From Planktotalea arctica (GTDB taxonomy: Bacteria; Pseudomonadota; Alphaproteobacteria; Rhodobacterales; Rhodobacteraceae): a stretch of 64,000 nucleotides of DNA. The translations under genes and the position numbers were made by a program. Under the pieces are notes generated by a model. That model was not told the origin of the DNA, did not search any database, and saw only the letters and a list, made by a program, of their open reading frames with translations. Shown in pieces: positions 1 to 64,000 of this stretch; position 1 is the first letter of the stretch; every line of letters starts with the position of its first letter. The stretch spans positions 1 through 64,000 of the forward strand of contig NZ_MUHR01000012.1 in assembly GCF_002105285.1 (NCBI RefSeq), in the 5' to 3' direction.

Positions 1-491
1 CAGCTCCACAGCTCCACAGCCCAAGAGTAGCAGCTAGGGGGCCGCACAGTAAAACGGCAAGCCCGAGATCGGCTATGTGGTATGTGGGGAAGACAACACG
101 AATACTAATCCTCCCAAAACAAGCGGCATGCCCAGCAAGCCAAATCTCACGACTTGCAACAAGCTCAGCACGCGTGAGGACAGTCTGTCTGATCCATTAG
201 CGATCGAATTGGGAGCCAAATAGTGCTTTGGACAAACCCAAAAACGAAGTTTAACGCCTTGCATGTTGAAGCCAGGCTTCGGCATTAATTTTTCGAAGAA
301 AACCGAAATTCGCACGGAAAATCAATCAGGCTCACTTACAATTTGCCGTCGGCCAACGCATATGGGAGAGCAAGTCCGACAGTAAAAACGAGCTGGCGCG
401 AGATTTTTGACTGAAATTGTCGATTACTCTTGAGATTTCGCCTGTCCAGTGCAGTTTAGACGTCACATTCTTAACCGGATCAGGAGCTCGC
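1..491. other. Non-coding leader upstream of the mrp operon
   Basis: No convincing gene is visible here. The only sizeable frame (73-315, minus strand) has no ribosome binding site and no recognisable protein. A possible weak promoter for the mrp operon is TTGACT at 407-412 followed after 18 bases by TGAGAT at 431-436; the -10 match is poor, so this is tentative. The first 20 bases contain a short imperfect direct repeat of CAGCTCCACA. Confidence 0.5.
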
Positions 492-3371
492 GTGTCACTC
501 TTTTTTATCGTCGCCTTGCCGTTCTTCGGTGCTCTTTTGCCCGGTTTAATGAATTCTGCAGGTCGATCGGCCTGCGCGGGGGTGACCTTTTCGGTTTCCC
601 TTGCTGCATTCGTCGGACTGCTTAGTCATTTGCCGACAATTTTGGCGGGCGATGTCGTGATGGCGCGTGTGGATTGGATGCCTGCGCTGGGCCTTAATTT
701 CACCCTGATGCTGGACGGGCTTGGCTTTTTCTTCGCTCTTTTGATCCTTGGTATCGGCCTTTTGATCATCGCCTATGCGCGCCAGTACCTTAGCCGCGAC
801 GACAATATGGGGCAGTTTTTTACCTACCTGCTGCTGTTTCAAGGTGCGATGGTTGGAATTGTTCTAAGCGATAACATTTTGCTTTTGCTGGTTTTCTGGG
901 AGTTGACGTCGCTATCGTCCTTCCTTTTGATCGGGTATTGGAAGCATCTGCCAGAGGGGCGACAAGGCGCGCGCATGGCGTTGACGGTCACGGGTATGGG
1001 CGGACTTGCGATGATCGGCGGCATGCTGATCCTTGGCCAGATCGCCGGAAGCTACGATTTAAGCGTGATCCTGCAAAACCGCGATCTCATCCAGGCCGAC
1101 CCGCTCTATGTACCTGCATTGATCCTGATCCTGCTCGGATGTTTCACCAAATCGGCGCAATTCCCGTTTCACTTCTGGCTGCCTCACGCGATGGCCGCGC
1201 CGACGCCTGTCTCGGCCTATCTGCACTCTGCCACGATGGTGAAGGCGGGGATTTTCCTGATGGCGCGCATGTGGCCTGTTTTGTCGGGCACGCCTGAATG
1301 GTTCGTAATCGTGACGACAGCGGGCTTGATTACCATGGTGCTTGGCGCGGTGATTGCGCTGTTCAAACATGATCTCAAGGCGCTGCTTGCCTTTTCCACG
1401 GTAAGCCATCTTGGCTTGATCACCATGCTTCTCGGCACCGGCACAGCCTTTGGTGCAATGGCCGCAATGTTTCATATTCTTAATCACGCGACGTTCAAGG
1501 CGGCGCTGTTTATGTCGGCGGGCATCATTGATCACGAGGCGCACACACGCGATATTCGCCGTCTTGGCGGGCTGCGAAAATTGATGCCAATCACCTTTAT
1601 GATTGCATCTCTGGCAGCGTTATCGATGGCAGGTATTCCGTTGCTCAACGGTTTCCTTTCCAAGGAAATGATGTTGGAGGAAGCGACACAAACGGTCTTG
1701 TTCAACTCTCCTTGGTTGGTGCCTGCGCTGGCAACGTTTGGATCTCTCTTTTCCGCCGCTTACTGTTTCCGTCTGATCGGGCATGTCTTCCTTGGTCCGG
1801 TGCGCGACGATTATCCAGCCAAGCCTCATGATCCGGGCGCGGGCCTGTGGCTGCCTCCGGCCATTCTGGTCGTTCTGGTTGTTGTGATCGGGATTGCGCC
1901 TTTCCTTGCGGAACCCTTCGTCAAGTTGGTGACCGCTTCGGTGCTCGGCGATGCTGCCGAAGTGCCAAAGGCATATTTCAAGATCTGGCACGGCCTTGTT
2001 CCCGCGCTCTATATGTCCATGGTCGCTGTCGTCGGTGGTTTGATCATGCTGGCCATTTTCAAGCCGTCCTTGCGTGTTTGGGATGCCTTGCCGCGTCCGG
2101 AGGCAAAGGTGATTTTCGAAGCGATCGTGCATAGTGTCGCTATGTTGGCGCAAAAAGGAATTGGCGCAGTGCATAACGGCGCGTTTTCGCGTTACGCGGC
2201 CATCGGCGCGGTTGCGATCGTCGCTGCCGGATATCACGCTTGGGTCACGGGTACCGTCGGTGCCCCAACGCGCGAAGTGCAGGCCGCGAGCCCGGTCGCG
2301 ATTGCGGGTTGGGCCATGCTGGTCGCTGCGGCCCTCGGAATGGTTCTATTGCACCGTAACCGCTTTTTGTCACTGATGTTGATCGGGATCGTCGGCCTTA
2401 TGGTGTCGATCGGTTTCGTCTTCTTCAGTGCGCCTGATCTGGCGATGACGCAGTTCACTGTTGAGGTGGTCACGATCATTCTGCTTTTACTCGCGCTCAA
2501 TTTCCTGCCCAACGACACGCCTGTAGAAAGCACGCTTTGGCATCGCACACGCGACAGCGTCGTTGCAGTGATCGGCGGTCTGGCCAGTTTTGCCCTCGCC
2601 TATCACTACCTTTTGCGCGATGCAGTCACGGCTCCGATTTCGCAGTTCCATCTGGCAAACTCTTACAAAGGCGGTGGCGGAACCAATGTGGTCAACGTGA
2701 TCCTCGTCGATTTCCGCGGCTTTGACACCTACGGCGAGATCATCGTTTTGGGCATCGCAGCCTTGCTGATCTATGCGTTGACGGAAACCTTGCTCAACGG
2801 ACCTGTACGCGCGCGTCTTTTGAACCGCAAACCTGATATGAAGCGCGCAGGTAATATGCACCCGATGATGATGGTTGTCCTGACGCGTGGCATCATGCCC
2901 TTCGTCCTGATGGTTGGCTTTTACATCTTCCTGCGCGGCCATAACGAGCCGGGCGGCGGGTTCATTGCCGGATTGATCGTGTCGATCGCGGTGGTGATGC
3001 AATATATGGCCAGTGGATTCGGCTGGGCCTCTGCACGTCTGCGTTATCCCTATCATGGCGTTATTGGCGCAGGTGTTTTGATCGCCGGACTGACGGGCAT
3101 CGGATCGTGGTTCGTCGGCAAGCCTTTCCTGACCTCGGATTTCACCTACGTGCGCATTCCGCCGTTTGAGGAATTTGAACTGGCGACCGCGGCCTTGTTC
3201 GACCTGGGTGTTTTCCTGTCTGTCGTCGGGGCTGTGATGCTCTCGCTTGAGAGCTTTTCGCGGCTTGCGCGACGTGCCCATGTCGAGGATAGCGAACATC
3301 CGATGGATATAGATCCGTCACGTGAAAACACGCCGCAAGGTGACACCGCACCACTAAAAGAGGGAGTGTAG
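492..3371 (+). CDS. mrpA: Mrp-type Na+/H+ antiporter subunit A (fused A/B)
   Basis: This is the largest subunit of a multi-subunit cation/proton antiporter in the inner membrane, homologous to the proton-pumping NuoL subunit of complex I. The protein of about 959 aa is almost entirely transmembrane helices. The N-terminal two thirds carry the proton-translocating domain, with the stretch FPFHFWLPHAMAAPTPVSA typical of the family. The C-terminal part, around LRGHNEPGGGFIAG, is an MnhB domain, so subunits A and B are fused as in the rhizobial Pha systems. I chose the GTG at 492 because AGGAG at 482-486 lies five bases upstream and the protein then starts MSLFFIVALPF; an in-frame TTG at 417 would add 25 residues without a good ribosome site. 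It heads a six-gene operon. Confidence 0.93.
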   Translation: MSLFFIVALPFFGALLPGLMNSAGRSACAGVTFSVSLAAFVGLLSHLPTILAGDVVMARVDWMPALGLNFTLMLDGLGFFFALLILGIGLLIIAYARQYLSRDDNMGQFFTYLLLFQGAMVGIVLSDNILLLLVFWELTSLSSFLLIGYWKHLPEGRQGARMALTVTGMGGLAMIGGMLILGQIAGSYDLSVILQNRDLIQADPLYVPALILILLGCFTKSAQFPFHFWLPHAMAAPTPVSAYLHSATMVKAGIFLMARMWPVLSGTPEWFVIVTTAGLITMVLGAVIALFKHDLKALLAFSTVSHLGLITMLLGTGTAFGAMAAMFHILNHATFKAALFMSAGIIDHEAHTRDIRRLGGLRKLMPITFMIASLAALSMAGIPLLNGFLSKEMMLEEATQTVLFNSPWLVPALATFGSLFSAAYCFRLIGHVFLGPVRDDYPAKPHDPGAGLWLPPAILVVLVVVIGIAPFLAEPFVKLVTASVLGDAAEVPKAYFKIWHGLVPALYMSMVAVVGGLIMLAIFKPSLRVWDALPRPEAKVIFEAIVHSVAMLAQKGIGAVHNGAFSRYAAIGAVAIVAAGYHAWVTGTVGAPTREVQAASPVAIAGWAMLVAAALGMVLLHRNRFLSLMLIGIVGLMVSIGFVFFSAPDLAMTQFTVEVVTIILLLLALNFLPNDTPVESTLWHRTRDSVVAVIGGLASFALAYHYLLRDAVTAPISQFHLANSYKGGGGTNVVNVILVDFRGFDTYGEIIVLGIAALLIYALTETLLNGPVRARLLNRKPDMKRAGNMHPMMMVVLTRGIMPFVLMVGFYIFLRGHNEPGGGFIAGLIVSIAVVMQYMASGFGWASARLRYPYHGVIGAGVLIAGLTGIGSWFVGKPFLTSDFTYVRIPPFEEFELATAALFDLGVFLSVVGAVMLSLESFSRLARRAHVEDSEHPMDIDPSRENTPQGDTAPLKEGV

Positions 3372-3372
3372 C

Positions 3373-3747
3373 ATGGAACTGCTTGTTGCATCTGCCATTG
3401 GCATTTTGACTGCTGCCGGTCTGTATCTTTTGCTGCGTTTGCGCACATTTCCGGTCATTCTGGGGATTTCGCTGCTGACCTATGCGGTGAATGTGTTTCT
3501 CTTTGCTTCGGGGCGCTTGACGACTGGGGCACCGCCAATCCTGCGCGATGGGATTGACGTTTATGCAGATCCCTTGCCACAAGCGCTTGTCCTGACGGCG
3601 ATCGTTATTTCCTTTGGTATGACGGCTGTTGTCGTGATGATCGCACTCGGGGCCTATCTGGGTTCGGACGACGATCATGTAGATGATCAACCCGATGATC
3701 CGGATGCCACCAGCGACAAAGCACCAGCGACGGAGAGCCGAACATGA
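3373..3747 (+). CDS. mrpC: Mrp-type Na+/H+ antiporter subunit C
   Basis: Small membrane subunit of 124 aa, a NuoK homologue, with three predicted helices and a charged acidic tail (residues about 97-124, rich in Asp). It is needed for assembly of the Mrp complex. The start follows the mrpA stop by one base and has AGGGAG at 3361-3366. Its end overlaps mrpD by an ATGA. Confidence 0.92.
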   Translation: MELLVASAIGILTAAGLYLLLRLRTFPVILGISLLTYAVNVFLFASGRLTTGAPPILRDGIDVYADPLPQALVLTAIVISFGMTAVVVMIALGAYLGSDDDHVDDQPDDPDATSDKAPATESRT

Positions 3748-5285
3748 CCCACTGGATCATTGCGCCCGTCATTTTGCCTGCCTTGCTTGCACCGTTCATC
3801 GTGCTGGCTGCGCGCTATCACATCGGTATTCAACGTGCCTTTTCCGTGGCGGGCGTGCTTGCCCTTATCGGTATTGCTCTGAGCCTGGTCTTTCAGACCT
3901 CTGATGGTTCGGTTCTGCTGTATCAACTGGGCGATTGGGCTGCGCCATTTGGCATCGTTCTGGTCGGGGACAGGCTGTCGACGATGATGGTTCTGCTCAC
4001 AGCGGTGCTTGCGCTTTTCGTGCTGCTTTACGCCATCGGTTCTGGCTGGGATGATCGGGGGCGGCATTTCCATGCGCTTTTTCAATTTCAGGTTATGGGC
4101 ATCATGGGCGCATTCCTGACGGGTGATTTGTTCAACCTGTTCGTCTTCTTTGAAGTGTTGCTGATTGCATCCTACGGATTGATGATCCACGCGGGTGGCA
4201 ACGCGCGGCTGCGCGCGGGCGTGCAATATGTGTTGTTCAATCTGATCGGCTCGACCTTGTTCCTGTTTGCGCTCGGTGCGATCTATGCAGAAACGGGCAC
4301 GCTGAATATGGCGGACCTTGCCAATCGTGCAGCACTGATCGGTGCCGAAGAAACCGTCGGCATCCGCGTCGCTGCGGTTCTGTTGTTGCTGGTCTTCGCG
4401 ATCAAGGCGGCGCTGGTGCCGCTGCATTTCTGGCTACCCTCGAGCTATGCCGAAGCGCCCGCGCCCGTGGCGGCGCTTTTTGCGATCATGACCAAGGTTG
4501 GCGCATATGCGATCATCCGTGTCTACACGATGATCTTCCCGCCCGATCTGGAGGTGACATCCGGATTGCATGAGGTCTGGCTTTTGCCTGCGGCTTTGAT
4601 TTCCGTCGCCGTTGGCATGACGGGTGTTTTGGGGGCTAAGCGATTGGATCGCCTTGTGGCGTTCTCGGTCATCGGATCAATGGGCATGGTGATGGTCGCG
4701 ATTTCGCTCTTCACACCGCAAAGCATTGCAGCGGCGTTGTATTACATTGTGCACTCCACCCTTGCAGGTGCGGCATTGTTCCTGATCAGTGATCTCGTGC
4801 GCAGCGCTCGGGCGAACCTTGAGTTGACGCCGCAGCCACCTGTGGCCGGTGCGCCGTTGACGGCGGCGCTGTTCTTCGCAGGCGCGATAGCGATGGCAGG
4901 CCTGCCGCCGCTTTCGGGCTTTCTAGGGAAATTGCTGGTTCTGGACGCGGCCTACTCATCGCCCTTCATGGTCTGGATTTGGGCAATCGTGCTGACCTCC
5001 AGTCTGGTCAGCATTTTGGGCTTTGCGCGTGCAGGCAGTATCCTTTTTTGGAAGGCGCATGGCGCTTCACCTGTGCCAGGCGCAGCTGAAGCCAAGCGTC
5101 CTGCCACCTTGTCCTACATTGCTGTTGGTGGATTGATTGCGCTGCTTGCGGCCCACACGGTCTTTGCCGGATTTGTCCATGGTTACACAACAACCATGGC
5201 CGCGCAGTTGTTCGCTCCCGAGCCATATGTGTCGACGGTGATCGACACGCCCGGTAAACTCAGCAAGCCAAAGGGGGATCACTGA
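3744..5285 (+). CDS. mrpD: Mrp-type Na+/H+ antiporter subunit D
   Basis: Integral membrane protein of 513 aa from the NuoM/NuoN proton-translocating family, with about 14 predicted helices. Family signatures include the helix around LFNLFVFFEVLLIASYGL and the stretch ALVPLHFWLPSSYAEAPAPV, which carries the conserved Lys/His environment of the proton path. Together with MrpA it forms the ion-translocating part of the complex. It starts inside the mrpC stop (ATGA) and is followed one base later by mrpE. Confidence 0.93.
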   Translation: MTHWIIAPVILPALLAPFIVLAARYHIGIQRAFSVAGVLALIGIALSLVFQTSDGSVLLYQLGDWAAPFGIVLVGDRLSTMMVLLTAVLALFVLLYAIGSGWDDRGRHFHALFQFQVMGIMGAFLTGDLFNLFVFFEVLLIASYGLMIHAGGNARLRAGVQYVLFNLIGSTLFLFALGAIYAETGTLNMADLANRAALIGAEETVGIRVAAVLLLLVFAIKAALVPLHFWLPSSYAEAPAPVAALFAIMTKVGAYAIIRVYTMIFPPDLEVTSGLHEVWLLPAALISVAVGMTGVLGAKRLDRLVAFSVIGSMGMVMVAISLFTPQSIAAALYYIVHSTLAGAALFLISDLVRSARANLELTPQPPVAGAPLTAALFFAGAIAMAGLPPLSGFLGKLLVLDAAYSSPFMVWIWAIVLTSSLVSILGFARAGSILFWKAHGASPVPGAAEAKRPATLSYIAVGGLIALLAAHTVFAGFVHGYTTTMAAQLFAPEPYVSTVIDTPGKLSKPKGDH

Positions 5286-5286
5286 C

Positions 5287-5790
5287 ATGATGCGCACCGT
5301 TTTCTATTGGTTCTTGCCGCACCCCTATCTTACCCTGCTTTTGGCTGTGGTCTGGATTCTGCTACAGAATGAATTTTCTGCTGGGATGGCTGTTTTTGGT
5401 GTGATCCTCGGCATCATCATTCCGTGGAGCACTTCGGTTTGGTGGCCCGATCGCCCGAAAGGGTTCCGCTTGGGCAAGATGCTGTCCTACAGCCTTGTCG
5501 TCGTGTGGGACATTGTCATTGCGAATGTAGAGGTTGCATGGATTGTGTTGACCGTCCCCAATGCCAAGCTCAAGCCGGCGTGGATTGTCGTGCCCCTTGA
5601 TTTGCTCGAGCCGGAGGCGATTACGATGTTGGCCGGGACGATCACCTTGACGCCCGGCACCGTGTCGGCTGATCTGTCTGACGAAGGCCACAACCTTTTG
5701 GTACATGTGCTGCACACGGATGACCCGGATGCTGTGCGCGACGAGATCAAGACACGCTACGAGCGCCGCCTGAAGGAGATATTCTCATGA
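5287..5790 (+). CDS. mrpE: Mrp-type Na+/H+ antiporter subunit E
   Basis: Protein of 167 aa with two or three N-terminal membrane helices and a soluble C-terminal part, matching the MnhE/MrpE family in length and order. The segment AITMLAGTITLTPGTVSADL is the conserved family core. It sits between mrpD and mrpF and overlaps mrpF by ATGA. MrpE is an accessory subunit for assembly and full activity. Confidence 0.92.
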   Translation: MMRTVFYWFLPHPYLTLLLAVVWILLQNEFSAGMAVFGVILGIIIPWSTSVWWPDRPKGFRLGKMLSYSLVVVWDIVIANVEVAWIVLTVPNAKLKPAWIVVPLDLLEPEAITMLAGTITLTPGTVSADLSDEGHNLLVHVLHTDDPDAVRDEIKTRYERRLKEIFS

Positions 5791-6074
5791 TATCAGCCAC
5801 TTCACTTTTAGATGTCGCGATAACTGTTGCATTTGTCACGCTCGCGCTTGGCCAACTCCTGTCGATGGCGCGCCTTGTGATCGGTCCAACGACGGGGGAT
5901 CGTATTCTGGCCCTTGATACAATGGTCATTAACGCGCTTGGCCTTGTAGTGCTGCTTGGCATCCATCAGGGCGTGCAAATCTATTTCGAAGTCTCTTTGC
6001 TGATCGCAATGCTGGGCTTCGTCTCAACGGTCGCTTTGGCGCGCTTCATCCTGAGGGGGGACATCATCGAATGA
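5787..6074 (+). CDS. mrpF: Mrp-type Na+/H+ antiporter subunit F
   Basis: Small membrane subunit of 95 aa with three predicted helices. The sequence RLVIGPTTGDRILALDTM matches the conserved GPT-x-x-DR-x-x-ALD motif of MnhF/MrpF. It overlaps both neighbours by ATGA, so translation of the set is likely coupled. Confidence 0.92.
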   Translation: MISATSLLDVAITVAFVTLALGQLLSMARLVIGPTTGDRILALDTMVINALGLVVLLGIHQGVQIYFEVSLLIAMLGFVSTVALARFILRGDIIE

Positions 6075-6451
6075 GTGCAGAAATTATCGGTACATATGCG
6101 ACGGCGGCCTTTTTGTTGATCGGTGCTTTCTTCGTTGCCGTGGGCGTCATCGGTCTGTTGAAATTCAAAGACCCGATGACCCGTCTTCACGCCCCGACAA
6201 AAGTCGGCACAGTTGGGATCGGCATGTTGCTTTTGGCTTCGATGACCCATTCCTTCATGCTCGCAGAGACCTCCGTGCATGAGCTTTTGATTATGGGTTT
6301 CCTGTTCGTCACTGCACCGATTTCGGCAAATTTCATTGCCAAAGTGAACATTCACAAAGGCGTGTGCGAAACACCCCCCAAGCCATCGCAGGATGATACC
6401 TGGTCGACGTTGAAATCACCCGACGAAGATCCCGAACCAGGCTCTGCTTAA
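6071..6451 (+). CDS. mrpG: Mrp-type Na+/H+ antiporter subunit G
   Basis: Last subunit of the antiporter, 126 aa, with three predicted helices and the family motif KFKDPMTRLHAPTKVGTVG. The C-terminal 30 residues are polar and poorly conserved. The stop overlaps the end of the convergent FMN-dehydrogenase gene by four bases, so no separate terminator fits between the two operons. Confidence 0.92.
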   Translation: MSAEIIGTYATAAFLLIGAFFVAVGVIGLLKFKDPMTRLHAPTKVGTVGIGMLLLASMTHSFMLAETSVHELLIMGFLFVTAPISANFIAKVNIHKGVCETPPKPSQDDTWSTLKSPDEDPEPGSA

Positions 6452-7554
6452 ACGCGTTGCGGGGGCAATTGGGTCAGCCCCGTTTGCGCCATAGCAATGC
6501 TTAGCTCGTCGCTTAGAACGTCCCAAAGCCGCTCAAGGCCCGCTTCGCCGGCTGCGGCGATGGCGAACTGCAGGATTCGCCCAAAAAAGACGTAATCGGC
6601 GCCCGCGTGCAGTGCTTTGAGCACGTCCTCGCCCGAGCGCAGTCCACTGTCGAAAAAGATCGGATAATCTGGCCCGAGCGCTGCGCGCATGGCCGGCAGC
6701 AGGCTAAAGGGTGAGGGCGCGCTTTCAAGTTGGCGCGCACCGTGGCTGGAGACCTGAATCGCGTCCACGCCCGCTGCTTGCAGTGCGAGCGCGTCCTCGA
6801 CATCGAGCACGCCTTTGACCACCAGATTGCCGCGCCACGCGTCGCGCAGGCGTTTGAGCGTATCCCAATCAGCGCGCGCGCGGCTTTCGGTGCGATCGAA
6901 AGCATAGCCCTCCATTTCAAAATTTGCCATTTGCGGTTTGCCTGCGAAGAGGGCCGATAAAGACCAATGAGGATGCAGCGCAAAGTCGATGAATTGCTTC
7001 GGACCGATGCGAAACGGCATTTTGAAACCGTGGCGTAATTCGCGTGGGCGGCGCCCCACTTCGGGCACATCAGCGGTGAGAACCAGTGTCTCGTAGCCCG
7101 CCGCTTTTGCGCGCTCGACCAGCTTGAAAGTGCCAGTGCCATCACCGCTGAAATAAAGCTGGAACCACGCGTGTCCGTCGGCCACTTCGATTATCTTCTC
7201 CATCGGGGTCGAGGCTACGGTAGAGACGCCGTGCGGCACTTGGTACTTTGCGGCAAGGCGCGCCAGCATCAAATCGGCGCCGGGGCCAGAGAGGTTGCAC
7301 ATGCCCATGGGCGCGATGCCGAACGGGCGCTGCGCGGGTTGCCCAAAGAGGCTTGCGCCAAGCGCGCGCTCGCTCACATTGTGCAGAATACGGGGGCGCA
7401 GCGTCGTCGCGTCCATAGCGGCGCGATTGCGCATCGCACCAGTTTCTTCGCCCGCAGCGCCGTCGATATAGTCAAAGATCATCCAAGGCAGGCGTTTCTT
7501 GGCAAGCCGCCGCGCATCACTCGCAGAGTGGATATGCGCGGCGGCCCTGGTCAT
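6448..7554 (-). CDS. FMN-dependent 2-hydroxyacid dehydrogenase, candidate sulfolactate dehydrogenase
   Basis: A 368-aa member of the L-lactate dehydrogenase/glycolate oxidase FMN family. Visible active-site residues are Gln132 and Tyr134 (FQLYF), Lys247 (VVKGVL), His271 and Arg274 (SSHGARQLE); the usual HGGRQ is HGARQ here. The start at 7554 overlaps the comE stop by one base (TGATG), and an upstream in-frame start would run into comE. As the last gene after HpsN and ComDE homologues, it is best placed to oxidise 3-sulfolactate to sulfopyruvate, the role called SlcD in other roseobacters. The enzyme class is clear; the substrate is inferred only from position. L-lactate or another hydroxyacid remains possible. 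Confidence 0.85.
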   Translation of the reverse strand: MTRAAAHIHSASDARRLAKKRLPWMIFDYIDGAAGEETGAMRNRAAMDATTLRPRILHNVSERALGASLFGQPAQRPFGIAPMGMCNLSGPGADLMLARLAAKYQVPHGVSTVASTPMEKIIEVADGHAWFQLYFSGDGTGTFKLVERAKAAGYETLVLTADVPEVGRRPRELRHGFKMPFRIGPKQFIDFALHPHWSLSALFAGKPQMANFEMEGYAFDRTESRARADWDTLKRLRDAWRGNLVVKGVLDVEDALALQAAGVDAIQVSSHGARQLESAPSPFSLLPAMRAALGPDYPIFFDSGLRSGEDVLKALHAGADYVFFGRILQFAIAAAGEAGLERLWDVLSDELSIAMAQTGLTQLPPQRV

Positions 7555-8108
7555 CAGGACGCGACGGCGGTCATGAAGCGGTGCTTGATCACCACGGGAT
7601 CCATCGTGATTACAGGCAGCTTGATGTTGCCGCTGTCGCATTTGCACACGATTACGGTCATCTTCTTGCTATCGATCGCGCCTTGCAAAACAGGCCCGAG
7701 GTCCTTGTCTTGCACTTCGATCACGTTCTCGCAGCCACAGGCTTTTGCAACGGCCGTCAGTGAGGTTTTCATGCCGGCATAGGTCGGCTGATCGCCCGTA
7801 GAGCCGTAAGAGCCATTGTCGATGATCAGCAAAATGTAGTTATCGGCCACATTGTTGGCGATTGTCGGCAGCGTGCCAAGGTTCGTAAGAACCGAGCCGT
7901 CACCGTCGATGGAGATCACGGTTTTATCTTGCGACAAGGCAAGGCCGAGACCGATGGAGGACGACAGGCCCATGGTGCCGAGCATGTAGAAATTTGTGGG
8001 CTGGTCGTCGATCATATGCAGCTCTTGGCTGGGCAGACCGATGTTGCAGACCACGAGCTGATCACGGATGATCGGGGCGATTTCTTTCAGGATTTCAGAT
8101 CTGATCAT
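7554..8108 (-). CDS. comE: Sulfopyruvate decarboxylase, beta (ThDP-binding) subunit
   Basis: ThDP-binding half (184 aa) of a two-subunit decarboxylase that converts 3-sulfopyruvate to sulfoacetaldehyde. The cofactor motif is IDGDGSVLTNLGTLPTIANN followed by the stretch LLIIDNGSYGSTGDQ, as in ComE and phosphonopyruvate decarboxylases. The start overlaps the comD stop (ATGA), as expected for two subunits of one enzyme. In the DHPS pathway it follows sulfolactate oxidation. Sulfoacetaldehyde would then need Xsc, which is not in this window. Phosphonopyruvate decarboxylase is the main alternative but fits the neighbours less well. Confidence 0.85.
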   Translation of the reverse strand: MIRSEILKEIAPIIRDQLVVCNIGLPSQELHMIDDQPTNFYMLGTMGLSSSIGLGLALSQDKTVISIDGDGSVLTNLGTLPTIANNVADNYILLIIDNGSYGSTGDQPTYAGMKTSLTAVAKACGCENVIEVQDKDLGPVLQGAIDSKKMTVIVCKCDSGNIKLPVITMDPVVIKHRFMTAVAS

Positions 8109-8611
8109 TGGTCCCCGTAGCCTCCCCAGAAGTTAGCGTCGGTCAGGATCGCGACTGGCTTGTTGCACATGAATGTGTATTTCAGGATCGCGTCGAACTC
8201 TTCCACATCGGACTGGTGGTGGAAGTGGTAGGTCGGGATTTTCATCTCGTCCAGCAGCGCCTTGGTGTGCACGGCCATTTCGACCTGACAAGCCACAGGT
8301 TCGCGCAGCTCGCCGCGATAGGAAATCAGCATCGGCAAGGGCATGCGGTAATACTGGATTAATGTCGCAAGCGTGTTGATCGTGACACCAATGGCTGTGT
8401 TCTGCATGATGATCGCAGGACGTTTGCCGCCCATATGCGCGCCCGCGCACAGGCCCATGCCCTCGTCTTCCTTGTTGGACGGGATGTGGAAAATTTCGTC
8501 GCGCGCGTCGATTTCTTCGATCACACCGGCCAACTGCTTGCAGGGCACGGTGGTGACGAAGGAAACGTTGTTGGCGACAAGATCATCGGTGATCTTCTTG
8601 TCGATATTCAT
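8105..8611 (-). CDS. comD: Sulfopyruvate decarboxylase, alpha (Pyr-domain) subunit
   Basis: Pyrimidine-binding half (168 aa) of the same ThDP decarboxylase. The conserved glutamate that activates ThDP lies in the segment around SNKEDEGMGLCAGAHMGGKR (E of KEDE), and the helix QNTAIGVTINTLATLIQYY is typical of ComD and the N-terminal half of phosphonopyruvate decarboxylase. It directly precedes comE with a four-base overlap. A splitting of this ThDP enzyme into two short proteins is characteristic of ComDE. Confidence 0.85.
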   Translation of the reverse strand: MNIDKKITDDLVANNVSFVTTVPCKQLAGVIEEIDARDEIFHIPSNKEDEGMGLCAGAHMGGKRPAIIMQNTAIGVTINTLATLIQYYRMPLPMLISYRGELREPVACQVEMAVHTKALLDEMKIPTYHFHHQSDVEEFDAILKYTFMCNKPVAILTDANFWGGYGDQ

Positions 8612-8665
8612 GTCGATGGGGCCTTTCAGGTTTTGCGCATATGCGCGTGGTTCGGGAAACTGGGG

Positions 8666-9079
8666 TTATGTGTTGGTGCGGTGAACATGTACCGCGCAGC
8701 CCGCATGGCGCACGACGCGCGCAGAGGTGGAGCCGAGAAAATAGTCGCTCAATCCGGGCTTGTGCGATCCGATAACGATGCAATCGATGCTGTTTGCAGA
8801 GGCGTAGTCAAGGATCGCGCGTGCGCTGTGGCCTGTTACAATCTCGCGCTTGACGCCGTCGATTTCGGCCAGCTTGTCACTCAAGAGCGCGCGTGATCTC
8901 TCGAAGCCGGCTTTGATCGTGGCCTCGTCAAGATAGGCGGTGACGGAGCCTTGGGGCGCTTCGTGCACATGCAGCGCAATGATGTCGCCGCCCTTCGCGC
9001 AAAGCGCGCGCGCGATTTCGAGCGTTTGCTGTGATAGCCCGTGATCGAGCGCCATGGGAACAAGGATTTTAGCGTACAT
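8666..9079 (-). CDS. Universal stress protein, UspA family
   Basis: Protein of 137 aa that begins MYAKILVPMALDHG, the usual first beta strand of UspA proteins, and ends with the nucleotide-binding signature IVIGSHKPGLSDYFLGSTSA, close to G-2x-G-9x-G-S/T. The start at 9079 was preferred because the 48 residues encoded upstream look non-coding. It lies inside the sulfonate operon, 13 bases after hpsP and 54 before comD. Its role there is unknown; Usp genes are often found next to TRAP transporters. Confidence 0.85.
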   Translation of the reverse strand: MYAKILVPMALDHGLSQQTLEIARALCAKGGDIIALHVHEAPQGSVTAYLDEATIKAGFERSRALLSDKLAEIDGVKREIVTGHSARAILDYASANSIDCIVIGSHKPGLSDYFLGSTSARVVRHAGCAVHVHRTNT

Positions 9080-9092
9080 CAAAGCGTCTCCG

Positions 9093-10076
9093 TCATATCT
9101 GCCAAGGATCAAGAATGATTTTCGGTGCCGCGACCTTGCCCGCGCGCAGATCGGCGAAGGCGCTTTGCCCATCCGCAAGCGCGCGCGTTTCAGTCCAGTC
9201 CAGCGCGCCGAGGCGGCCATCAAAGATTGCTGCCGCCGCGTCGCGAAAATCCTGTGCGGTATAGGTGTAGGTGCCGATAAAGGTGATCTCCTGCAAGGTC
9301 ATGCGCCGCACGTCCAGCCCGCCTTCGTCCTCGCCAAGGCCTACATGGGCGACAACGCCGCCTGCCGCCGCTCTTGCGGAAGCGGCGGCGCGTGTGGCGG
9401 CATATCCGACCGCGTCGATCACTATGGGGTAGTCGCCGCTGGCTTCTTCAATAGCGTTCTGGCCACAGGTCTTGATCAGATAGCCGCGCCGCGCCGTGTT
9501 CGGCTCGGCAATCGTCACATCCTGCGCGCCCATCGCGTTTAGCGCCAGCGCCGCCGCCAATCCGATCGCGCCGCCGCCGATCACCAGCGCGCGTTTTTCC
9601 ATGCTCGGGTGAAGTGCTTCAAGCGCGAGGCGCACAGCGTGCCAACTTACTGCAAGCGGCTCTGCCAATGCGGCCTTTGCAAGTGGAACGTCGTGCGGCA
9701 CCGTCACCAGATTGCTGGCGGGCATCGCAATATACTGCGCGAACGCCCCCTCGCGCGGCATCATCGAGATGATTTGACGCTTGGGGCACAGGTTCTCGCG
9801 GCCTCCTGCGCACGCGGGGCACGCCATGCACGTGACCAAAGGATTGACCGTAACGCGGCGGCCATCCATGTCGCCGCCAACGATAACGCCTGCCGCTTCG
9901 TGCCCAAGGATCAGAGGCGCAGGACGGCGCGCATCGTGACCAAGGTAGGCGTGCATGTCAGAGCCGCAAATCCCTACCGCATCGACGCGGATCAGATGTT
10001 CGCCCGAAGCTGCAACTGCATCAGGCACATCGCGATATCCCAGCGTTTCCACGCCATCATAAACCAGTGCTTTCAT
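9093..10076 (-). CDS. hpsP: Zn-dependent alcohol dehydrogenase, HpsP-like DHPS dehydrogenase
   Basis: Medium-chain alcohol dehydrogenase of 327 aa. Catalytic zinc ligands are Cys in GICGSD, the His-Glu pair in GHEAAG, and Glu in AEPLAV; the structural zinc lobe is CMACPACAGGRENLC. The Rossmann motif is VIGGGAIGLA. The start at 10076 overlaps the hpsO stop by four bases. In Cupriavidus DHPS degradation, HpsO and HpsP together interconvert the enantiomers of 2,3-dihydroxypropane-1-sulfonate through the 2-ketone so that HpsN can act on the R form. Family is certain; the hpsP assignment rests on its place next to hpsO and hpsN. Confidence 0.75.
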   Translation of the reverse strand: MKALVYDGVETLGYRDVPDAVAASGEHLIRVDAVGICGSDMHAYLGHDARRPAPLILGHEAAGVIVGGDMDGRRVTVNPLVTCMACPACAGGRENLCPKRQIISMMPREGAFAQYIAMPASNLVTVPHDVPLAKAALAEPLAVSWHAVRLALEALHPSMEKRALVIGGGAIGLAAALALNAMGAQDVTIAEPNTARRGYLIKTCGQNAIEEASGDYPIVIDAVGYAATRAAASARAAAGGVVAHVGLGEDEGGLDVRRMTLQEITFIGTYTYTAQDFRDAAAAIFDGRLGALDWTETRALADGQSAFADLRAGKVAAPKIILDPWQI

Positions 10077-10834
10077 TTGGCGGTGAACCCCCCGTCGACC
10101 ATCAGGACTTGCCCCGTCACATAGCTTGATGCCTCCGAGCACAGGAATAGCAAGGGGCCGTCCATATCTTCCATGCGGCCATTGCGCCCCGCGCAGGTCT
10201 GGGCCGCGTTGCGCGCGGCGCGCTCGGGGTTATCGAAAACCGCCGCCGTCAGCTCTGTCGGAAAAAAGCCCGGGCCGATTGCATTTGCTGTGATGCCGCC
10301 CTGCGACCACGCTTCCGCCATGGCGCGTGTCAGTTGTGCGATCCCACCTTTGCTTGCCCCGTAGGCAATGCCGCCGGGAAAGGCGCGGGTCGTTTGCAAC
10401 GAGGCGAAATTGACGATCCGCCCCCAGCCTTTGGCTTTCATCGCGGGCACCATGGCCTGCGAGATAAAGAACGGCGCAGAAAGATTGAGCGCGAGGGTTT
10501 TGTCCCAGCCTTCTGGCGTTACATCATCCGCTGCTTCGCGGGTGTTCACGCCTGCCGCATGCACGAGGATATCAGGTGCACCGAAGGGCGCGCTTATCGC
10601 TTCTACCAGCGCAGGGATCGCGCTGCGATCTGCGACATCCGCGACCACACTGGCCATGGCATCGCCGATCTGATGCTGCAAGCTGTCCAACGCCTCTTGG
10701 CGACGTGCGACGCCAACGACCTGCGCGCCCGCATGGGCGAGGGTCATGGCCGCACGCCGACCGATACCTGAACTGGCACCGGTCACGCAAGCGACGCGCC
10801 CGCGTAGATCGAAAAGGTCGCGTGGATCGTTCAT
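10073..10834 (-). CDS. hpsO: Short-chain dehydrogenase, HpsO-like DHPS dehydrogenase
   Basis: Classical SDR of 253 aa. The cofactor motif is TGASSGIG near residue 19, the catalytic serine lies in VNFASLQ, and the Tyr-x3-Lys pair is YGASK. The C-terminus VTGQVLMVDGGFTAK is typical of the family. It starts 9 bases after the hpsN stop and has no strong ribosome site, so translation may be coupled to hpsN. Proposed job: with HpsP, oxidation and reduction at C2 of DHPS to bring both enantiomers into the pathway. The gene order TRAP-hpsN-hpsO-hpsP is the evidence for the specific name. Confidence 0.75.
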   Translation of the reverse strand: MNDPRDLFDLRGRVACVTGASSGIGRRAAMTLAHAGAQVVGVARRQEALDSLQHQIGDAMASVVADVADRSAIPALVEAISAPFGAPDILVHAAGVNTREAADDVTPEGWDKTLALNLSAPFFISQAMVPAMKAKGWGRIVNFASLQTTRAFPGGIAYGASKGGIAQLTRAMAEAWSQGGITANAIGPGFFPTELTAAVFDNPERAARNAAQTCAGRNGRMEDMDGPLLFLCSEASSYVTGQVLMVDGGFTAK

Positions 10835-10837
10835 GTT

Positions 10838-10861
10838 CAGCCGTCAGCCGTCAGCCGTCAG
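10838..10861 (+). repeat. 7-bp tandem repeat across the hpsN stop codon
   Basis: Three full copies of CAGCCGT plus a partial fourth (CAG) run across the last codons and the stop of hpsN and into the gap before hpsO. Seven is not a multiple of three, so gain or loss of one unit would change the C-terminus of HpsN and its spacing to hpsO. Confidence 0.8.
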
Positions 10862-12151
10862 ATCGAAGGTCTCGTTCGGGAAATATTTTGCAAGGCGCAC
10901 GTCCGCAGCGCGCGCGTGGCCCTCCATTCCTTCAAGGCGCGAGATGCGTGCCGTCGCTTGGGCGACGGCCTTGGAGCCTTCGCGCGTGGTGCGTTGCCAT
11001 GTGACGATCTTCATGTATTTGTGCACCGAAAGGCCGCCCGTGTAGCTGGCCGCGCCGGAAGTTGGCAGAACATGGTTCGTGCCTGTCGCCTTGTCGCCGT
11101 AGGACACGGTGGTTTCCTCGCCCAGAAAGAGCGAGCCGTAGCACAGCAGATTGTCGAGCCACCAATCGAGGTCTTCCGCCTGAACCGTCAAGTGCTCTGG
11201 CGCATATTCGTCCGAACATTTCGCCATGTCCTCGCGGTTCTCGCAGAGGATGACTTCGGCGTAATCACGCCACGCGGCGAAGGCGTTCTCGCGGTTCACG
11301 TCGGGCAGATCGTCGATCAGGCCCGGCACCAGTTCCATCACCTTTTCGGCCAAAGCGCGATCATCTGTGATCAACCAAACGGGAGAGTTGTAGCCGTGCT
11401 CGGCCTGTGACACGAGGTCTGTCGCAACGATATGTGCATCAGCGGTTTTGTCGGCAAGGATCAAGCTGTCGGTTGGTCCAGCGATCATGTCGATGCCGAC
11501 ACGCCCGAACAGGATACGCTTGGCTTCGGCGACGAACTGATTGCCCGGGCCGACAAGGATATTGGCTTTGGGCAGGCCGAAGAGGCCAAATGTCATCGCC
11601 GCCACGCCTTGCACGCCGCCCATCGCGAGAATGTTGTCCGCGCCGCAAATATGCGCCGCATAGATTATCGCGGGGGCAACGCCGACGCCGGGGCGCGGGG
11701 GCGAGCAGGCTGTGATGCTGTGACAGCCCGCGACTTTGGCGGTGGTCACCGTCATGATCGCTGACGCGATGTGGCTATAGCGCCCGCCTGGCACATAGCA
11801 GCCAGCCGCATCCACGGGGATCGCCTTTTGACCTGCGATAAATCCGGGCGCGATTTCCATTTCCACATCCGTGAGCGTGGATTTCTGCGTTTCAGCAAAG
11901 CGGCGCACGTTGTCATGGGCAAAGCGAATGTCCGCTTTGAGCTTTTCTGGTACCAGCGCAATCGCTGCGTCGATGTCGTCTTGCGAGAGCAGAACACTGC
12001 CCTCGTAGCGATCGAACTTGGCGGCATATTCAAGCGCCTTTGCGTCGCCGCCCGCTTCGATGTCGGCCAGGATCGTCTTAACGGTCTCATGAACTTGAGA
12101 CGCGTCAGAGCTCGACGTCAACGTCGCTTTCTTCAAATACTCACGGGGCAT
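10844..12151 (-). CDS. hpsN: Histidinol-dehydrogenase-like R-DHPS dehydrogenase
   Basis: Protein of about 435 aa from the HisD family. The zinc and catalytic residues of HisD can all be seen: QAEHG (Gln and His ligands), YAPEHL (catalytic Glu-His), the Asp of GDKATGTNHVLPT, and the late His of MEGHARAADVRL. It stands after a TRAP transporter and before SDR/ADH and ComDE genes, with no other his genes nearby, which fits HpsN: NAD-dependent four-electron oxidation of R-2,3-dihydroxypropane-1-sulfonate to sulfolactate. The ATG at 12151 has AGGA nine bases upstream; another in-frame ATG at 12157 is nearly as good. True histidinol dehydrogenase is the alternative and cannot be excluded without alignment. 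Confidence 0.8.
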   Translation of the reverse strand: MPREYLKKATLTSSSDASQVHETVKTILADIEAGGDAKALEYAAKFDRYEGSVLLSQDDIDAAIALVPEKLKADIRFAHDNVRRFAETQKSTLTDVEMEIAPGFIAGQKAIPVDAAGCYVPGGRYSHIASAIMTVTTAKVAGCHSITACSPPRPGVGVAPAIIYAAHICGADNILAMGGVQGVAAMTFGLFGLPKANILVGPGNQFVAEAKRILFGRVGIDMIAGPTDSLILADKTADAHIVATDLVSQAEHGYNSPVWLITDDRALAEKVMELVPGLIDDLPDVNRENAFAAWRDYAEVILCENREDMAKCSDEYAPEHLTVQAEDLDWWLDNLLCYGSLFLGEETTVSYGDKATGTNHVLPTSGAASYTGGLSVHKYMKIVTWQRTTREGSKAVAQATARISRLEGMEGHARAADVRLAKYFPNETFDLTADG

Positions 12152-12162
12152 TGGCATTGGTC

Positions 12163-13491
12163 CTATTGGTAGATTTCTGGAAGGAGCGAGGTCGAGATCG
12201 CAGGGATATAGGCGATCATCAACACGACGATGAACATGCACAAGACGAAAGGAACGGCGCGTGCTGCGATCTTTAGAATGGATTCGCCGGTTATGCCTGA
12301 GACAACGAACAGGTTGAGGCCAAGGGGCGGCGTAATGAAGCCAACGCCGAGAGCCGTGATCATCATGATGCAGAACTGGATTTCGTTCATGCCGATGTTA
12401 TCCGCCAGCGGCTTGAGGATCGGTGCAAGGATCACGATGTTGGGTGTCGTTTCCATTACACAGCCCGCGGCGATCAGAATGCCGATCATAAGCAGGATCA
12501 ATATCCATGGCTCGTTGGTCAGCGACGTGATCGAGGTCACGAAACCTTGGGGCACACCCATGATCGCCAGCGCTTCGGCCAGCGGTGCTGAAAAGGCGAT
12601 GATGGGTAGGATCACGCCGTTCACCTTGGCCGAGCTGAGCAGCATCGCAGGAAAATCCGCGAGTGACAGGGTTTTCATCATGAAGCCCATGATGATGGTG
12701 ACGATGACGGCTGTCGCGCCTGCTTCGGTCGGTGTAAGGCGGCCCGAAAAGATACCGTAGAAGATGATGCCCGGCACGATGAACGCGTACCAACCCGATT
12801 TGAGCGAGCGCACCAGATTGGTGGCCCATTCCGCAAAGCTGAGATTGCCGCCACCCTCGTAGCCGTGGATGCGGTTGACGATAAGGTTGGTGATCAGGAT
12901 CGACGCCAGAATGGAAAGGCCGGGGATCAGCGCCGCCAGAAACAGCGTTGAGGCGGATATACCCAGCACAAGGCCGATGATGATATAGGCGATGGAGGGC
13001 GGGATCAGGATGCCCGTACACGCACCTGCCGCGACCAGCGCGCAGGCATAGGGACGCGGATATCCGCTTTCCACGAGGCGCGCTATGGTCATGCGCCCGA
13101 CCGCCGCTGCGCCCGCAGCGTCAGAGCCTGAAATCGCCGCGAACATACCGCAGACCAGCACGGTGGCAGAACCGAAACCGCCCTTGGCAAAGTTGGTCAG
13201 CGCTTCGGCCACGTCGAGAAACTTTCGCGACAATCCCGTGCGCACCAAAACGTCGCCCGTCAGGATGAACAGTGGGATCGCCGTCAGTGCAAAGGCGTCG
13301 ATGCCGGAAAACAGGCTCTCGCCGACAAGGGATAGGGGCAGATCGCCCGACATCACCAGCATTAGGATGGCGCAGGCGCCGATCGCGGCCCAAACCGGCA
13401 CGGCAAGCGCGATCAGGCCCACGAAAAGAATAACGGGCAGATAGAAATCCCAGCCCAGCTCGACCGTTTGATTTACAGTATTCCAAAGCAT
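12163..13491 (-). CDS. TRAP transporter large permease (DctM), sulfonate operon
   Basis: Membrane protein of 442 aa with about 12 predicted helices, belonging to the DctM family that forms the sodium-driven transport channel. Conserved segments include AISGSDAAGAAAVGRMTI near residue 120, GILIPPSIAYIIIG near 165 and the ending region GVGFITPPLGLNLFVVSG. It lies 12 bases after the small permease gene. In the DHPS operons of other bacteria the equivalent gene is hpsM. Substrate is inferred from the operon. Confidence 0.9.
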   Translation of the reverse strand: MLWNTVNQTVELGWDFYLPVILFVGLIALAVPVWAAIGACAILMLVMSGDLPLSLVGESLFSGIDAFALTAIPLFILTGDVLVRTGLSRKFLDVAEALTNFAKGGFGSATVLVCGMFAAISGSDAAGAAAVGRMTIARLVESGYPRPYACALVAAGACTGILIPPSIAYIIIGLVLGISASTLFLAALIPGLSILASILITNLIVNRIHGYEGGGNLSFAEWATNLVRSLKSGWYAFIVPGIIFYGIFSGRLTPTEAGATAVIVTIIMGFMMKTLSLADFPAMLLSSAKVNGVILPIIAFSAPLAEALAIMGVPQGFVTSITSLTNEPWILILLMIGILIAAGCVMETTPNIVILAPILKPLADNIGMNEIQFCIMMITALGVGFITPPLGLNLFVVSGITGESILKIAARAVPFVLCMFIVVLMIAYIPAISTSLLPEIYQ

Positions 13492-13503
13492 CTTAGGCGT
13501 TCC

Positions 13504-14016
13504 TTAATCAAACAATGTATCGCCCTGATAAACGGGGGTGCCGTTTTTCAGGTCACGCAGATCACGCATGAAAGATTGCAAAAGCCGCCATACGATCAGA
13601 GCAAACCCAAGCGGCACAGCCGTCAGGAACCAGACCATCGAGATGCGCAGCCCATGCGAGACTGACCCGAAATGGGCAGAGACCAAAACTGTCTCGAACG
13701 ACCAATAAAGCGCCACGATGGCCACAAAAAACATCACCAGATCGCCAAACATATACATCAGCGCCTTGGGCCGTGGCCCAAGGTAGTGCATCAGCACGTC
13801 GATGCGAATGTGCGCGCGTTCCTTGACGGCGGCGGCGGCGCCGATCCATGCAAGATAGATGAACGAATAGCGCACAATCTCTTCACCCCAAATTGAGGAA
13901 TAGGCAAAGACTTCACGGCGCAACACTTCGATAGCCATCGTGATCACCAGCATCACGTAGAACACCAACAAGAGCCAAAGTTCGGCGTTGCGGTCTATTC
14001 GACGGAGAAAATCCAT
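13504..14016 (-). CDS. TRAP transporter small permease (DctQ), sulfonate operon
   Basis: Protein of 170 aa with four predicted membrane helices, the DctQ family length. The start ATG at 14016 (MDFLRRIDRNAELW) was chosen because the upstream extension of 68 residues covers the intergenic hairpin and looks non-coding. The conserved DctQ segment WGEEIVRYSFIYLAWIGAAA is clear. It pairs with the DctM protein encoded next and the DctP protein encoded before. Confidence 0.88.
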   Translation of the reverse strand: MDFLRRIDRNAELWLLLVFYVMLVITMAIEVLRREVFAYSSIWGEEIVRYSFIYLAWIGAAAAVKERAHIRIDVLMHYLGPRPKALMYMFGDLVMFFVAIVALYWSFETVLVSAHFGSVSHGLRISMVWFLTAVPLGFALIVWRLLQSFMRDLRDLKNGTPVYQGDTLFD

Positions 14017-14103
14017 AGGGTATCCAATCGCTTCGCGGCTGCGCTCCAACCAAGGGGGCGGCGGCAAAAAATTGTAAAATTCAAGGAAGGCGGCGAGATA
14101 GGA

Positions 14104-14133
14104 TGCGGACGCCCTGCAGCAGGGGCATCCGCA
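14104..14133 (-). promoter_or_regulatory. Hairpin between TRAP binding-protein and permease genes
   Basis: An 11-bp stem (14104-14114 with 14123-14133, one C/A mismatch) and an 8-base loop lie just after the binding-protein stop. No U tract follows. Such hairpins usually protect the 3' end of the binding-protein message so that it outlasts the permease part. Confidence 0.6.
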
Positions 14134-14140
14134 ATTTGGT

Positions 14141-15289
14141 TTAGGCGTCGTGGACGTAGTACTTGCCCTGCGTGCCAGCCGCCTCTTCCATCTTGGCGAA
14201 GGCGTCCATGGAACCGGCAAGCTCTGTCTTGAACTCGTCCCACTCCGGGCGCTGATAGCCGCCTGCTGCTTTCCACTCGCCCAGCTGATCTTCGCTCAGG
14301 GAATGGAATTCAACGCCGGCTTTCGCCAGTTCGGCCATTGCATAGGCCCGCGCGGATGGAACCTTGGACAGGTTCTGGTGGGCGGTCATTTCAGAGCCCC
14401 ACATGATGCCTTCCTGAATATCGGCAGGCATAGAATTGAACCATTCGAGGTTACATGAGTAAACCTGAGAATCCGGTACGGCCTGCGTGAACGTTACATG
14501 GGACAGGATGTCCTTGAAGCCGAAGACGTAAAGCGCGCCCACGGAGGGATCGAGCGCGTCTGCAACGCCCTGCTTGATCGCGGAGGGTGTTTCGCCCCAA
14601 GCGACCGGCGTCGGGTTTGCGCCGACCATGCGGTAGTACTGTTGAAGCATCTTGGAGCCGGGCACACGGAACTTGACGCCGGACAGATCGGAGGGTGACA
14701 GAACGGCCCCTGCGCCGCCTTTACGCACCGCAACGACGCGCGGGTCGATGTTGACGTAAAACAGCGCCTTGAAGCCTGCGGCTTCAACTTTGGGATGTAC
14801 TTCGGAGTTCCAGAAATCGGAATTCACGAGATTGGTGAAGCGCTGGTTGGAGCCACACAGATAGGGCATGTTGATCAGATCGACCGTGGAGGCGAAAGGT
14901 GCGAAGTTGGCAAGTGAATGCTGCGCTGCCTGAATCGTACCGCCTTGGACCTTCTGGACCAGATTGCCGCCGGATCCGAGCTGACCGCCCGGTGCGAGCT
15001 TGACGTAAACTTTGCCATTGGTCGCGTTCTGGATGTTCTCTTTGAGGTCGAGCTGCATAATTGGATAGCTGCGCGATGCACCAAGCACATAGGCCGTGCC
15101 AATGGTCATGATGTGCTCTGCCGCTTTCTCGCGGTCACGCTCTTCATTGGCGGTCTGCGCTGCAGCTTCGGTTGAAAATAACATCCCGCTCGCGCCGGCG
15201 ACCAGAGCTGCGGTAAAGCCGCCCGTCGTTGCCAGCTTCAGGAAATTACGGCGTTCAACCGACGCAATCTGTGTTTTCTCTTCGTTCAT
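14141..15289 (-). CDS. TRAP transporter substrate-binding protein (DctP), sulfonate operon
   Basis: Periplasmic binding protein of 382 aa. The N-terminus carries a twin-arginine type signal: VERRNFLKLATTGGF followed by a hydrophobic stretch and an AAAQTA cleavage region. The DctP family core is present, with the ligand-carboxylate Arg in the segment SGVKFRVPGSKM. The start at 15289 has GGAGG eight bases upstream; an in-frame start 33 bases further up is less likely. By operon context it should bind DHPS or a related C3 sulfonate (hpsK-type role). Tat export is unusual but known for TRAP binding proteins of this group. Confidence 0.87.
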   Translation of the reverse strand: MNEEKTQIASVERRNFLKLATTGGFTAALVAGASGMLFSTEAAAQTANEERDREKAAEHIMTIGTAYVLGASRSYPIMQLDLKENIQNATNGKVYVKLAPGGQLGSGGNLVQKVQGGTIQAAQHSLANFAPFASTVDLINMPYLCGSNQRFTNLVNSDFWNSEVHPKVEAAGFKALFYVNIDPRVVAVRKGGAGAVLSPSDLSGVKFRVPGSKMLQQYYRMVGANPTPVAWGETPSAIKQGVADALDPSVGALYVFGFKDILSHVTFTQAVPDSQVYSCNLEWFNSMPADIQEGIMWGSEMTAHQNLSKVPSARAYAMAELAKAGVEFHSLSEDQLGEWKAAGGYQRPEWDEFKTELAGSMDAFAKMEEAAGTQGKYYVHDA

Positions 15290-15322
15290 TTGGTTTCCTC
15301 CCGGTAGACCATTGGTAGTCAA

Positions 15323-15508
15323 TCAGCTGCCGTTTTTTTCTTTTCGGTCAGCTTCTTTTTGTAAAATAGCGACGACGAACAGGATCGAGGCCGCGAACAG
15401 AACCAGCATTTCGCCGACGTCCCCCAAAACTGCCGCTTGTGCAAAAGCACCCAAAGCGACGTTCGTGAAGTAAAGAACGAATACGATGATAGAAGCGACA
15501 AGATACAT
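15323..15508 (-). CDS. Small two-helix membrane protein leading the sulfonate operon
   Basis: Protein of 61 aa with two hydrophobic segments (about residues 2-22 and 28-48) and a charged tail EADRKEKNGS. The start at 15508 has a strong ribosome site, GGGAGGG, six bases upstream. It is the first gene after the LacI operators and 33 bases before the binding-protein gene. I do not recognise a family. A role as an accessory to the TRAP system is possible but is only inferred from position. Confidence 0.7.
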   Translation of the reverse strand: MYLVASIIVFVLYFTNVALGAFAQAAVLGDVGEMLVLFAASILFVVAILQKEADRKEKNGS

Positions 15509-15542
15509 AAAGCGCCCTCCCAAACGGTTTGCTATCGCCTCA

Positions 15543-15558
15543 GTGTAAGCGCTTACAC
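15543..15558. promoter_or_regulatory. LacI-type operator O1 of the sulfonate operon
   Basis: Perfect 16-bp palindrome GTGTAAGCGCTTACAC, the classical LacI/GalR operator shape with a central CG. It covers a likely -10 box for the leftward operon (TACACT on the minus strand, 15542-15547), which lies 18 bases from TTGCAA at 15566-15571. Binding of the divergent LacI protein should block this promoter. Confidence 0.8.
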
Positions 15559-15566
15559 CGATTCTT

Positions 15567-15580
15567 TGCAAGGGCTTACA
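15567..15580. promoter_or_regulatory. LacI-type operator O2 (degenerate)
   Basis: TGCAAGGGCTTACA matches the core of O1 (TGTAAGCGCTTACA) at 12 of 14 positions. Its centre is 23 bp from that of O1, about two helical turns, and it overlaps the proposed -35 box. Two regulator dimers could bind side by side. Confidence 0.6.
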
Positions 15581-15649
15581 TTTTCCTTCGCTTATTGTGC
15601 CGACAGGTCTATGATAACAGAGGATAAACGGGGAGCGAGCAGGGCAGAT

Positions 15650-16675
15650 ATGACTTCAGATCGCGCCAATCCAACATTGCAAGACGTCGCAAAAGCTGCT
15701 GGCGTGTCGACGGCGACAGTCTCGCGCTGTTTGAACTCGCCTGGCGTTGTTGTGCAGGATACGCGCACCCGTGTGATGGAGGCGGTCGAGCGGCTGGGCT
15801 ACACGCCCAACTTTGGTGCACGCGCCATGGCGGCCAAGCGTACCTTCACGATCGGCGCGATCATTCCGACCATGGACAACGCGATTTTTGCCAGAGGCTT
15901 GCAGGCCTTTCAGGAGGAACTGCACACGCGTGGCTATACATTGCTGGTGTCCAGCAGCGCCTACCGGCAGGACGTCGAGGACGAGCAAATTCGCGCCCTT
16001 GTCGCGCGCGGTGCGGACGGGCTTTTGTTGATTGGCTACGAGCGTGCGCCCTCTGTTTACGAGTATCTGGCGCGCAGAAACGTGCCTGTGCTGATCGCTT
16101 GGGCCTATTCGGCGGGGAAACCCCAGCCCGCGATCGGCTTTGATAATCGTGCCGCCATGCGCAGTTTGACACGCGAAGTGCTGAAATGCGGGCATCGCAG
16201 TATTGGTGTCATTTCGGCGATGACCAAAGGCAACGATCGCGCACTCGAACGGGTCCACGGCATCACCGAAGCCGTCACAGAAGCCGGGTTGGACCCTGCC
16301 GATCTGGACATCATCGAAACCCCCTACGAGATCGAAAATGGCCAAGCGGCCTTTGACACGCTCATGCAGCGCGGGGCGAAAAAGACTGCAATCATGTGCG
16401 TCAACGATGTTCTAGCCGTCGGCGCGCTGCTTCGTGCGCGCGAGCGAGGGCTGCGCGTGCCCGAGGACATCTCGATCACAGGTTTCGATGATATCGAACT
16501 GGCGCGTATCGTGTCGCCCGGTCTCACAACAGTGCATGTGCCGCACCGCGAAATGGGCCGCAAGGCTGCGATCGAACTTGTGCAAATGGTTGAACGCAAA
16601 AGTGTCGGGGTTTCGCTCGAGCTGCAAAGCTCGCTTCAAATGCGCGGCTCGCTCGGGCCTGCGAGCAAGAGGTGA
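15650..16675 (+). CDS. LacI-family transcriptional regulator of the sulfonate operon
   Basis: Regulator of 341 aa. The N-terminal helix-turn-helix reads [20 protein letters not shown], followed by a hinge ending near residue 60 and a periplasmic-binding-protein-like ligand domain. The C-terminal segment [20 protein letters not shown] is typical. The ATG at 15650 was chosen because AGGG at 15641-15644 precedes it and the HTH then starts at residue 8; an ATG at 15611 is an alternative. It is divergent from the sulfonate operon with operator sequences between them, so it is very likely its repressor. The inducer is unknown; DHPS or sulfolactate is a reasonable guess. Its end overlaps the convergent SARP gene by 40 bases. 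Confidence 0.9.
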
Positions 16676-19600
16676 TGCTGGGCATGCGCGCGCGCTTTTT
16701 GCGCTTCACTTTCAAAGTATCTCTCGCCTGAAAGACGCACATGTTCATCCAGGTCATCTAGCGTCGCTAGAGCATCCTGATAAGCTCCATTGCGTATTTG
16801 CGCCTCTGCGATCCAGGTTTGCGCATAGGGGCGCGCCAGAACCATACCCGAGCCAAGATAGTCCTGAAGGTTCGTTTGCATCAAGGCCAGCGCAGCCGGA
16901 TCACCGGATAAATCGGCGACGCGCGCAAGTTGCAGCTGCGCTTGTGATTGCCATTGAGGAAAGCCCATTTCTTCGGCCCCTTTCAAGGCCTGCTCCGCAT
17001 GATGTTTCGCATCGCTCAATTGATCGAGAAACAGGCATTTGGTCGCGCTGAAGACATGTGCAAAAACCAGGCTCAGGCCGTTGTCATTCGCACGCGCCAT
17101 TTTGAGAGCGTGCTGCGTTGCGCGCGTAGCCTGCGCTTCGAGGCCGAGCAAGGCGTAGATCCAACCGAGGAAGCTATGGCTGGTCAGTCCCAAATCCATG
17201 CCAAAGCGCATCTGAAGCTCGTCTTTGATATCGTCCGAATAGACCTCTAATGCGGCTTCCAGATGGGTGCGGGCTAGCTGTAAATCGCCGCGATAGGCAT
17301 GGCTCACACCCAGCATGTAATGCTCGACCATATTAGCGGCGGGGCTGTTCAGGCGTTCAAATGCGGGCCTCAGCGATGTTACGGTTTCAAGGCACCGGTC
17401 CAGCTTTGCAACCATCAAATCGATGCTCCAATGGCCCCAGCTTGCATTTATCAGTTCGCCGGTATCGCCAAGCTCTGTGCTTAGCCTTTGCGCGTTTATA
17501 TAAAATTCGTTGATATCAACGGTTGGCATGCCTTTGAGCGCGATCATCTGGGCGACGATTTTTCTGTTCAAAGTAAGCTGGGTTCTAAGATGCTTGCTCT
17601 GAAGGGAAAGGCGCTCGGTCATTGCGATGGCCTCACGGTATTCTGAAATCGCTTCTGCGAAGGCGGATACGCGTGCGGCCCGATCCCCTGATCGCTCAAA
17701 GTAGTGCGCGGCCTCGGCGTGCATGCCTGCAGTTCGATAGTGCCGCGCAACTTCGGAAAAGCGCGCCTGATCTACCTCTTCGAGCAAGGTTTGGGCCGCC
17801 GCTGCATGCAGCTTCGAACGCGCCCGTTTCGGAATGGTCGCATAGATCGCTTCGCCGATAAGCGCGTGCCTGAAAATATAGGAAGTTTCGCTTAGCCGGG
17901 TTGTGGCAAAGAGAATGTCGTCATCAACCAAGCGCTCGAACAATGCGCTCTGTGCTTTTGCCGGTTCGAGCATGCGGACCAATTGCGCGTTGGTGAAGCG
18001 GCGTCCGAAAACAGAGGCGTATTGCAACATTTGTATCGCCCCCGGCACCGCATCGACACGCGACAACAAGAACGGCAACAACCGCGCCGGAGTTTCCACC
18101 CAGTCGGCGGACGTGGCGTGTTCCGTTTTTGCTGTGGTGGGCAAGCCCGGCGCTTGCGCCTGTAAACTGTTAAAGACGATCGACTTTGCAAATTCCTCCA
18201 GAACCAGCGGATTGCCCTCGGCGCGCTGCACCACGTCCTCGATCGTCTTGCCGGACACCTGTGCGCTTGCAAGCAACCCTTTCAGCAGCACTTTGGCGTT
18301 GTGCCGGGGCAGGGGGTCTAGCACGATCCGCTGCGCGAGCGGATGTTGCGCGACGTCGGGCGCTTCGTCTTTGCGTGACAACACGAGCGCAAGGACGGGC
18401 ACCGCGCCGAGCGTCTCGATCAGTCGTGTGAGCGCTTCGCAGCTTGTAGGGTCAAACCATTGGATGTCCTCGAAAATCATCAAGCACGGGCGTTTTGCAG
18501 TGCTCGCTTGCGCAGAGAAAATATTCAACGCCGCGTCTTTTGCCGCTTCAGATACATCTTTGTCATCAAGCTCTTGTGGCTCGATTATTTGCAGGAGCGA
18601 TGCAAGATAGGGGGCTGCACCGCCAAGTTCGGGGCTGCGCTGCGCCAGCCAAGCCTCAAGTTCCGCCGCTGTGGCGCTGGGCGATGCAAAGGCACCGTTT
18701 TGCAACATCTGATCAAGGATCGGTGCAAACGTCGAATTACGATCGCTCCGGTTTCCTTGATACATCAGAAGATCAAACCCGAGCGCGACCGCGTGTTCAG
18801 CCACTTCTTGAGCCAACCTTGATTTGCCCTCGCCGGGATTGCCGGAGACGACGGCGACGCTGCCGACACCGGCTTTGGCCTGTGCAAGCAGGCCGAGCAG
18901 TTGATCCAACTGCGCGTCGCGGCCGACGAGGGCGTGTTTGCGCACGGGAAACACGATTTGCCTGTGTGGATCATCGATTTGGTTAGGCCCGGTCAGGACT
19001 GCGATGCTTGGATGGTGATCCAACGCTTGAAACCGGATCACCGGCGACAGCACGCTTTGCGCCTCTGAATCCGCAACGATTGCAGCAAAGGGCGCATAGC
19101 GCGCGATGTTCTCGGCAGATTTGACGACCGCGCCGGAGACTTTGATCATTGTCCCCGTGCCGCTTTGGGTTTCGGAGATCAGGGCTTGCCCGCAAGCCAA
19201 TCCGATTTGAACGCGCGGCGCAGCGGGCGGGCCAGACGAGAGGTGTTCGATAATTTCACGCGCGGCGAATACCGCAGTGTCAGGGTCGGTATCATAGCCG
19301 ATCGGATAGCCGAAACAGGCAACAAAATGATCGCCAAACGCTTGAAGTACAAAACCACTGCGTGCGCTGACCTTCGTTTTGATAAGCGCGATCATGTGCT
19401 CTGATGCGCTTTCAAAGTCCTCAGGATCGTCGATTTGCAGTCCTAGCTCGATGCTTAGAACACTGATGAACCGCCTTTGTTGCACCACAGGTGCCTTGCT
19501 GCTCGCTAGCGTCGATCGATTGATTGACGGGGCTGATACGTGCGAGTGGTTCTCTTCGAAAAGCTGAAGTGTTTCTTGCGAGACCTCTATATCGAGGTGG

Positions 19601-20265
19601 GTTTTCAAAGCGTCCTTGCAATATCCAAGCTGGCGCTGCGCCGCTGTGGTGTCACCGTTTCGCAGATACCCTGCGATCAAAGCACGATGTGCGGGCTCAT
19701 ATGTCGGGTCGATCCGGTAAAGTTGCTGCGAAATTTGCGCGATTGTGGGATGGTCCTGCTCTGCTAAAGCCTGTTGCAACGCGTTTTGTCCAAGCTGCAG
19801 AACCTGCGTTTCGAGGGCTTGGCGCGCCGCGCGAACCCAATCGGAAAAAGGCTGGCTGCGAATTCGGAAAGTGTCAAGAAAGGGTGCGGTATAAAGCGCC
19901 AGAAGCTCTACGGTTGCGGCGGGGGATATGCCCTCTGCGCTTTTGTCGCGCAGTTTCCATATGTCCACGTTCAGGCCGGTTTTTGCGATTTCGATCCGGT
20001 CCCCTTGCGCCACAATGAGGGCAGAGAAGTCTGCGCCAAGCGCTTTGCGCAGCACCGAAATTTCCTGACGTAAACTGGCGCGCGCTTGGTCTTCTGCACT
20101 GTAGGGCCAAAGCAGCGCGGCCAAGGCTTCGCGCGACACCGGCGCACCGCCGCGTTCGACAAGAAATGCCAACAACGCCTCGGACTTGCGCGTCGGAAGT
20201 TGTGCGAACTCTCTATCGGTTCGCGATAGGGTGGGGCCCCCGAAAAGATTGATCGATAGAGCCAT
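16636..20265 (-). CDS. SARP/AfsR-like multidomain transcriptional regulator
   Basis: Protein of 1209 aa with an unusual chain of domains. Residues 1-100 form an OmpR-like winged helix and 100-245 a bacterial transcriptional activation domain (BTAD), the SARP arrangement. Residues about 263-425 resemble a class III adenylate cyclase, but the first metal Asp is replaced by Glu273 (VLSIELG) while Asp312 (FGDHF) remains, so catalysis is doubtful. An AAA/STAND ATPase follows, with Walker A GNPGEGKS at 475-482 and Walker B CLMIFED ending near 600. The last 350 residues are TPR-like helices. It would act as a signal-dependent activator. It is divergent from the transglutaminase gene with tandem repeats between them. 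The ligand and targets are unknown. Confidence 0.85.
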   Translation of the reverse strand: MALSINLFGGPTLSRTDREFAQLPTRKSEALLAFLVERGGAPVSREALAALLWPYSAEDQARASLRQEISVLRKALGADFSALIVAQGDRIEIAKTGLNVDIWKLRDKSAEGISPAATVELLALYTAPFLDTFRIRSQPFSDWVRAARQALETQVLQLGQNALQQALAEQDHPTIAQISQQLYRIDPTYEPAHRALIAGYLRNGDTTAAQRQLGYCKDALKTHLDIEVSQETLQLFEENHSHVSAPSINRSTLASSKAPVVQQRRFISVLSIELGLQIDDPEDFESASEHMIALIKTKVSARSGFVLQAFGDHFVACFGYPIGYDTDPDTAVFAAREIIEHLSSGPPAAPRVQIGLACGQALISETQSGTGTMIKVSGAVVKSAENIARYAPFAAIVADSEAQSVLSPVIRFQALDHHPSIAVLTGPNQIDDPHRQIVFPVRKHALVGRDAQLDQLLGLLAQAKAGVGSVAVVSGNPGEGKSRLAQEVAEHAVALGFDLLMYQGNRSDRNSTFAPILDQMLQNGAFASPSATAAELEAWLAQRSPELGGAAPYLASLLQIIEPQELDDKDVSEAAKDAALNIFSAQASTAKRPCLMIFEDIQWFDPTSCEALTRLIETLGAVPVLALVLSRKDEAPDVAQHPLAQRIVLDPLPRHNAKVLLKGLLASAQVSGKTIEDVVQRAEGNPLVLEEFAKSIVFNSLQAQAPGLPTTAKTEHATSADWVETPARLLPFLLSRVDAVPGAIQMLQYASVFGRRFTNAQLVRMLEPAKAQSALFERLVDDDILFATTRLSETSYIFRHALIGEAIYATIPKRARSKLHAAAAQTLLEEVDQARFSEVARHYRTAGMHAEAAHYFERSGDRAARVSAFAEAISEYREAIAMTERLSLQSKHLRTQLTLNRKIVAQMIALKGMPTVDINEFYINAQRLSTELGDTGELINASWGHWSIDLMVAKLDRCLETVTSLRPAFERLNSPAANMVEHYMLGVSHAYRGDLQLARTHLEAALEVYSDDIKDELQMRFGMDLGLTSHSFLGWIYALLGLEAQATRATQHALKMARANDNGLSLVFAHVFSATKCLFLDQLSDAKHHAEQALKGAEEMGFPQWQSQAQLQLARVADLSGDPAALALMQTNLQDYLGSGMVLARPYAQTWIAEAQIRNGAYQDALATLDDLDEHVRLSGERYFESEAQKARAHAQHHLLLAGPSEPRI

Positions 20266-20324
20266 AATATGGGCAGGTTATCCATGCGAAACCTTTAGGT
20301 AAACTGCATTCGGCGTTGCGTAGG

Positions 20325-20346
20325 GCATTTCTGACGCATTTCTGAC
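20325..20346. repeat. Two 11-bp tandem direct repeats, possible SARP binding site
   Basis: GCATTTCTGAC occurs twice head to tail with an exact 11-bp period. SARP proteins of actinomycetes bind direct repeats spaced by 11 bp just upstream of the -10 box. Here a TACTAT sequence at 20361-20366 could be that box, although it overlaps the ATG annotated for the transglutaminase gene. Confidence 0.55.
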
Positions 20347-20364
20347 GCCGCTTGTTGCGTTACT

Positions 20365-21831
20365 ATGCTAGGTTTGAGCGATATTGAAAAATACATTGGA
20401 AACAAGACATTGAGTGACAAGCACGGATTGTGGATCGGCGGCGAGCGCATTGAAAACACTCTTGGCAATTTTCAATCCGTCTTGAAGTATGCGCTCGTCG
20501 CCCCCGAACTGCAAAGCCGCGAAGCCTTCGCGTCCGATGATATTTCGTGCGTTCTGGGGCTGGTCGGAGATATCGACGTCGAAATCGCGACCGCGATGGT
20601 TGTGGACACCGCGCTCCATGAATTTGACGACCCCGGCGCATTGTTTGACAATATTGCGCTGCGCAAAGGCGTGATAAATGCGATGCGCGCGATCTGCGCC
20701 GGAGAAATCGACGCTGATTATGTCGAAGCTACGGTCGGCGTGCCGCCCACGCTTGGCTATCTGCGCAATCTGGAAGTTTTGTTTACCCCCGGCGCGCAAA
20801 GCGGCAAAGGTGTGCTGACGCAGCAGGCACCGTTCAATGCGCTGAGCGCGTCATGGGATCACGTTCCCGACACGAGGTCATGGTCGGGCTTCACGTTCAT
20901 GCAAAAAACCGGCGTCGCGCTTTCTAAAGCGTTGCAAGACATTACTCCGTTTCGCGGCGAATGCGCTGGTGCGTTGGAACTGGCGGTATTGCTGGGTTGC
21001 CTGAACGGCAATGGAGCTGAAAAACTGGATGCTTTGGCGGACTGTTATGGCCCCGCTTTTATCGGTGCCTGGAGCATGGACGGAATCAAGGCGAAATCAA
21101 AGGTCCAGACCTTGGCGCGCCGTTTTCTGAGCGATGTGCATGACGTGCCGCAAGAGTATGCACGTGGATCAATCATCGCGGTGCCTGGCGACTATCTATA
21201 TTTCCAGAACAAGGATGACTACCCGAACCGTGCACCCGGCGGCGGCTGGCGCGGTGAAAATTGTATTTATATGGGGCAGGATTGGCTCGGTGGACCGCAC
21301 TATAGCGGGCTTGGCCTTGGTTGGAAAACGGAGTTTGCGCTCAGAATGTTCTTGGGCAATGCGTATTTTACCGATGCGAATGGGGCTTATCTGAGCGAAC
21401 TTCGCAGCAAAGGCCACAGTGACATTATACCGGCCATCGTCGAAGATCCGATCCAGCAAGTCCGTTTTACAGCGCGCGCCATTATGCGTTGCCCGGAACC
21501 GAGCAGCGGCCCTGCGCCCGAAATGCGCCTGCCTGATGGGCAGGCCCCTAAGATCGACGAGGCAGCGATCCGCGCGCAGATCGATAGTCTTGGCTTTAAG
21601 GCGCACGGCGCGGACACTTATGAGTTGGTGCGGATCAAGCTGCACCGCCTGATGGACGCATTGGGCGTCGGTGACCATCAATTGCGCCAAGCCCCGAGTG
21701 TCGGCCTGACGGGCGCGGCACTTTCACTTTCTCTTGGTCTATGGACGTTTCGTATCGAGCCATTGGACCCCGTAATCCGGCACCTTTCGACAGATGACAT
21801 CGTGCGCGTACATGCGCGCTATGAGCCCTGA
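20365..21831 (+). CDS. Tgl-like protein-glutamine gamma-glutamyltransferase
   Basis: Protein of 488 aa. Residues about 190-325 resemble the Bacillus spore transglutaminase Tgl: FRGECAGALELA matches the nucleophile region (Cys200 for Cys116 of Tgl), and PGDYLYFQNKDDYP...GWRGEN followed by a GLGLG turn matches the second catalytic block (Glu298 for Glu187). Tgl forms glutamyl-lysine crosslinks. The N-terminal 190 residues and the C-terminal 160 residues are extra and unrecognised. No signal peptide is seen, so it should act in the cytoplasm. The ATG at 20365 lacks a ribosome site and overlaps a TACTAT box; a TTG at 20410 with GGA upstream is an alternative start. A strong terminator follows. 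The match was recalled from the family sequence and not computed. Confidence 0.7.
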   Translation: MLGLSDIEKYIGNKTLSDKHGLWIGGERIENTLGNFQSVLKYALVAPELQSREAFASDDISCVLGLVGDIDVEIATAMVVDTALHEFDDPGALFDNIALRKGVINAMRAICAGEIDADYVEATVGVPPTLGYLRNLEVLFTPGAQSGKGVLTQQAPFNALSASWDHVPDTRSWSGFTFMQKTGVALSKALQDITPFRGECAGALELAVLLGCLNGNGAEKLDALADCYGPAFIGAWSMDGIKAKSKVQTLARRFLSDVHDVPQEYARGSIIAVPGDYLYFQNKDDYPNRAPGGGWRGENCIYMGQDWLGGPHYSGLGLGWKTEFALRMFLGNAYFTDANGAYLSELRSKGHSDIIPAIVEDPIQQVRFTARAIMRCPEPSSGPAPEMRLPDGQAPKIDEAAIRAQIDSLGFKAHGADTYELVRIKLHRLMDALGVGDHQLRQAPSVGLTGAALSLSLGLWTFRIEPLDPVIRHLSTDDIVRVHARYEP

Positions 21832-21882
21832 CGAAAATTCGGACATTCGTTCCCGTAGGCCTTACCTCTTCTGGGATAACTT

Positions 21883-21913
21883 GGCGGCCACTTTTGTGGT
21901 CGCCTCTTTTTTT
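21883..21913 (+). terminator. Rho-independent terminator after the transglutaminase gene
   Basis: A 9-bp stem (GGCGGCCAC with GTGGTCGCC, one G-U pair), TTTT loop and a following run of T residues at 21905-21913. It lies 52 bases after the stop. Confidence 0.85.
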
Positions 21914-22087
21914 GCGCAAAACTTTGATGGAGCAGGTGCGCGATCCGTCAAATTCGCATTTGACGTTTTATTGACGCTTTCCCCTCGGGTTCTGGCCTGA
22001 AATCTTATGCTCAGCTTACGCAGGCTTGCGAATGTGAGGACATGAAGAGCGAAACGAATTCGCATCCAATCCCGCAGGAGCAAAATC

Positions 22088-22315
22088 ATGCAGCACCACG
22101 TTCAAATCATCGCCCCGATCGCACAATTGCCGCGCACGAATAGCGGTCGCACCCCGCTTTGGCAGCGCGTGCTACGCCGCTGCGCTCGGTTTGAAGATAA
22201 ACTTCGCCATGCTCGCCATTTGCGCAATCTGTCGGTCGAGCAGAAGCTGGACATGGGTCTGCTGCGCTGCAAATTCGGTCATGCCCAAACCTGCACCATG
22301 CAGCAACTTTGGTGA
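22088..22315 (+). CDS. Small basic protein, DUF1127-like
   Basis: Protein of 75 aa with AGGAG at 22076-22080, seven bases before the ATG. The second half, LRHARHLRNLSVEQKLDMGL, resembles the short Arg-rich DUF1127 (YjiS-like) proteins, whose core is an Arg-rich helix followed by LS-x-L-x-DIGL. Members of that family in alphaproteobacteria are linked to RNA turnover and to phosphate and stress responses. The match is weak and the last 20 residues (with three cysteines or nearby) are unusual. It may be cotranscribed with the next gene. Confidence 0.5.
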   Translation: MQHHVQIIAPIAQLPRTNSGRTPLWQRVLRRCARFEDKLRHARHLRNLSVEQKLDMGLLRCKFGHAQTCTMQQLW

Positions 22316-22383
22316 CCAAGCCTCGCCCGTCCACCAGAACACGTTCCATTTTATCAATATTTTTCAAACACGAAGGTAGTCCA

Positions 22384-22680
22384 ATGACACATTTTCAAGC
22401 CACCCTTACCCTTTGCGCAATTCTTGCAGGCACTACCGCATTTGCGGCGCAGGCCCCGAGTGTTGCAGCGCAAGTTTACAGCGGCGAAATGCCAAGCCGG
22501 TATTACGACGAATTGAACGCAAAACTGATTGCAGCAGGCTATAGTCAAGTTCATGTGCTTGATGCTGAAAGCCATAAGCTCTGGGCGCGCCACCCCAATG
22601 GTGGGATCGTCCACCTGATCGCGCACCCCAGCGAGCGCAGGATTGTCAGTGAAACCTTCACGCACCCCGCCGAGCGCTAG
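22384..22680 (+). CDS. Small secreted protein, PepSY-like
   Basis: Protein of 98 aa starting at 22384 with AAGG upstream. The first 23 residues form a Sec signal peptide ending TTAFAAQA. The mature part has one domain with the pattern L-x-A-x-GY-x-x-VHVLDAES...NG-x-IVHL-x-x-x-x-x-x-x-RIV, which recalls PepSY-type periplasmic domains. I do not recognise a specific family. A hairpin terminator follows at 22716-22741. Confidence 0.6.
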   Translation: MTHFQATLTLCAILAGTTAFAAQAPSVAAQVYSGEMPSRYYDELNAKLIAAGYSQVHVLDAESHKLWARHPNGGIVHLIAHPSERRIVSETFTHPAER

Positions 22681-22715
22681 GCCGCTTCAAGAAAGTTTGG
22701 TGCAAAGACGTTGGG

Positions 22716-22741
22716 AGGCGGGGAAAGTTTCCTCGCCTTTT
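22716..22741 (+). terminator. Rho-independent terminator after the small secreted protein gene
   Basis: A 9-bp stem (AGGCGGGGA with TCCTCGCCT, one G-U pair), five-base loop and four T residues. The rest of 22681-22957 holds no gene that I can support. Confidence 0.6.
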
Positions 22742-22957
22742 GCGCGGCTCGCCTTGGTCATCCTGCTCAAGTGGGCTTGGTACTTTGCTTTGTACCAACG
22801 AACCGGGGCCTTGGTGCAAAAAAGGATAATGCGATCCGCGTTATCACCTCGAGCAGAGCCGATTACGCAGATCAAAAAAATGCGTATCTGAAGCAGTGCA
22901 ATTGGAGATCAGGAATGATTATGTGAGCGTGAAACGCGCAGCGGAGGTATATGGCGT

Positions 22958-24043
22958 ATGACACGGATTGAAAGGTTGCGCGCAGTGATGCGTGAGCAGA
23001 GCGTTGACTTAGTCGCACTTGGTGCGGGCGCGCATTTGGCATGGCTTACCGGACTGCGCCCCCATGCGGACGAGCGGCCATTGCTGCTTTGCATTACACA
23101 AAGCTACGCGGGTTTCTTGATGCCTGCACTGGAAGTGGACAGCGCGCGCCAGCACACGGATTTGCCGTTTCATTCCTGGGGCGATGATGTGGGGCCGGAT
23201 GCTGCGTTCGCCGAACTCTTGAGCGTTTCTGGCGGCATTGGCGCGCAAAGCATCGTGCTTGACGAGACCATGCGCGCGGATTTTGCAGCGCTCGTGCAAG
23301 GTGCCTTGCCGGATGCGGCGCGCCAGTTTACCGCGACCACAGTGGGCGCGCTGCGCATGTCCAAGGATGCCGATGAATACGCGATCCTGAAGCGCAATGC
23401 GCTTAGCGCCGATACTGCGATGCGCGCGGCTTGGGCTGCGATGAAAGTCGGCATGACAGAGAACGACGTGGCCGATGTCGTGCGTGCGTCCTTCAAGGAA
23501 CAAGGCGCGACGCCGTTATTTTATATTGTTGGCGCAGGTGGCAACGGCGCGTTTCCGCATCATCAAACGGGCGGAACGGTTCTCAAACCGGGCGATGCGG
23601 TGGTTATGGATATTGGCGGCGCCATGAATGGCTATTCCAGCGATATGACCCGCATGGCCGTCATGGGCGATGCGCCTGAGGGCTACCGCGAGGTGCATGA
23701 TATCGTCGAGCGTGCAGTGCAGGCCGCGATGGAGGCTGCGCGCCCGGGTGTGCGTGCGCATGTTGTCGATGATGCCGCGCGCGCGGTGATCAGCGATGCG
23801 GGCTATGGTGCCTATTTCGTGCACCGCACGGGGCATGGTATGGGCATCGAAGTGCATGAAACGCCCTATATCACTGCCGCCTCGCAAACGGTGCTGGAAG
23901 AGGGAATGGTCTTTTCCATCGAGCCGGGAATTTATCTGCCCGGGCGCTTTGGCATTCGCCTTGAGGATATTGTAATCCTGCGCGGGGACGGCCCTGAAAT
24001 CCTGTCAGAGTTGCCGCGCGATCTTCGTGTGATCCACGGCTGA
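22958..24043 (+). CDS. M24-family metallopeptidase (Xaa-Pro aminopeptidase-like)
   Basis: Protein of 361 aa with the creatinase/prolidase N-terminal domain (about 1-125) and the pita-bread catalytic domain. All five metal ligands of the M24 family can be read: Asp218 (VVMDIGG), Asp229 (SSDMTR), His293 (HRTGHGMG), Glu322 (SIEPGIY) and Glu336 (RLEDIV). Likely role: cleavage of dipeptides or small amide bonds next to proline in the cytoplasm. GGAGG at about 22942-22946 precedes the ATG. It lies on the same strand as the ThDP enzyme, 143 bases ahead. DMSP lyase DddP belongs to the same fold but is longer. Confidence 0.85.
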   Translation: MTRIERLRAVMREQSVDLVALGAGAHLAWLTGLRPHADERPLLLCITQSYAGFLMPALEVDSARQHTDLPFHSWGDDVGPDAAFAELLSVSGGIGAQSIVLDETMRADFAALVQGALPDAARQFTATTVGALRMSKDADEYAILKRNALSADTAMRAAWAAMKVGMTENDVADVVRASFKEQGATPLFYIVGAGGNGAFPHHQTGGTVLKPGDAVVMDIGGAMNGYSSDMTRMAVMGDAPEGYREVHDIVERAVQAAMEAARPGVRAHVVDDAARAVISDAGYGAYFVHRTGHGMGIEVHETPYITAASQTVLEEGMVFSIEPGIYLPGRFGIRLEDIVILRGDGPEILSELPRDLRVIHG

Positions 24044-24186
24044 TCAATTCACAGTAGATGTGTTGGTGGCGGGGCTTGGCGGCGCTTGATTTACCGGATT
24101 TACCTCGCTTCAAAGATATGTTCACTGGAACTGATGAAATTGTAACAAGCCCGGGCCGGGCTCTTTAAAACATGTCTGGACCGGAA

Positions 24187-25839
24187 ATGAGCACAGCACA
24201 AACCACCCGCCGCGCTGCAGATCATATTGTCGATCTTCTTATCGCGCAGGGCAGCACCCATGTGTTTGGCGTGCCGGGGGAAAGCTATTTGCCCGTGCTC
24301 GACGCGCTGCACGGTCGAGACAAGGAAATCCGATTTATCACCTGCCGCCAAGAGGGCGGGGCAGCCATGGCAGCAGAAGCGCACGGCAAGCTGACGGGGC
24401 GCCCCGGCATCTGCATGGTCACGCGCGGCCCGGGCGCCACCAACGCGAGCGCGGGCCTGCATGTGGCTTATCAGGACAGCACGCCGATGATTATGTTCAT
24501 CGGCCAAGTCGCGCGCGACATGATGGAGCGCGAGGCGTTTCAGGAACTCGATTACCGCCGCATGTTCGGGCAGGTCGCTAAATGGATTGGCGAGATCGAC
24601 GATCCTTCGCGCATTCAGGAGTTCGTCACGCGCGCCTATCGCACAGCTTTGTCCGGACGCCCCGGCCCCGTGGTTTTGGTGCTGCCAGAGGATATGCTTT
24701 ATGACGAGATCACCGTGCCTGCCGCCCCGCGCGCGGGGAGCGCGCCGCGCTATCAACCCAGCCCCGATACGATGGAGCAGCTGCGCGAGCGCCTCGCGCA
24801 GGCAAAGCGTCCCTTGATCATGATTGGCGGGGGGGGATGGACTGACAAGGGCATCGCCGCCCTAGCAAAACTTGCCGAAACGCAGGGCATCCCCGTCACC
24901 GTTTCAATGCGCGCGCAGGGCCTTATCGACAACGATCATCCCAATTACGTGGGCCATTTCAGTGTCGGCCCCACGCCTTATCTCAAAGAGGCGCTCGACG
25001 GCTCAGACCTGCTCATCGCCATTGGACCGCGCCTTGGCGAGATGACGACGCAGGGCTATCAATGGCTGAAACCTCCCGTCGCGCATATCCCCTTGGTGCA
25101 TGTGTTCCCGCAACCCGAAGAGCTTGGCCGCGTCTACGAGCCAGAGATCGCGCTCGCCTCCGATATGGAGAGTTTCTGCTGCGCTGTCGCCGCTTGGGAG
25201 CCTGTTGCGCAGGACCGCTTTATTGCGCGCACCGCAGATTTGCGCGGCGAGTTCGAGACCTATATCTCCCCAAGTGCGGTTCCCGATGATCCGCTTGCTC
25301 CCATGTTCGCCCACCTCAATGACGTGCTGCCAAGCGATGCGATCCTGTGCAATGGTGCGGGCAATTACGCAGGCTGGCTGCACCGTTTTTATCGCTATCG
25401 TAGCGCAGGATCGCAGCTTGCCCCCACCTCCGGCTCTATGGGATATGGCCTGCCTGCTGCCGTTAGTGCGGCGGTCACTAAGCCCGAGCGCGAGGTCTAT
25501 GCCTTTGCAGGGGATGGCTGTTTTATGATGACCTGCCAAGAACTTGCCACTGCCGCGCACCATGATCTCCGCCTCACGGTGATCGTCGTGAACAACGCGC
25601 GCTACGGCACCATCCGCGTGCATCAAGAACGCGAATTTCCGGGGCGAGTGTCGGGCACTGATATGATCAACCCCGATTTCTGCGATTTCGCGCGCTCCTT
25701 CGGCGCACATGCGGCTTGTGTCGATGAAATTGATGGTTTCAAATCCGCCCTTGCGAGCGCCCGAGCGCGCGGCGGCATCAACCTGATCGAAATCACGCAA
25801 GACCCGAACCTGCTCGCCCCCGGTAAATGGCTAGCTTAG
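24187..25839 (+). CDS. ThDP-dependent enzyme, acetolactate synthase-like
   Basis: Protein of about 550 aa with the three domains of the acetohydroxyacid synthase/benzoylformate decarboxylase family. Glu56 (CRQEGGAAMA) is the ThDP-activating glutamate, GPGATN follows, and the cofactor motif GDGCFMMTCQELATAAHHD...VVNN lies near residue 450. The start at 24187 has TCTGGA upstream; an ATG at 24172 would add five residues. It ends nine bases inside the convergent methyltransferase gene. No small regulatory subunit gene is nearby, so this is a catabolic paralogue and not the biosynthetic IlvB. The substrate is unknown. Confidence 0.85.
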   Translation: MSTAQTTRRAADHIVDLLIAQGSTHVFGVPGESYLPVLDALHGRDKEIRFITCRQEGGAAMAAEAHGKLTGRPGICMVTRGPGATNASAGLHVAYQDSTPMIMFIGQVARDMMEREAFQELDYRRMFGQVAKWIGEIDDPSRIQEFVTRAYRTALSGRPGPVVLVLPEDMLYDEITVPAAPRAGSAPRYQPSPDTMEQLRERLAQAKRPLIMIGGGGWTDKGIAALAKLAETQGIPVTVSMRAQGLIDNDHPNYVGHFSVGPTPYLKEALDGSDLLIAIGPRLGEMTTQGYQWLKPPVAHIPLVHVFPQPEELGRVYEPEIALASDMESFCCAVAAWEPVAQDRFIARTADLRGEFETYISPSAVPDDPLAPMFAHLNDVLPSDAILCNGAGNYAGWLHRFYRYRSAGSQLAPTSGSMGYGLPAAVSAAVTKPEREVYAFAGDGCFMMTCQELATAAHHDLRLTVIVVNNARYGTIRVHQEREFPGRVSGTDMINPDFCDFARSFGAHAACVDEIDGFKSALASARARGGINLIEITQDPNLLAPGKWLA

Positions 25840-27348
25840 GATTTTGAACTTCGCCCTGATCCGGGCGTCCTGATCTGCGCTCAGATAATCGGGGTGATGC
25901 GTTTCGAGCACTTCGCGTGCACGCGTTTTCGCGCGCGCCCAAGCATCCTTGGCACCGTCCTCTTCCCAGGTCCGTGGCTGTTCGCGATCCGCCATCTTCG
26001 GGTAGTGATGATCCCGCTCCATCGCCGCGTGCGTTTGGGGCGATCCAAGGAAATGCCCGTCCCCCAACACAGACGCGCAGATCGCCTCAAAGCCGAGGTT
26101 CTCTTCGCTCACCTCGATCCCGCGTAGCGTGCGGTAGGTCATCGCGTGCATGTCTTCGTCCAGAATAAACGCCTCGAAACTCACCCCCAGAAGCGCGGCA
26201 GTCATTCCTGAACTCTCGTAAATCAAATTGCCCCCCGCCAAAGCCGCAGCGAGCGATGTCATCCCCTTTTCAACGCCATATTGCGCGTCAATCGCCTTGG
26301 CGTCGGTCATGGAGCAGGCCACGCCAGAGGGTAGGCCGAGCCAGTTTGACAGCTGCGCCGAGGCTGCATTGAGCAATACTGTCTCCCCGCCGCCCCCCGC
26401 AAACGCGCCGCTGCGTAGATCGATCACCAAAGGCCAGTTGGAAAATACCATCGGAAATCCGGGCGAGATGACGTTGACCATCACAAGGCTCGCCAGCGTT
26501 TCCGCGAGCGATTGTGCGAGGAACCCCGCCATCGTCGCAGGGGCCGTCGCCCCCGCTTGCGCGGCGGTGATGCAGGACATGGGGATGTTATGCTCGATGC
26601 ACTTATAGACCACATCGACCGCATCCTCGCCAAAGCGCATGGGTGAAATTACAGGGCTTATGTGGGTCTTGAGGAAGGGTTGCCGCGCGAATTTACCAGC
26701 GCCGCCCGCAACGATGTCAAACATTTCCACAATTGGGTCAACGTGTTCTGCGAACGTGAACGCCGTTGCAACAGGCTTGCTGGTGTTCTTCATCAGCGCA
26801 TAGGCGGTGTTCACATCAAGGTCATATGGATCGGGCACGTCAGTCGCGATGCAGCAGCGGGTGAACCACGCCACGTTATCAAGCGTGTCCTGAAGTCGCG
26901 TAAAATCATGCAGGTCTTTCAAGGTGGAAGGGCGATAGCGCTCTGTTTCCAGATCAAGCGTGTTCACCGCCGCGCCGCCGGTGCCGAAGTAGACTTTGTC
27001 GCCGCCCACCTCGATAGATCGATCAGGGTCGCGCCCATGCAAGGTAAACACCTTCGCTGCGCGTGCAATTACATCCTCGACCAGTGCATTTGGCAGACCA
27101 ATGCGCCCACTCCCCAGATCAACCGCACCAGCCGCGATCAGATCATCCCAAAGCCGCTTTGGCACTTCGCCCATCCCAAGCTCTGCCAGCAATCGCAGCG
27201 CGGTGGCATAGATGCTTTGCAAATCCGCCTCGCTCAAAGGGCGATACAGACCCCCGATCTGACCGGGCGGGGCAGGATTGACGGCAGGGGGAGCCGCGCG
27301 CTGCACAAGGCGGGCCTTTCGGCCAGATCGTTTGGGGGCGTCACTCAT
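25831..27348 (-). CDS. Trimethylamine methyltransferase (MttB) family protein
   Basis: Protein of 505 aa in the MttB superfamily, which moves a methyl group from a quaternary or tertiary amine to a corrinoid protein. There is no in-frame amber codon, so it is of the non-pyrrolysine type, like the glycine betaine methyltransferase MtgB. Family-like segments include VYFGTGGAAVN, SPMRFGEDAVDV and the late DHHYPKMADREQPRTWEEDG. It is divergent from a LysR gene. No corrinoid protein gene is visible in the window, so the methyl acceptor is unclear. Together with the flavoprotein at 28464 it suggests breakdown of an N-methylated osmolyte. Confidence 0.8.
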   Translation of the reverse strand: MSDAPKRSGRKARLVQRAAPPAVNPAPPGQIGGLYRPLSEADLQSIYATALRLLAELGMGEVPKRLWDDLIAAGAVDLGSGRIGLPNALVEDVIARAAKVFTLHGRDPDRSIEVGGDKVYFGTGGAAVNTLDLETERYRPSTLKDLHDFTRLQDTLDNVAWFTRCCIATDVPDPYDLDVNTAYALMKNTSKPVATAFTFAEHVDPIVEMFDIVAGGAGKFARQPFLKTHISPVISPMRFGEDAVDVVYKCIEHNIPMSCITAAQAGATAPATMAGFLAQSLAETLASLVMVNVISPGFPMVFSNWPLVIDLRSGAFAGGGGETVLLNAASAQLSNWLGLPSGVACSMTDAKAIDAQYGVEKGMTSLAAALAGGNLIYESSGMTAALLGVSFEAFILDEDMHAMTYRTLRGIEVSEENLGFEAICASVLGDGHFLGSPQTHAAMERDHHYPKMADREQPRTWEEDGAKDAWARAKTRAREVLETHHPDYLSADQDARIRAKFKILS

Positions 27349-27411
27349 GGGCTACCGTCCCTTGCATGCGCGTCTGTGGCAAGGAAATCTGATGACTTGC
27401 AGAATAACTTA

Positions 27412-28380
27412 ATGATAGATTTCGATATGCAGCAAAATGATCCCCCCTTTACCTTTCGCGCCCTGCAAAACTTTGTGGCAGCGGTAGAGGCGCAATCGGT
27501 GACCCGCGCCGCCCATATGCTGGGCACCAGCCCGTCTTCCGTGTCGCAACAACTCGCATCTCTCGAAGCGGCCTTGGGCGCAAAGCTGATCGAGCGCTCT
27601 GCGCGCCAGTTTCGCCTGACCCGTGCTGGCCGATTGTTCCTTGATCCGGCCAAAGCAATTCTGGACGATGTGGGCGCGGCAAAGGTGCACTTGGCGCTCG
27701 CCGATCAGGCACCGCCGCTTGCCCTGCGTATCGCCTCTATCGAGGAGTTGGACGCGACGGTGACTGCGCCTTGGCTGCTCAAATTGAATACGCGCTTCCC
27801 CAACGCTGCGCTCTCGCTCACTACGGGGGCGAGCCACGAAAACCACGATGCGCTTAACTCGCGCGCGGTGGATATGACGCTTTCGGTTGATACCGTTGCC
27901 AAGGTGGATTGGGTCGAACGTCACCCGATCTTGCATGATCCCTTCATTCTGGTGACTGCGAAAGACGCGTTGCCCGATCTGCAAACAGCGCCCATGGTCC
28001 GGTATGAACAAACTTTACCCATTGGCCGCCAGATCGAAGCGCATTTGCGCCGTGCGGGGCCTGTGCCTGCGCGCGGTTTCGCGTTTTCGACCAATCAGGC
28101 GCTCTTTGCTATGACGGCGGAACTGGGTGGCTGGGCGATCACCACCGCGCTCGCCTATCTCGGCACACCTCTCGCCCGTGATCTGGTGACAGCGCGCCCG
28201 CTGCACACGCCGCGCTTTTCGCGCCAGTTGGATCTTCACGCGAGGGCAGGGGCGCTCGGCGAGTTGCCGGCGATCATAGCTAGCGATCTGCGCACCTGCC
28301 TCGCGGAGCGTGTGCTGCCTGAGGCAAGCGAACGGTTTGGCTTCCTTGGGGATCAGTTACACGTCATTCAGAAAAGCTAA
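27412..28380 (+). CDS. LysR-family transcriptional regulator
   Basis: Regulator of 322 aa. The N-terminal winged helix reads FRALQNFVAAVEAQSVTRAA followed by LGTSPSSVSQQLASLE, the usual LysR pattern, and a substrate-binding domain follows. The open frame continues far upstream (to 26662) only because the antisense strand of the MttB gene is open; the ATG at 27412 or at 27427 starts just before the helix-turn-helix. It sits between the divergent MttB gene and the flavoprotein gene, and so probably controls both. Confidence 0.88.
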   Translation: MIDFDMQQNDPPFTFRALQNFVAAVEAQSVTRAAHMLGTSPSSVSQQLASLEAALGAKLIERSARQFRLTRAGRLFLDPAKAILDDVGAAKVHLALADQAPPLALRIASIEELDATVTAPWLLKLNTRFPNAALSLTTGASHENHDALNSRAVDMTLSVDTVAKVDWVERHPILHDPFILVTAKDALPDLQTAPMVRYEQTLPIGRQIEAHLRRAGPVPARGFAFSTNQALFAMTAELGGWAITTALAYLGTPLARDLVTARPLHTPRFSRQLDLHARAGALGELPAIIASDLRTCLAERVLPEASERFGFLGDQLHVIQKS

Positions 28381-28463
28381 ATCTATGATTTCTTGATGCT
28401 TGAGCCGATTGCCTAAGCGCGATTGTTCTGCTGGAGTGCAGCTATAGGTCTGGAGGACATACT

Positions 28464-30899
28464 ATGAAATCCCAAACGCGCGTTGTTGTCATTGGTGGCG
28501 GCATTGCCGGCTGCTCAACTCTGTATCACCTGACCCAAGAGGGGTGGAGCGATGTGGTTCTGGTAGAGAGGGGCGAGTTGACCTCCGGCACCACTTGGCA
28601 CTCTGCCGCGCAGGTGACGAACTTCGGGATGAACCAGACGATGGTGGGCCTCAAGACCCATTCCATCAACCTTTATAAAGAATTGCGTGACGATCCGGAA
28701 TATCCCGTTGGTTACAACCATGGCGACGGCGGCATCCGCCTTGCCAACACAGAGGCGCAAATGGACGGCTATCGTCACTTCACGTCCATGGCGCGGGGAA
28801 TGGGCGTTGAGTACGAAGTGCTCGATGCTGCCGAGTGCGCGCGCCGCCATCCGCTCATTTCGACCGACAATCTTTTGGGTGGTCTTTGGGACGCTGAGGA
28901 CGGTCACATCGACCCTGCGCAGCTCTGCGGCGCACTGTCGTATCGCGCACGCAAGGCAGGTGCGGAGGTGTATCGCAACACGGCTGTTACTTCGCTGACG
29001 CAGCATAAGGATGATAGCTGGACAGTCCACACGGATAAGGGTGACATCGCTTGCGATATCGTGGTGAACGCTGGCGGATACCGCGTAAACGAGGTTGGCG
29101 CGATGATGGGCGTGCATCACCCCGTCATGTCGATGGAGCATCAGTATTTCATCACCGAGGACATCCCCGCGATTGCAGAGGCAGGTCACCGCATTCCGCT
29201 GCTGCGCTGCCCGATTTCCGATTACTATTCGCGTCAGGAAAAGGGTGGTTTGCTCGTCGGTTTCTACGAGCAGGATTGCAAAACTTGGGGCATGGACGGG
29301 GTCGATCCCAACTTCGTCAACGCGCTTTGTCCTGATGATCTGGACCGCGTTATGGATGTGCTGGAGGGCGCCTTTGCCCGTATGCCCGCACTGACAGAGG
29401 TGGGCATCAAAACTATCGTGAATGGCCCGATCACCTACACAATCGACGGCGCACCCTTGGTTGGCCCGATCCCGAACAAGCGCAATGCGTTTTGCATCAT
29501 TGGCCTGCGCGCGGGGCTGGGCGAGGGCGGCGGGCATGGTTGGCTGCTTGCGCAGCAGATCGTGCACGGCGAGGCATGCTATGACACTTGGTGCATCGAT
29601 CCGCGCCGTTTTGCAGGACATACGAATGTGGAATTGACCGCGCTGAAAGCGATCGAGGATTACCAGAACGAATTCCGCTTCCATTTCCCGAACGAGCATC
29701 GCCCGGCAGGCCGCATGGCCAAAACCACGCCTTTGACCCCTGTTCTGGCGGCTGAAAATGCAGAGTTTACAGTGGTGAACGGATGGGAGCGTGCTGAGTT
29801 TTTCAAGCCAAACGCTGATTTCCACGTCACCCATGGGTTCGGATTTGATGAGAGTTTTGACATTGTTGGCGCCGAAGTCGCCGCCGTGCAAAACGCGGTT
29901 GGCCTGACCGAAGTGAACGGTTTCAACCGCTTCGAAATCACGGGTAGCGATGCGCAGGATTTCCTCGATCGTATGATCTGTGGACGCCTGCCGCGCAAAG
30001 ACGGGCGCGTCGGCCTTGCTTATCTGCTCAATGAGCACGGCATGCTGAAAAGCGAAGCGACGATTGCCAATATCCCAGCCTCGGATCGCGGCCCTGCGCG
30101 CATCTGGTATGGCTCTGCGGCGGCGTCCGAATTGCATGATATGGACTGGCTACAAACGCATCTGCGGAGCGATGAAGACGTGCACATCCGTTCGCTCACC
30201 AATGATCAAACGATTTTAGTGATTGCCGGACCAAAAGCGCGTGAGGTGCTGCAAGCGGTCTCGCGCGCGGATTGGTCCAAGGCGGCATTCCCATGGTTGT
30301 CTGTACGTGAATGTTTCATTGGCATCGCACCTGCGACGGTTATGGCTGTCAGTTTTTCGGGGGAATTGGCCTATGAAATTCACGTGCCGAATGCTTCGCT
30401 CTATTCCGCCTACCTCGCGCTGCGCCAGGCGGGGGGCGTGCATGGCATGAAGCTCTTTGGGGCTTTGGCCGTCGAATCGATGCGACTTGAAAAAGGCTAC
30501 CTGCATTGGAAGGCCGATATCCTGACAGAGTTTGATCCATTCGAGACAGGTTTGGATCGTTTCGTTAACCTCGACAAGCCTGACTTCATCGGCAAAGCGG
30601 CCCTTGAGAAGCGCCGCGCCGCAGGGCTGCAAAAGCGCCTTGTGACGTTGAGTGTGGACAGCACATCCGCACCAACATACGGCGGCGCATCGCTGATGGA
30701 CGGCGAGCGCGTTGTCGGCACTGTTTGCTCTGGCGGATGGGGCTATCGCACGGGGCTGAACCTTGCCTATGCTTTCGTTGATCCCGCCTATGCACCGATT
30801 GGGACGCGCGTTCTGATCGACGCCTTGGGGCAAATGGTTCATGCCGAAGTCATTGATGCCAACCTCTATGATCCGCAATACCGCCGCGTAAAGGGGTAG
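28464..30899 (+). CDS. Dimethylglycine/sarcosine dehydrogenase-like flavoprotein with GcvT domain
   Basis: Protein of 811 aa with an N-terminal FAD oxidoreductase domain (VVVIGGGIAGCSTLYHL) and C-terminal aminomethyltransferase (GcvT) domains from about residue 430. His46 in the SGTTWHSAAQ motif matches the covalent flavin attachment site of dimethylglycine dehydrogenase. Such enzymes oxidise N-methyl groups and pass the formaldehyde unit to tetrahydrofolate. The start has GGAGG at 28452-28456. It is followed by a TRAP transporter on the same strand and preceded by the LysR gene. The exact N-methyl substrate is unknown. Confidence 0.87.
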   Translation: MKSQTRVVVIGGGIAGCSTLYHLTQEGWSDVVLVERGELTSGTTWHSAAQVTNFGMNQTMVGLKTHSINLYKELRDDPEYPVGYNHGDGGIRLANTEAQMDGYRHFTSMARGMGVEYEVLDAAECARRHPLISTDNLLGGLWDAEDGHIDPAQLCGALSYRARKAGAEVYRNTAVTSLTQHKDDSWTVHTDKGDIACDIVVNAGGYRVNEVGAMMGVHHPVMSMEHQYFITEDIPAIAEAGHRIPLLRCPISDYYSRQEKGGLLVGFYEQDCKTWGMDGVDPNFVNALCPDDLDRVMDVLEGAFARMPALTEVGIKTIVNGPITYTIDGAPLVGPIPNKRNAFCIIGLRAGLGEGGGHGWLLAQQIVHGEACYDTWCIDPRRFAGHTNVELTALKAIEDYQNEFRFHFPNEHRPAGRMAKTTPLTPVLAAENAEFTVVNGWERAEFFKPNADFHVTHGFGFDESFDIVGAEVAAVQNAVGLTEVNGFNRFEITGSDAQDFLDRMICGRLPRKDGRVGLAYLLNEHGMLKSEATIANIPASDRGPARIWYGSAAASELHDMDWLQTHLRSDEDVHIRSLTNDQTILVIAGPKAREVLQAVSRADWSKAAFPWLSVRECFIGIAPATVMAVSFSGELAYEIHVPNASLYSAYLALRQAGGVHGMKLFGALAVESMRLEKGYLHWKADILTEFDPFETGLDRFVNLDKPDFIGKAALEKRRAAGLQKRLVTLSVDSTSAPTYGGASLMDGERVVGTVCSGGWGYRTGLNLAYAFVDPAYAPIGTRVLIDALGQMVHAEVIDANLYDPQYRRVKG

Positions 30900-30992
30900 T
30901 TTTGGCGATTTTCGCTGTAATTATGTCTGATTTGCGCTTGCTGCGGCGCGGCGGTTGGGTTTTTGTCTGCAAGCGACTTAGGGGAGTCTGAC

Positions 30993-32012
30993 ATGAACCG
31001 TTTTTTCAATTCAACACTTGGCGCATTGATGCTTTTGGGCGTGGGCGCTGGGGCGCATGCGCAGGACGTCACCATTCGCGTGCATCATTTCATGTCGCAA
31101 AAAGCGACGTTGCATGCTCAGGTTCTGATACCCTTCGCCGAGCGCGTTGGAGCCGCAAGCGATGGACGCATCAAGATCGAACTCTACGACAGCATGTCGC
31201 TTGGCGGGCGCCCCGGTGATTTGTATGACCAAGCCGTTGACGGAGCCGTCGAGGCGGTATTGACGCTTCCCGGTTACACATCCGGTCGCTTCAACCGTGC
31301 GGAAGTGTTTGAATTGCCATTCATGATGGAAGATTCTGTCGCAACCTCCAAAGCATTCTATGATCTGGTGACGAGCGAGCTTCAGGACGGCGAATTCGAA
31401 GAAACAAAAATACTGGCAGCCTGGGTACACGGCCCGGGTGTTATCCACTCCAAAGAGCCGATTGCCACACTCGAGGATCTTGCGGGAAAGGAAATGCGCG
31501 GTCCAACACGCCTGGTAACTGATCTGTTGGGCGAACTGGGCGCGACCCCTGTGGGCATGCCTTTGCCAAAAATTCCCGAAAACATCTCCAAAGGGGTGAT
31601 CAGCGGCGCTGTTGTTCCTTGGGAAGTCACGCCGTCGATCCGCCTGTCCGAACTGGTAGGACATCACACCGAAATTGGCGGCACGCGCGCGCTTTATACA
31701 GCGATGTTCGTACTGGCTATGAACTGGGATGCCTATGAAGATATGCCCGATGATTTGCGCGCCATCCTTGACGCTGAAACCGGCAAGGCTTTCTCTGGTG
31801 AGACCGCCAGAATTCAAGCGCAAGGGGATGCAGTCGGGCGTAGCCTTGCCGCTTCGAATGAGATCATCACGCTGGATCAAAGCGAGGTAGAGCGCTGGGT
31901 TGAAGCGGCGCAGCCGGTCTATGATCGCTGGATCGCGCGAGCGAGCGACGAAGGGTTCGATGGCGCTGCCGCGATTGCTAAGGCCAAAGCGTTGATCGAC
32001 GCGAACAAGTAG
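30993..32012 (+). CDS. TRAP transporter substrate-binding protein (DctP), N-methyl compound cluster
   Basis: Periplasmic binding protein of 339 aa. A Sec signal peptide covers residues 1-23 (ending GAHAQD). The DctP core is clear, with the carboxylate-binding Arg in GKEMRGPTRLVTD. The start at 30993 has GGGGAG at 30981-30986. It is 93 bases after the flavoprotein gene on the same strand, which suggests a common operon and import of its substrate or a precursor. Confidence 0.88.
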   Translation: MNRFFNSTLGALMLLGVGAGAHAQDVTIRVHHFMSQKATLHAQVLIPFAERVGAASDGRIKIELYDSMSLGGRPGDLYDQAVDGAVEAVLTLPGYTSGRFNRAEVFELPFMMEDSVATSKAFYDLVTSELQDGEFEETKILAAWVHGPGVIHSKEPIATLEDLAGKEMRGPTRLVTDLLGELGATPVGMPLPKIPENISKGVISGAVVPWEVTPSIRLSELVGHHTEIGGTRALYTAMFVLAMNWDAYEDMPDDLRAILDAETGKAFSGETARIQAQGDAVGRSLAASNEIITLDQSEVERWVEAAQPVYDRWIARASDEGFDGAAAIAKAKALIDANK

Positions 32013-32061
32013 CACAAATTTCCTGCCCGCAGCGTGTATCGCGCGCATCAAGCCAAGGCTG

Positions 32062-32084
32062 GGCAGGCTAGGGCGAGGCCTGCC
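32062..32084 (+). promoter_or_regulatory. Hairpin at the DctP-DctQ junction
   Basis: A perfect 7-bp stem, GGCAGGC (32062-32068) with GCCTGCC (32078-32084), ends three bases before the proposed dctQ start and holds the G-rich stretch GGGCGAG in its loop. It could limit dctQ translation and protect the binding-protein message. Confidence 0.5.
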
Positions 32085-32087
32085 TCC

Positions 32088-32726
32088 ATGACGCTTTTTA
32101 TGCGCTTTGAACGCGCGATGATACGTTTTTCAGCAGGGCTTGCTCTGCTTGGTGGGGCTGGTTTGATCTTCGCCGTTTTGCTCACCTGCGTGAGCATTCT
32201 TTTCAAGCTCGCCGGTCGCCTGTTTGAGGCACTGTTTGGGGCGCAGTGGGTCGTGGAGACGCTGCCATGGTTGCGCGCTATTCTGGGCGAAGAAGAGTTG
32301 GTTTCTCTCGGCGTCGCCTTCGCGCTTTTTGCGGCGCTGCCTTGGGTGATGATCCAGCGTGGCCATATCAAGGTTAACCTGTTCGAACCTGTGTTCACTG
32401 CGCGTTTTAACAAGTTGCTCGATCTGCTGGGCGATCTGACGCTTGCGATCCTTGCCTATTTGATCATGACGCGGCAGTGGTTTTTGATCTTCAAAAAGGC
32501 ACGCGGCTCGAACGAACCTTTCGTGGATATCTTGCTGCAAGGCGATCTGGAGCAGATCGCGTCGCGGCTGCGAGATGCGCAGGAATCTCAAATCCTCGGA
32601 TTGCCGCTCTGGCCAACCTATATCATCGCCGAGCTTTGCGTTATCGCTTTCTTTGCTGTCGCCTGTTTTTGCGTTTTGCGCAGTGCGCGCGCCCTTGCTG
32701 CGCCCACCTCGGCAAGGGCGCAGTGA
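32088..32726 (+). CDS. TRAP transporter small permease (DctQ), N-methyl compound cluster
   Basis: Membrane protein of about 212 aa with four predicted helices and a long loop after the second, a DctQ variant with a larger periplasmic part. The motif LGVAFALFAALPWVMIQRGHIKVNLF matches the DctQ core in split form (GHIKVNLF). The ATG at 32088 (MTLFMRF) is preferred over one at 32034, because the latter would place the intergenic hairpin inside the gene. Its stop overlaps dctM by one base (TGATG). Confidence 0.82.
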   Translation: MTLFMRFERAMIRFSAGLALLGGAGLIFAVLLTCVSILFKLAGRLFEALFGAQWVVETLPWLRAILGEEELVSLGVAFALFAALPWVMIQRGHIKVNLFEPVFTARFNKLLDLLGDLTLAILAYLIMTRQWFLIFKKARGSNEPFVDILLQGDLEQIASRLRDAQESQILGLPLWPTYIIAELCVIAFFAVACFCVLRSARALAAPTSARAQ

Positions 32727-34072
32727 TGCAGGAATTGCTTTCTCAATTGCTTACGCCTTTTCAAATCGGCATGCTCGGATTTCCTCTGGTGCTGCTTCTG
32801 ATCGGACTTCGCATTCCGCTGGGGGCCGCGATGTTCGGGGTTGGTTTGCTTGGTACTTACCTGCTATCGGGCAATATGCGGATGATGGACAGCCAGTTGA
32901 AAACATTCGCGTATGGCACGTTCAGCAACTATTCTCTTTCGATCATTCCGCTCTTCCTGCTGATGAGCGAATTTGCGGCACGCGGGGGCATGTCTGCGGC
33001 GCTCTTCAAAGCTGCACAGGCCTGGCTGGGGCATCGGCGCGGCGGTTTGGCGCTGGCAGCGATCGGTGCTTCTGCGGGATTTGGAGCTGTCTGCGGCTCG
33101 TCGCTTGCAACGGCGTCCTCGATGGGGCGTGTGGCCCTGCCAGAGTTGGAGCGCGCAGGCTACAGCGGCGCGCTTGCGACGGGGGCCTTGGCTGCTGGCG
33201 GCACGCTTGGCATCTTGATACCGCCCTCCGTGGTGTTGGTCGTTTATGCGATCCTTGCCGAGGAAAATATCGAAAAGCTGTTCACCGCAGCCTTCATTCC
33301 CGGGTTATTGGCGATGCTGGGCTATATGATCACCATCTCGATTTATGCACGCATCGCGCCGCAGAGCGCGGGCATGGGCGTGCGCCTTGGCTATCGTGAA
33401 CGCCTGCGCAGTTTAAAGGCCGTCTGGCCTGTGGTGCTGATCTTTGCCTTGGTGATCGGCGGCATTTATACAGGAGCGTTTTCGCCAACAGCTGCCGCTG
33501 CGGTGGGTGTGGCGGGCACGGCGATTGTGGCGCTTTGCAATCGTGCGCTGGGCCTTGCAGCTTTGCGCGATTCGCTACTCGGGACGGCGAAGACCTCGGG
33601 GATGATCTTTTTCATTATCCTCGCAGCAGGCGTGTTCAATTCGTTTCTTTCGTCAGCGCAAGTCCCGCAAACCCTCGCGGCCTATTTCCTAGAGGCACAG
33701 GTTAGCCCCTGGAGCATCCTGATCGGGATGCTGCTGCTTTATCTGGTTCTGGGCACCGTCATGGACTCGCTTGCAATGATTTTTCTTACTGTGCCAATTT
33801 TCGTGCCGATCGTCACCCAGCTTGATTTCGGCATTCCACCTGCAGAAGTCGGTATCTGGTTCGGGATACTGGTGCTGATGGCTGCGGAAATAGGTCTGAT
33901 CACACCGCCCGTCGGGCTAAACCTTTTCGTCATCAATGCACTGTCTAAAAAAGTATCCATCGCCGAAACCTACAAGGGGGCGCTGCCTTTCGTGCTCTCG
34001 GATATCATTCGCATCACGCTTTTGGTGGCGTTCCCGTCGATCACTCTTGGCCTTGTGCGGATGTTCTATTGA
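32726..34072 (+). CDS. TRAP transporter large permease (DctM), N-methyl compound cluster
   Basis: Membrane protein of 448 aa with about 12 helices. Family segments are GFGAVCGSSLATASSMGRVA near residue 120, GILIPPSVVLVVYAIL near 165 and GLITPPVGLNLFVINAL near 395. The start at 32726 overlaps the dctQ stop. It converges on the kinase gene, with only four bases between the two ends. Confidence 0.9.
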   Translation: MQELLSQLLTPFQIGMLGFPLVLLLIGLRIPLGAAMFGVGLLGTYLLSGNMRMMDSQLKTFAYGTFSNYSLSIIPLFLLMSEFAARGGMSAALFKAAQAWLGHRRGGLALAAIGASAGFGAVCGSSLATASSMGRVALPELERAGYSGALATGALAAGGTLGILIPPSVVLVVYAILAEENIEKLFTAAFIPGLLAMLGYMITISIYARIAPQSAGMGVRLGYRERLRSLKAVWPVVLIFALVIGGIYTGAFSPTAAAAVGVAGTAIVALCNRALGLAALRDSLLGTAKTSGMIFFIILAAGVFNSFLSSAQVPQTLAAYFLEAQVSPWSILIGMLLLYLVLGTVMDSLAMIFLTVPIFVPIVTQLDFGIPPAEVGIWFGILVLMAAEIGLITPPVGLNLFVINALSKKVSIAETYKGALPFVLSDIIRITLLVAFPSITLGLVRMFY

Positions 34073-34076
34073 AGCG

Positions 34077-35006
34077 TTAATCGAGTTCGTGCGCCCAAGG
34101 TGGATTTGCGCCCTTGCGCGCCACAGTGATGCGCGCGGTTTGCATGCCGAAGGCTAACGCGGTTTCACCTGCGTCCCGCGCCAGTGCTGTCAGCGCTGAC
34201 TTGGTCAGCAATCGGGCACCATGAAGTGAGGCCAGTACCCCCGCGTTAAAGGTATCGCCCGCTCCGATCGTGTCGGAATTACTGAGATCGACGGGAACAG
34301 TCGGCACATGGACTGAAAAATTCGCGTGATATCCTGTCGCGCCTTTGCTGCCTTGGGTGATCAACACAAGGCTTGGACCTTTGGCCAAGAGCCCCTGCGC
34401 CAGCTCGGCAATGTCGCCCTCGCCCTCGAGCCACTCCAAATCTTCATCGCTGAGTTTCAGAATATCCGTCTGCGCGATCATGCGCGCCATGCGTGCGCGA
34501 AATGCAGCTTCGTCGCGAATGAAACCGGGCCGTATATTGGGATCGAGCATCGTCACATGAGATTGCGCTGCGGCCTGCATCATCTGCTCGTAGGTGTCTG
34601 CGCAAGGGCCATAGGCCAAGGAGATGCCACCGAAGAACAATGCGTCGATGTTTGTTGGGAGCGCTGGAATATCGCTTGGCCGAAGGCTGCGCAGCGCAGT
34701 GTTTTCATCAAAAAACGCATATTTTGCCTGACCGTTCTCAAGCTGTACGAAGGCAAGTGTCGTCGGCGCGTCGCTGAACGGGCAGAGGGTGTGGCTGACG
34801 TGGCTTGCGTCCAGATGCGCTCTCAATTGTGCGCCGAAAAGATCGCGTGACAGGCCTGCGAAGAAACCTGTGGGTACTCCGAGCCGGCCCAAAGCAACAG
34901 CCGTATTCATCACGGCGCCGCCACAGTGGGGCACGAAAGCGGGCGCCCCGGAGTGCGTTTCATCAGCGACCATATCGATCAAGGCTTCACCACAGGTCAA
35001 AATCAT
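34077..35006 (-). CDS. PfkB-family sugar kinase, fructokinase-like
   Basis: Kinase of 309 aa. The N-terminal sugar-binding part has CGEALIDMV and HCGGAVMNTAVALGRLG, and the ATP site carries the PfkB signature DTIGAGDTFNAGVLASLHG, where the Asp of GAGD is the catalytic base. It phosphorylates a hexose, most likely fructose, in the cytoplasm. It lies 102 bases after the ABC transporter operon on the same strand and is probably its last gene. Confidence 0.85.
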   Translation of the reverse strand: MILTCGEALIDMVADETHSGAPAFVPHCGGAVMNTAVALGRLGVPTGFFAGLSRDLFGAQLRAHLDASHVSHTLCPFSDAPTTLAFVQLENGQAKYAFFDENTALRSLRPSDIPALPTNIDALFFGGISLAYGPCADTYEQMMQAAAQSHVTMLDPNIRPGFIRDEAAFRARMARMIAQTDILKLSDEDLEWLEGEGDIAELAQGLLAKGPSLVLITQGSKGATGYHANFSVHVPTVPVDLSNSDTIGAGDTFNAGVLASLHGARLLTKSALTALARDAGETALAFGMQTARITVARKGANPPWAHELD

Positions 35007-35108
35007 GGCGCGAAAGTCCTTTTGCTAGGAGTAAAGCGCCACGAAATGTTAGCGCTCGCATAGCGGGCTAGCACCATTTCCAGCAAAATCAAAGAGAGGT
35101 CTTACCCC

Positions 35109-36206
35109 CTAGTTCAATCTCAGGCCTGTATCCGGGGAAAAATACGAGGCCTTTCCAAGATCGAAGGTCAGTTTTTGGGGCAAGCCTGCGGCAGCTGTGG
35201 TTTCGGAGTGCAGGCGCGCGGTGACATGTTTGCCGCCAAGCTGCATCACCGCAAATGTATCGGCACCGGCAGGTTCGACGATATCGATCAAACACTCTGC
35301 ACCCTGTGCCTCGCCGCCTGCCAATTTGGCCGCGTCCGCGATATCTTCGGGGCGGACACCCAAAATGACGTCCTGCGGCAGATCACGGTTCTTGCTGTCG
35401 CTCAGAACGATCGGGGCATCATTCTCACGTGCGATTTCGATGTGCGTTCCTGCATCGCTCGAACGGGTTTTGGCGGGGATCAGATTCATCGCCGGACTGC
35501 CCATGAAATCCGCCACGAACAGGTTCGCAGGTCGGTTGTAAATCTCGGAGGGCGTCCCGATTTGCTGGATCACGCCACCCTTCATCACGACGATCTTTGT
35601 AGCAAGGGTCATCGCTTCGATCTGATCGTGGGTCACATAGACCATCGAGGCGCCAAGGCGCTGGTGCAGCGCTTTAAGCTCTGTGCGCATCTCCACGCGT
35701 AGCTTGGCGTCAAGGTTTGAGAGTGGCTCGTCAAACAAAAACAGCTTTGGATCGCGCACCAAGGCACGGCCCATGGCAACGCGCTGACGCTGGCCGCCTG
35801 ACAATTGACCGGGTTTACGCTTTAGCAAGGGTTCAATCTGGAGCTGCTGCGCCACATAGGCCAACTTTTCCGCCTGCGTTGCGGCATCCACGCCGCGTAC
35901 CTTCATGCCGAAGGTGATGTTCTTGGCCACTGTCATCGTCGGATACAAAGCGTAGGATTGAAACACCATCGCAATATCGCGGTCCTTGGGGCTGACGGTG
36001 GTCATGTCCCGTCCGCCAATGCTCAGGGCACCGCCGCTGATCGGCTCAAGACCCGCGATGCAGTTAAGCAAAGTAGACTTGCCGCAGCCGGAGGGGCCGA
36101 CAAGCACCAGAAAATCGCCCTCTTCAATCGACACGTTAATGTCCTTGAGGATTTCCGTAGAGCCGTAGCTTTTGAACAGATTGTTAATTTCAAGGATGGG
36201 GGACAT
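35109..36206 (-). CDS. Sugar ABC transporter ATP-binding protein (MalK/UgpC family)
   Basis: ATPase of 365 aa with Walker A GPSGCGKST, signature LSGGQRQRVAMGRA, and Walker B LFLFDEPLSNLD. The C-terminal 120 residues form the regulatory TOBE domain of the MalK/UgpC group. It is six bases after the permease gene and energises sugar import in the system encoded by the same operon. Confidence 0.92.
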   Translation of the reverse strand: MSPILEINNLFKSYGSTEILKDINVSIEEGDFLVLVGPSGCGKSTLLNCIAGLEPISGGALSIGGRDMTTVSPKDRDIAMVFQSYALYPTMTVAKNITFGMKVRGVDAATQAEKLAYVAQQLQIEPLLKRKPGQLSGGQRQRVAMGRALVRDPKLFLFDEPLSNLDAKLRVEMRTELKALHQRLGASMVYVTHDQIEAMTLATKIVVMKGGVIQQIGTPSEIYNRPANLFVADFMGSPAMNLIPAKTRSSDAGTHIEIARENDAPIVLSDSKNRDLPQDVILGVRPEDIADAAKLAGGEAQGAECLIDIVEPAGADTFAVMQLGGKHVTARLHSETTAAAGLPQKLTFDLGKASYFSPDTGLRLN

Positions 36207-36212
36207 TTCAGG

Positions 36213-37106
36213 TTATCCTTTCACGGAGCCGGCGGTCAGGCCGCGGACGAAATATTTGCCAGCAACGACATAGACAAGCAGGGTTGGCAGAGCGGCGATG
36301 ATTGCCGCGGCCATATCCACGTTGTATTCTTTGACGCCTGTGGTCGAATTGACGATGTTATTCAGGGCAACCGTCACGGGCTGTGTGCCTGCTTGGCTAA
36401 AGGAAACCCCAAAGAGGAAATCGTTCCAGATTTGGGTGAACTGCCAGATGACCGTCACCACGATGATCGGGATGGAGAGCGGCAGGAAGATCGACCAGAA
36501 GATGCGAAAAAACCCGGCGCCGTCAACTTTGGCCGCCTTGGTAAGCTCGGACGGGATCGAAACGTAATAGTTGCGAAAGAACAATGTGGTAAAGCCAAGG
36601 CCGTAGATCACATGAACGAAGATCAATCCCGGAATTGTCCCCGCAATACCCATCATGCCAAGCATGCGCGCCATGGGCAGCAACACCACCTGAAACGGGA
36701 TGAAGCAGCCAAACAACATGAGCGAGAAGATGATATTCGCACCGCGAAAGTTCCATTGCGAGATGACATAGCCGTTCATCGCCCCCAAAAGGGTCGAGAT
36801 CGCGACGCCCGGGATGGCGATCAGCATCGAGTTCCAGAAATACGGGCGCATGCCCTCGCATTGGATGCCCGTGCACGCGCCGGACCATGCGGTGCGCCAG
36901 GCATCGAAGGTCACTTCGCGGGGCAAGGAAATGAGATCGCCCGTGCGGATCTCATCAAGGCTCTTGAGCGAGGTCATCACCATCACGAATAGCGGCATCA
37001 AGTAAAATATCGCGAAAAGACCAAGCAGCAGGTAGAGGCCCCAGCGCAAGGCGATCTTGCCGGCCTGGCTGGGTCGCGCTTCGGTGTAGGGTGAAATATC
37101 AGCCAT
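36213..37106 (-). CDS. Sugar ABC transporter permease (MalG type)
   Basis: Membrane protein of 297 aa with six predicted helices. The EAA loop that contacts the ATPase reads ELTKAAKVDGAGFFRIFWSI. A periplasmic loop with two cysteines (GACTGIQCEG) near residues 75-85 is as in glucose/mannose permeases of this class. It overlaps the other permease gene by eight bases. Confidence 0.9.
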   Translation of the reverse strand: MADISPYTEARPSQAGKIALRWGLYLLLGLFAIFYLMPLFVMVMTSLKSLDEIRTGDLISLPREVTFDAWRTAWSGACTGIQCEGMRPYFWNSMLIAIPGVAISTLLGAMNGYVISQWNFRGANIIFSLMLFGCFIPFQVVLLPMARMLGMMGIAGTIPGLIFVHVIYGLGFTTLFFRNYYVSIPSELTKAAKVDGAGFFRIFWSIFLPLSIPIIVVTVIWQFTQIWNDFLFGVSFSQAGTQPVTVALNNIVNSTTGVKEYNVDMAAAIIAALPTLLVYVVAGKYFVRGLTAGSVKG

Positions 37107-37971
37107 CTTTGGACCTCAGTTCTGAATAGAGGTAGGGGACCACGATCGTAAAGACGACCATCATCATGATCATTGCCGAACTAGCCGCTTGCCCGATATC
37201 GCCGCGTGAAAACGCCATGGCGTACATGTAGGTTGCAGGCAGGTCCGTGGCATAGCCAGGGCCGCCGCCGGTGAGGGCGATGACCAGATCGAAGCTTTTG
37301 ATGGCAAGGTGCGAGAGTACGATAAATGCACTAAGGAAGATCGGTGCCATCGAGGGGATGATGATCGCAGTGTAAACGCGCCACGTCGGGATACCATCGA
37401 CCTGCGCCGCTTTGATAATTTCCCCATCCACCGATCGCAGACCGGCAAGGAAAAGCGCCATGACAAAACCGCTGCTTTGCCAGATCGCGGCAATGACGAT
37501 TGTGTAAATCGCCATGTCGGGGTTCACCAGCCAATCGAAGGTGAAATTCTCATAGCCCCAACCGCGCACTGTTGCTTCAAGACCAAGGCCGGGGTTCAAG
37601 ATCCACTTCCACGCGGTGCCGGTAACGATCATCGAAAGGGCCATGGGATAGAGGTAAATGGTGCGCAACGCGCCCTCGGTGCGAATGTTCTGATCCAGCA
37701 AGATCGCAAGCAAAAGGCCGAGAATCATCGCGATCACGATAAACAGGATACCGAAGATAAAAAGGTTGGTGAATGCCGTGTCCCAGCGCGGAGAGGCAAA
37801 CAGGCGATCATATTGGATGAAGCCCTCGATCTCGTATTTTGGCAACAGGCGCGATCGTGTCAGCGACACCCAAGCCGTCCAGGCGATGAAGCCGTAGACG
37901 AAAATCAGGACTGCGATGAACGAGGGGGCCAGAACCATCTTTGGCGTGTTGTCTTCAAGCCATTTGATCAT
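37099..37971 (-). CDS. Sugar ABC transporter permease (MalF type)
   Basis: Membrane protein of about 290 aa with six predicted helices and the EAA loop DGEIIKAAQVDGIPTWRVYT. The start at 37971 (MIKWLEDNTPKMVLAPSF) was chosen over a longer frame reaching into the hairpin region; AAGG lies about nine bases upstream. It follows the binding-protein gene after a 60-base gap that holds a hairpin. Confidence 0.9.
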   Translation of the reverse strand: MIKWLEDNTPKMVLAPSFIAVLIFVYGFIAWTAWVSLTRSRLLPKYEIEGFIQYDRLFASPRWDTAFTNLFIFGILFIVIAMILGLLLAILLDQNIRTEGALRTIYLYPMALSMIVTGTAWKWILNPGLGLEATVRGWGYENFTFDWLVNPDMAIYTIVIAAIWQSSGFVMALFLAGLRSVDGEIIKAAQVDGIPTWRVYTAIIIPSMAPIFLSAFIVLSHLAIKSFDLVIALTGGGPGYATDLPATYMYAMAFSRGDIGQAASSAMIMMMVVFTIVVPYLYSELRSKDG

Positions 37972-37995
37972 GGGATTTATCCTTAACAAGGAGAT

Positions 37996-38022
37996 TTCGC
38001 CCCCACGAAACGCAGGGGCGAA
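37996..38022 (-). promoter_or_regulatory. Hairpin between ABC binding-protein and permease genes
   Basis: A perfect 8-bp stem, TTCGCCCC (37996-38003) with GGGGCGAA (38015-38022), and an 11-base loop, without a U tract. Position ten bases after the binding-protein stop suggests protection of the upstream message. Confidence 0.6.
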
Positions 38023-38031
38023 GGGGGGCAT

Positions 38032-39276
38032 TTACATGCTGTTGGCGACAGCCGTTGCCAACTGCTGCACCGCGTCCGCAGAGGACATGTCAGAGTTGAA
38101 ATGCGCGGTCACAACATCTGTGATCGCGCCCGCTTGTGCGCCGCGTAGTGCCATGCCGTGCGCATAGCTTGGCAGTAAGGAGCCGCCTGCAGAACTGGCC
38201 GCCATATCCTCGGAGGACAGGATTGCGCAGCTGTCGAACTTATCGAGCGCTACGTCTGTACGCGCCGGAATAGAGCCTTTGTTGAGGTTGAACACTTCTT
38301 GAAAGTTCTTGCCTACGACAAGTTTCGCCAAAAGGTCTTGGCCTTGCTTTTTCTCGTCGCCGTCTACTGCGAACATTGCAAAGCTGTCGACGTTATAGAG
38401 AAAACCCTCGCCCGGTGTGGACATGCACAGGAAGTCCTCGCCCGGCACTTTGCCCGCGGCCATGAACTCGCCTTTGGCCCAATCGCCCATGATCTGAAAC
38501 GCTGCTTCGCCGTTCATCACCATTGCTGTCGCGAGATTCCAGTCGCGACCGGAGAAGTTGGGATCGACGAAACCGCGCATCGTGCGCATTTGATCGAAAA
38601 CAGCAATCATGCCATCAGACGTGAGCGTGTCCTTGTCCAGATCGACAAAGGCTTTGCGAAAACCGTCCGCGCCAAGAATGCCAAGTGCGACCGCCTCGAA
38701 GACTGTTGCATCCTGCCAGGATTGCCCGCCATGCGCGAGCGGAATGATGCCCGCCGCTTGCAGCGTGCTCGCGGCTGCGTTGAATTCGTCCCACGTCGTC
38801 GGCATCGCGATATCGTTGGCTTTCAGAACTTCGGCATTCGCCCAGATCCAGTCAACGCGGTGTACGTTCACAGGCGCTGCGCACCATGTGCCCTCGCACT
38901 TCATGTGGCCGGCAATGGACGCTGGCAGTACGTCTGCCCAACCATTGGCTTCAGCTACCGCAGAAATATCGGCCAGAACGCCCTCTTCATACCACTCCTG
39001 AATGGCGGGGCCTTTCAGCTGAACCGCTGTCGGTGCGTTGCCGGACAAGACGCGTGCACGCAGCGCGGTCATAGCCGCATCGCCGCCGCCGCCTGCGACG
39101 GGCATATCCGTCCATGTGCCGCCGTTGTCCGCAAATTCCTTTTGCAGAACCGCGACGGATTTGGCTTCGCCGCCGGATGTCCAGTAGTGCAGAACCTCTG
39201 CTTCGGGGCCTGCGATCGCAGCGGATGAGGCGGCGATTGCCAGCGCAGAGACGGCACCTGTTACATAAGATTTCAT
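38032..39276 (-). CDS. Glucose/mannose-type ABC transporter substrate-binding protein
   Basis: Periplasmic binding protein of 414 aa (family 1) with a signal peptide ending SSAAIAGPE. The mature sequence closely follows the GtsA-type glucose/mannose proteins: HYWTSGGEAKS, PVAGGGGDAAMTAL, VNVHRVDWIWAN, LAHGGQSWQDATVFE and MGDWAKGEF. These segments line the sugar pocket in known members. The start at 39276 has GGGAGG eight bases upstream. It is the first gene of the operon and faces a two-component system across a region with direct repeats. Confidence 0.88.
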   Translation of the reverse strand: MKSYVTGAVSALAIAASSAAIAGPEAEVLHYWTSGGEAKSVAVLQKEFADNGGTWTDMPVAGGGGDAAMTALRARVLSGNAPTAVQLKGPAIQEWYEEGVLADISAVAEANGWADVLPASIAGHMKCEGTWCAAPVNVHRVDWIWANAEVLKANDIAMPTTWDEFNAAASTLQAAGIIPLAHGGQSWQDATVFEAVALGILGADGFRKAFVDLDKDTLTSDGMIAVFDQMRTMRGFVDPNFSGRDWNLATAMVMNGEAAFQIMGDWAKGEFMAAGKVPGEDFLCMSTPGEGFLYNVDSFAMFAVDGDEKKQGQDLLAKLVVGKNFQEVFNLNKGSIPARTDVALDKFDSCAILSSEDMAASSAGGSLLPSYAHGMALRGAQAGAITDVVTAHFNSDMSSADAVQQLATAVANSM

Positions 39277-39401
39277 TTTGATTCCTCCCAGAATACACCG
39301 CAAGCGCGGTAGGATGGGCAAATGCTTGCTGCGTGCACGCTCACTATGCAATCCGCTCAAGGCCGGTATTCGCGCGCTGCATGCAGAAATCTGGACTGCC
39401 C

Positions 39402-39447
39402 GTTACACGTTGTTACAATGCACTCGATTTTGTTGCATGTTGTTACA
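39402..39447. promoter_or_regulatory. Paired GTTACA direct repeats, likely response-regulator site
   Basis: Hexamers GTTACA at 39402-39407, GTTACA at 39412-39417, GTTGCA at 39432-39437 and GTTACA at 39442-39447 form two pairs with a 10-bp step, the pairs being 30 bp apart. All lie on one face of the helix. OmpR-family regulators bind such direct repeats. The site is between the ABC operon and the response-regulator gene. Confidence 0.6.
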
Positions 39448-39510
39448 TAACTTGGCGCGGACACGCGTGGCTTCGCGTTGCCGTGATGCGAAAATCGGGG
39501 AGATTCTTTG

Positions 39511-40248
39511 GTGGCGATTCCAAGAATACTGGTCGTGGATGACGATCCGGACGTGCGCGAGATGATGACGCAGTTCTTGCGCCGCAACGGGGCTGCTGCG
39601 TTGCCTGCGTCTAGTGAAGCGGAGGTGCGCAAACAGCTTGGCGGCGGGCGCGTTGACTTGATCTTGCTCGATGTGATGCTCGGCGATGAGAACGGTCTCG
39701 ACATATGCCGTCGTTTGCGCAACGCGCATGATGTGCCGATCATTATGGTTTCGGCGCTCTCTGCGGACCACCAGCGGATGACCGGCTATGAGGTTGGCGC
39801 GGATGACTATATCGCCAAGCCGTTCAATCCCGACCTGCTTCTTGCGAGGATCAAGGCGGTGCTGTCACGCGCGCGCCGCTCGTCTTCGCTGGTGCATCGG
39901 CGCAAGACGCAAACATTTCGCTTTGAGGGCTGGAGCTATGACGCCAAACGCGACGAAGTCATGTCCCCAGCGCAGGTTCAGGTGACGCTCTCAAGGCGCG
40001 AAACGGCCCTGCTGCAAACTTTTCTGGCCAATCCACATATTCCGCTGACACGCGAAGAAATAGCCGCTTCTCTGGATGCCACAGGCGTCGCGGCGCAGGG
40101 CGGGGATGCCGTCGGGCGCGCTGTTGACGTGTTGGTCGGGCGTTTGCGCTCCAAGATCGAAACCCACCCCAAAGAGCCTCAAATCCTGAAAACCGAGCGC
40201 GGGGTAGGATATGTATTCGCGGCCGACGTGCATGTCGATGATATCTGA
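39511..40248 (+). CDS. OmpR-family response regulator
   Basis: Protein of about 245 aa. The receiver domain has the acidic pair in VVDDDPDV, the phosphorylated Asp in ILLDVMLGDENG and the Lys in YIAKPFNPD. The C-terminal half is a winged helix (from about residue 130). A GTG at 39511 and a TTG at 39508 both fit the GGGGAG at 39497-39502. It overlaps the kinase gene by one base (TGATG). Pseudomonas uses a similar pair (GltR/GltS) to control a related glucose transporter, which fits the divergent ABC operon here. Confidence 0.9.
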   Translation: MAIPRILVVDDDPDVREMMTQFLRRNGAAALPASSEAEVRKQLGGGRVDLILLDVMLGDENGLDICRRLRNAHDVPIIMVSALSADHQRMTGYEVGADDYIAKPFNPDLLLARIKAVLSRARRSSSLVHRRKTQTFRFEGWSYDAKRDEVMSPAQVQVTLSRRETALLQTFLANPHIPLTREEIAASLDATGVAAQGGDAVGRAVDVLVGRLRSKIETHPKEPQILKTERGVGYVFAADVHVDDI

Positions 40249-41696
40249 TGCGCCACTTGCACAGCCTGCGCACGCTCACTCTCGCTTTGATACTCTTCGC
40301 ATTTTGTAGCGGTGCGCTCAGCGTTTTCCTGTGGATGCAGTCCAACTCGGCTTGGCGCGATCATCAAAGCAAGGCCTATACCGCCGGTCTGACGTTTTAC
40401 TATGCTTTGCAACGCGGCAACGCATTTTCAGACGAGCTGCGCACAGTGCCGCTGTCACCGGATGATCGCGCTGCGGCGAGTGCGGGCGAATTTCAACAAC
40501 TGAGCAACGCGCCCAGAGCCGCGCGCATCACGCTTGTACCGATCACGGCGGATGTCGATAGGGGGCGCGCCGAAGCCGCTTTGACTTTGGCCATTATATC
40601 GCCTGATCTACTTTACCGGATTGCGGACCTTTCGCTGAGTGAAAAGCAAAGTGCGGCGGAAACCACAGGCGAAGTCTTTCGCCTGCTAAGCTCGCTCTGT
40701 AGCGATCCGATGGTCATCGCCAAAGTCGGGCAAAACCCATGGGTGCAGGTCTACGGCGCGCCGATCTGGGGCTGCGATATGGCCCCTGCGGACCGCCGTC
40801 TTCTTGCGGCACTGCTAGTCGTGCTCGCTTTTGCGGTGTCGATAACCGTGTCGCTGAACCTGTCGTCGGACTTTACCACCTTCGCCGATCAACTGCGCAA
40901 ACGGCGCCGGATCGGCGGTCCTGCGCGTTATGATATCCAAGGACCCCAAGAGCTACAGGATATCGTCGCAGCCGTGAACGAACACCTCATGGCCGAGCGT
41001 GCCCAGCTCGAAGGGCGCGCTGCCGTGCTCTCCGGTGTCAGCCATGACCTTGGCACACCGGCCACGCGCCTGCGTTTGCGCACAGCCCTGATCGAGGATC
41101 AGGACCTGCGCCGCAAGCTTGAAGCGGATATCGACAGCATGACAGGGATGATCGAGAGCGTGCTGACCTATACGCGTGCTGAAATGAACGCAGAGGACCC
41201 GCGACGGCTTTCGTTAAATGCGCTGATCGAGGCGGTTGTGGCCAACTACGAGGATATGGGCCGCGCCGTCAGCTATCGCCAACCTGAGGATGTGATCGTG
41301 CAAGGCGGGCGCTCGGTTTTCATGTCGCGCCAAGGTCAAACCGTTGTCACGCAGGAACGCGTGATCACCATTATCGGGCGCCCCATATCGCTTGAACGGG
41401 CGATGACGAACCTGATCGACAACGCTTTGAAATATGGACGGCGCGCGACGGTCTCGCTGCAAACCAACGCAGATACCGCAACGATTATCGTCGAAGACGA
41501 AGGCTCCGACAGCTCGGCCGAGGACATTGCCGCGCTGATGGCGCCCTTTCGGCGCGGCAACAACACAGCCACGATCGAGGGCTATGGTCTGGGTCTGACA
41601 ATCGTGGCAACGATCGCCAAACTTCATGGCGGGTCATTGACCTTTGAGGACACATCCTCTGGCCTGTCCGCACGCTTGATGATCGAACGGGGTTAG
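40248..41696 (+). CDS. Sensor histidine kinase
   Basis: Kinase of 482 aa with membrane helices at about residues 8-30 and 184-204 and a periplasmic sensor of about 150 residues between them. A HAMP-like linker is followed by the phosphorylated His266 in SGVSHDLGTPATRL; the usual Pro after the HDL motif position is shifted (HDLGTP). The ATPase domain has NLIDNALKYG and GYGLGLTIV; the G1 box reads EDEGSDSS, a little unlike DxGxG. It probably senses sugar or a binding-protein complex and controls the neighbouring ABC operon through its partner. Confidence 0.9.
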   Translation: MRHLHSLRTLTLALILFAFCSGALSVFLWMQSNSAWRDHQSKAYTAGLTFYYALQRGNAFSDELRTVPLSPDDRAAASAGEFQQLSNAPRAARITLVPITADVDRGRAEAALTLAIISPDLLYRIADLSLSEKQSAAETTGEVFRLLSSLCSDPMVIAKVGQNPWVQVYGAPIWGCDMAPADRRLLAALLVVLAFAVSITVSLNLSSDFTTFADQLRKRRRIGGPARYDIQGPQELQDIVAAVNEHLMAERAQLEGRAAVLSGVSHDLGTPATRLRLRTALIEDQDLRRKLEADIDSMTGMIESVLTYTRAEMNAEDPRRLSLNALIEAVVANYEDMGRAVSYRQPEDVIVQGGRSVFMSRQGQTVVTQERVITIIGRPISLERAMTNLIDNALKYGRRATVSLQTNADTATIIVEDEGSDSSAEDIAALMAPFRRGNNTATIEGYGLGLTIVATIAKLHGGSLTFEDTSSGLSARLMIERG

Positions 41697-42703
41697 GGCT
41701 TATAGGACAGGACTTGCCCCTGGCCTCGCGCCCGTAGGCGTGTCGCGGTCATACCGTATTCGCGTTTGATCGCTTCAGAGAGTGAACCGGATGTGCCAAA
41801 GCCATTTGCAATTGCGATCTCCACTATGGGCATCTGGGTTTCTTCGATCATCGCGCGGGCGCGATTTGTGCGCAGGCGCTTATAGAATTTTGCGGGAGTT
41901 TCGTTAAAAACTTCTTTGAACACGCGTTCCAAGTGCCGCGTCGAAAGCCCGATCTCACGCGCGAGTTCTGCGATTTGCAGGGGTGCATCCAATGTATCTT
42001 GCATTTCTGTGATCGCGGCGCGCACCCTTGAATCGTGCAGCGCCGGATTATGCGTCAGATCAAAGGGCTGCTCTGCATGACTTTTTCGCACAAGCGCGAG
42101 CAAGAGGCGGTTGCCCAGCTCGGTCACATTGTTCGGCCCGAGATCGTCTGCGATCATGCCGATCACCAGCTCTTCCGTAGCGCCGCTGCCGCCTGCGGTG
42201 ACAATGCCGCGATTGATTTCCGAAAGCCGGTTGCTCAGATTTGCGTGAAGCGGGTCCTCGGCCAAGGCAAGTGCATCGCGCCAATGGGTTGTGACGGGGC
42301 CGTCATGCGCCTTGGTGTTGCGGATATAGGCCGTCGCCGCATCCGAGAGCAGTGCGACAGGGCGGCCGATACGCTGCATCTGGCGCAGGCGCGCCAGCCA
42401 GCTTGCCGAAGTGCCGCTCTTGCCCCCAACGACCAGCATCGCATCGGACAGATCATGATTGTCCAGCGCCGGTTCCGCACGCAGGATCATACCGCATTCG
42501 CCGCTTAAAAGGCCGGGCGTGTGCGAAATGTAGCGCCATGAAAAAAGCGTTTGCGCTAGAACCGCGTTGGCCTCTTTCAATGTGCGTGCGATGGCTGCAA
42601 CCTCGTATTCGCTAAAGCCTTTTCCGACGTATATCTCGAAGCGGCGCAATTCTTGCGGTGGGCGGCGCATAGGTGTGCCGCTCGCGCGTGTCACGCCAGC
42701 CAT
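41693..42703 (-). CDS. AraC-family regulator, GlxA type
   Basis: Regulator of 336 aa with a DJ-1/PfpI-like domain (about 20-190) and two C-terminal helix-turn-helix motifs (LQIAELAREIGLSTRHLERV and the segment VEIAIANGFGTSGSLSEAI). This GlxA architecture often controls genes for amines or amino acids. The ATG at 42703 overlaps the upstream gene by 13 bases; an ATG at 42670 is as likely. It ends four bases inside the convergent kinase gene. Being last in the ior operon, it may regulate it or a distant target. Confidence 0.85.
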   Translation of the reverse strand: MAGVTRASGTPMRRPPQELRRFEIYVGKGFSEYEVAAIARTLKEANAVLAQTLFSWRYISHTPGLLSGECGMILRAEPALDNHDLSDAMLVVGGKSGTSASWLARLRQMQRIGRPVALLSDAATAYIRNTKAHDGPVTTHWRDALALAEDPLHANLSNRLSEINRGIVTAGGSGATEELVIGMIADDLGPNNVTELGNRLLLALVRKSHAEQPFDLTHNPALHDSRVRAAITEMQDTLDAPLQIAELAREIGLSTRHLERVFKEVFNETPAKFYKRLRTNRARAMIEETQMPIVEIAIANGFGTSGSLSEAIKREYGMTATRLRARGQGQVLSYKP

Positions 42704-43377
42704 GCCGGATAATCGCTCGCCAGCAAGTGCAGTGGCGCTTCGTCCTCTTCTATCGCCGCGAAGCGTCCAATCGGTTCGCGAAAGATGTTATCGCTTTCGT
42801 CGTCATTGACGCTGGACACTTCACCTATCAGGACATCGCCGCCCTCGCCCCAGAAGGCGTGCCAATCGCCGGGTCTGAGCGTCACGCTTTGCCCCGGTGC
42901 CAGGCGCAGCTTTTCACCTGCTTCGAAGCGGCGCTCGATCCCGTCACACCAAACCACGCCGCCGCGATCTTGTGCGAAACCGCCTGCATCATCCGAGCCG
43001 AACAACTCTACGATCAACGTCGCGCCGCCGCGATTGATGATATCTTCGGCCTTGAGCACATGGGTGTGCATGGGGCTGAGTTGATCTTGCCGCGAGATCA
43101 GCAGTTTTTCCGCATAGCACATGCCGCCGCCGCGCTTCAGATCGCTGAGGTGGCCATTGCGCAGGGTGAACAGGAACAGGCCCAATTCGTCAAAACGTCC
43201 CTCGCCGTAATCGGTGATATCCCAGCCACAGCGCGTTGTGATAATGTGTTGAGCACCCGCCACTCGCGCCTTAAACTGCTCCGGCGTCCAATAGGCAAAG
43301 GGCGGCAGCGTGAAGCCAAAGGCGCGGATCATTTCGTCTGCGCTGCGCATGATGTCGTTGACGCGGGATCGTTTCAT
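42691..43377 (-). CDS. D-lyxose isomerase (cupin type)
   Basis: Protein of 228 aa that matches the D-lyxose ketol-isomerase family along its length: MKRSRVNDIMRSADEM, LPPFAYWTPEQF, GWDITDYGEG and EDIINRGG are family segments. Metal ligands are His104, His106 and Glu111 (MHTHVLKAED) and His173 (PGDWHAFW). It interconverts D-lyxose and D-xylulose, and relatives act on mannose. It lies 18 bases after iorB on the same strand, an odd partner for an aromatic oxidoreductase. Confidence 0.85.
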   Translation of the reverse strand: MKRSRVNDIMRSADEMIRAFGFTLPPFAYWTPEQFKARVAGAQHIITTRCGWDITDYGEGRFDELGLFLFTLRNGHLSDLKRGGGMCYAEKLLISRQDQLSPMHTHVLKAEDIINRGGATLIVELFGSDDAGGFAQDRGGVVWCDGIERRFEAGEKLRLAPGQSVTLRPGDWHAFWGEGGDVLIGEVSSVNDDESDNIFREPIGRFAAIEEDEAPLHLLASDYPAWLA

Positions 43378-43395
43378 GGGGATGGCCTTTTTGTT

Positions 43396-44931
43396 TTAGG
43401 CAAAGGATTTCACGGTTTCGAGGGCACCGTCCAGCGCTTTGCCTTCGGGATCTTGCAAAGCCGCTTCGCGCAGTCGGTGCATCCACTCTGCCGCATCCTC
43501 GCGCCCTTGCAAAAGCTGCGCTGCGCCCATCAGCCTGTCGAACTTGCCAAGGCCGCGCGTGTGCGTGTCCGAATAGCCCTTGATCACGCGGCGGTTCTTC
43601 AGCAGCTCGACGCTGAGCGCATAGTCGCTTTCCAGCGGTGCGAGCGCTTGCGAAAGCCATTCCTCCAGATGCGCCACTTCCAGGGCATGTCGGTAGGTTT
43701 TCAAGCGGTAGGATTTGAGCCCGCCCAGAACATGCAGCATCGCGAAGGCGGGCAAAGTGTCGGTGCGCAGTCGCCGCCCCTTGCCGAACCAGCGCTCAAG
43801 GCGGGCCATGGATCGTGGGTTGCGTTGCATCCGCGCGCCCATCTTGGCGGGAAGCATGCCTGCGACTTCCTCTGCGCGCGGATGGAAATACTCGGTCAAC
43901 TGCATAACGTTTTCATCCCGAGTGCCCATTTCACTGCGAATCCGCTGCATTCGCGGCGCGCGGGTTTTCAGATCCGCAACGCGAATGATATCGTCGTAAC
44001 ACATTGCATTGGCAATATATTTCGCCGCCGTTTGCGAAAGTCGCCAGTCGTTCGCCGCGCTGTCGCGCGCAATGATCTGATCGAGGCGGTCGAGGTAGAG
44101 CGCGCCATAGGCGCAATCCTGAAAATCCACTGTTTTGGCGAGGCCTGCCAACGCCATAGGTTGCACGGTCTCCGGCACTTGGGCCGCGCGGGCCTCAAGC
44201 GCGCTCCACGCTCGCATCTGCGCCGCTGGTCCGATAATCACTTGCGCCGCCTCAGACTGCTTGCTCGCCATCGGCTCTGCGCCGCGCTGGGCCGCGTCAT
44301 AGCCTGCCGCGAAAGCCTTCAGAGAGGCCTCGACCCCCTTGCCAGAGGCGCGGATCGCCTCCTCGTAGGCTGCGCGCGCAAAGGGCAAGGCACCTGATCC
44401 CGCCAGCGCCCCGAAGAGCGAGGAAGAAATGACAGAGCCTTGATCGCTCGCCAGCCTGTCCATATCCGCAAGGATCAGGTTTTGCGCTGCCACTTCCGCC
44501 GCTGCGCGCACCTCGGCGGCGTCGGCCATGCCATTGCCGGGCATGGTTTTCTCGCTGACGGCAAGCGCGCGGTGGGTGGAGCCGATCAGCGTTGTGCGGT
44601 CCGGCGTCACAAACCCACGCAGGATCGCGCGGCCCACTTCCATCATTTCAGAGGCGATCAGAACATCTACATCGCCGCCGGACGGGGCAAGGGCAAAGAC
44701 AGGTTGCGCGCCTGTTTCGGGCGTCATTTCAATGTAGTAGATCGTTGATCCCGTGCGCTGGGCGACCCCGGCGACGGAGGTGGCTTGGCATACATAGCCC
44801 TGGGTGCGCGCAAGGGATTCAATCCATGACGTAAGCACTCCTCCGCCCTGTCCACCAACGGCCATGACCGCGATTTTCACGATGGCTGCAGTCTGCGTAT
44901 CTGCGCCGCGATCCGACAAAAGCGCGTTCAT
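43396..44931 (-). CDS. iorB: Indolepyruvate oxidoreductase subunit beta with C-terminal extension
   Basis: Protein of 511 aa. The first 190 residues are the gamma-type domain of 2-oxoacid oxidoreductases (VMAVGGQGGGVLTSWIESLA). The remaining 300 residues are the helical extension (DUF6537) found in aerobic proteobacterial IorB proteins. With IorA it decarboxylates aryl-pyruvates to aryl-acetyl-CoA. The start overlaps the iorA stop by four bases. Confidence 0.85.
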   Translation of the reverse strand: MNALLSDRGADTQTAAIVKIAVMAVGGQGGGVLTSWIESLARTQGYVCQATSVAGVAQRTGSTIYYIEMTPETGAQPVFALAPSGGDVDVLIASEMMEVGRAILRGFVTPDRTTLIGSTHRALAVSEKTMPGNGMADAAEVRAAAEVAAQNLILADMDRLASDQGSVISSSLFGALAGSGALPFARAAYEEAIRASGKGVEASLKAFAAGYDAAQRGAEPMASKQSEAAQVIIGPAAQMRAWSALEARAAQVPETVQPMALAGLAKTVDFQDCAYGALYLDRLDQIIARDSAANDWRLSQTAAKYIANAMCYDDIIRVADLKTRAPRMQRIRSEMGTRDENVMQLTEYFHPRAEEVAGMLPAKMGARMQRNPRSMARLERWFGKGRRLRTDTLPAFAMLHVLGGLKSYRLKTYRHALEVAHLEEWLSQALAPLESDYALSVELLKNRRVIKGYSDTHTRGLGKFDRLMGAAQLLQGREDAAEWMHRLREAALQDPEGKALDGALETVKSFA

Positions 44932-47078
44932 GTTGCGCTTCCGCTCAGGCGCAATCGCTTGGCATCACGGCGGGTTTGTAGCCAGCAGATCAGCCGAGCG
45001 CGCAGCCCTGCGCGCCACGTCTCGAATGGACTTGGATTATGCACCACATCCGCCTGATAAAACGACGGACAAAGCACCGCCGTATCAGCCACCTCGCCGC
45101 AATTTCCGCAGCCCACACAGCTTTGATCAATATGCGCCACGGGATCATCGCGCAGCGGATCATCCAGCGTTTTCAGGGACAAAGATGGGCAGCCAGACAG
45201 CCGCATACAGGCATGATCGCCCGTGCACACATCCGCATCTACGCCGAAACGCGGCACGTCCACGCGGCGACCCTCTTTGATCGCCTTGGCACGCAAAGGT
45301 TTTTCGCGGCGTTGTTTGTTCAGCATACACTCAGAACTCGCGATGATCACCTTGGGCCCGTCGTAGTCCGTCGTCAGCGCCTCGTGCAAAACCTCACGCA
45401 TTTTGCCAACGTCATAGGTGTTATCAATCTGGCGCACCCATTTCACGCCGACCCCTTCGAGGGCCTTGGAAATCGGATTGCCTGTCGCCTTGCTACCATT
45501 TTCAGCACGTGAGGACATCACATCCTGACCGCCCGTTGCGGCAGAATAGTAATTGTCCACGATCACGGCAACAGAGTCCGATTTGTTGAACACCATATTG
45601 CCAATGCTGCTGCTCAGCCCATTGTGCCAGAATCCGCCATCACCGAGCATCGAGATTGCACGCTTCTCGCCGCCCCCGTCAAAGGCCGCGTTCGCCGCAG
45701 GGCCTAGTCCATAGCCCATGGTCGCGCCGCCAATTTCGAACGGCGGCAGCGAGCCGAACAAGTGGCACCCGATATCGCCAGTGATCTGGTGCTTGCCCAG
45801 TTCTTCCTGTGTCAGTTTCATAGCTGCGAAAATCGGACGCTCGGGGCAGCCTGTGCAAAAACCCGGCGGGCGGATCGGGACGGTTTTGCTTAGATCAGGG
45901 ATCGCGGGCGCGTCCATGTTCGGCGCGCGCACATGCGCCGGCAACATGTCCGGTGCGGCCTGTTTCAAAAACGCCGTGACCCCGTCGAGCATGACAGCGC
46001 CTGTGTATTCGCCGGCCATGGGCAGCACGTCCTTGCCGTGCAATTTGACGCTGCGGCCTGCTTTATAGAGGAAGCTGCCAAGCTGTTGTTCGATGTGATC
46101 GGGCTGGCCTTCTTCTACGACCATTACATGATCTTTGCCGTCGCAGAACGTATCAAATTCGCTTTGCACAATGGGATAGGTGACGTTCAGCACATATAAA
46201 GGAATGTCCGAGTTACCATGAATATCAGCCAGCCCAAGGCGCTGAAGCGCGCGGATCACGCCGTTATACATGCCCCCTTGCAGCACTATGCCAAGCGGGG
46301 CGTCACGCGGGCCGAAGTGTTCGTTCAGCTTGTTTTCAACGATGAACCGTTCCGCATCCGGCCAGCGATTGTTGATCTTGTCCTGCTCGTGCACATAGCT
46401 CCACGGCGGCAGAACCACGCGTTTGAAATCGCTCTGCGGATTGGCGAGCGCGTCCCTAACGGTTAGCGGTGGACGCTGGTTATCGCGGGTCTCAAAGCTG
46501 CCCGTCACATGGCAGGCGCGAATGCGCACCATCAGCATCACAGGGGTGTTGCTCGCCTCGGACAGCTCGAACCCGTCCTTCACCGCCTTGGTGATCGAGG
46601 GCAGGTTGGGGCGGGGATCGAGCAGCCAGAACTGCGATTTCATCGCAAACCCGTGGCTGCGTTCTTGCATGATCGACGAGCCTTCGCCGTAATCCTCGCC
46701 GACGATAATCAGCGCGCCGCCGGTCACGCCTGACGAGCTCAGGTTGGCAATCGCATCGGAGGCGACATTGACCCCGACAGGTCCTTTGAACGTCACAGCG
46801 CCGCGAATGGGGTAGTGCACCGACGCGGCAAGCATTGCCGCTGCCGCCGCCTCTGACGCGTTGGCCTCAAAACGCACGCCAAGTTCGCCCATTAAATCCT
46901 CTGCATCGGCCAGAACATCCATAAGATGCGAAATCGGCGCGCCCTGATAGCCGCCGACATAGCCAACGCCGTTTTCCAGCAGCGCCTTGGTGATCGCCAG
47001 AATGCCCTCGCCCGTGAAGGTCTCGCCGTCGCCCTTGCGTAGATGCTCGACCTCGGCCTTGAATGATCTCTCTGCCAT
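44928..47078 (-). CDS. iorA: Indolepyruvate ferredoxin oxidoreductase subunit alpha
   Basis: Protein of 716 aa carrying the pyrimidine-binding and ThDP-binding domains of the enzyme (EASAAAAMLAASVHYP region near residue 75; ThDP motif MLGDGGFWHNGLSSS). The C-terminus has iron-sulfur cysteines: CVGCGNC with a later CP, and a second, altered set CTGDHACMRLSGCP. It oxidises indolepyruvate (and probably phenylpyruvate) to the acyl-CoA, giving electrons to ferredoxin. It follows a MarR gene by nine bases and is close to the putative indoleacetate operon. Confidence 0.9.
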   Translation of the reverse strand: MAERSFKAEVEHLRKGDGETFTGEGILAITKALLENGVGYVGGYQGAPISHLMDVLADAEDLMGELGVRFEANASEAAAAAMLAASVHYPIRGAVTFKGPVGVNVASDAIANLSSSGVTGGALIIVGEDYGEGSSIMQERSHGFAMKSQFWLLDPRPNLPSITKAVKDGFELSEASNTPVMLMVRIRACHVTGSFETRDNQRPPLTVRDALANPQSDFKRVVLPPWSYVHEQDKINNRWPDAERFIVENKLNEHFGPRDAPLGIVLQGGMYNGVIRALQRLGLADIHGNSDIPLYVLNVTYPIVQSEFDTFCDGKDHVMVVEEGQPDHIEQQLGSFLYKAGRSVKLHGKDVLPMAGEYTGAVMLDGVTAFLKQAAPDMLPAHVRAPNMDAPAIPDLSKTVPIRPPGFCTGCPERPIFAAMKLTQEELGKHQITGDIGCHLFGSLPPFEIGGATMGYGLGPAANAAFDGGGEKRAISMLGDGGFWHNGLSSSIGNMVFNKSDSVAVIVDNYYSAATGGQDVMSSRAENGSKATGNPISKALEGVGVKWVRQIDNTYDVGKMREVLHEALTTDYDGPKVIIASSECMLNKQRREKPLRAKAIKEGRRVDVPRFGVDADVCTGDHACMRLSGCPSLSLKTLDDPLRDDPVAHIDQSCVGCGNCGEVADTAVLCPSFYQADVVHNPSPFETWRAGLRARLICWLQTRRDAKRLRLSGSAT

Positions 47079-47087
47079 GACGGCCCC

Positions 47088-47549
47088 CTAAAAATCGTGC
47101 TTGCGAATGTTGCGCAGCATCTTTTGCAAAGTCACAGTCAACGCCTCGCGCTCGGCCTTCGATATACCTGTGAACATCGCCTCGCTCGCCTGCATCATGT
47201 GGGGCCAGAGGCGCGCATGGGCGTCGTGTCCCGCCTGCGTCAGCTTTACGCGAAAGGCGCGGCCATCACTTTTATCGGGCGCGCGTTGCACCAGCCCGTC
47301 TTGCTCTAATCCGTCAAGCGCGCGGCTGAGGGTGGATTGCTCGATTACTGCATAGACCGCCAATTCACGGATCAGCAAATCGTCTTGCACGCTCAGAACC
47401 GCCAGCGCGCGCAGTTTGGGTGTGCTCAGGCCAAGCGCGCTGATTTCCGTGCTGAGCGCTGAGTTGTAGCGCCCCATGATGCGGTTCATCAGGTAGGGCA
47501 CATAGTTTTCTAAGCCAAGCGCGCTCAGGTTTTCCGGATCAGATGTCAT
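47088..47549 (-). CDS. MarR-family regulator of the ior operon
   Basis: Regulator of 153 aa with a winged helix (LSTPKLRALAVLSVQDD, then VIEQSTLSRALDGLEQDGLV) and the wing sequence DGRAFRVKLT. The start at 47549 (MTSDPENL) is preferred because GGA lies just upstream; a start at 47567 would overlap its operator. It is the first gene of the operon with iorA and iorB and probably represses itself through the inverted repeat at 47557-47574. The effector is likely an aromatic acid. Confidence 0.87.
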   Translation of the reverse strand: MTSDPENLSALGLENYVPYLMNRIMGRYNSALSTEISALGLSTPKLRALAVLSVQDDLLIRELAVYAVIEQSTLSRALDGLEQDGLVQRAPDKSDGRAFRVKLTQAGHDAHARLWPHMMQASEAMFTGISKAEREALTVTLQKMLRNIRKHDF

Positions 47550-47556
47550 AAATCCG

Positions 47557-47574
47557 ATGTAACGCAACTTACAT
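47557..47574. promoter_or_regulatory. Inverted repeat, MarR operator of the ior operon
   Basis: ATGTAACGCAACTTACAT has perfect 6-bp arms and a 6-base centre. It ends eight bases before the MarR start and overlaps a possible -10 region downstream of TTGCAA on the minus strand. Confidence 0.6.
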
Positions 47575-47603
47575 GCGTTTGCAATTAAATCTGTGTGACG
47601 GCA

Positions 47604-48917
47604 CTACATTTGTGAGGGCAGATATAGCACTAGCATCGGGAACATCAGCAGCAAGATCAGGCGCACGATATCCATCAGCCAGAAGGGTGTTACACCGCGG
47701 AAAATCGTTCCCGTTGATACATCGCCCACCACCCCTTTCAAGATAAAGACATTCAATCCCACAGGCGGGGTGATCAGGCTGATTTCCACGACGACCACCA
47801 CGACGATACCGAACCAGACCGGATCAAAGCCAAGGCTTGTCACCAGCGGGAAAAAGATCGGAACAGTGAGCAAAAGCATCGACATGCTCTCGAAAATGCA
47901 GCCCAAAAGCAGGTAGATCAGGATGATCATGCCCATCACGACCCATGGCCCCAACTCCAGCGCGGTGACGAGTGCCAGCAATCCTTCGGGCAGGCCTGCA
48001 AGGTTGACGAAGTTCGAGAAAATCCAAGCGCCGATGAGGACTGCAAACAAGGATGCCGTGGTCAGTGTGGTTTCCTCCAGAACTTCACGCATCGCGCTCC
48101 AGTTGATGCCGCCGCGCGCGAGCGCGATCAGGAAGGCACCCGCTGCGCCCATGCCCGCCGCTTCGGTCGGGGAAAAGGCGAGGTGGAGCGGCCAGAAATC
48201 CAGGGCACCGTAAAGGCCGCCGATGACAAGGCCGAACAGCAGCAAAACCGCCCAGACATGGCTCAGCGCGCTTGCGCGCTCGCGCCAGTTTGTACGCGGA
48301 CCCGCAGGGCCGGATTCGGGGTTGCGCGCGACTGTGATGCGCACCGCGACGAGGTAGAGAAGGATGCCCAAGATACCGGGAATGATGCCCGCCACGAAAA
48401 GCTGGCCGATGGAGGTTTCCGTCAGCAATCCGTAAATCACCAGAATGACCGAGGGCGGGATCAGAATGCCCAGGGTTCCGCCCGCTGCGATCGAGGCGGT
48501 GGAAAGGCTGTCGGAATAGCCATATTTGCGCATCTCCGGCATCGCGACTTTTGACATGGTCGCCGCCGTGGCAAGGGACGATCCGCAGATTGCCGCAAAG
48601 CCGCCGCAGGCGACGATCGTCGCCATCGCGAGGCCGCCGCGAAAATGTCCGAGGAAGGCGTTGGAGACATTGTATAGCTCGCGGCTGATCCCGCCTTTGT
48701 TGACGAACAGGCCCATCAGAATGAACAGCGGGATCACCGAGAGGCCGTAATCCTGCGAGGTGTCGATCAGCAGGCGGCCCACCATGGAAATCGCAGCGCG
48801 ATAGCTGGTTTCATAGGCAAGCCCGATCATCCCCACGAGGCCCATCGCGAAAGCGATCGGAATGCGCAGCAGGACGAGTATAAAGACGGCGGCAAAGCCG
48901 ATTGCGGATTCAACCAT
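47604..48917 (-). CDS. TRAP transporter large permease (DctM), putative indoleacetate system
   Basis: Membrane protein of 437 aa with about 12 helices and DctM segments GGFAAICGSSLATAATMSKVA, GILIPPSVILVIYGL and SLITPPVGLNVFILKGV. It overlaps the small permease gene by eight bases. Its operon is preceded by a copy of the MarR operator that also controls the divergent dioxygenase operon, so the two are likely induced together. Confidence 0.9.
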   Translation of the reverse strand: MVESAIGFAAVFILVLLRIPIAFAMGLVGMIGLAYETSYRAAISMVGRLLIDTSQDYGLSVIPLFILMGLFVNKGGISRELYNVSNAFLGHFRGGLAMATIVACGGFAAICGSSLATAATMSKVAMPEMRKYGYSDSLSTASIAAGGTLGILIPPSVILVIYGLLTETSIGQLFVAGIIPGILGILLYLVAVRITVARNPESGPAGPRTNWRERASALSHVWAVLLLFGLVIGGLYGALDFWPLHLAFSPTEAAGMGAAGAFLIALARGGINWSAMREVLEETTLTTASLFAVLIGAWIFSNFVNLAGLPEGLLALVTALELGPWVVMGMIILIYLLLGCIFESMSMLLLTVPIFFPLVTSLGFDPVWFGIVVVVVVEISLITPPVGLNVFILKGVVGDVSTGTIFRGVTPFWLMDIVRLILLLMFPMLVLYLPSQM

Positions 48918-49416
48918 GATGAGGCCTCAACGTGTCTGGTGCGAAAATATGAAGCAAGCCGCGCCCCAACAGTGCGAACGCAGTGACATAGGTCATCGCT
49001 GCGATGAAATAGGCCACGTAAAAGGTCGGGATTTCGAGGTATTCGGTGACGTCGCCGTAGCCGCGCGCGCGCTCTGCCAGATCGACGATACGCCCTGCGG
49101 GCCACCACAGCATCGCGCCGCAGCCAAGGGCGACCACCGCGTCGCGCGCGCGTTCCAGCCCCCAGCGTTGAAACGGGCCGTCCAGCAGATCGACCGCGAT
49201 ATGACCGTTGCGCGCCGATAGAACGGGCAGGGCGGCGAAGACCACCAGCGCGATGCCCATGCGGATCAATTCGGTCGCAGCCTCGATCGGCGCGTTGAAG
49301 ATCGAGCGCATCAGCACGTCGGCAAAAGTCAGGCTCATCAACGCGAAAAGCGCGATGGAGGCGACGATCATCGGCACATGCGAGAGCGCCTTGAGAAAGC
49401 GGAATGCGGGCTGCAT
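48910..49416 (-). CDS. TRAP transporter small permease (DctQ), putative indoleacetate system
   Basis: Protein of 168 aa with four predicted helices and the DctQ core IRMGIALVVFAALPVLSARN followed by GHIAVDLL. The ATG at 49416 has AAGGA nine bases upstream. It is separated from the binding-protein gene by a GC-rich hairpin. Confidence 0.87.
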   Translation of the reverse strand: MQPAFRFLKALSHVPMIVASIALFALMSLTFADVLMRSIFNAPIEAATELIRMGIALVVFAALPVLSARNGHIAVDLLDGPFQRWGLERARDAVVALGCGAMLWWPAGRIVDLAERARGYGDVTEYLEIPTFYVAYFIAAMTYVTAFALLGRGLLHIFAPDTLRPHHG

Positions 49417-49449
49417 GGGGCGGCGTCCTTGCAAGGGGTGGATGTAGAA

Positions 49450-49482
49450 GCGGGCGCGCCTTTATTAAAGGGGCGCGCCCGC
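49450..49482 (-). promoter_or_regulatory. GC-rich hairpin between TRAP binding-protein and permease genes
   Basis: A perfect 11-bp stem, GCGGGCGCGCC (49450-49460) with GGCGCGCCCGC (49472-49482), and an 11-base AT-rich loop, without a U tract. It is placed like the hairpins at 14104 and 37996. Confidence 0.7.
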
Positions 49483-49501
49483 GTTGGTCATAGCGCTGCG
49501 C

Positions 49502-50521
49502 TTACATCGATGCGGCGGCCATTTCCTTGACCATCATCTCGTAGGCTGCTTGGCCGTCGACGCCCGCTTCGGTGATTTCCGCGATGATCTTGGCGCGTAC
49601 CTTATCCGCGATCGCAGCGAAGGCGGCCTGATCTTCTGCGCTGGCTTCAACAATAGTGTTGTCCGCCGTTTCCATCGTCAACTTGCGCGCGGCATCGTCG
49701 CTTTCATCCCAGACCGCGCCCATCATGCGCGATGCTGCTTCGCCAAAGACGGACTCGTCCAGCGCAGCCTGCACGTCGGCAGGCAGGCTGTCGAACTTCT
49801 CCTGGCTCATGATCACCGAGAAAGAGCCGCGATAAAGACCGCCGGGCATTTCATAGACGTTCTTGGCCACCTCGTTGAGCCTGAAGCCGATCCGCTCGCC
49901 AAGGTTCATCGCGACTGCGTCCGCCGCGCCGCTGTCCAGCGTTTCGTAGACTTTGGGCGCTGGGACCTGAATGCCCACAAGGCCAAGCTCTGCGCCCACA
50001 TCGGCGGAAACGCCGCCGCCGAGGCGCGTCTTGAGACCGTTCAGATCAGCCAGCGTCGTCACGGCCTTGTTCGAGTGGATTTGCCCCGGGCCGTGCGTCG
50101 TAAGGGCGATAACTTTGACGCCGCGATGCTCGTTCAGATCCTTCAGCATCGCGTCATGCACACGCCAATGCGCGACGGAGGCCGCTTCGGCGTTGCCTGT
50201 ATAGCCGGGAATTTCCACCAGCTTCGTGCCGACGAAGCGACCCGGCGTGTAGCCATGGAACAAGATTGCGATGTCCGCTGCGCCGTCCAGAACAAGGTCC
50301 ATTTGCGCGGGCGGAGAAGCAAGGCCGCTCTTGAGCTCGGTGGTGATCTTGCCGCCGCTCGCCTCTGCCATCATTTCGCTGAGCTGCGCGAACATGCCCG
50401 TGTTCACGGGATGTGTCGGCGGCAGCCAAGTGGAAATGGTGATGTTATCGGCGGCAAATGCGCTTGTGGCGGTGGTGATCGCTAGCGCTGCGCTGCTTAG
50501 AATTTTGGTGAATTTACTCAT
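49502..50521 (-). CDS. TRAP transporter substrate-binding protein (DctP), putative indoleacetate system
   Basis: Periplasmic binding protein of 339 aa with a Sec signal peptide (cleavage near TSAFAADN). The DctP carboxylate-binding Arg lies in the segment NGLKTRLGGGV. By its shared operator with the dioxygenase operon it should bring in the aromatic acid that the operon degrades; indole-3-acetate is proposed. The family takes up organic acids, which fits. Confidence 0.88.
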   Translation of the reverse strand: MSKFTKILSSAALAITTATSAFAADNITISTWLPPTHPVNTGMFAQLSEMMAEASGGKITTELKSGLASPPAQMDLVLDGAADIAILFHGYTPGRFVGTKLVEIPGYTGNAEAASVAHWRVHDAMLKDLNEHRGVKVIALTTHGPGQIHSNKAVTTLADLNGLKTRLGGGVSADVGAELGLVGIQVPAPKVYETLDSGAADAVAMNLGERIGFRLNEVAKNVYEMPGGLYRGSFSVIMSQEKFDSLPADVQAALDESVFGEAASRMMGAVWDESDDAARKLTMETADNTIVEASAEDQAAFAAIADKVRAKIIAEITEAGVDGQAAYEMMVKEMAAASM

Positions 50522-50586
50522 CTGATCGTTCTCCCATTGATCAAGTTACGGTGGCCTGGCGGTGTGTTTCACCGCTCGAAATAAAT

Positions 50587-50602
50587 ATATGTATTTTCAT
50601 GC
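50587..50602. promoter_or_regulatory. MarR operator copy upstream of the TRAP operon
   Basis: On the minus strand this reads GCATGAAAATACATAT and matches 13 of 16 positions of the palindrome ATATGAAAATTCATAT found at 51254-51269. It is 66 bases upstream of the binding-protein start. The match suggests one regulator for both operons. Confidence 0.6.
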
Positions 50603-50651
50603 AAGCATATTTTTTGGCGTTTGCAAACTGTTTTCTAGACCGCTTGGTCGG

Positions 50652-51140
50652 TTAATTGTCGCCCCCTTTCTGTTGTGCCAGCGTTTCCAGTAATCTGTGC
50701 AGGGCCTGCTTCAATGCAGTGCCGCCATCCTCGCCCAGTTGCGCCAGAAGTGCCTGCTCATGCGCGCGCGCTTCGGGAATCACCGATGTAATCAAGCTGC
50801 GTCCGGCATCGCTCAGGTAGATGCGCACGCGCCGCCCGTCGGATGGATCGTTTGCGCGCTGCACAAGGCCGCGCTCCTCCATTTGCACGATGATGCGGGT
50901 GAGGCGTGATTGCTCGACCAGAGCGATCTGCGCCAAATGCGTGATCATTGCGCCGTCCTGATCGTTCAGGCAGGCCAGCACGCGCCATTCGGGTACCCGA
51001 AGGCCTGCCTTTCGCACATGGGCATGAAACTGCGCGCTGGCAGCGTCGCTGGCCGCCGCGAGCAGATAGAGCAGGTAGTCATCGACAAAACCAGTCTTGC
51101 GCGGCTGGTCCGTTTGATCTGTGGTGTTGAAGTGTTTCAA
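50652..51140 (-). CDS. MarR-family regulator of the TRAP and dioxygenase operons
   Basis: Regulator of about 162 aa with a winged helix (VPEWRVLACLNDQDG, then IALVEQSRLTRIIVQMEERG) and the wing DGRRVRIYLSDAG. The proposed TTG start at 51140 follows AAGG; a longer frame to 51185 exists. It is placed between the two operons that carry related operator sequences. MarR proteins with this neighbourhood control indoleacetate catabolism (iad type) in Variovorax and Bradyrhizobium, where the auxin itself releases the repressor. Confidence 0.82.
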   Translation of the reverse strand: MKHFNTTDQTDQPRKTGFVDDYLLYLLAAASDAASAQFHAHVRKAGLRVPEWRVLACLNDQDGAMITHLAQIALVEQSRLTRIIVQMEERGLVQRANDPSDGRRVRIYLSDAGRSLITSVIPEARAHEQALLAQLGEDGGTALKQALHRLLETLAQQKGGDN

Positions 51141-51241
51141 ATGCTGCGCCTTGCATTGTTCAAAGCCATTACAAGACCACCACACGGCGCGCCGCGTTTA
51201 GAGTCAATGCCCGAGCGCAGTGCACATTGGATAAAAATACC

Positions 51242-51270
51242 TTGACCGATATTATATGAAAATTCATATT
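51242..51270 (+). promoter_or_regulatory. Promoter and MarR operator of the dioxygenase operon
   Basis: TTGACC (51242-51247) and CATATT (51265-51270) are 17 bases apart and match the -35 and -10 consensus at five and four positions. The palindrome ATATGAAAATTCATAT (51254-51269) fills the spacer and covers most of the -10 box, so bound MarR would block RNA polymerase. Confidence 0.65.
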
Positions 51271-51292
51271 GTTTACCAGTGGAGGAGCCAGC

Positions 51293-52237
51293 ATGCAAAA
51301 GATTACAGGCAAGGTTTTGGAGGTTACGGCGCTCAGTGATCGCATCACCGCGTTCGGGATTGGCGCTGTGGACGGCGCAGCCTTGCCGGATTTCGAGGCT
51401 GGCGCGCATGTGCAATTTGATCTGCCCGAGGGCGGTACGCGCTCTTATTCGCTGATCAGTTTCGATGCGCAAAACCGTGCGCCTGCACTCTATCGTATCG
51501 CCGTGCAGCGCGAGGACGGGGGCGCAGGCGGCTCGCGCTTCATGCACGGGCTCTTGGTGGGCGACACGCTCAGTTTCAGCGCTCCGAAAAATGATTTTCC
51601 TGTGGACATTTCGCAGCCGGCGGTGCTGCTCGCGGGGGGGATCGGGATCACGCCGATGATCTCCATGGCCAGCGCACTAAGCGCCGCTGATCAGCAAGTC
51701 TCGATGATTTTCGCAGGCCGAAGCGAGCACGACATGGCCTATACGCGCGACTTGCAAGCGCTGCTGGGTGCGCAGATGCGTTTGCACTTTGATGATCGCG
51801 ATGGCGCTCTGGATCTGGACGCGGTCATCGCCTCGCTTGATGCGGCCCAGCTCTATGTGTGCGGTCCGCGCGGGATGATAGATGGCGTGCGCGCCAAGGC
51901 CGAGGCGGCGGGCATCGCCCCCGGGCGTGTCCATTTCGAACTGTTCGAGGCGGTCGCCGCAGAGGCGGGCGATACGGCCTTCGACGTGCAGATCAACGAT
52001 GGCCGCGTGTTCACCATTCCGGCGGGTAAAACCATCATTGATGTTCTGGAAGAAAACGACGTGGATGTGATGTATGATTGCCAACGTGGCGATTGCGGCA
52101 TTTGCCAATGTGATGTTCTTGAGGGGGTGCCCGATCACCGCGACGTCGTTCTGAGCGAGGCGGAGCGCGCCTCAGGCGAGGTCATGCAAATCTGTGTCAG
52201 CCGTGCGAAATCCGCGCGTTTGATCTTGGATATTTAG
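51293..52237 (+). CDS. Rieske oxygenase reductase component (phthalate dioxygenase reductase type)
   Basis: Protein of 314 aa with a flavin-binding domain, an NAD-binding domain (VLLAGGIGITPMISMA) and a C-terminal plant-type 2Fe-2S ferredoxin domain. Cluster ligands are the cysteines of DCQRGDCGIC and a fourth in MQICVSRAKS. It moves electrons from NADH to the oxygenase encoded next. The start at 51293 has GGAGGAG at 51281-51287. No separate ferredoxin gene is present, so this is a two-component (reductase plus oxygenase) system. First gene of the operon. Confidence 0.9.
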   Translation: MQKITGKVLEVTALSDRITAFGIGAVDGAALPDFEAGAHVQFDLPEGGTRSYSLISFDAQNRAPALYRIAVQREDGGAGGSRFMHGLLVGDTLSFSAPKNDFPVDISQPAVLLAGGIGITPMISMASALSAADQQVSMIFAGRSEHDMAYTRDLQALLGAQMRLHFDDRDGALDLDAVIASLDAAQLYVCGPRGMIDGVRAKAEAAGIAPGRVHFELFEAVAAEAGDTAFDVQINDGRVFTIPAGKTIIDVLEENDVDVMYDCQRGDCGICQCDVLEGVPDHRDVVLSEAERASGEVMQICVSRAKSARLILDI

Positions 52238-52246
52238 GGGGACGAC

Positions 52247-53578
52247 ATGGGTATCTACACTGGCAATCCGAACGCTGCCGCCAATCTGGTACAGCCCCAT
52301 CAGGTCCACCGCGATGTTTATATCGATCAAGAGGTCTATGCGCTGGAAATGCGCCATGTCTTTACCAACGCCTGGGTCTTTGTCGGCCACGAAAGCCAGA
52401 CCCCCGCAAAAGGCGATTACTTCGCCACGCAGATCGGCGATCAACCGGTCATTCAAGTGCGCCACAAGGCGGATGAAATCCATGTGCTCTACAATCGCTG
52501 CCCTCATAAGGGCACCAAGATTGTCATTGATCGCCAAGGCAATACGGGTAAGTTTTTCCGCTGCCCTTATCACGCATGGTCGTTCAAAACCGATGGCTGC
52601 CTGCTCGCGATTCCGCTGAAAAAGGGTTATGAGGGCACTGGGCTTGAAAAGACCGATAGCGGCAAAGGCATGAAGGCCGTCGGCGCGGTCAAGAACTACC
52701 GTGGCTTCATCTTCGCGCGCCTTGCCGAAGCGGGGATCAGCTTCGAGGAGTTCTTTGGCGATAGCCTTTCCTCGCTCGACAACATGGTCGATCGCTCGCC
52801 CGAGGGTCGGCTCGAAGTAGTCGGCTCGCCCCTGCGCTATCTGCATCACTGCAACTGGAAAATGCTGGTGGAGAACCAGACGGACACCTGTCACCCTATG
52901 GTCGCCCACGAGTCCAGCGCGGGGACGGCGGTCAAACTCTATGAGGAATTGGACCTGCCAGAGGGCGCGCCAAAACCTGCTGCGATGGAAATTATCGCGC
53001 CTTTCATGAGCCCTTACGAGTTTTTCGAGGGCATGGGCATCCGCACATGGCCCAACGGGCATGGGCACACGGGCGTAAACCACTCGATCCACTCGGATTA
53101 TTCCGCCATTGCGGGCTACTTCGAGGCAATGAGCGCGGCCTATGGCGAAGAAAAGGCCAAAGAAATTCTAGGCGAAAACCGCCACAACACGGTCTATTTC
53201 CCCAATATCATGATCAAAGGCCCGATCCAGCAATTGCGCAATTTTATCCCGCTCGCTGCCGATAAAACCATCGTAGAAAGCTACATCTACCGCCTTGTGG
53301 GCGCGCCGGACGAGCTAACCGCGCGTACGGCGATGTATAACCGCATGATCAACGCGCCGACCTCTATCGTTGGCCATGATGATCTGGAAATGTACGAGCG
53401 CGCGCAGGAAGGTTTGCACGCGAATGGCATGGAATGGGTCAATATCCAGCGCCTACTGGAGGAGGACGAGGATTTCTCGCAAGAGGCGGTTCTGAATGGC
53501 ACGACAGAGCGACAAATGCGCAACCAGTTCGATGCGTGGCGCAAGTTCATGACCTATGGGGGGAGGGCAAGGACATGA
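52247..53578 (+). CDS. Aromatic ring-hydroxylating dioxygenase, alpha subunit
   Basis: Catalytic subunit of 443 aa. The Rieske cluster is held by Cys85/His87 (CPHKG) and Cys106/His109 (CPYHAW). The mononuclear iron site is Asp213, His216 and His221 (TDTCHPMVAH), with a further acidic ligand expected near residue 370. It forms a complex with the beta subunit. Within this operon the best proposed substrate is indole-3-acetate, attacked at C2-C3. Other aromatic acids are possible, since substrate range cannot be read from sequence alone. It ends in an ATGA overlap with the beta gene. Confidence 0.9.
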   Translation: MGIYTGNPNAAANLVQPHQVHRDVYIDQEVYALEMRHVFTNAWVFVGHESQTPAKGDYFATQIGDQPVIQVRHKADEIHVLYNRCPHKGTKIVIDRQGNTGKFFRCPYHAWSFKTDGCLLAIPLKKGYEGTGLEKTDSGKGMKAVGAVKNYRGFIFARLAEAGISFEEFFGDSLSSLDNMVDRSPEGRLEVVGSPLRYLHHCNWKMLVENQTDTCHPMVAHESSAGTAVKLYEELDLPEGAPKPAAMEIIAPFMSPYEFFEGMGIRTWPNGHGHTGVNHSIHSDYSAIAGYFEAMSAAYGEEKAKEILGENRHNTVYFPNIMIKGPIQQLRNFIPLAADKTIVESYIYRLVGAPDELTARTAMYNRMINAPTSIVGHDDLEMYERAQEGLHANGMEWVNIQRLLEEDEDFSQEAVLNGTTERQMRNQFDAWRKFMTYGGRART

Positions 53579-54048
53579 GTGTCTCCAAGGAGCAAATTAT
53601 CGACTTTATCTACGATGAAGCACGCATGCTCGATGAGGGGCGCTATAGCGAATGGCTCGCGCTCTGGCTGCCAGATGGGCACTATTGGATGCCGCTGGAA
53701 TACAAGCAAACCGACCCGATCAATCAGACCTCCTTGCTCTATGAAGATATGTTTATGCTCAAGTTGCGGGTCGAGCGCCTGAACGGTGCGCGCACGTTTT
53801 CGCAAAAGCCCAAAAGCCGCTGCCACCACGTGATCCAGCGCCCCTTCGTGGATGAAATGAACGGCGATACCTTTGTGACCAACACCTCCATGCACTACGT
53901 CGAAACGCGGCTGGACGAGCAACAATTGCTCGCCTTGACCGCGCGGCACGACCTTGCCTTGGTGGACGGCGCGCTGCGCATCGCGAACAAGCGCGTTGAT
54001 CTGCTGAACAGCGATGCCGCGTTTCGCAACATCCAGCTTTTGCCATGA
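53575..54048 (+). CDS. Aromatic ring-hydroxylating dioxygenase, beta subunit
   Basis: Protein of 157 aa of the SnoaL-like small-subunit family (LDEGRYSEWLALWLPDGHYW near the start; the segment SRCHHVI in the middle). It is structural and completes the alpha3-beta3 oxygenase. It overlaps the alpha gene and the ligase gene by ATGA each. Confidence 0.88.
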   Translation: MSVSKEQIIDFIYDEARMLDEGRYSEWLALWLPDGHYWMPLEYKQTDPINQTSLLYEDMFMLKLRVERLNGARTFSQKPKSRCHHVIQRPFVDEMNGDTFVTNTSMHYVETRLDEQQLLALTARHDLALVDGALRIANKRVDLLNSDAAFRNIQLLP

Positions 54049-55649
54049 TCACGGCGGACACCGTTTACGGCGCGTTCTGCGATAGTGCAGCGCAGTGGCC
54101 AGATCGCCCATTCCTGAACGTGATGCCTGAAACAGCGCAGATTTATGATATCGAGGCAGGTGAGATCAGCTACGCTAGGGCACTGGTGCAGGTTGGCTCC
54201 TACGTGGCGCAACTCAAATCGGCAGGCTATCGCAAAGGCCAGCGCGTCATGCTGCTGCTAGAGAACCGTCCCGACTATTTCCTCTGGTTTCTCGCGTGCA
54301 ATGCGATTGGAGTTTCAGTCGTTCCGATCAATCCCGATCTGCGCGCAGCAGAACTGTCCTACATGATCAACCATGCGGAACCCGTGCTTGCGATCTGCAT
54401 TGCACATCGCAGCAAAGAGCTGCGCAAGGCCGCCAAAAGTGCGGGTGTGGACATGGCCGTCATGGAGCCTCACGGCTCTCTTCCTCACGCCCAAACCGAC
54501 ATGTGCATCGCGGCGCGTGGTGGCGATCCAGAGGCGGCGCTTCTCTACACATCGGGCACCACAGGCCAGCCCAAAGGCTGCATCCTGACGAATGAATATT
54601 TCATCGAGGCAGGCCGCTGGTACAGCGCCGCAACGGGTATTTGCGCGATCACCACGGATCATGAACGGATGATCACCCCGCTCCCGATCTTCCACATGAA
54701 CGCCATGGCGTTTTCCTTCATGGCGATGGTTGCCGTGGGTGGCTGCCTCACAGCGCTGGACCGCTTCCATCCGAGCACATGGTGGGACAGCGTCAGACGA
54801 TCCAAGTCGACCTGCCTGCACTACCTAGGCGTGATGCCCTCCATGCTGATGGGGGCAGAGCCGAGTGCGCAAGATATAAACCATACGATACGGTTTGGTT
54901 TTGGTGCAGGCATTGACCCCAAGCTCCATGCCGCCTTCGAGCAGCGTTTCGGCTTTCCGCTTTCCGAGGGCTGGGCCATGACCGAAACAGGCGCAGGCGG
55001 CACGATCTGCGCCAACCGCGAGCCGCGTGTGATTGGCAAAAGCTCAATTGGTAGCCCTGATGAAAAAGTGCAGGCGCGCCTTGTGGATGACGCGGGCAAG
55101 GACAGTGATCACGGCGAGCTACTGGTGCGTGCCGCAGGTGCGGATCCGCGCAAAGGTTTCTTCGCGGGATACTTCAAAAATCAGGCTGCAACAGATGAAG
55201 CGTGGCAAGGCGGCTGGTTCCACACAGGTGATATCGTGCGCCGCGAAGCGGATGGCACCATGTATTTTGTGGATCGCAAAAAGAACGTGATCCGCCGCTC
55301 GGGCGAGAATATCGCAGCGGTCGAGGTCGAGAGTGCGTTGGCCAAGCATCCATCAATCAAAAGTGTCGCGGTCGCTGCTGTCCCTGATGGAATTCGCGGC
55401 GATGAAGTCTTTGCCTGTATCGTGCCAAAAGGCGCTGGAACCTCTGAAATGGCTATAGAAATTACGCAGTGGTGCTTGCGCCAGCTCGCTTACTACAAAG
55501 CACCGGGCTATATCGCATTCGTCGAAGAATTGCCCGTCACAGCCACGCAAAAACTGCAACGTGCGACGCTGAAAACACTTGCGAATACTTTGCTAGGCGA
55601 TCCCGCAACCATTGATTTGCGCCATCTCAAGAAGCGGATAAAAGCATGA
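54045..55649 (+). CDS. Acyl-CoA ligase (AMP-dependent synthetase)
   Basis: Enzyme of 534 aa in the ANL superfamily. The phosphate loop is YTSGTTGQPKGC, the later motifs are GWFHTGDIVRR and DRKKNVIRRSGENI, and the C-terminal catalytic Lys lies in TATQKLQRATLK. It activates a carboxylic acid with ATP and CoA. In the proposed pathway it would act on dioxindole-3-acetate so that the side chain can be cut off as acetyl-CoA. Coupled to the next gene by ATGA. Confidence 0.88.
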   Translation: MITADTVYGAFCDSAAQWPDRPFLNVMPETAQIYDIEAGEISYARALVQVGSYVAQLKSAGYRKGQRVMLLLENRPDYFLWFLACNAIGVSVVPINPDLRAAELSYMINHAEPVLAICIAHRSKELRKAAKSAGVDMAVMEPHGSLPHAQTDMCIAARGGDPEAALLYTSGTTGQPKGCILTNEYFIEAGRWYSAATGICAITTDHERMITPLPIFHMNAMAFSFMAMVAVGGCLTALDRFHPSTWWDSVRRSKSTCLHYLGVMPSMLMGAEPSAQDINHTIRFGFGAGIDPKLHAAFEQRFGFPLSEGWAMTETGAGGTICANREPRVIGKSSIGSPDEKVQARLVDDAGKDSDHGELLVRAAGADPRKGFFAGYFKNQAATDEAWQGGWFHTGDIVRREADGTMYFVDRKKNVIRRSGENIAAVEVESALAKHPSIKSVAVAAVPDGIRGDEVFACIVPKGAGTSEMAIEITQWCLRQLAYYKAPGYIAFVEELPVTATQKLQRATLKTLANTLLGDPATIDLRHLKKRIKA

Positions 55650-56815
55650 ATCGCCAATCCTACGAGGGGGTCGTTCTGACTGCGCCAGTCTCGGTTCCCT
55701 ACGTTCGCTACACGAATGAGACTGCCCATTGGTGGATCGCCAAAGCCTTGCGTGAAGCGCTCGGCAAGGTTCAGATGACGCCCCGAGAAATTGACGGTCT
55801 GTCCGTCTCCAGTTTCACCCTCGCGCCCGACACGCCTGTTGGCCTCACCCAGCATCTTGGCATTTCGCCGCGTTGGCTCGACACGGTTCCCATGGGCGGG
55901 GCCTGCGGCGTGATCGCCATGCGCCGCGCTGCACGTGCGATCCAAGCGGGCGATGTGGACGCCGTCGCTTGTGTGTCCGGCGACACCAACCGCATCGACA
56001 GCTTTCGCAACTTGTTGAGCGCCTTTTCGCGTTTCGCAATGGACGCGACATTCCCCTATGGTTTCGGGGGGCCCAACGCCAGTTTCGCACTTTTGCAAGA
56101 CGCCTATATGGCCGAATTCGGCGCTACGCGGATGGACTTTGGGCGCATCGCCGTGGCGCAGCGTGCCAATGCCCTGCGCAACCCGCAAGCTGTTATGAAA
56201 AAGCCCCTAAGTCTTGATCAATACATGGATGCGCGGATGATTTCCGATCCCATCGGTCTGTTCGATTGCGTTATGCCCTGCGCCGGCGCTGAGGCTTTTG
56301 TGATGATGCGAGAGGCAGCGGCGATTGCCAAAGGCCTGCCCTTTGCGCGCATTGCCAGCACGATCGAGCGCACCAATGCGTTTCCCGATGATCCGATCCA
56401 GCTGCGCGGCGGCTGGGCGGTGGATATCGACGATCTTTGGTCAATGGCCGGTCATGGCCCAGAAGCGATTGATCTGCTGCAAACCTATGACGACTATCCT
56501 GTAATCTGCATGATGCAATTCGAGGACCTCGGCTTTTGTGCCAAAGGCGAGGGAGCGGAATTTGTGCAAAAACATGACCTGACCATCGGGGGGGATTTCC
56601 CCCATAACACGTCGGGCGGGCAGCTCTCGGTCGGGCAAGCGGGCGCGGCGGGTGGTTATCTTGGCCTTGTCGAGGCGATCCGTCAAGTGACGGGCACAGC
56701 GAGTGTAACGCAGGTTGACGCGGCGCGCCGCGCGTTGGTGTCGGGCTTCGGGGTGATCAATTATGATCGCGGGTTATGTTCGTCCGCCGCGATCATCACG
56801 GGGGCAAGCGCATGA
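55646..56815 (+). CDS. Thiolase-like protein, candidate retro-aldolase subunit
   Basis: Protein of 389 aa with the thiolase fold of the SCP-x/lipid-transfer group. The first nucleophile position is kept (Cys87 in GGACGVIA) and a late Cys is present (RGLCSSAA), but the GHP histidine block reads SVGQAGAAGG, so the catalytic His is missing. Thiolase-like proteins that pair with DUF35 proteins and lack thiolase residues, such as Ltp2 with ChsH2 in steroid degradation, cut beta-hydroxyacyl-CoA by retro-aldol reaction. The DUF35 partner is encoded next, with an ATGA overlap. Retro-aldol cleavage of dioxindole-acetyl-CoA would give isatin and acetyl-CoA. Confidence 0.8.
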   Translation: MNRQSYEGVVLTAPVSVPYVRYTNETAHWWIAKALREALGKVQMTPREIDGLSVSSFTLAPDTPVGLTQHLGISPRWLDTVPMGGACGVIAMRRAARAIQAGDVDAVACVSGDTNRIDSFRNLLSAFSRFAMDATFPYGFGGPNASFALLQDAYMAEFGATRMDFGRIAVAQRANALRNPQAVMKKPLSLDQYMDARMISDPIGLFDCVMPCAGAEAFVMMREAAAIAKGLPFARIASTIERTNAFPDDPIQLRGGWAVDIDDLWSMAGHGPEAIDLLQTYDDYPVICMMQFEDLGFCAKGEGAEFVQKHDLTIGGDFPHNTSGGQLSVGQAGAAGGYLGLVEAIRQVTGTASVTQVDAARRALVSGFGVINYDRGLCSSAAIITGASA

Positions 56816-58062
56816 CAAACGCACTGCCGTTCCCGCCAAAGAAAGACCCGCAAAAGCGCACGCTCGTACCGACCTTGCCACCCATGGCGCGTTCACGTGC
56901 ATCGCTGGGGTTGGGCGTTATGGCCGCGCAAGGGCGCTTTGGCTTGCAGATCTGCGCTGCGTGCGCTGCCGTGCAATATCCACCGCGCGATGCCTGCCAC
57001 AAATGCCTAAGCGATGATTTGCCCTGGCAAGACGTTGACCCGAGCGGCACAATTCTAGCGGAAACAACCATTCGTGTCTCGCCCGAGCCATATTTTCGTG
57101 AACGCATGCCATGGCGCATGGGATCGGTAAGGCTGGATGCAGGACCTACGCTGAATTGCCATTTGCACGGCGAAGTGGGTCGCGGCGATAGCGTTAAAAT
57201 GGCGCTGAAACTGGATAAGGCAGGGCAGGGCGTGTTGATCGCGCTGCCGCTTAAAGGAAGCGAACACATGCAAGACGATCCAACGCTGCGCGCCATGTCC
57301 TGTGATCCCAAGCGACGACGTATCCTGATCAGTAATGCGCGCGCGCCGATGGCTTTGGCGCTAACGCATGCGCTGTTGAACGCGGGGGCGAGCCATGTGT
57401 TTCTGGGCGAACCCGAAGCATGGCTTAGCTGGCCAGAGCGCAAAGCGTTTGAGGGAATGGAAAACGTGTCTATCCTGCCGCTTGATGTGACGGACACATC
57501 TTCTATCGCCAAGCTAAGCGCAGAAATTGGTGGTAAGGTCGATATTCTGATCAACACCGCCACCTATACACGCCCCGGTGGAATTGTGGATAATGACACA
57601 AGTTTCGCGCGCGAAACATTTGAGGTGAACACGCTGGGGTTGATGCGCCTTGCGCAAGGCTTTGGCCCAGGCATGGCCGCCCGTGTGCAAGACGGCATCA
57701 ATTCTGCGGTCGCGTTCGTGAATATCCTCTCGGTGCAAGCGCTCATGCCAGACCCGAGCTACGGCGCGTTTGGTGCTTCGCAAGCGGCTGCGCGCTCGAT
57801 CTCGCAAACTATGCGGGCTGAGTTTCGTGGATCTGGCCTTAGGGTTATGAACCTCTACATCGGCCCGATCGAAGACGATCCGTGGTTCCAACCGCTGCCA
57901 CCGCCTAAAGTGACACCAAACGCCATCGCGCGCGCTTGTGTGCAAGGTCTGGTCGACGGGCTTGAAGAGGTCACATGCGGCGACATAGCACGCGACGTCT
58001 ATGCGCGTTGGCAAACGGATGCGCTGCTTTTGGAGCGGGAAATCACGGGGGGAGGATCATGA
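56812..58062 (+). CDS. DUF35 zinc-ribbon/OB-fold protein fused to a degenerate SDR domain
   Basis: Protein of 416 aa in two parts. Residues 1-150 hold a rubredoxin-like zinc ribbon (Cys48, Cys51, Cys62, Cys65) and an OB fold, the usual partner of thiolase-like enzymes. Residues about 168-416 follow the SDR fold, but the nucleotide loop has no TGxxxGxG (it reads ISNARAPMALAL), the catalytic Tyr is Phe320 and the Lys is Gln324 (FGASQ); only Ser307 remains. The SDR half is thus probably not an enzyme. It may be a scaffold for the thiolase-like subunit. Coupled on both sides by ATGA. Confidence 0.8.
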   Translation: MTNALPFPPKKDPQKRTLVPTLPPMARSRASLGLGVMAAQGRFGLQICAACAAVQYPPRDACHKCLSDDLPWQDVDPSGTILAETTIRVSPEPYFRERMPWRMGSVRLDAGPTLNCHLHGEVGRGDSVKMALKLDKAGQGVLIALPLKGSEHMQDDPTLRAMSCDPKRRRILISNARAPMALALTHALLNAGASHVFLGEPEAWLSWPERKAFEGMENVSILPLDVTDTSSIAKLSAEIGGKVDILINTATYTRPGGIVDNDTSFARETFEVNTLGLMRLAQGFGPGMAARVQDGINSAVAFVNILSVQALMPDPSYGAFGASQAAARSISQTMRAEFRGSGLRVMNLYIGPIEDDPWFQPLPPPKVTPNAIARACVQGLVDGLEEVTCGDIARDVYARWQTDALLLEREITGGGS

Positions 58063-58832
58063 GCGATGCAATTGTAAGTATGGCAGAGGCACTGGCAAGC
58101 GGGCAGGCGAAGATCGTCGATCTGACCCACACGCTCGATCCTGATTTTCCGGTGATTATTCTGCCGCCAGAGTTTGGCCAATGCGCACGCTTTCGCATGG
58201 AAGAGGTAAGCGCATATGATCATCGCGGCCCTGCGTGGAAGTGGCATAATATCACGCTGAATGAACACACAGGCACGCATTTCGATGCGCCAAGCCATTG
58301 GGTGTCGGGCAAGGATGTCCCGAATGGCGCGGTGGACGAAATCGACCCGCGCGTGTTCGTTGGACCTGTCGTGGTGATTGATTGCTCGGACGGCGCCGCG
58401 CGCGATGCTGACTTTGAATTGACGCCCGAGATCATCGAGGATTGGGAAGCCGAGCACGGGGCAATTCCTGCGGATGCTTGGGTTTTGATGCGCACGGATT
58501 GGTCGAAGAAAAGCGGTGCGGCATATTTGAATATGGCCGAAGATGGACCCCATTCGCCCGGTCCAACGCCTGCGGCAATCGAGTTGCTGCTCAAGCGTGA
58601 TATTCGCGGATTTGGCACGGAAACCGTAGGCACGGACGCAGGGCAAGGCGCGCATTATGTGCCGCCCTATCCTGCGCATTACCTGCTGCACGGGGCGGGC
58701 AAATTCGGGCTGCAATGCTTGCGCAACTTGGATCAACTGCCTGCAACAGGCGCTTTGCTGATCGCGCCGCCGCTCAAGATTAAAGGCGGCACAGGCAGTC
58801 CTTTGCGTGTGCTGGCATTGGTGACCGCATGA
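58059..58832 (+). CDS. Cyclase-family metal hydrolase, candidate isatin hydrolase
   Basis: Protein of 257 aa of the PF04199 family (kynurenine formamidase, isatin hydrolase and relatives). The metal site is His70-x3-His74-x-Asp76 with His80 (HTGTHFDAPSHW), the same spacing as the Mn ligands of Labrenzia isatin hydrolase. The start at 58059 has GGAGG upstream and overlaps the fusion gene stop. In the proposed pathway it opens the isatin ring to isatinate, leading to anthranilate. Kynurenine formamidase activity is an alternative, but no other kyn gene is near. Confidence 0.82.
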   Translation: MSDAIVSMAEALASGQAKIVDLTHTLDPDFPVIILPPEFGQCARFRMEEVSAYDHRGPAWKWHNITLNEHTGTHFDAPSHWVSGKDVPNGAVDEIDPRVFVGPVVVIDCSDGAARDADFELTPEIIEDWEAEHGAIPADAWVLMRTDWSKKSGAAYLNMAEDGPHSPGPTPAAIELLLKRDIRGFGTETVGTDAGQGAHYVPPYPAHYLLHGAGKFGLQCLRNLDQLPATGALLIAPPLKIKGGTGSPLRVLALVTA

Positions 58833-59554
58833 GCACGCATACAGCGATCATCACGGGCGGCAGCAAAGGTATTGGCGCGGACCTTGGGCGGCGCTTGATT
58901 GAAAAGGGTTACACCGTGGTGTCCCTGTCGCGCGGTGCGCCAGAGTGGTCAGACGCCAAATTGGTGCATGTGGAAGTGGACCTGCTGGATGCAGGCGCAA
59001 CCGAGCAAGCAGCGGCAGAGATTGTAGCGCAGCATGAGGTCTCGCACCTGATCCACAATGCTGGAATGATCTGGCCGAATTTGGTGGAGGACGCCAAGCC
59101 GAGCGATCTGGCGGGGCTGACGCAACTGCATCTTGGTTGCGCGCTTACTCTGCTTCAGGCTTGCTTGCCAAATATGAAGCAAAAGCAATTTGGCCGTGTC
59201 CTGTTCAACGGCTCGCGCGCGGCGCTTGGCGTGCCCACGCGCACGGCCTATTCGGCGACAAAAGCGGGCATCATCGGCATGGCGCGCACTTGGGCGCTGG
59301 AACTGGCGCAGCATGGAATCACGGTAAACGTGGTCGCGCCGGGGCCAGTGCAAACGGATAACTTCTGGGGTATCATCGAGAAGGGGAGCGCGCGCGAGGA
59401 GGAACTCGCCAAGCGCATTCCCGTGGGCCGCCTTGGCACGGTGCGCGATATTTCCAACGCATTTCTCTATTTTTGCGATCCCGAGAACGGGTTCGTGACG
59501 GGCCAGACACTATATGTGTGCGGCGGCGGTAGCGTTGGTACATTGGCTCTTTAG
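58829..59554 (+). CDS. Short-chain dehydrogenase, candidate dihydrodiol dehydrogenase
   Basis: Complete SDR of 241 aa with cofactor motif TGGSKGIG (residues 9-16), catalytic serine in NGSRAALG, and YSATK. It has every residue that the preceding fusion lacks. Last gene of the coupled operon (ATGA overlap). It could oxidise the 2-hydroxy group of the indole-2,3-dihydrodiol formed by the dioxygenase to give dioxindole-3-acetate. This step is inferred from chemistry. Confidence 0.85.
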   Translation: MSTHTAIITGGSKGIGADLGRRLIEKGYTVVSLSRGAPEWSDAKLVHVEVDLLDAGATEQAAAEIVAQHEVSHLIHNAGMIWPNLVEDAKPSDLAGLTQLHLGCALTLLQACLPNMKQKQFGRVLFNGSRAALGVPTRTAYSATKAGIIGMARTWALELAQHGITVNVVAPGPVQTDNFWGIIEKGSAREEELAKRIPVGRLGTVRDISNAFLYFCDPENGFVTGQTLYVCGGGSVGTLAL

Positions 59555-59606
59555 GCCAAACAATGTTTGCGCTAAAACCTGCGGCAATCCTTGAAAAGAG
59601 AGTCCC

Positions 59607-61163
59607 ATGGCGCAAGACCTAGATTTCGATCTGCTCATCATCGGTGGCGGTATCAACGGCTGCGGCATAGCGCGCGATGCGGCGGGGCGCGGCCTTCGCG
59701 TCGGCCTTGCGGAAATGAATGATCTGGCGTCGGCCACCTCCAGCGCCTCGACCAAGCTGTTTCACGGCGGGCTGCGTTATCTGGAGTATTTCGAGGTGCG
59801 TCTCGTGCGCGAAGCGCTGATCGAGCGCGAAACACTGCTGCGCGCCATGCCGCATATTTCATGGCCCATGCGATTTGTGCTGCCCTATCACAAGGACATG
59901 CGGTTTGAGAATGCGACGCCGACCTCCAAACTTTTGAATGTTGTGATGCCTTGGATGAAAGGACGCCGCCCCGCGTGGCTGATCCGTATGGGCCTTTTCA
60001 TGTATGACCACCTTGGGGGGCGCAATATTTTGGCTGCCACCTCGACGCTGGATTTAGTCACCGGCCCAGAGGGTGCGCCGTTGCAAAAGCGTTTTGCGAA
60101 GGCGTTCGAATATTCCGATTGCTGGGTCGAGGATTCCCGCCTTGTTGTGTTGAACGCGCGCGATGCGCATGCGCGCGGCGCGCAGATTATGGTGCGCACC
60201 AAGGTGGTGGGGGCAAAGCGCGGCGCGGATCATTGGACTGTGACGCTTCAGGATCGTGCCAGCGGGGAGACCCGCGAGGTTACGGCAAGGATGCTCGTTA
60301 ACGCCGCAGGACCTTGGGTTGGCGATGTGCTGAACGGCACTCTTGGCCTCAATAGCCGCGAGGGCGCTCGTTTGGTACGCGGCAGCCATATCGTGGTGCC
60401 CAAGCTCTATGATCATGACAAATGCTATTTCTTTCAGGGCGAGGACGGGCGGATCATTTTCGCCATTCCCTATGAGGGGGATTTCACCCTTATCGGAACG
60501 ACCGACGCAGATCATAACGATCCCGATGACGCGCCTGTTTGCACTCCCGAAGAGCAACAGTATCTGTGTGATTTCGCATCACAGTATTTCACCAAGCCGG
60601 TGACGCGGGATCAGATCGTCTGGACTTATTCCGGCGTGCGCCCGCTATATGATGACGGAGCGCAAAACGCCTCTGCGCTGACGCGGGATTATACGCTGAA
60701 ACTTAATGACACGGGCGCGCCGCTGCTCAATATTTTTGGCGGCAAGATCACCACATATCGCCGCCTCGCGGAAAGCGCTTTGGCAAAGATTGCCACGCAG
60801 TTCGAAGGGCTTGGTGGCAATTGGACCGCTGGCATCGCGATGCCCGGCGGTGATTTTGCGGTGGACGGCGTCGATGCGTTGATCGCGGATGTGCAGCGCG
60901 AATATCCGTTTCTCGATGCGCGCTGGGCGCAGCGGATGGTACGCGCCTATGGCACCGAAACGCGCAACGTGCTGGGCGATGCAGAGGTGCTTGCAGACCT
61001 TGGTGAGGATTTTGGTGCAAGCCTTTTTGGTGCCGAGCTCGACTGGCTCAAGACCCATGAGTTTGCGCGCGCGGGCGAGGATGTGCTGTGGCGGCGCAGC
61101 AAGCTGGGTCTGCGTCTTAGCAAGGATCAAGCGGCGCGCGTCGACGCCTACATGCGTGCCTAG
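59607..61163 (+). CDS. glpD: Aerobic glycerol-3-phosphate dehydrogenase
   Basis: Membrane-associated flavoprotein of 518 aa. The FAD motif is LLIIGGGINGCGIARDAAGR, followed by the GlpD signature SSASTKLFHGGLRYLE; the C-terminal domain has the usual TTYRRLAE. It oxidises sn-glycerol-3-phosphate to dihydroxyacetone phosphate and passes electrons to quinone. It starts 52 bases after the SDR gene, with GAAAAGAG upstream, and may or may not be part of that operon. Its TAG stop lies in a CTAG shared with the convergent gene. Confidence 0.92.
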   Translation: MAQDLDFDLLIIGGGINGCGIARDAAGRGLRVGLAEMNDLASATSSASTKLFHGGLRYLEYFEVRLVREALIERETLLRAMPHISWPMRFVLPYHKDMRFENATPTSKLLNVVMPWMKGRRPAWLIRMGLFMYDHLGGRNILAATSTLDLVTGPEGAPLQKRFAKAFEYSDCWVEDSRLVVLNARDAHARGAQIMVRTKVVGAKRGADHWTVTLQDRASGETREVTARMLVNAAGPWVGDVLNGTLGLNSREGARLVRGSHIVVPKLYDHDKCYFFQGEDGRIIFAIPYEGDFTLIGTTDADHNDPDDAPVCTPEEQQYLCDFASQYFTKPVTRDQIVWTYSGVRPLYDDGAQNASALTRDYTLKLNDTGAPLLNIFGGKITTYRRLAESALAKIATQFEGLGGNWTAGIAMPGGDFAVDGVDALIADVQREYPFLDARWAQRMVRAYGTETRNVLGDAEVLADLGEDFGASLFGAELDWLKTHEFARAGEDVLWRRSKLGLRLSKDQAARVDAYMRA

Positions 61164-62131
61164 CGGCGCATATTTGTAGGGCGGGTGATGCGCCGCGCGA
61201 GGGCGCGTTCGCGCAAAAACACGAACAAGCCCGCACCCATGATCAGGATGATGCCCAGCGTTACGGCGAGGTCGGGCAACTCGCCGAAGATGACGAAGCC
61301 CCAGAACACCGCCAGCGGCAGGCCGACATATTCGAACGGCGCAACGGTCGCGGCGCTGCTGACGCGGTAGGCCTGACTGAGGCAGTAACCGACGATCGCC
61401 GACATGAAACCAAGGCCAATCAGAAGCGGCCAGTCTGCGGCCTCGGGCCAGACCCATGCGCGCAGCAAGAACACGACCGCGCCGTTCTCGACACCCTCGG
61501 CATAGCGCCCGTCGCCGGCGACAAGGTAGAACAGGGACGACACGCAGATGAAGGTGACCTGGATATAGATCGCCAGTGCGGAGGCTTTGCTGGACACCCC
61601 GAGCTTGCGGGTCATCACCTGATTGATCGCATAGGTCAGCGCAGCAAGAACGGGCAGCAGCAAAACGATGCGGTTCACATCCGTGTCCGCAAGACTTTGC
61701 CACGGTCTTTGCATGATCAAAACGCCGACAAAACCGACGAGCACCGCCGAGAGCCGCATGGGGCCGACTTTTTCGCCAAGGATCGGGATCGAGAGCAGCG
61801 TGATCATTAAAGGCGCAGCAAAGAACAGCGCGGTGGTTTCCGCCAATGGTAGCACGGCGATGGCGGCGAAAAACGACATATTGGAGATGACGATCATCAT
61901 CGCGCGCAGCAGGTGCAGGCCGGGGGTCGAGGTCTTGAGCAGGGACCAGCCGCCTTCAAGCTGCAGGAAAACGATCGAAAACAGGATGCCGATGGACGAG
62001 CGCGTGAACACCAGTTGATGCAGTGGATATCCGCCCGAGAGTTGCTTGATCAGCATGTCGTTGACGGAAATGGCGGCCATGCCGATCAGAATGAAAAAGA
62101 TACCAAGGGTGGAGGAGTCGCGCTGTGCCAT
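61160..62131 (-). CDS. DMT-family transporter (EamA)
   Basis: Membrane protein of 323 aa with ten predicted helices in two EamA repeats (about residues 10-145 and 155-300), ending in a basic cytoplasmic tail. Members export amino acids or other metabolites. It stands alone between glpD and an ABC operon. The substrate is unknown. Confidence 0.87.
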   Translation of the reverse strand: MAQRDSSTLGIFFILIGMAAISVNDMLIKQLSGGYPLHQLVFTRSSIGILFSIVFLQLEGGWSLLKTSTPGLHLLRAMMIVISNMSFFAAIAVLPLAETTALFFAAPLMITLLSIPILGEKVGPMRLSAVLVGFVGVLIMQRPWQSLADTDVNRIVLLLPVLAALTYAINQVMTRKLGVSSKASALAIYIQVTFICVSSLFYLVAGDGRYAEGVENGAVVFLLRAWVWPEAADWPLLIGLGFMSAIVGYCLSQAYRVSSAATVAPFEYVGLPLAVFWGFVIFGELPDLAVTLGIILIMGAGLFVFLRERALARRITRPTNMRR

Positions 62132-62219
62132 GGGCTTATGCCTATCGTTACGGTGCGCGCGGTGCTAGCTCAATTGCGACTGGCGTGCGAAGCGGATAGG
62201 GACGGCGCAAACAAGGGGT

Positions 62220-63155
62220 ATGGATATGGCAGCGATTTTGAGCGTGCGTGACTTGGTCAAGCGCTACGACGACGGGTTCGAAGCGCTGAGCGGTGTGAGC
62301 CTTGAGATCGAGCAGGGCGAGATACTGGCGCTGTTGGGGCCGAATGGCGCTGGCAAGACCACGCTGATATCCACGATTTGCGGGATTACCGAGGGCACTA
62401 GCGGCTCCGTCACTGTGGGCGGGCATGATATCGTCACCGGCTACCGCGAGGCGCGCCGGATGATTGGCCTTGTCCCGCAAGAGATCAACCTTGAGCCTTT
62501 CGAGCGGGTGATCAACACCGTGCGTTTTTCACGCGGGCTTTTCGGCAAGCCCAAGGACGATGCGTTCTTGGAGAAAACTCTGCGCCAACTTTCCCTTTGG
62601 GACAAGAAGGACAGCCGGATCATGGAGCTTTCGGGCGGTATGAAGCGGCGCGTTTTGATTGCCAAGGCGCTGAGCCATGAACCCGAAGTGCTCTTCCTCG
62701 ATGAACCGAGCGCGGGCGTCGATGTGGAGCTGCGCAAGGACATGTGGGAGATTGTGGCAGGGCTGAAGGCCAGCGGTACGACGATCATTCTGACCACGCA
62801 TTACATCGAAGAGGCAGAGGCGATTGCGGACCGTATCGGGGTGATCGCCAAAGGTGAATTGTTGCTGGTCGAGGAAAAGCAGGCGCTGATGACGCGCATG
62901 GGGCAAAAGCAATTGCAGATTGATCTGACCGAGCCTGTGAGCAAATTGCCGAGCACGTTGGCGGGGTATGATCTGGACATCGCAGCCGATGGCATGGCGG
63001 TAATCTACAGCTACGACACCAGATCAGAGCGCACGGGCATCACAGGATTGCTGGCGGACTTGTCCAAGGCGGGGATGGTGATGCGTGATCTGCAAACCAA
63101 ACAATCGAGTCTTGAGGACATTTTCGTCGGCCTCGTCGCGGAGGACGCAGCATGA
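62220..63155 (+). CDS. ABC-2 type transporter ATP-binding protein
   Basis: ATPase of 311 aa with Walker [11 protein letters not shown], signature LSGGMKRRV and Walker [15 protein letters not shown]-terminal segment of about 80 residues is typical of exporters of the NodI/YadG group. It overlaps the permease gene by ATGA. The pair probably exports a lipid or a small molecule; no substrate clue is present. Confidence 0.9.
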
Positions 63156-63913
63156 ACTGGCAAGCAATCAGGTCTATTTACACCTTTGAAATGGCACGCT
63201 TCTTTCGCACGCTGATGCAGAGCTTCATCTCGCCCGTTATTTCCACATCGCTCTATTTCGTGGTCTTTGGTGCGGCGATTGGGAGCCGGATCGACCAAGT
63301 CGACGGGGTCAGCTACGGCGCGTTCATCGTGCCCGGTTTGATCATGTTGAGCGTAATGACACAGGCGATTTCCAACGCCTCTTTCGGAATCTATTTCCCG
63401 AAATTCATCGGCACGATTTACGAGTTGCTCTCCGCGCCCGTCAACTTTCTGGAAATCGTTCTGGGCTATGTTGGGGCCGCAGCGACAAAGGCACTGTTCA
63501 TCGGGATCGTCATTCTTGCGACATCTGCGCTCTTCGTTGATCTGGAAATCCAGCATCCCTTTGCGATGATGGCCTTTATGGTTCTGACCTGCATCAGCTT
63601 TTCGTTGTTCGGGTTCATCATCGGCATCTGGGCGCAGAATTTCGAGCAACTCCAGCTCATACCGCTGCTGATCGTCACGCCCTTGGTGTTTCTTGGCGGC
63701 TCGTTCTATTCGATCTCGATGCTGCCGCCAGTCTGGCAAACGATCACACTGTTCAACCCTGTGGTCTACCTGATCTCGGGCTTTCGGTGGGCATTTTTCG
63801 GCATGGCGGACGTGCCGATCGGGTTGAGCCTTCTGGCAATCGCAGGATTTACCGGCCTGTGCATGATCGCAGTTTGGTGGATTTTCAAAACTGGCTGGCG
63901 CATTCGTAAGTGA
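63152..63913 (+). CDS. ABC-2 type transporter permease
   Basis: Membrane protein of 253 aa with six predicted helices, in the ABC2 membrane family (NodJ/YadH type; the stretch [20 protein letters not shown] is the family signature). It works with the ATPase encoded before it. The remaining 87 bases of the window hold no gene that can be supported. Confidence 0.9.
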
Positions 63914-64000
63914 GACACGCAAGATTATATCCTGCGCCCTCCTTGTTTCGCGCGCTGCGGCGATCTACATCGACTTGATGAAACGCTATCTTCCCTTCAT

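Follow-up and report, generated by a model that had tools for sequence, protein, structure and literature searches.

Which pathway does a compact operon of Planktotalea arctica encode, and how would its products remove the side chain of indole-3-acetate (IAA)? The window, that is, the whole stretch of 64,000 nucleotides that we analysed, comes from an alphaproteobacterium related to marine roseobacters. The initial annotation had described eight genes on one strand, seven of them joined by ATGA overlaps, and the reading frames proved intact and contiguous over positions 51293-59554 of the plus strand, with six such overlaps linking iadD to iadJ and a gap of 9 bp between iadC and iadD. The iadC frame can be read from a TTG (51269-52237), although the ATG at 51293, preceded by GGAGGAG, is the better start. 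A Pfam scan confirmed every domain that had been named in the eight-gene operon and resolved the "DUF35 fusion" into a zinc ribbon, an OB fold and a C-terminal SDR. Among the best 80 related loci, all eight genes were found in 56 (contig ends interrupt several of the remaining 24), and they stood in the order iadCDEFGHIJ on one strand in 53, an arrangement far beyond chance. Left of the operon, all on the minus strand, lie iadB and iadA, a MarR gene, a TRAP transporter and the MarR gene adjacent to iadC; the span first described omitted this side, and iadAB had been missed.

Table 1 Features of the iad region, in window coordinates.
Feature	Position	Strand	Basis
iadB, 2-oxoacid:acceptor oxidoreductase beta-type subunit, 511 aa	43396..44931	-	NCBIfam PRK08312 658 bits, cut-off 348
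iadA, 2-oxoacid:acceptor oxidoreductase alpha-type subunit, 716 aa, proposed isatinate oxidoreductase	44928..47078	-	inferred; IOR_alpha 270.8 bits, cut-off 650.9
MarR-family regulator, 9 bp before iadA	47088..47567	-	Pfam MarR; best PDB 3cjn E 1.6e-50
TRAP large permease (DctM type)	47604..48917	-	ORF; 88% to annotated Sulfitobacter indolifex counterpart, same place
TRAP small permease	48910..49434	-	ORF; 69% to annotated Sulfitobacter indolifex counterpart
TRAP solute-binding protein, predicted aromatic acid binder	49502..50521	-	
Operator-like palindrome CATGAAAATACATA, before TRAP genes	50588..50601	-	pattern match
iadR-type MarR	50652..51185	-	best PDB 3cdh E 2.5e-45, then 7kfo
Operator-like palindrome TATGAAAATTCATA, before iadC	51255..51268	+	pattern match
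iadC, oxygenase reductase (NAD-binding + 2Fe-2S), ATG start	51293..52237	+	Pfam PF00175, PF00111
iadD, Rieske oxygenase alpha	52247..53578	+	PDB 9o71/7yls, E 2e-168
iadE, oxygenase beta	53575..54048	+	PF00866
iadF, AMP-forming acyl-CoA ligase	54045..55649	+	PF00501, PF13193
iadG, thiolase-like, read as retro-aldolase	55646..56815	+	PDB 9myr E 2e-46, 6ok1 E 1e-35
iadH, DUF35 (C4 zinc ribbon + OB) + degenerate SDR domain; putative IadG partner	56812..58062	+	
iadI, isatin hydrolase	58059..58832	+	5nnb LaIHA E 6e-147
iadJ, SDR retaining its motifs; putative diol dehydrogenase forming dioxindole-3-acetate	58829..59554	+	role from PMC12633357

The region is very probably an iad (indole-3-acetate degradation) locus serving a full route of TRAP import, MarR/palindrome control and side-chain removal by IadG/IadH in a retro-aldol step. 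We base this on gene content and order, which match those of a Variovorax-type locus with an IadD almost the same as the Variovorax structure 7yls (E 1e-294), and on the best solved matches of IadD, IadI and the iadC-adjacent MarR, all of which are IAA-pathway proteins. An IadDE-type Rieske oxygenase with its IadC reductase opens the contiguous iadCDEFGHIJ series; the best solved relatives of IadD are Variovorax IAA oxygenase IadD, with the next sequence at 2e-39. IadI shares 205/250 residues (82%) with Labrenzia isatin hydrolase A (LaIHA) and carries HTGTHFDAPSH, a match to the metal motif HxG[T/A]HxDxPxH; LaIHA is itself the iadI product of Roseibium aggregatum IAM 12614 (251/251 residues identical). 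A best match of oxygenase or cyclase to a different pathway, which had been named as grounds for refuting the first description, did not occur, and the route from IAA to isatinate, with the cyclase forming isatinate, is supported as far as sequence can reach.

In the proposed route, the TRAP transporter would bring IAA into the cell, where IAA would free the iadC-adjacent MarR from a palindrome controlling the TRAP genes and iadC-J. IadCDE would oxygenate C2-C3 of IAA; the product, first described as a 2,3-dihydrodiol, is disputed in print, being oxIAA in PMC10374108 and, according to PMC12633357, probably an epoxide together with its hydrate. After hydration, IadJ, whose SDR motifs are kept in at least 70 of 75 sequences and whose role follows PMC12633357, would oxidise this product to dioxindole-3-acetate, and IadF would convert the latter to its CoA ester. 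With the DUF35 half of IadH holding it in place, IadG would then split this ester into isatin and acetyl-CoA, Tyr281 deprotonating the C3-OH and Asp283 being the likely acid for the acetyl-CoA enolate, and IadI would hydrolyse isatin to isatinate. The activities of IadCDE, IadJ and IadI and IAA binding by the MarR were shown by others in relatives; what we infer here is that IadG/IadH act by retro-aldol cleavage, that the TRAP transporter carries IAA and that the two gene groups share an operator.

PMC9613470 regards iadA and iadB as markers that occur exclusively in iad-like operons, and the parts of PMC12633357 covered here leave them unassigned. Both genes are present in P. arctica, past the TRAP genes and opposite in strand to iadC-J. 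We give an even chance to IadAB acting next after isatin hydrolase, where an enzyme is missing, as an isatinate (2-aminophenylglyoxylate):acceptor oxidoreductase that would form 2-aminobenzoyl-CoA directly for the 2-aminobenzoyl-CoA monooxygenase/reductase route. IadA scores 270.8 bits on IOR_alpha (TIGR03336, indolepyruvate ferredoxin oxidoreductase) and does not reach the cut-off of 650.9, which speaks against a true indolepyruvate oxidoreductase that would turn tryptophan-derived indolepyruvate into indole-3-acetyl-CoA for the pathway. So does the company that IadA keeps: the iadAB paralogues in the same genome, including an IadA 88% identical on contig C11, share an operon with an isatin hydrolase, no IAA genes were found beside that copy, and IadA relatives in other genomes also lie near an isatin hydrolase. 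The indolepyruvate function nevertheless has a real, if smaller than even, chance, given the annotation, a 58% identical homologue (L151) that adjoins tryptophan dioxygenase and kynureninase, and the Variovorax iadC-K2 genes, which make anthranilate without iadAB (PMC12633357).

For isatinate as the IadAB substrate, a survey of 55 iadA neighbourhoods in the class (all listed places except the genome's own two) was weak or contrary. Isatin hydrolase and/or iad genes occurred in 6 of the 14 neighbourhoods with IadA of at least 60% identity and in 0 of the other 41, counting matches of at least 40% identity in at most 20 kb. Two of these 41, both of the same genus, adjoin a 2-aminobenzoyl-CoA-type pathway, and in the one that was scanned tryptophan dioxygenase and kynureninase lie between. 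Around the eight close iadA loci without iad genes, 8 of 11 neighbouring proteins (Pfam, four loci) belonged to transporter/receptor families, and no PDB relative of IadA was found at E 0.001. We rejected the C11 cluster as proof that iadAB can stand in for a CoA ligase: its ligase frame, at 389 aa, falls short of 538 aa, and the SDR is broken up across reading frames, so this pathway copy looks decayed; in the C45 copy both frames are full-length. In the passages covered, PMC6221969 raises isatin hydrolase in one open question about indole degradation and the 2-aminobenzoyl-CoA route in another, and we found a direct step from isatinate to 2-aminobenzoyl-CoA neither there nor in the literature searched (subscription journals and supplements lay outside). 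If IadAB does oxidise isatinate, the full iad pathway would end in a CoA ester without ATP spent on anthranilate, and anthranilate in culture would be overflow. Combined with a retro-aldolase made of a pseudo-thiolase and a pseudo-SDR, such an activity would revise both halves of the pathway that lack an assignment.

Side-chain cleavage was assigned by annotation in PMC12633357, to a ketothiolase (IadG) and an alcohol dehydrogenase (IadH) that remove the side chain reductively to give dioxindole. In all 76 IadG sequences the thiolase nucleophile Cys, catalytic His and acid/base Cys are absent, their places taken by Gly85, Gln331 and Asp283; Y281-D282-D283-Y284 replaces HDCF and, like G85, Q326 and Q331, is invariant. 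IadH retains its four zinc cysteines in 73/73 sequences, whereas both residues of the SDR Tyr-Lys pair occur in 0/73 and the first Gly of TGxxxGxG is replaced by Asp or Asn (66/66 and 7/7); its C-terminal half thus does not carry the TGxxxGxG plus YxxxK of an active classical SDR. We rejected IadG as a thiolase and IadH as an active SDR on these absences, and because of them the pair looks like a CoA-dependent retro-aldolase rather than the published two enzymes. The carbon chemistry points the same way: C3 carries a tertiary OH, and therefore cannot become the beta-ketone that thiolysis needs. The published assignment, which we consider improbable, draws on iadG and iadH mutants that yield less anthranilate and on the dioxindole (C8H7NO2), not isatin, that accumulates in a Variovorax iadI mutant (PMC12633357). 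The latter result counts against our route; we read this dioxindole as isatin that is reduced later, which is unproven.

The retro-aldolase reading finds its models in the aldolases Sal and Ltp2. IadG has the catalytic Tyr of YDxF/Y without a nucleophile Cys, and the DUF35 part of IadH, with its zinc ribbon, matches the partners of both CtSal and TcLtp2, which predicts a complex. In place of the second catalytic residue, Cys304 in Sal or Tyr344 in Ltp2, IadG has Asp283 and Gln331, and we therefore suggest that it works like these enzymes and do not file it among them. CtSal needs Cys304, and its C304A/S/H variants are dead (PMC12329534). The CtSal oxyanion-hole residues Gln161 and Gly391 are not kept either: IadG has Pro143 in 69/69 sequences and, at position 370 (CtSal Gly391), Met, Val or Leu in 68/69 (mostly Met or Val; one gapped), so neither the acid nor the oxyanion hole is established. 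A CoA-dependent retro-aldol step had been put forward as new, and the IadG/IadH residues argue for it; in the literature searched, with subscription journals and supplements outside, neither retro-aldol cleavage nor DUF35 was found tied to IAA breakdown. In other respects the novelty is limited: PMC12633357 describes this kind of operon and already proposes CoA activation ahead of side-chain removal, and earlier work had demonstrated IAA degradation by a marine iad strain, Ruegeria pomeroyi.

How would the operon be supplied and controlled? The closest solved relative of the iadC-adjacent MarR is the IAA-binding R. pomeroyi regulator, and its Ser50 and Arg68 occupy the positions of S28/R46, which are the IAA-carboxylate residues in MarR_73 (Arg in 64/64 aligned sequences; Ser in 61/64, three gapped), which predicts IAA binding. 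We built a palindrome pattern from the two window sites in Table 1, so finding both is by construction; two or more matches also arose in 12/100 shuffles of the window, and the whole genome holds one further site, with one site for the reversed control. With up to two mismatches, the palindrome precedes iadC in 62 of 75 related loci and orthologous TRAP genes in only 20 of 31; among 3750 random pieces, which were not base-composition matched, 59 contain it. Its occurrence before iadC in relatives is an independent find. This rare palindrome, new here, would be a candidate operator shared by the TRAP genes and iadC, and the operon apparently has its own importer, with IAA as putative cargo. In the literature searched, TRAP and IAA terms occur together in one genome paper. 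That the operon degrades another indole acid (indole-3-lactate, indole-3-pyruvate or halogenated IAA) and IAA only secondarily is very unlikely: the TRAP binding protein is placed in the aromatic-acid class only and a relative's iadAB is annotated as indolepyruvate oxidoreductase, but oxygenase, regulator and hydrolase match IAA-pathway proteins, the regulator keeps its IAA residues, and R. pomeroyi degrades IAA with an iad locus.

Read as an IAA operon, the locus bears on root growth, which is shaped by bacterial auxin breakdown, on auxin exchange between algae and bacteria in the sea, and on the engineering of the iad pathway into root bacteria (PMC12633357). The residues indicate more precisely how the disputed iad step likely works. 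The locus and its relatives make the retro-aldol mechanism testable at named residues, and they point to a transporter that may carry IAA, to an operator that it would share with the operon and to a possible enzyme for the step that follows isatinate. What may be new here is the retro-aldolase reading, the palindrome shared by TRAP genes and iadC, and possible isatinate oxidation by IadAB.

Among known systems, the iad locus of Variovorax paradoxus CL14/CL014 (PMC9613470, PMC10374108, PMC12633357) has the same iadCDEFGHIJ order, a divergent MarR repressor and iadAB; identities to a Variovorax-type locus are 47-60% per C-J protein, 63% for IadA and 43% for IadB. It differs in placing iadAB before iadC and in having the ABC binding proteins IadK2/K3 (IadK2 is not essential per PMC12633357), whereas a TRAP transporter stands beside the operon here. 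The marine R. pomeroyi DSS-3 carries iadC-J in the same order on a megaplasmid, with an IadD 64% identical to that of P. arctica and a MarR (3CDH) that binds IAA; annotation and tblastn revealed no TRAP genes or iadAB in the 29 kb covered. Labrenzia (Roseibium) aggregata isatin hydrolase A (PDB 5NNA/5NNB; PMC6117287), whose active site we compared at the metal motif, shares that motif, and 18% of residues differ, and its gene lies in an iad locus with TRAP genes. The steroid aldolases CtSal/CtShy-DUF35 and TcLtp2/ChsH2-DUF35 (PMC12329534; PDB 9MYR, 6OK1) are likewise thiolase-like, with Gly for the nucleophile Cys, the Tyr of YDxY, a DUF35 zinc-ribbon partner and a beta-hydroxy acid CoA ester as proposed substrate. 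IadG/IadH differ from them in Asp283 instead of Cys304, in other oxyanion-hole residues, in a DUF35 fused to a degenerate SDR and not to MaoC, and in acting, as we propose, on an indole and not a steroid.

All eight genes of the operon, iadC-J, proved intact and contiguous in the ORF analysis of the window, with six ATGA overlaps linking iadD through iadJ and, in the Pfam scan, an SDR domain at the C-terminal end of the DUF35 protein. This bears out the eight-gene order, the domains and the seven overlapping genes from oxygenase alpha to SDR proposed in the initial annotation. The minus strand to the left of iadC encodes a MarR regulator, a TRAP transporter in three genes, another MarR and a pair of 2-oxoacid:acceptor oxidoreductase-family proteins. 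The best solved relatives of the oxygenase alpha subunit IadD are those of the Variovorax indole-3-acetate (IAA) oxygenase (9o71, 7yls/8h2t; E 2e-168, next sequence 2e-39), and the cyclase IadI best matches Labrenzia isatin hydrolase A (E 6e-147), rather than enzymes of another characterised pathway. A Variovorax-type locus from another class, its IadD nearly identical to 7yls (E 1e-294), carries iadABCDEFGHIJ in a single run with C-J ordered as in the window. Functions of V. paradoxus iadC-J have been assigned through mutants and metabolites (PMC12633357, preprint), and iadA and iadB are described as exclusive markers of iad-like operons (PMC9613470). The MarR adjoining iadC best matches R. 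pomeroyi 3CDH (E 2.5e-45), then 7kfo, and retains the Ser and Arg that are both Ala in 7krh, presumably the S28A R46A mutant described in PMC9613470; the Arg is present in 64/64 aligned sequences and the Ser in 61/64, three being gapped. 3CDH is reported to bind IAA (KD 0.237 uM), and R. pomeroyi to be among IAA-degrading strains (PMC9613470). Because the oxygenase, cyclase and MarR matches, the gene order of the Variovorax-type locus and the published iadC-J assignments concur, the operon is, on sequence grounds, an iad locus. It is real and was correctly read; iad loci are already known, and our analysis contributes two proposed revisions of the mechanism along with a predicted role for the transporter.

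Coordinates of features in the window and in loci from other sequences
Sequence	Position	Strand	Feature
Window	28464-34072		presumed sarcosine/dimethylglycine dehydrogenase-like gene adjoining another TRAP transporter
Window	43396-44931	-	iadB
Window	44928-47078	-	iadA
Window	47088-47567	-	MarR
Window	47604-50521	-	TRAP genes
Window	50652-51185	-	iadR-type MarR
Window	51293-59554	+	iadC-J
L085	13051-20095		iadCDE-like genes and neighbours
L100 (P. arctica contig C11)	2839-18005		isatin hydrolase run and facing pathway
L151	8773-16148		IadAB-like pair and neighbours

At least 570 of 597 listed pattern matches in species genomes encode IadD relatives, and the best 80 were kept. Among the matches listed, the nearest loci belong to Sulfitobacter, Planktotalea and other Rhodobacteraceae (IadD identity 89-92%), pointing to a relative of marine roseobacters, and IadD occurs in 16/198 genomes sampled from the window's family (E 1e-150, P. 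arctica's own counted). The full C-J set is found in 56 of the best 80 loci, 53 of them in order on one strand; a TRAP orthologous to the window's (solute binder at least 55%, large permease at least 70%) accompanies 31 of these 80, another TRAP 27 and neither 22, within stretches of up to 21 kb. Some loci carry C-D-E-J without F-I, or D-E alone, within the stretch examined. In five (L030, L031, L032, L067, L068), iadC, D, E and J stand there with iadF-I missing, and therefore side-chain removal would be encoded elsewhere or achieved by different means. Two Sulfitobacter loci (L012, L016) hold MarR, TRAP, iadD and iadE, the remaining iad genes not being found within 21 kb. On a Pantoea agglomerans plasmid from Eucalyptus (L085), iadCDE-like genes (IadD 54%) precede an FAD oxidoreductase, an amidase and an aromatic amino acid transporter, with iadF-J not found in 29 kb. 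Three loci of one genus with 7-9 Mb genomes (L199, L203, L204) show iadGHI without iadCDE in the stretch examined, and a different oxygenase may start the pathway there; L203 also has a 2-aminobenzoyl-CoA monooxygenase/reductase-like gene (55%).

Palindromes stand upstream of iadC (TATGAAAATTCATA) and of the TRAP genes (CATGAAAATACATA). The search pattern, derived from these two sites themselves, finds a single additional site in the 3.79 Mb genome when one mismatch is allowed, as many as the reversed pattern (1). Because 12/100 shuffled windows give two or more matches to a shorter form, the two sites on their own are modest evidence. Across related loci, TATGAA-N2-TTCATA with at most two mismatches precedes iadC in 62/75 cases and orthologous TRAP genes in 20/31, against 59/3750 and 31/1550 random pieces of unmatched base composition (at most one mismatch, 47/75 and 7/31); before other TRAP genes it occurs in 14/28, against 11/1400 pieces, likewise unmatched. 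The predicted model of the TRAP binding protein (pLDDT 92.4) is closest to 4p56 and then to aromatic acid binding proteins, and ligands among its structural matches include coumarate, cinnamate, caffeate and 4-hydroxyphenylacetate. Variovorax is reported to bind IAA by an ABC binding protein (PMC10374108).

The characterised isatin hydrolase LaIHA is an iad gene, because the crystallised enzyme and the IadI of Roseibium aggregatum IAM 12614 agree in 251/251 residues and the latter's locus holds C-J, together with an orthologous TRAP. The window's IadI shares 205/250 residues with LaIHA. Beyond isatinate, the single anthranilate dioxygenase model searched (TIGR03228) gave no match above cut-off in the P. 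arctica genome. Two genes there are 58% and 56% identical to an Azospirillum iad-type locus gene annotated salicylyl-CoA 5-hydroxylase/oxidoreductase, which, from its FAD monooxygenase and FMN reductase domains, we take to be a putative 2-aminobenzoyl-CoA monooxygenase/reductase. One minus-strand run on P. arctica contig C11 (a second isatin hydrolase, an FAD oxidase-like gene, MarR, an iadA paralogue (88%) and iadB) converges on a putative 2-aminobenzoyl-CoA-type pathway, in which the genes for the ligase and the SDR appear decayed; the C11 stretch as a whole holds two FAD oxidase-like genes. The Azospirillum locus joins iadABCDEF and iadJ to such a pathway, 2-aminobenzoate-CoA ligase being absent and iadGHI also absent nearby; in genome G202, F, G, J, D, E, I, A and B adjoin it, with no ligase match on the entire 44.7 kb contig; and locus L009 combines iad, iadAB and the pathway with the ligase present. 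Bradyrhizobium given IAA is reported to raise iorB/iotA 7.6- and 30.7-fold (PMC3788728). On account of the C11, Azospirillum and G202 neighbourhoods and this induction, we give an even chance to IadAB acting on the 2-oxo acid isatinate and oxidising it to 2-aminobenzoyl-CoA. Several observations speak against this: in Variovorax, anthranilate was restored by iadC-K2 in the absence of iadAB (PMC12633357); isatin hydrolase and/or iad genes occur in 6/14 close iadA neighbourhoods and none in 8; iadA is within reach in just 14 of the best 80 iadD loci; and a 58% homologue neighbours tryptophan dioxygenase and kynureninase. This homologue belongs to an IadAB-like pair (L151, L208) lying next to genes for tryptophan 2,3-dioxygenase, kynureninase and a methyltransferase, and to a 2-aminobenzoyl-CoA-type pathway with no ligase match.

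The thiolase-like IadG has as best solved relatives 9myr (E 2e-46), a 4u4e chain named thiolase (5e-41) and Ltp2 6ok1 (1e-35); 9myr is the steroid aldolase CtSal, and its entry code occurs in PMC12329534. Across 69 IadG sequences of at least 50% identity plus seven more distant (L205 and L206, at 37-38%, excluded), the thiolase nucleophile position is Gly85 and the catalytic motif YDDY (281-284) in 76/76; Gln326 and Gln331 align with CtSal Gln347 and Gln352 in 76/76, Gln331 occupying the thiolase His position. The four zinc cysteines of the DUF35-SDR fusion IadH are invariant. Among its 81 aligned rows (73 distinct, eight being repeats of a locus), the SDR Tyr position holds Phe in 57 and Tyr in 11, and the Lys position mostly Gln or Asn, with Lys in 2 rows that fit the Variovorax-type locus and its repeat; none of the 81 has Tyr and Lys together. 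The separate SDR, IadJ, retains the TGxxxGIG and YxAxKAG forms in at least 70/75. Since IadG lacks the thiolase residues but has the YDDY Tyr, and IadH lacks the SDR pair, the best reading is that dioxindole-3-acetyl-CoA would undergo retro-aldol cleavage to isatin and acetyl-CoA, the CoA-dependent step first ascribed to this thiolase-like/DUF35 pair. The published assignment of IadG as a ketothiolase and IadH as an alcohol dehydrogenase (PMC12633357) is improbable given these same substitutions; dioxindole does build up without iadI in Variovorax (PMC12633357), which we read, putatively, as isatin reduced afterwards. CtSal is argued to be incapable of thiolysis, and Tyr302 and Cys304 in its YDCY motif are reported as essential (PMC12329534). 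The proposed oxyanion-hole residues of CtSal, Gln161 and Gly391, are absent from IadG, whereas the Tyr is retained and Asp replaces Cys304 in 76/76 IadG sequences.
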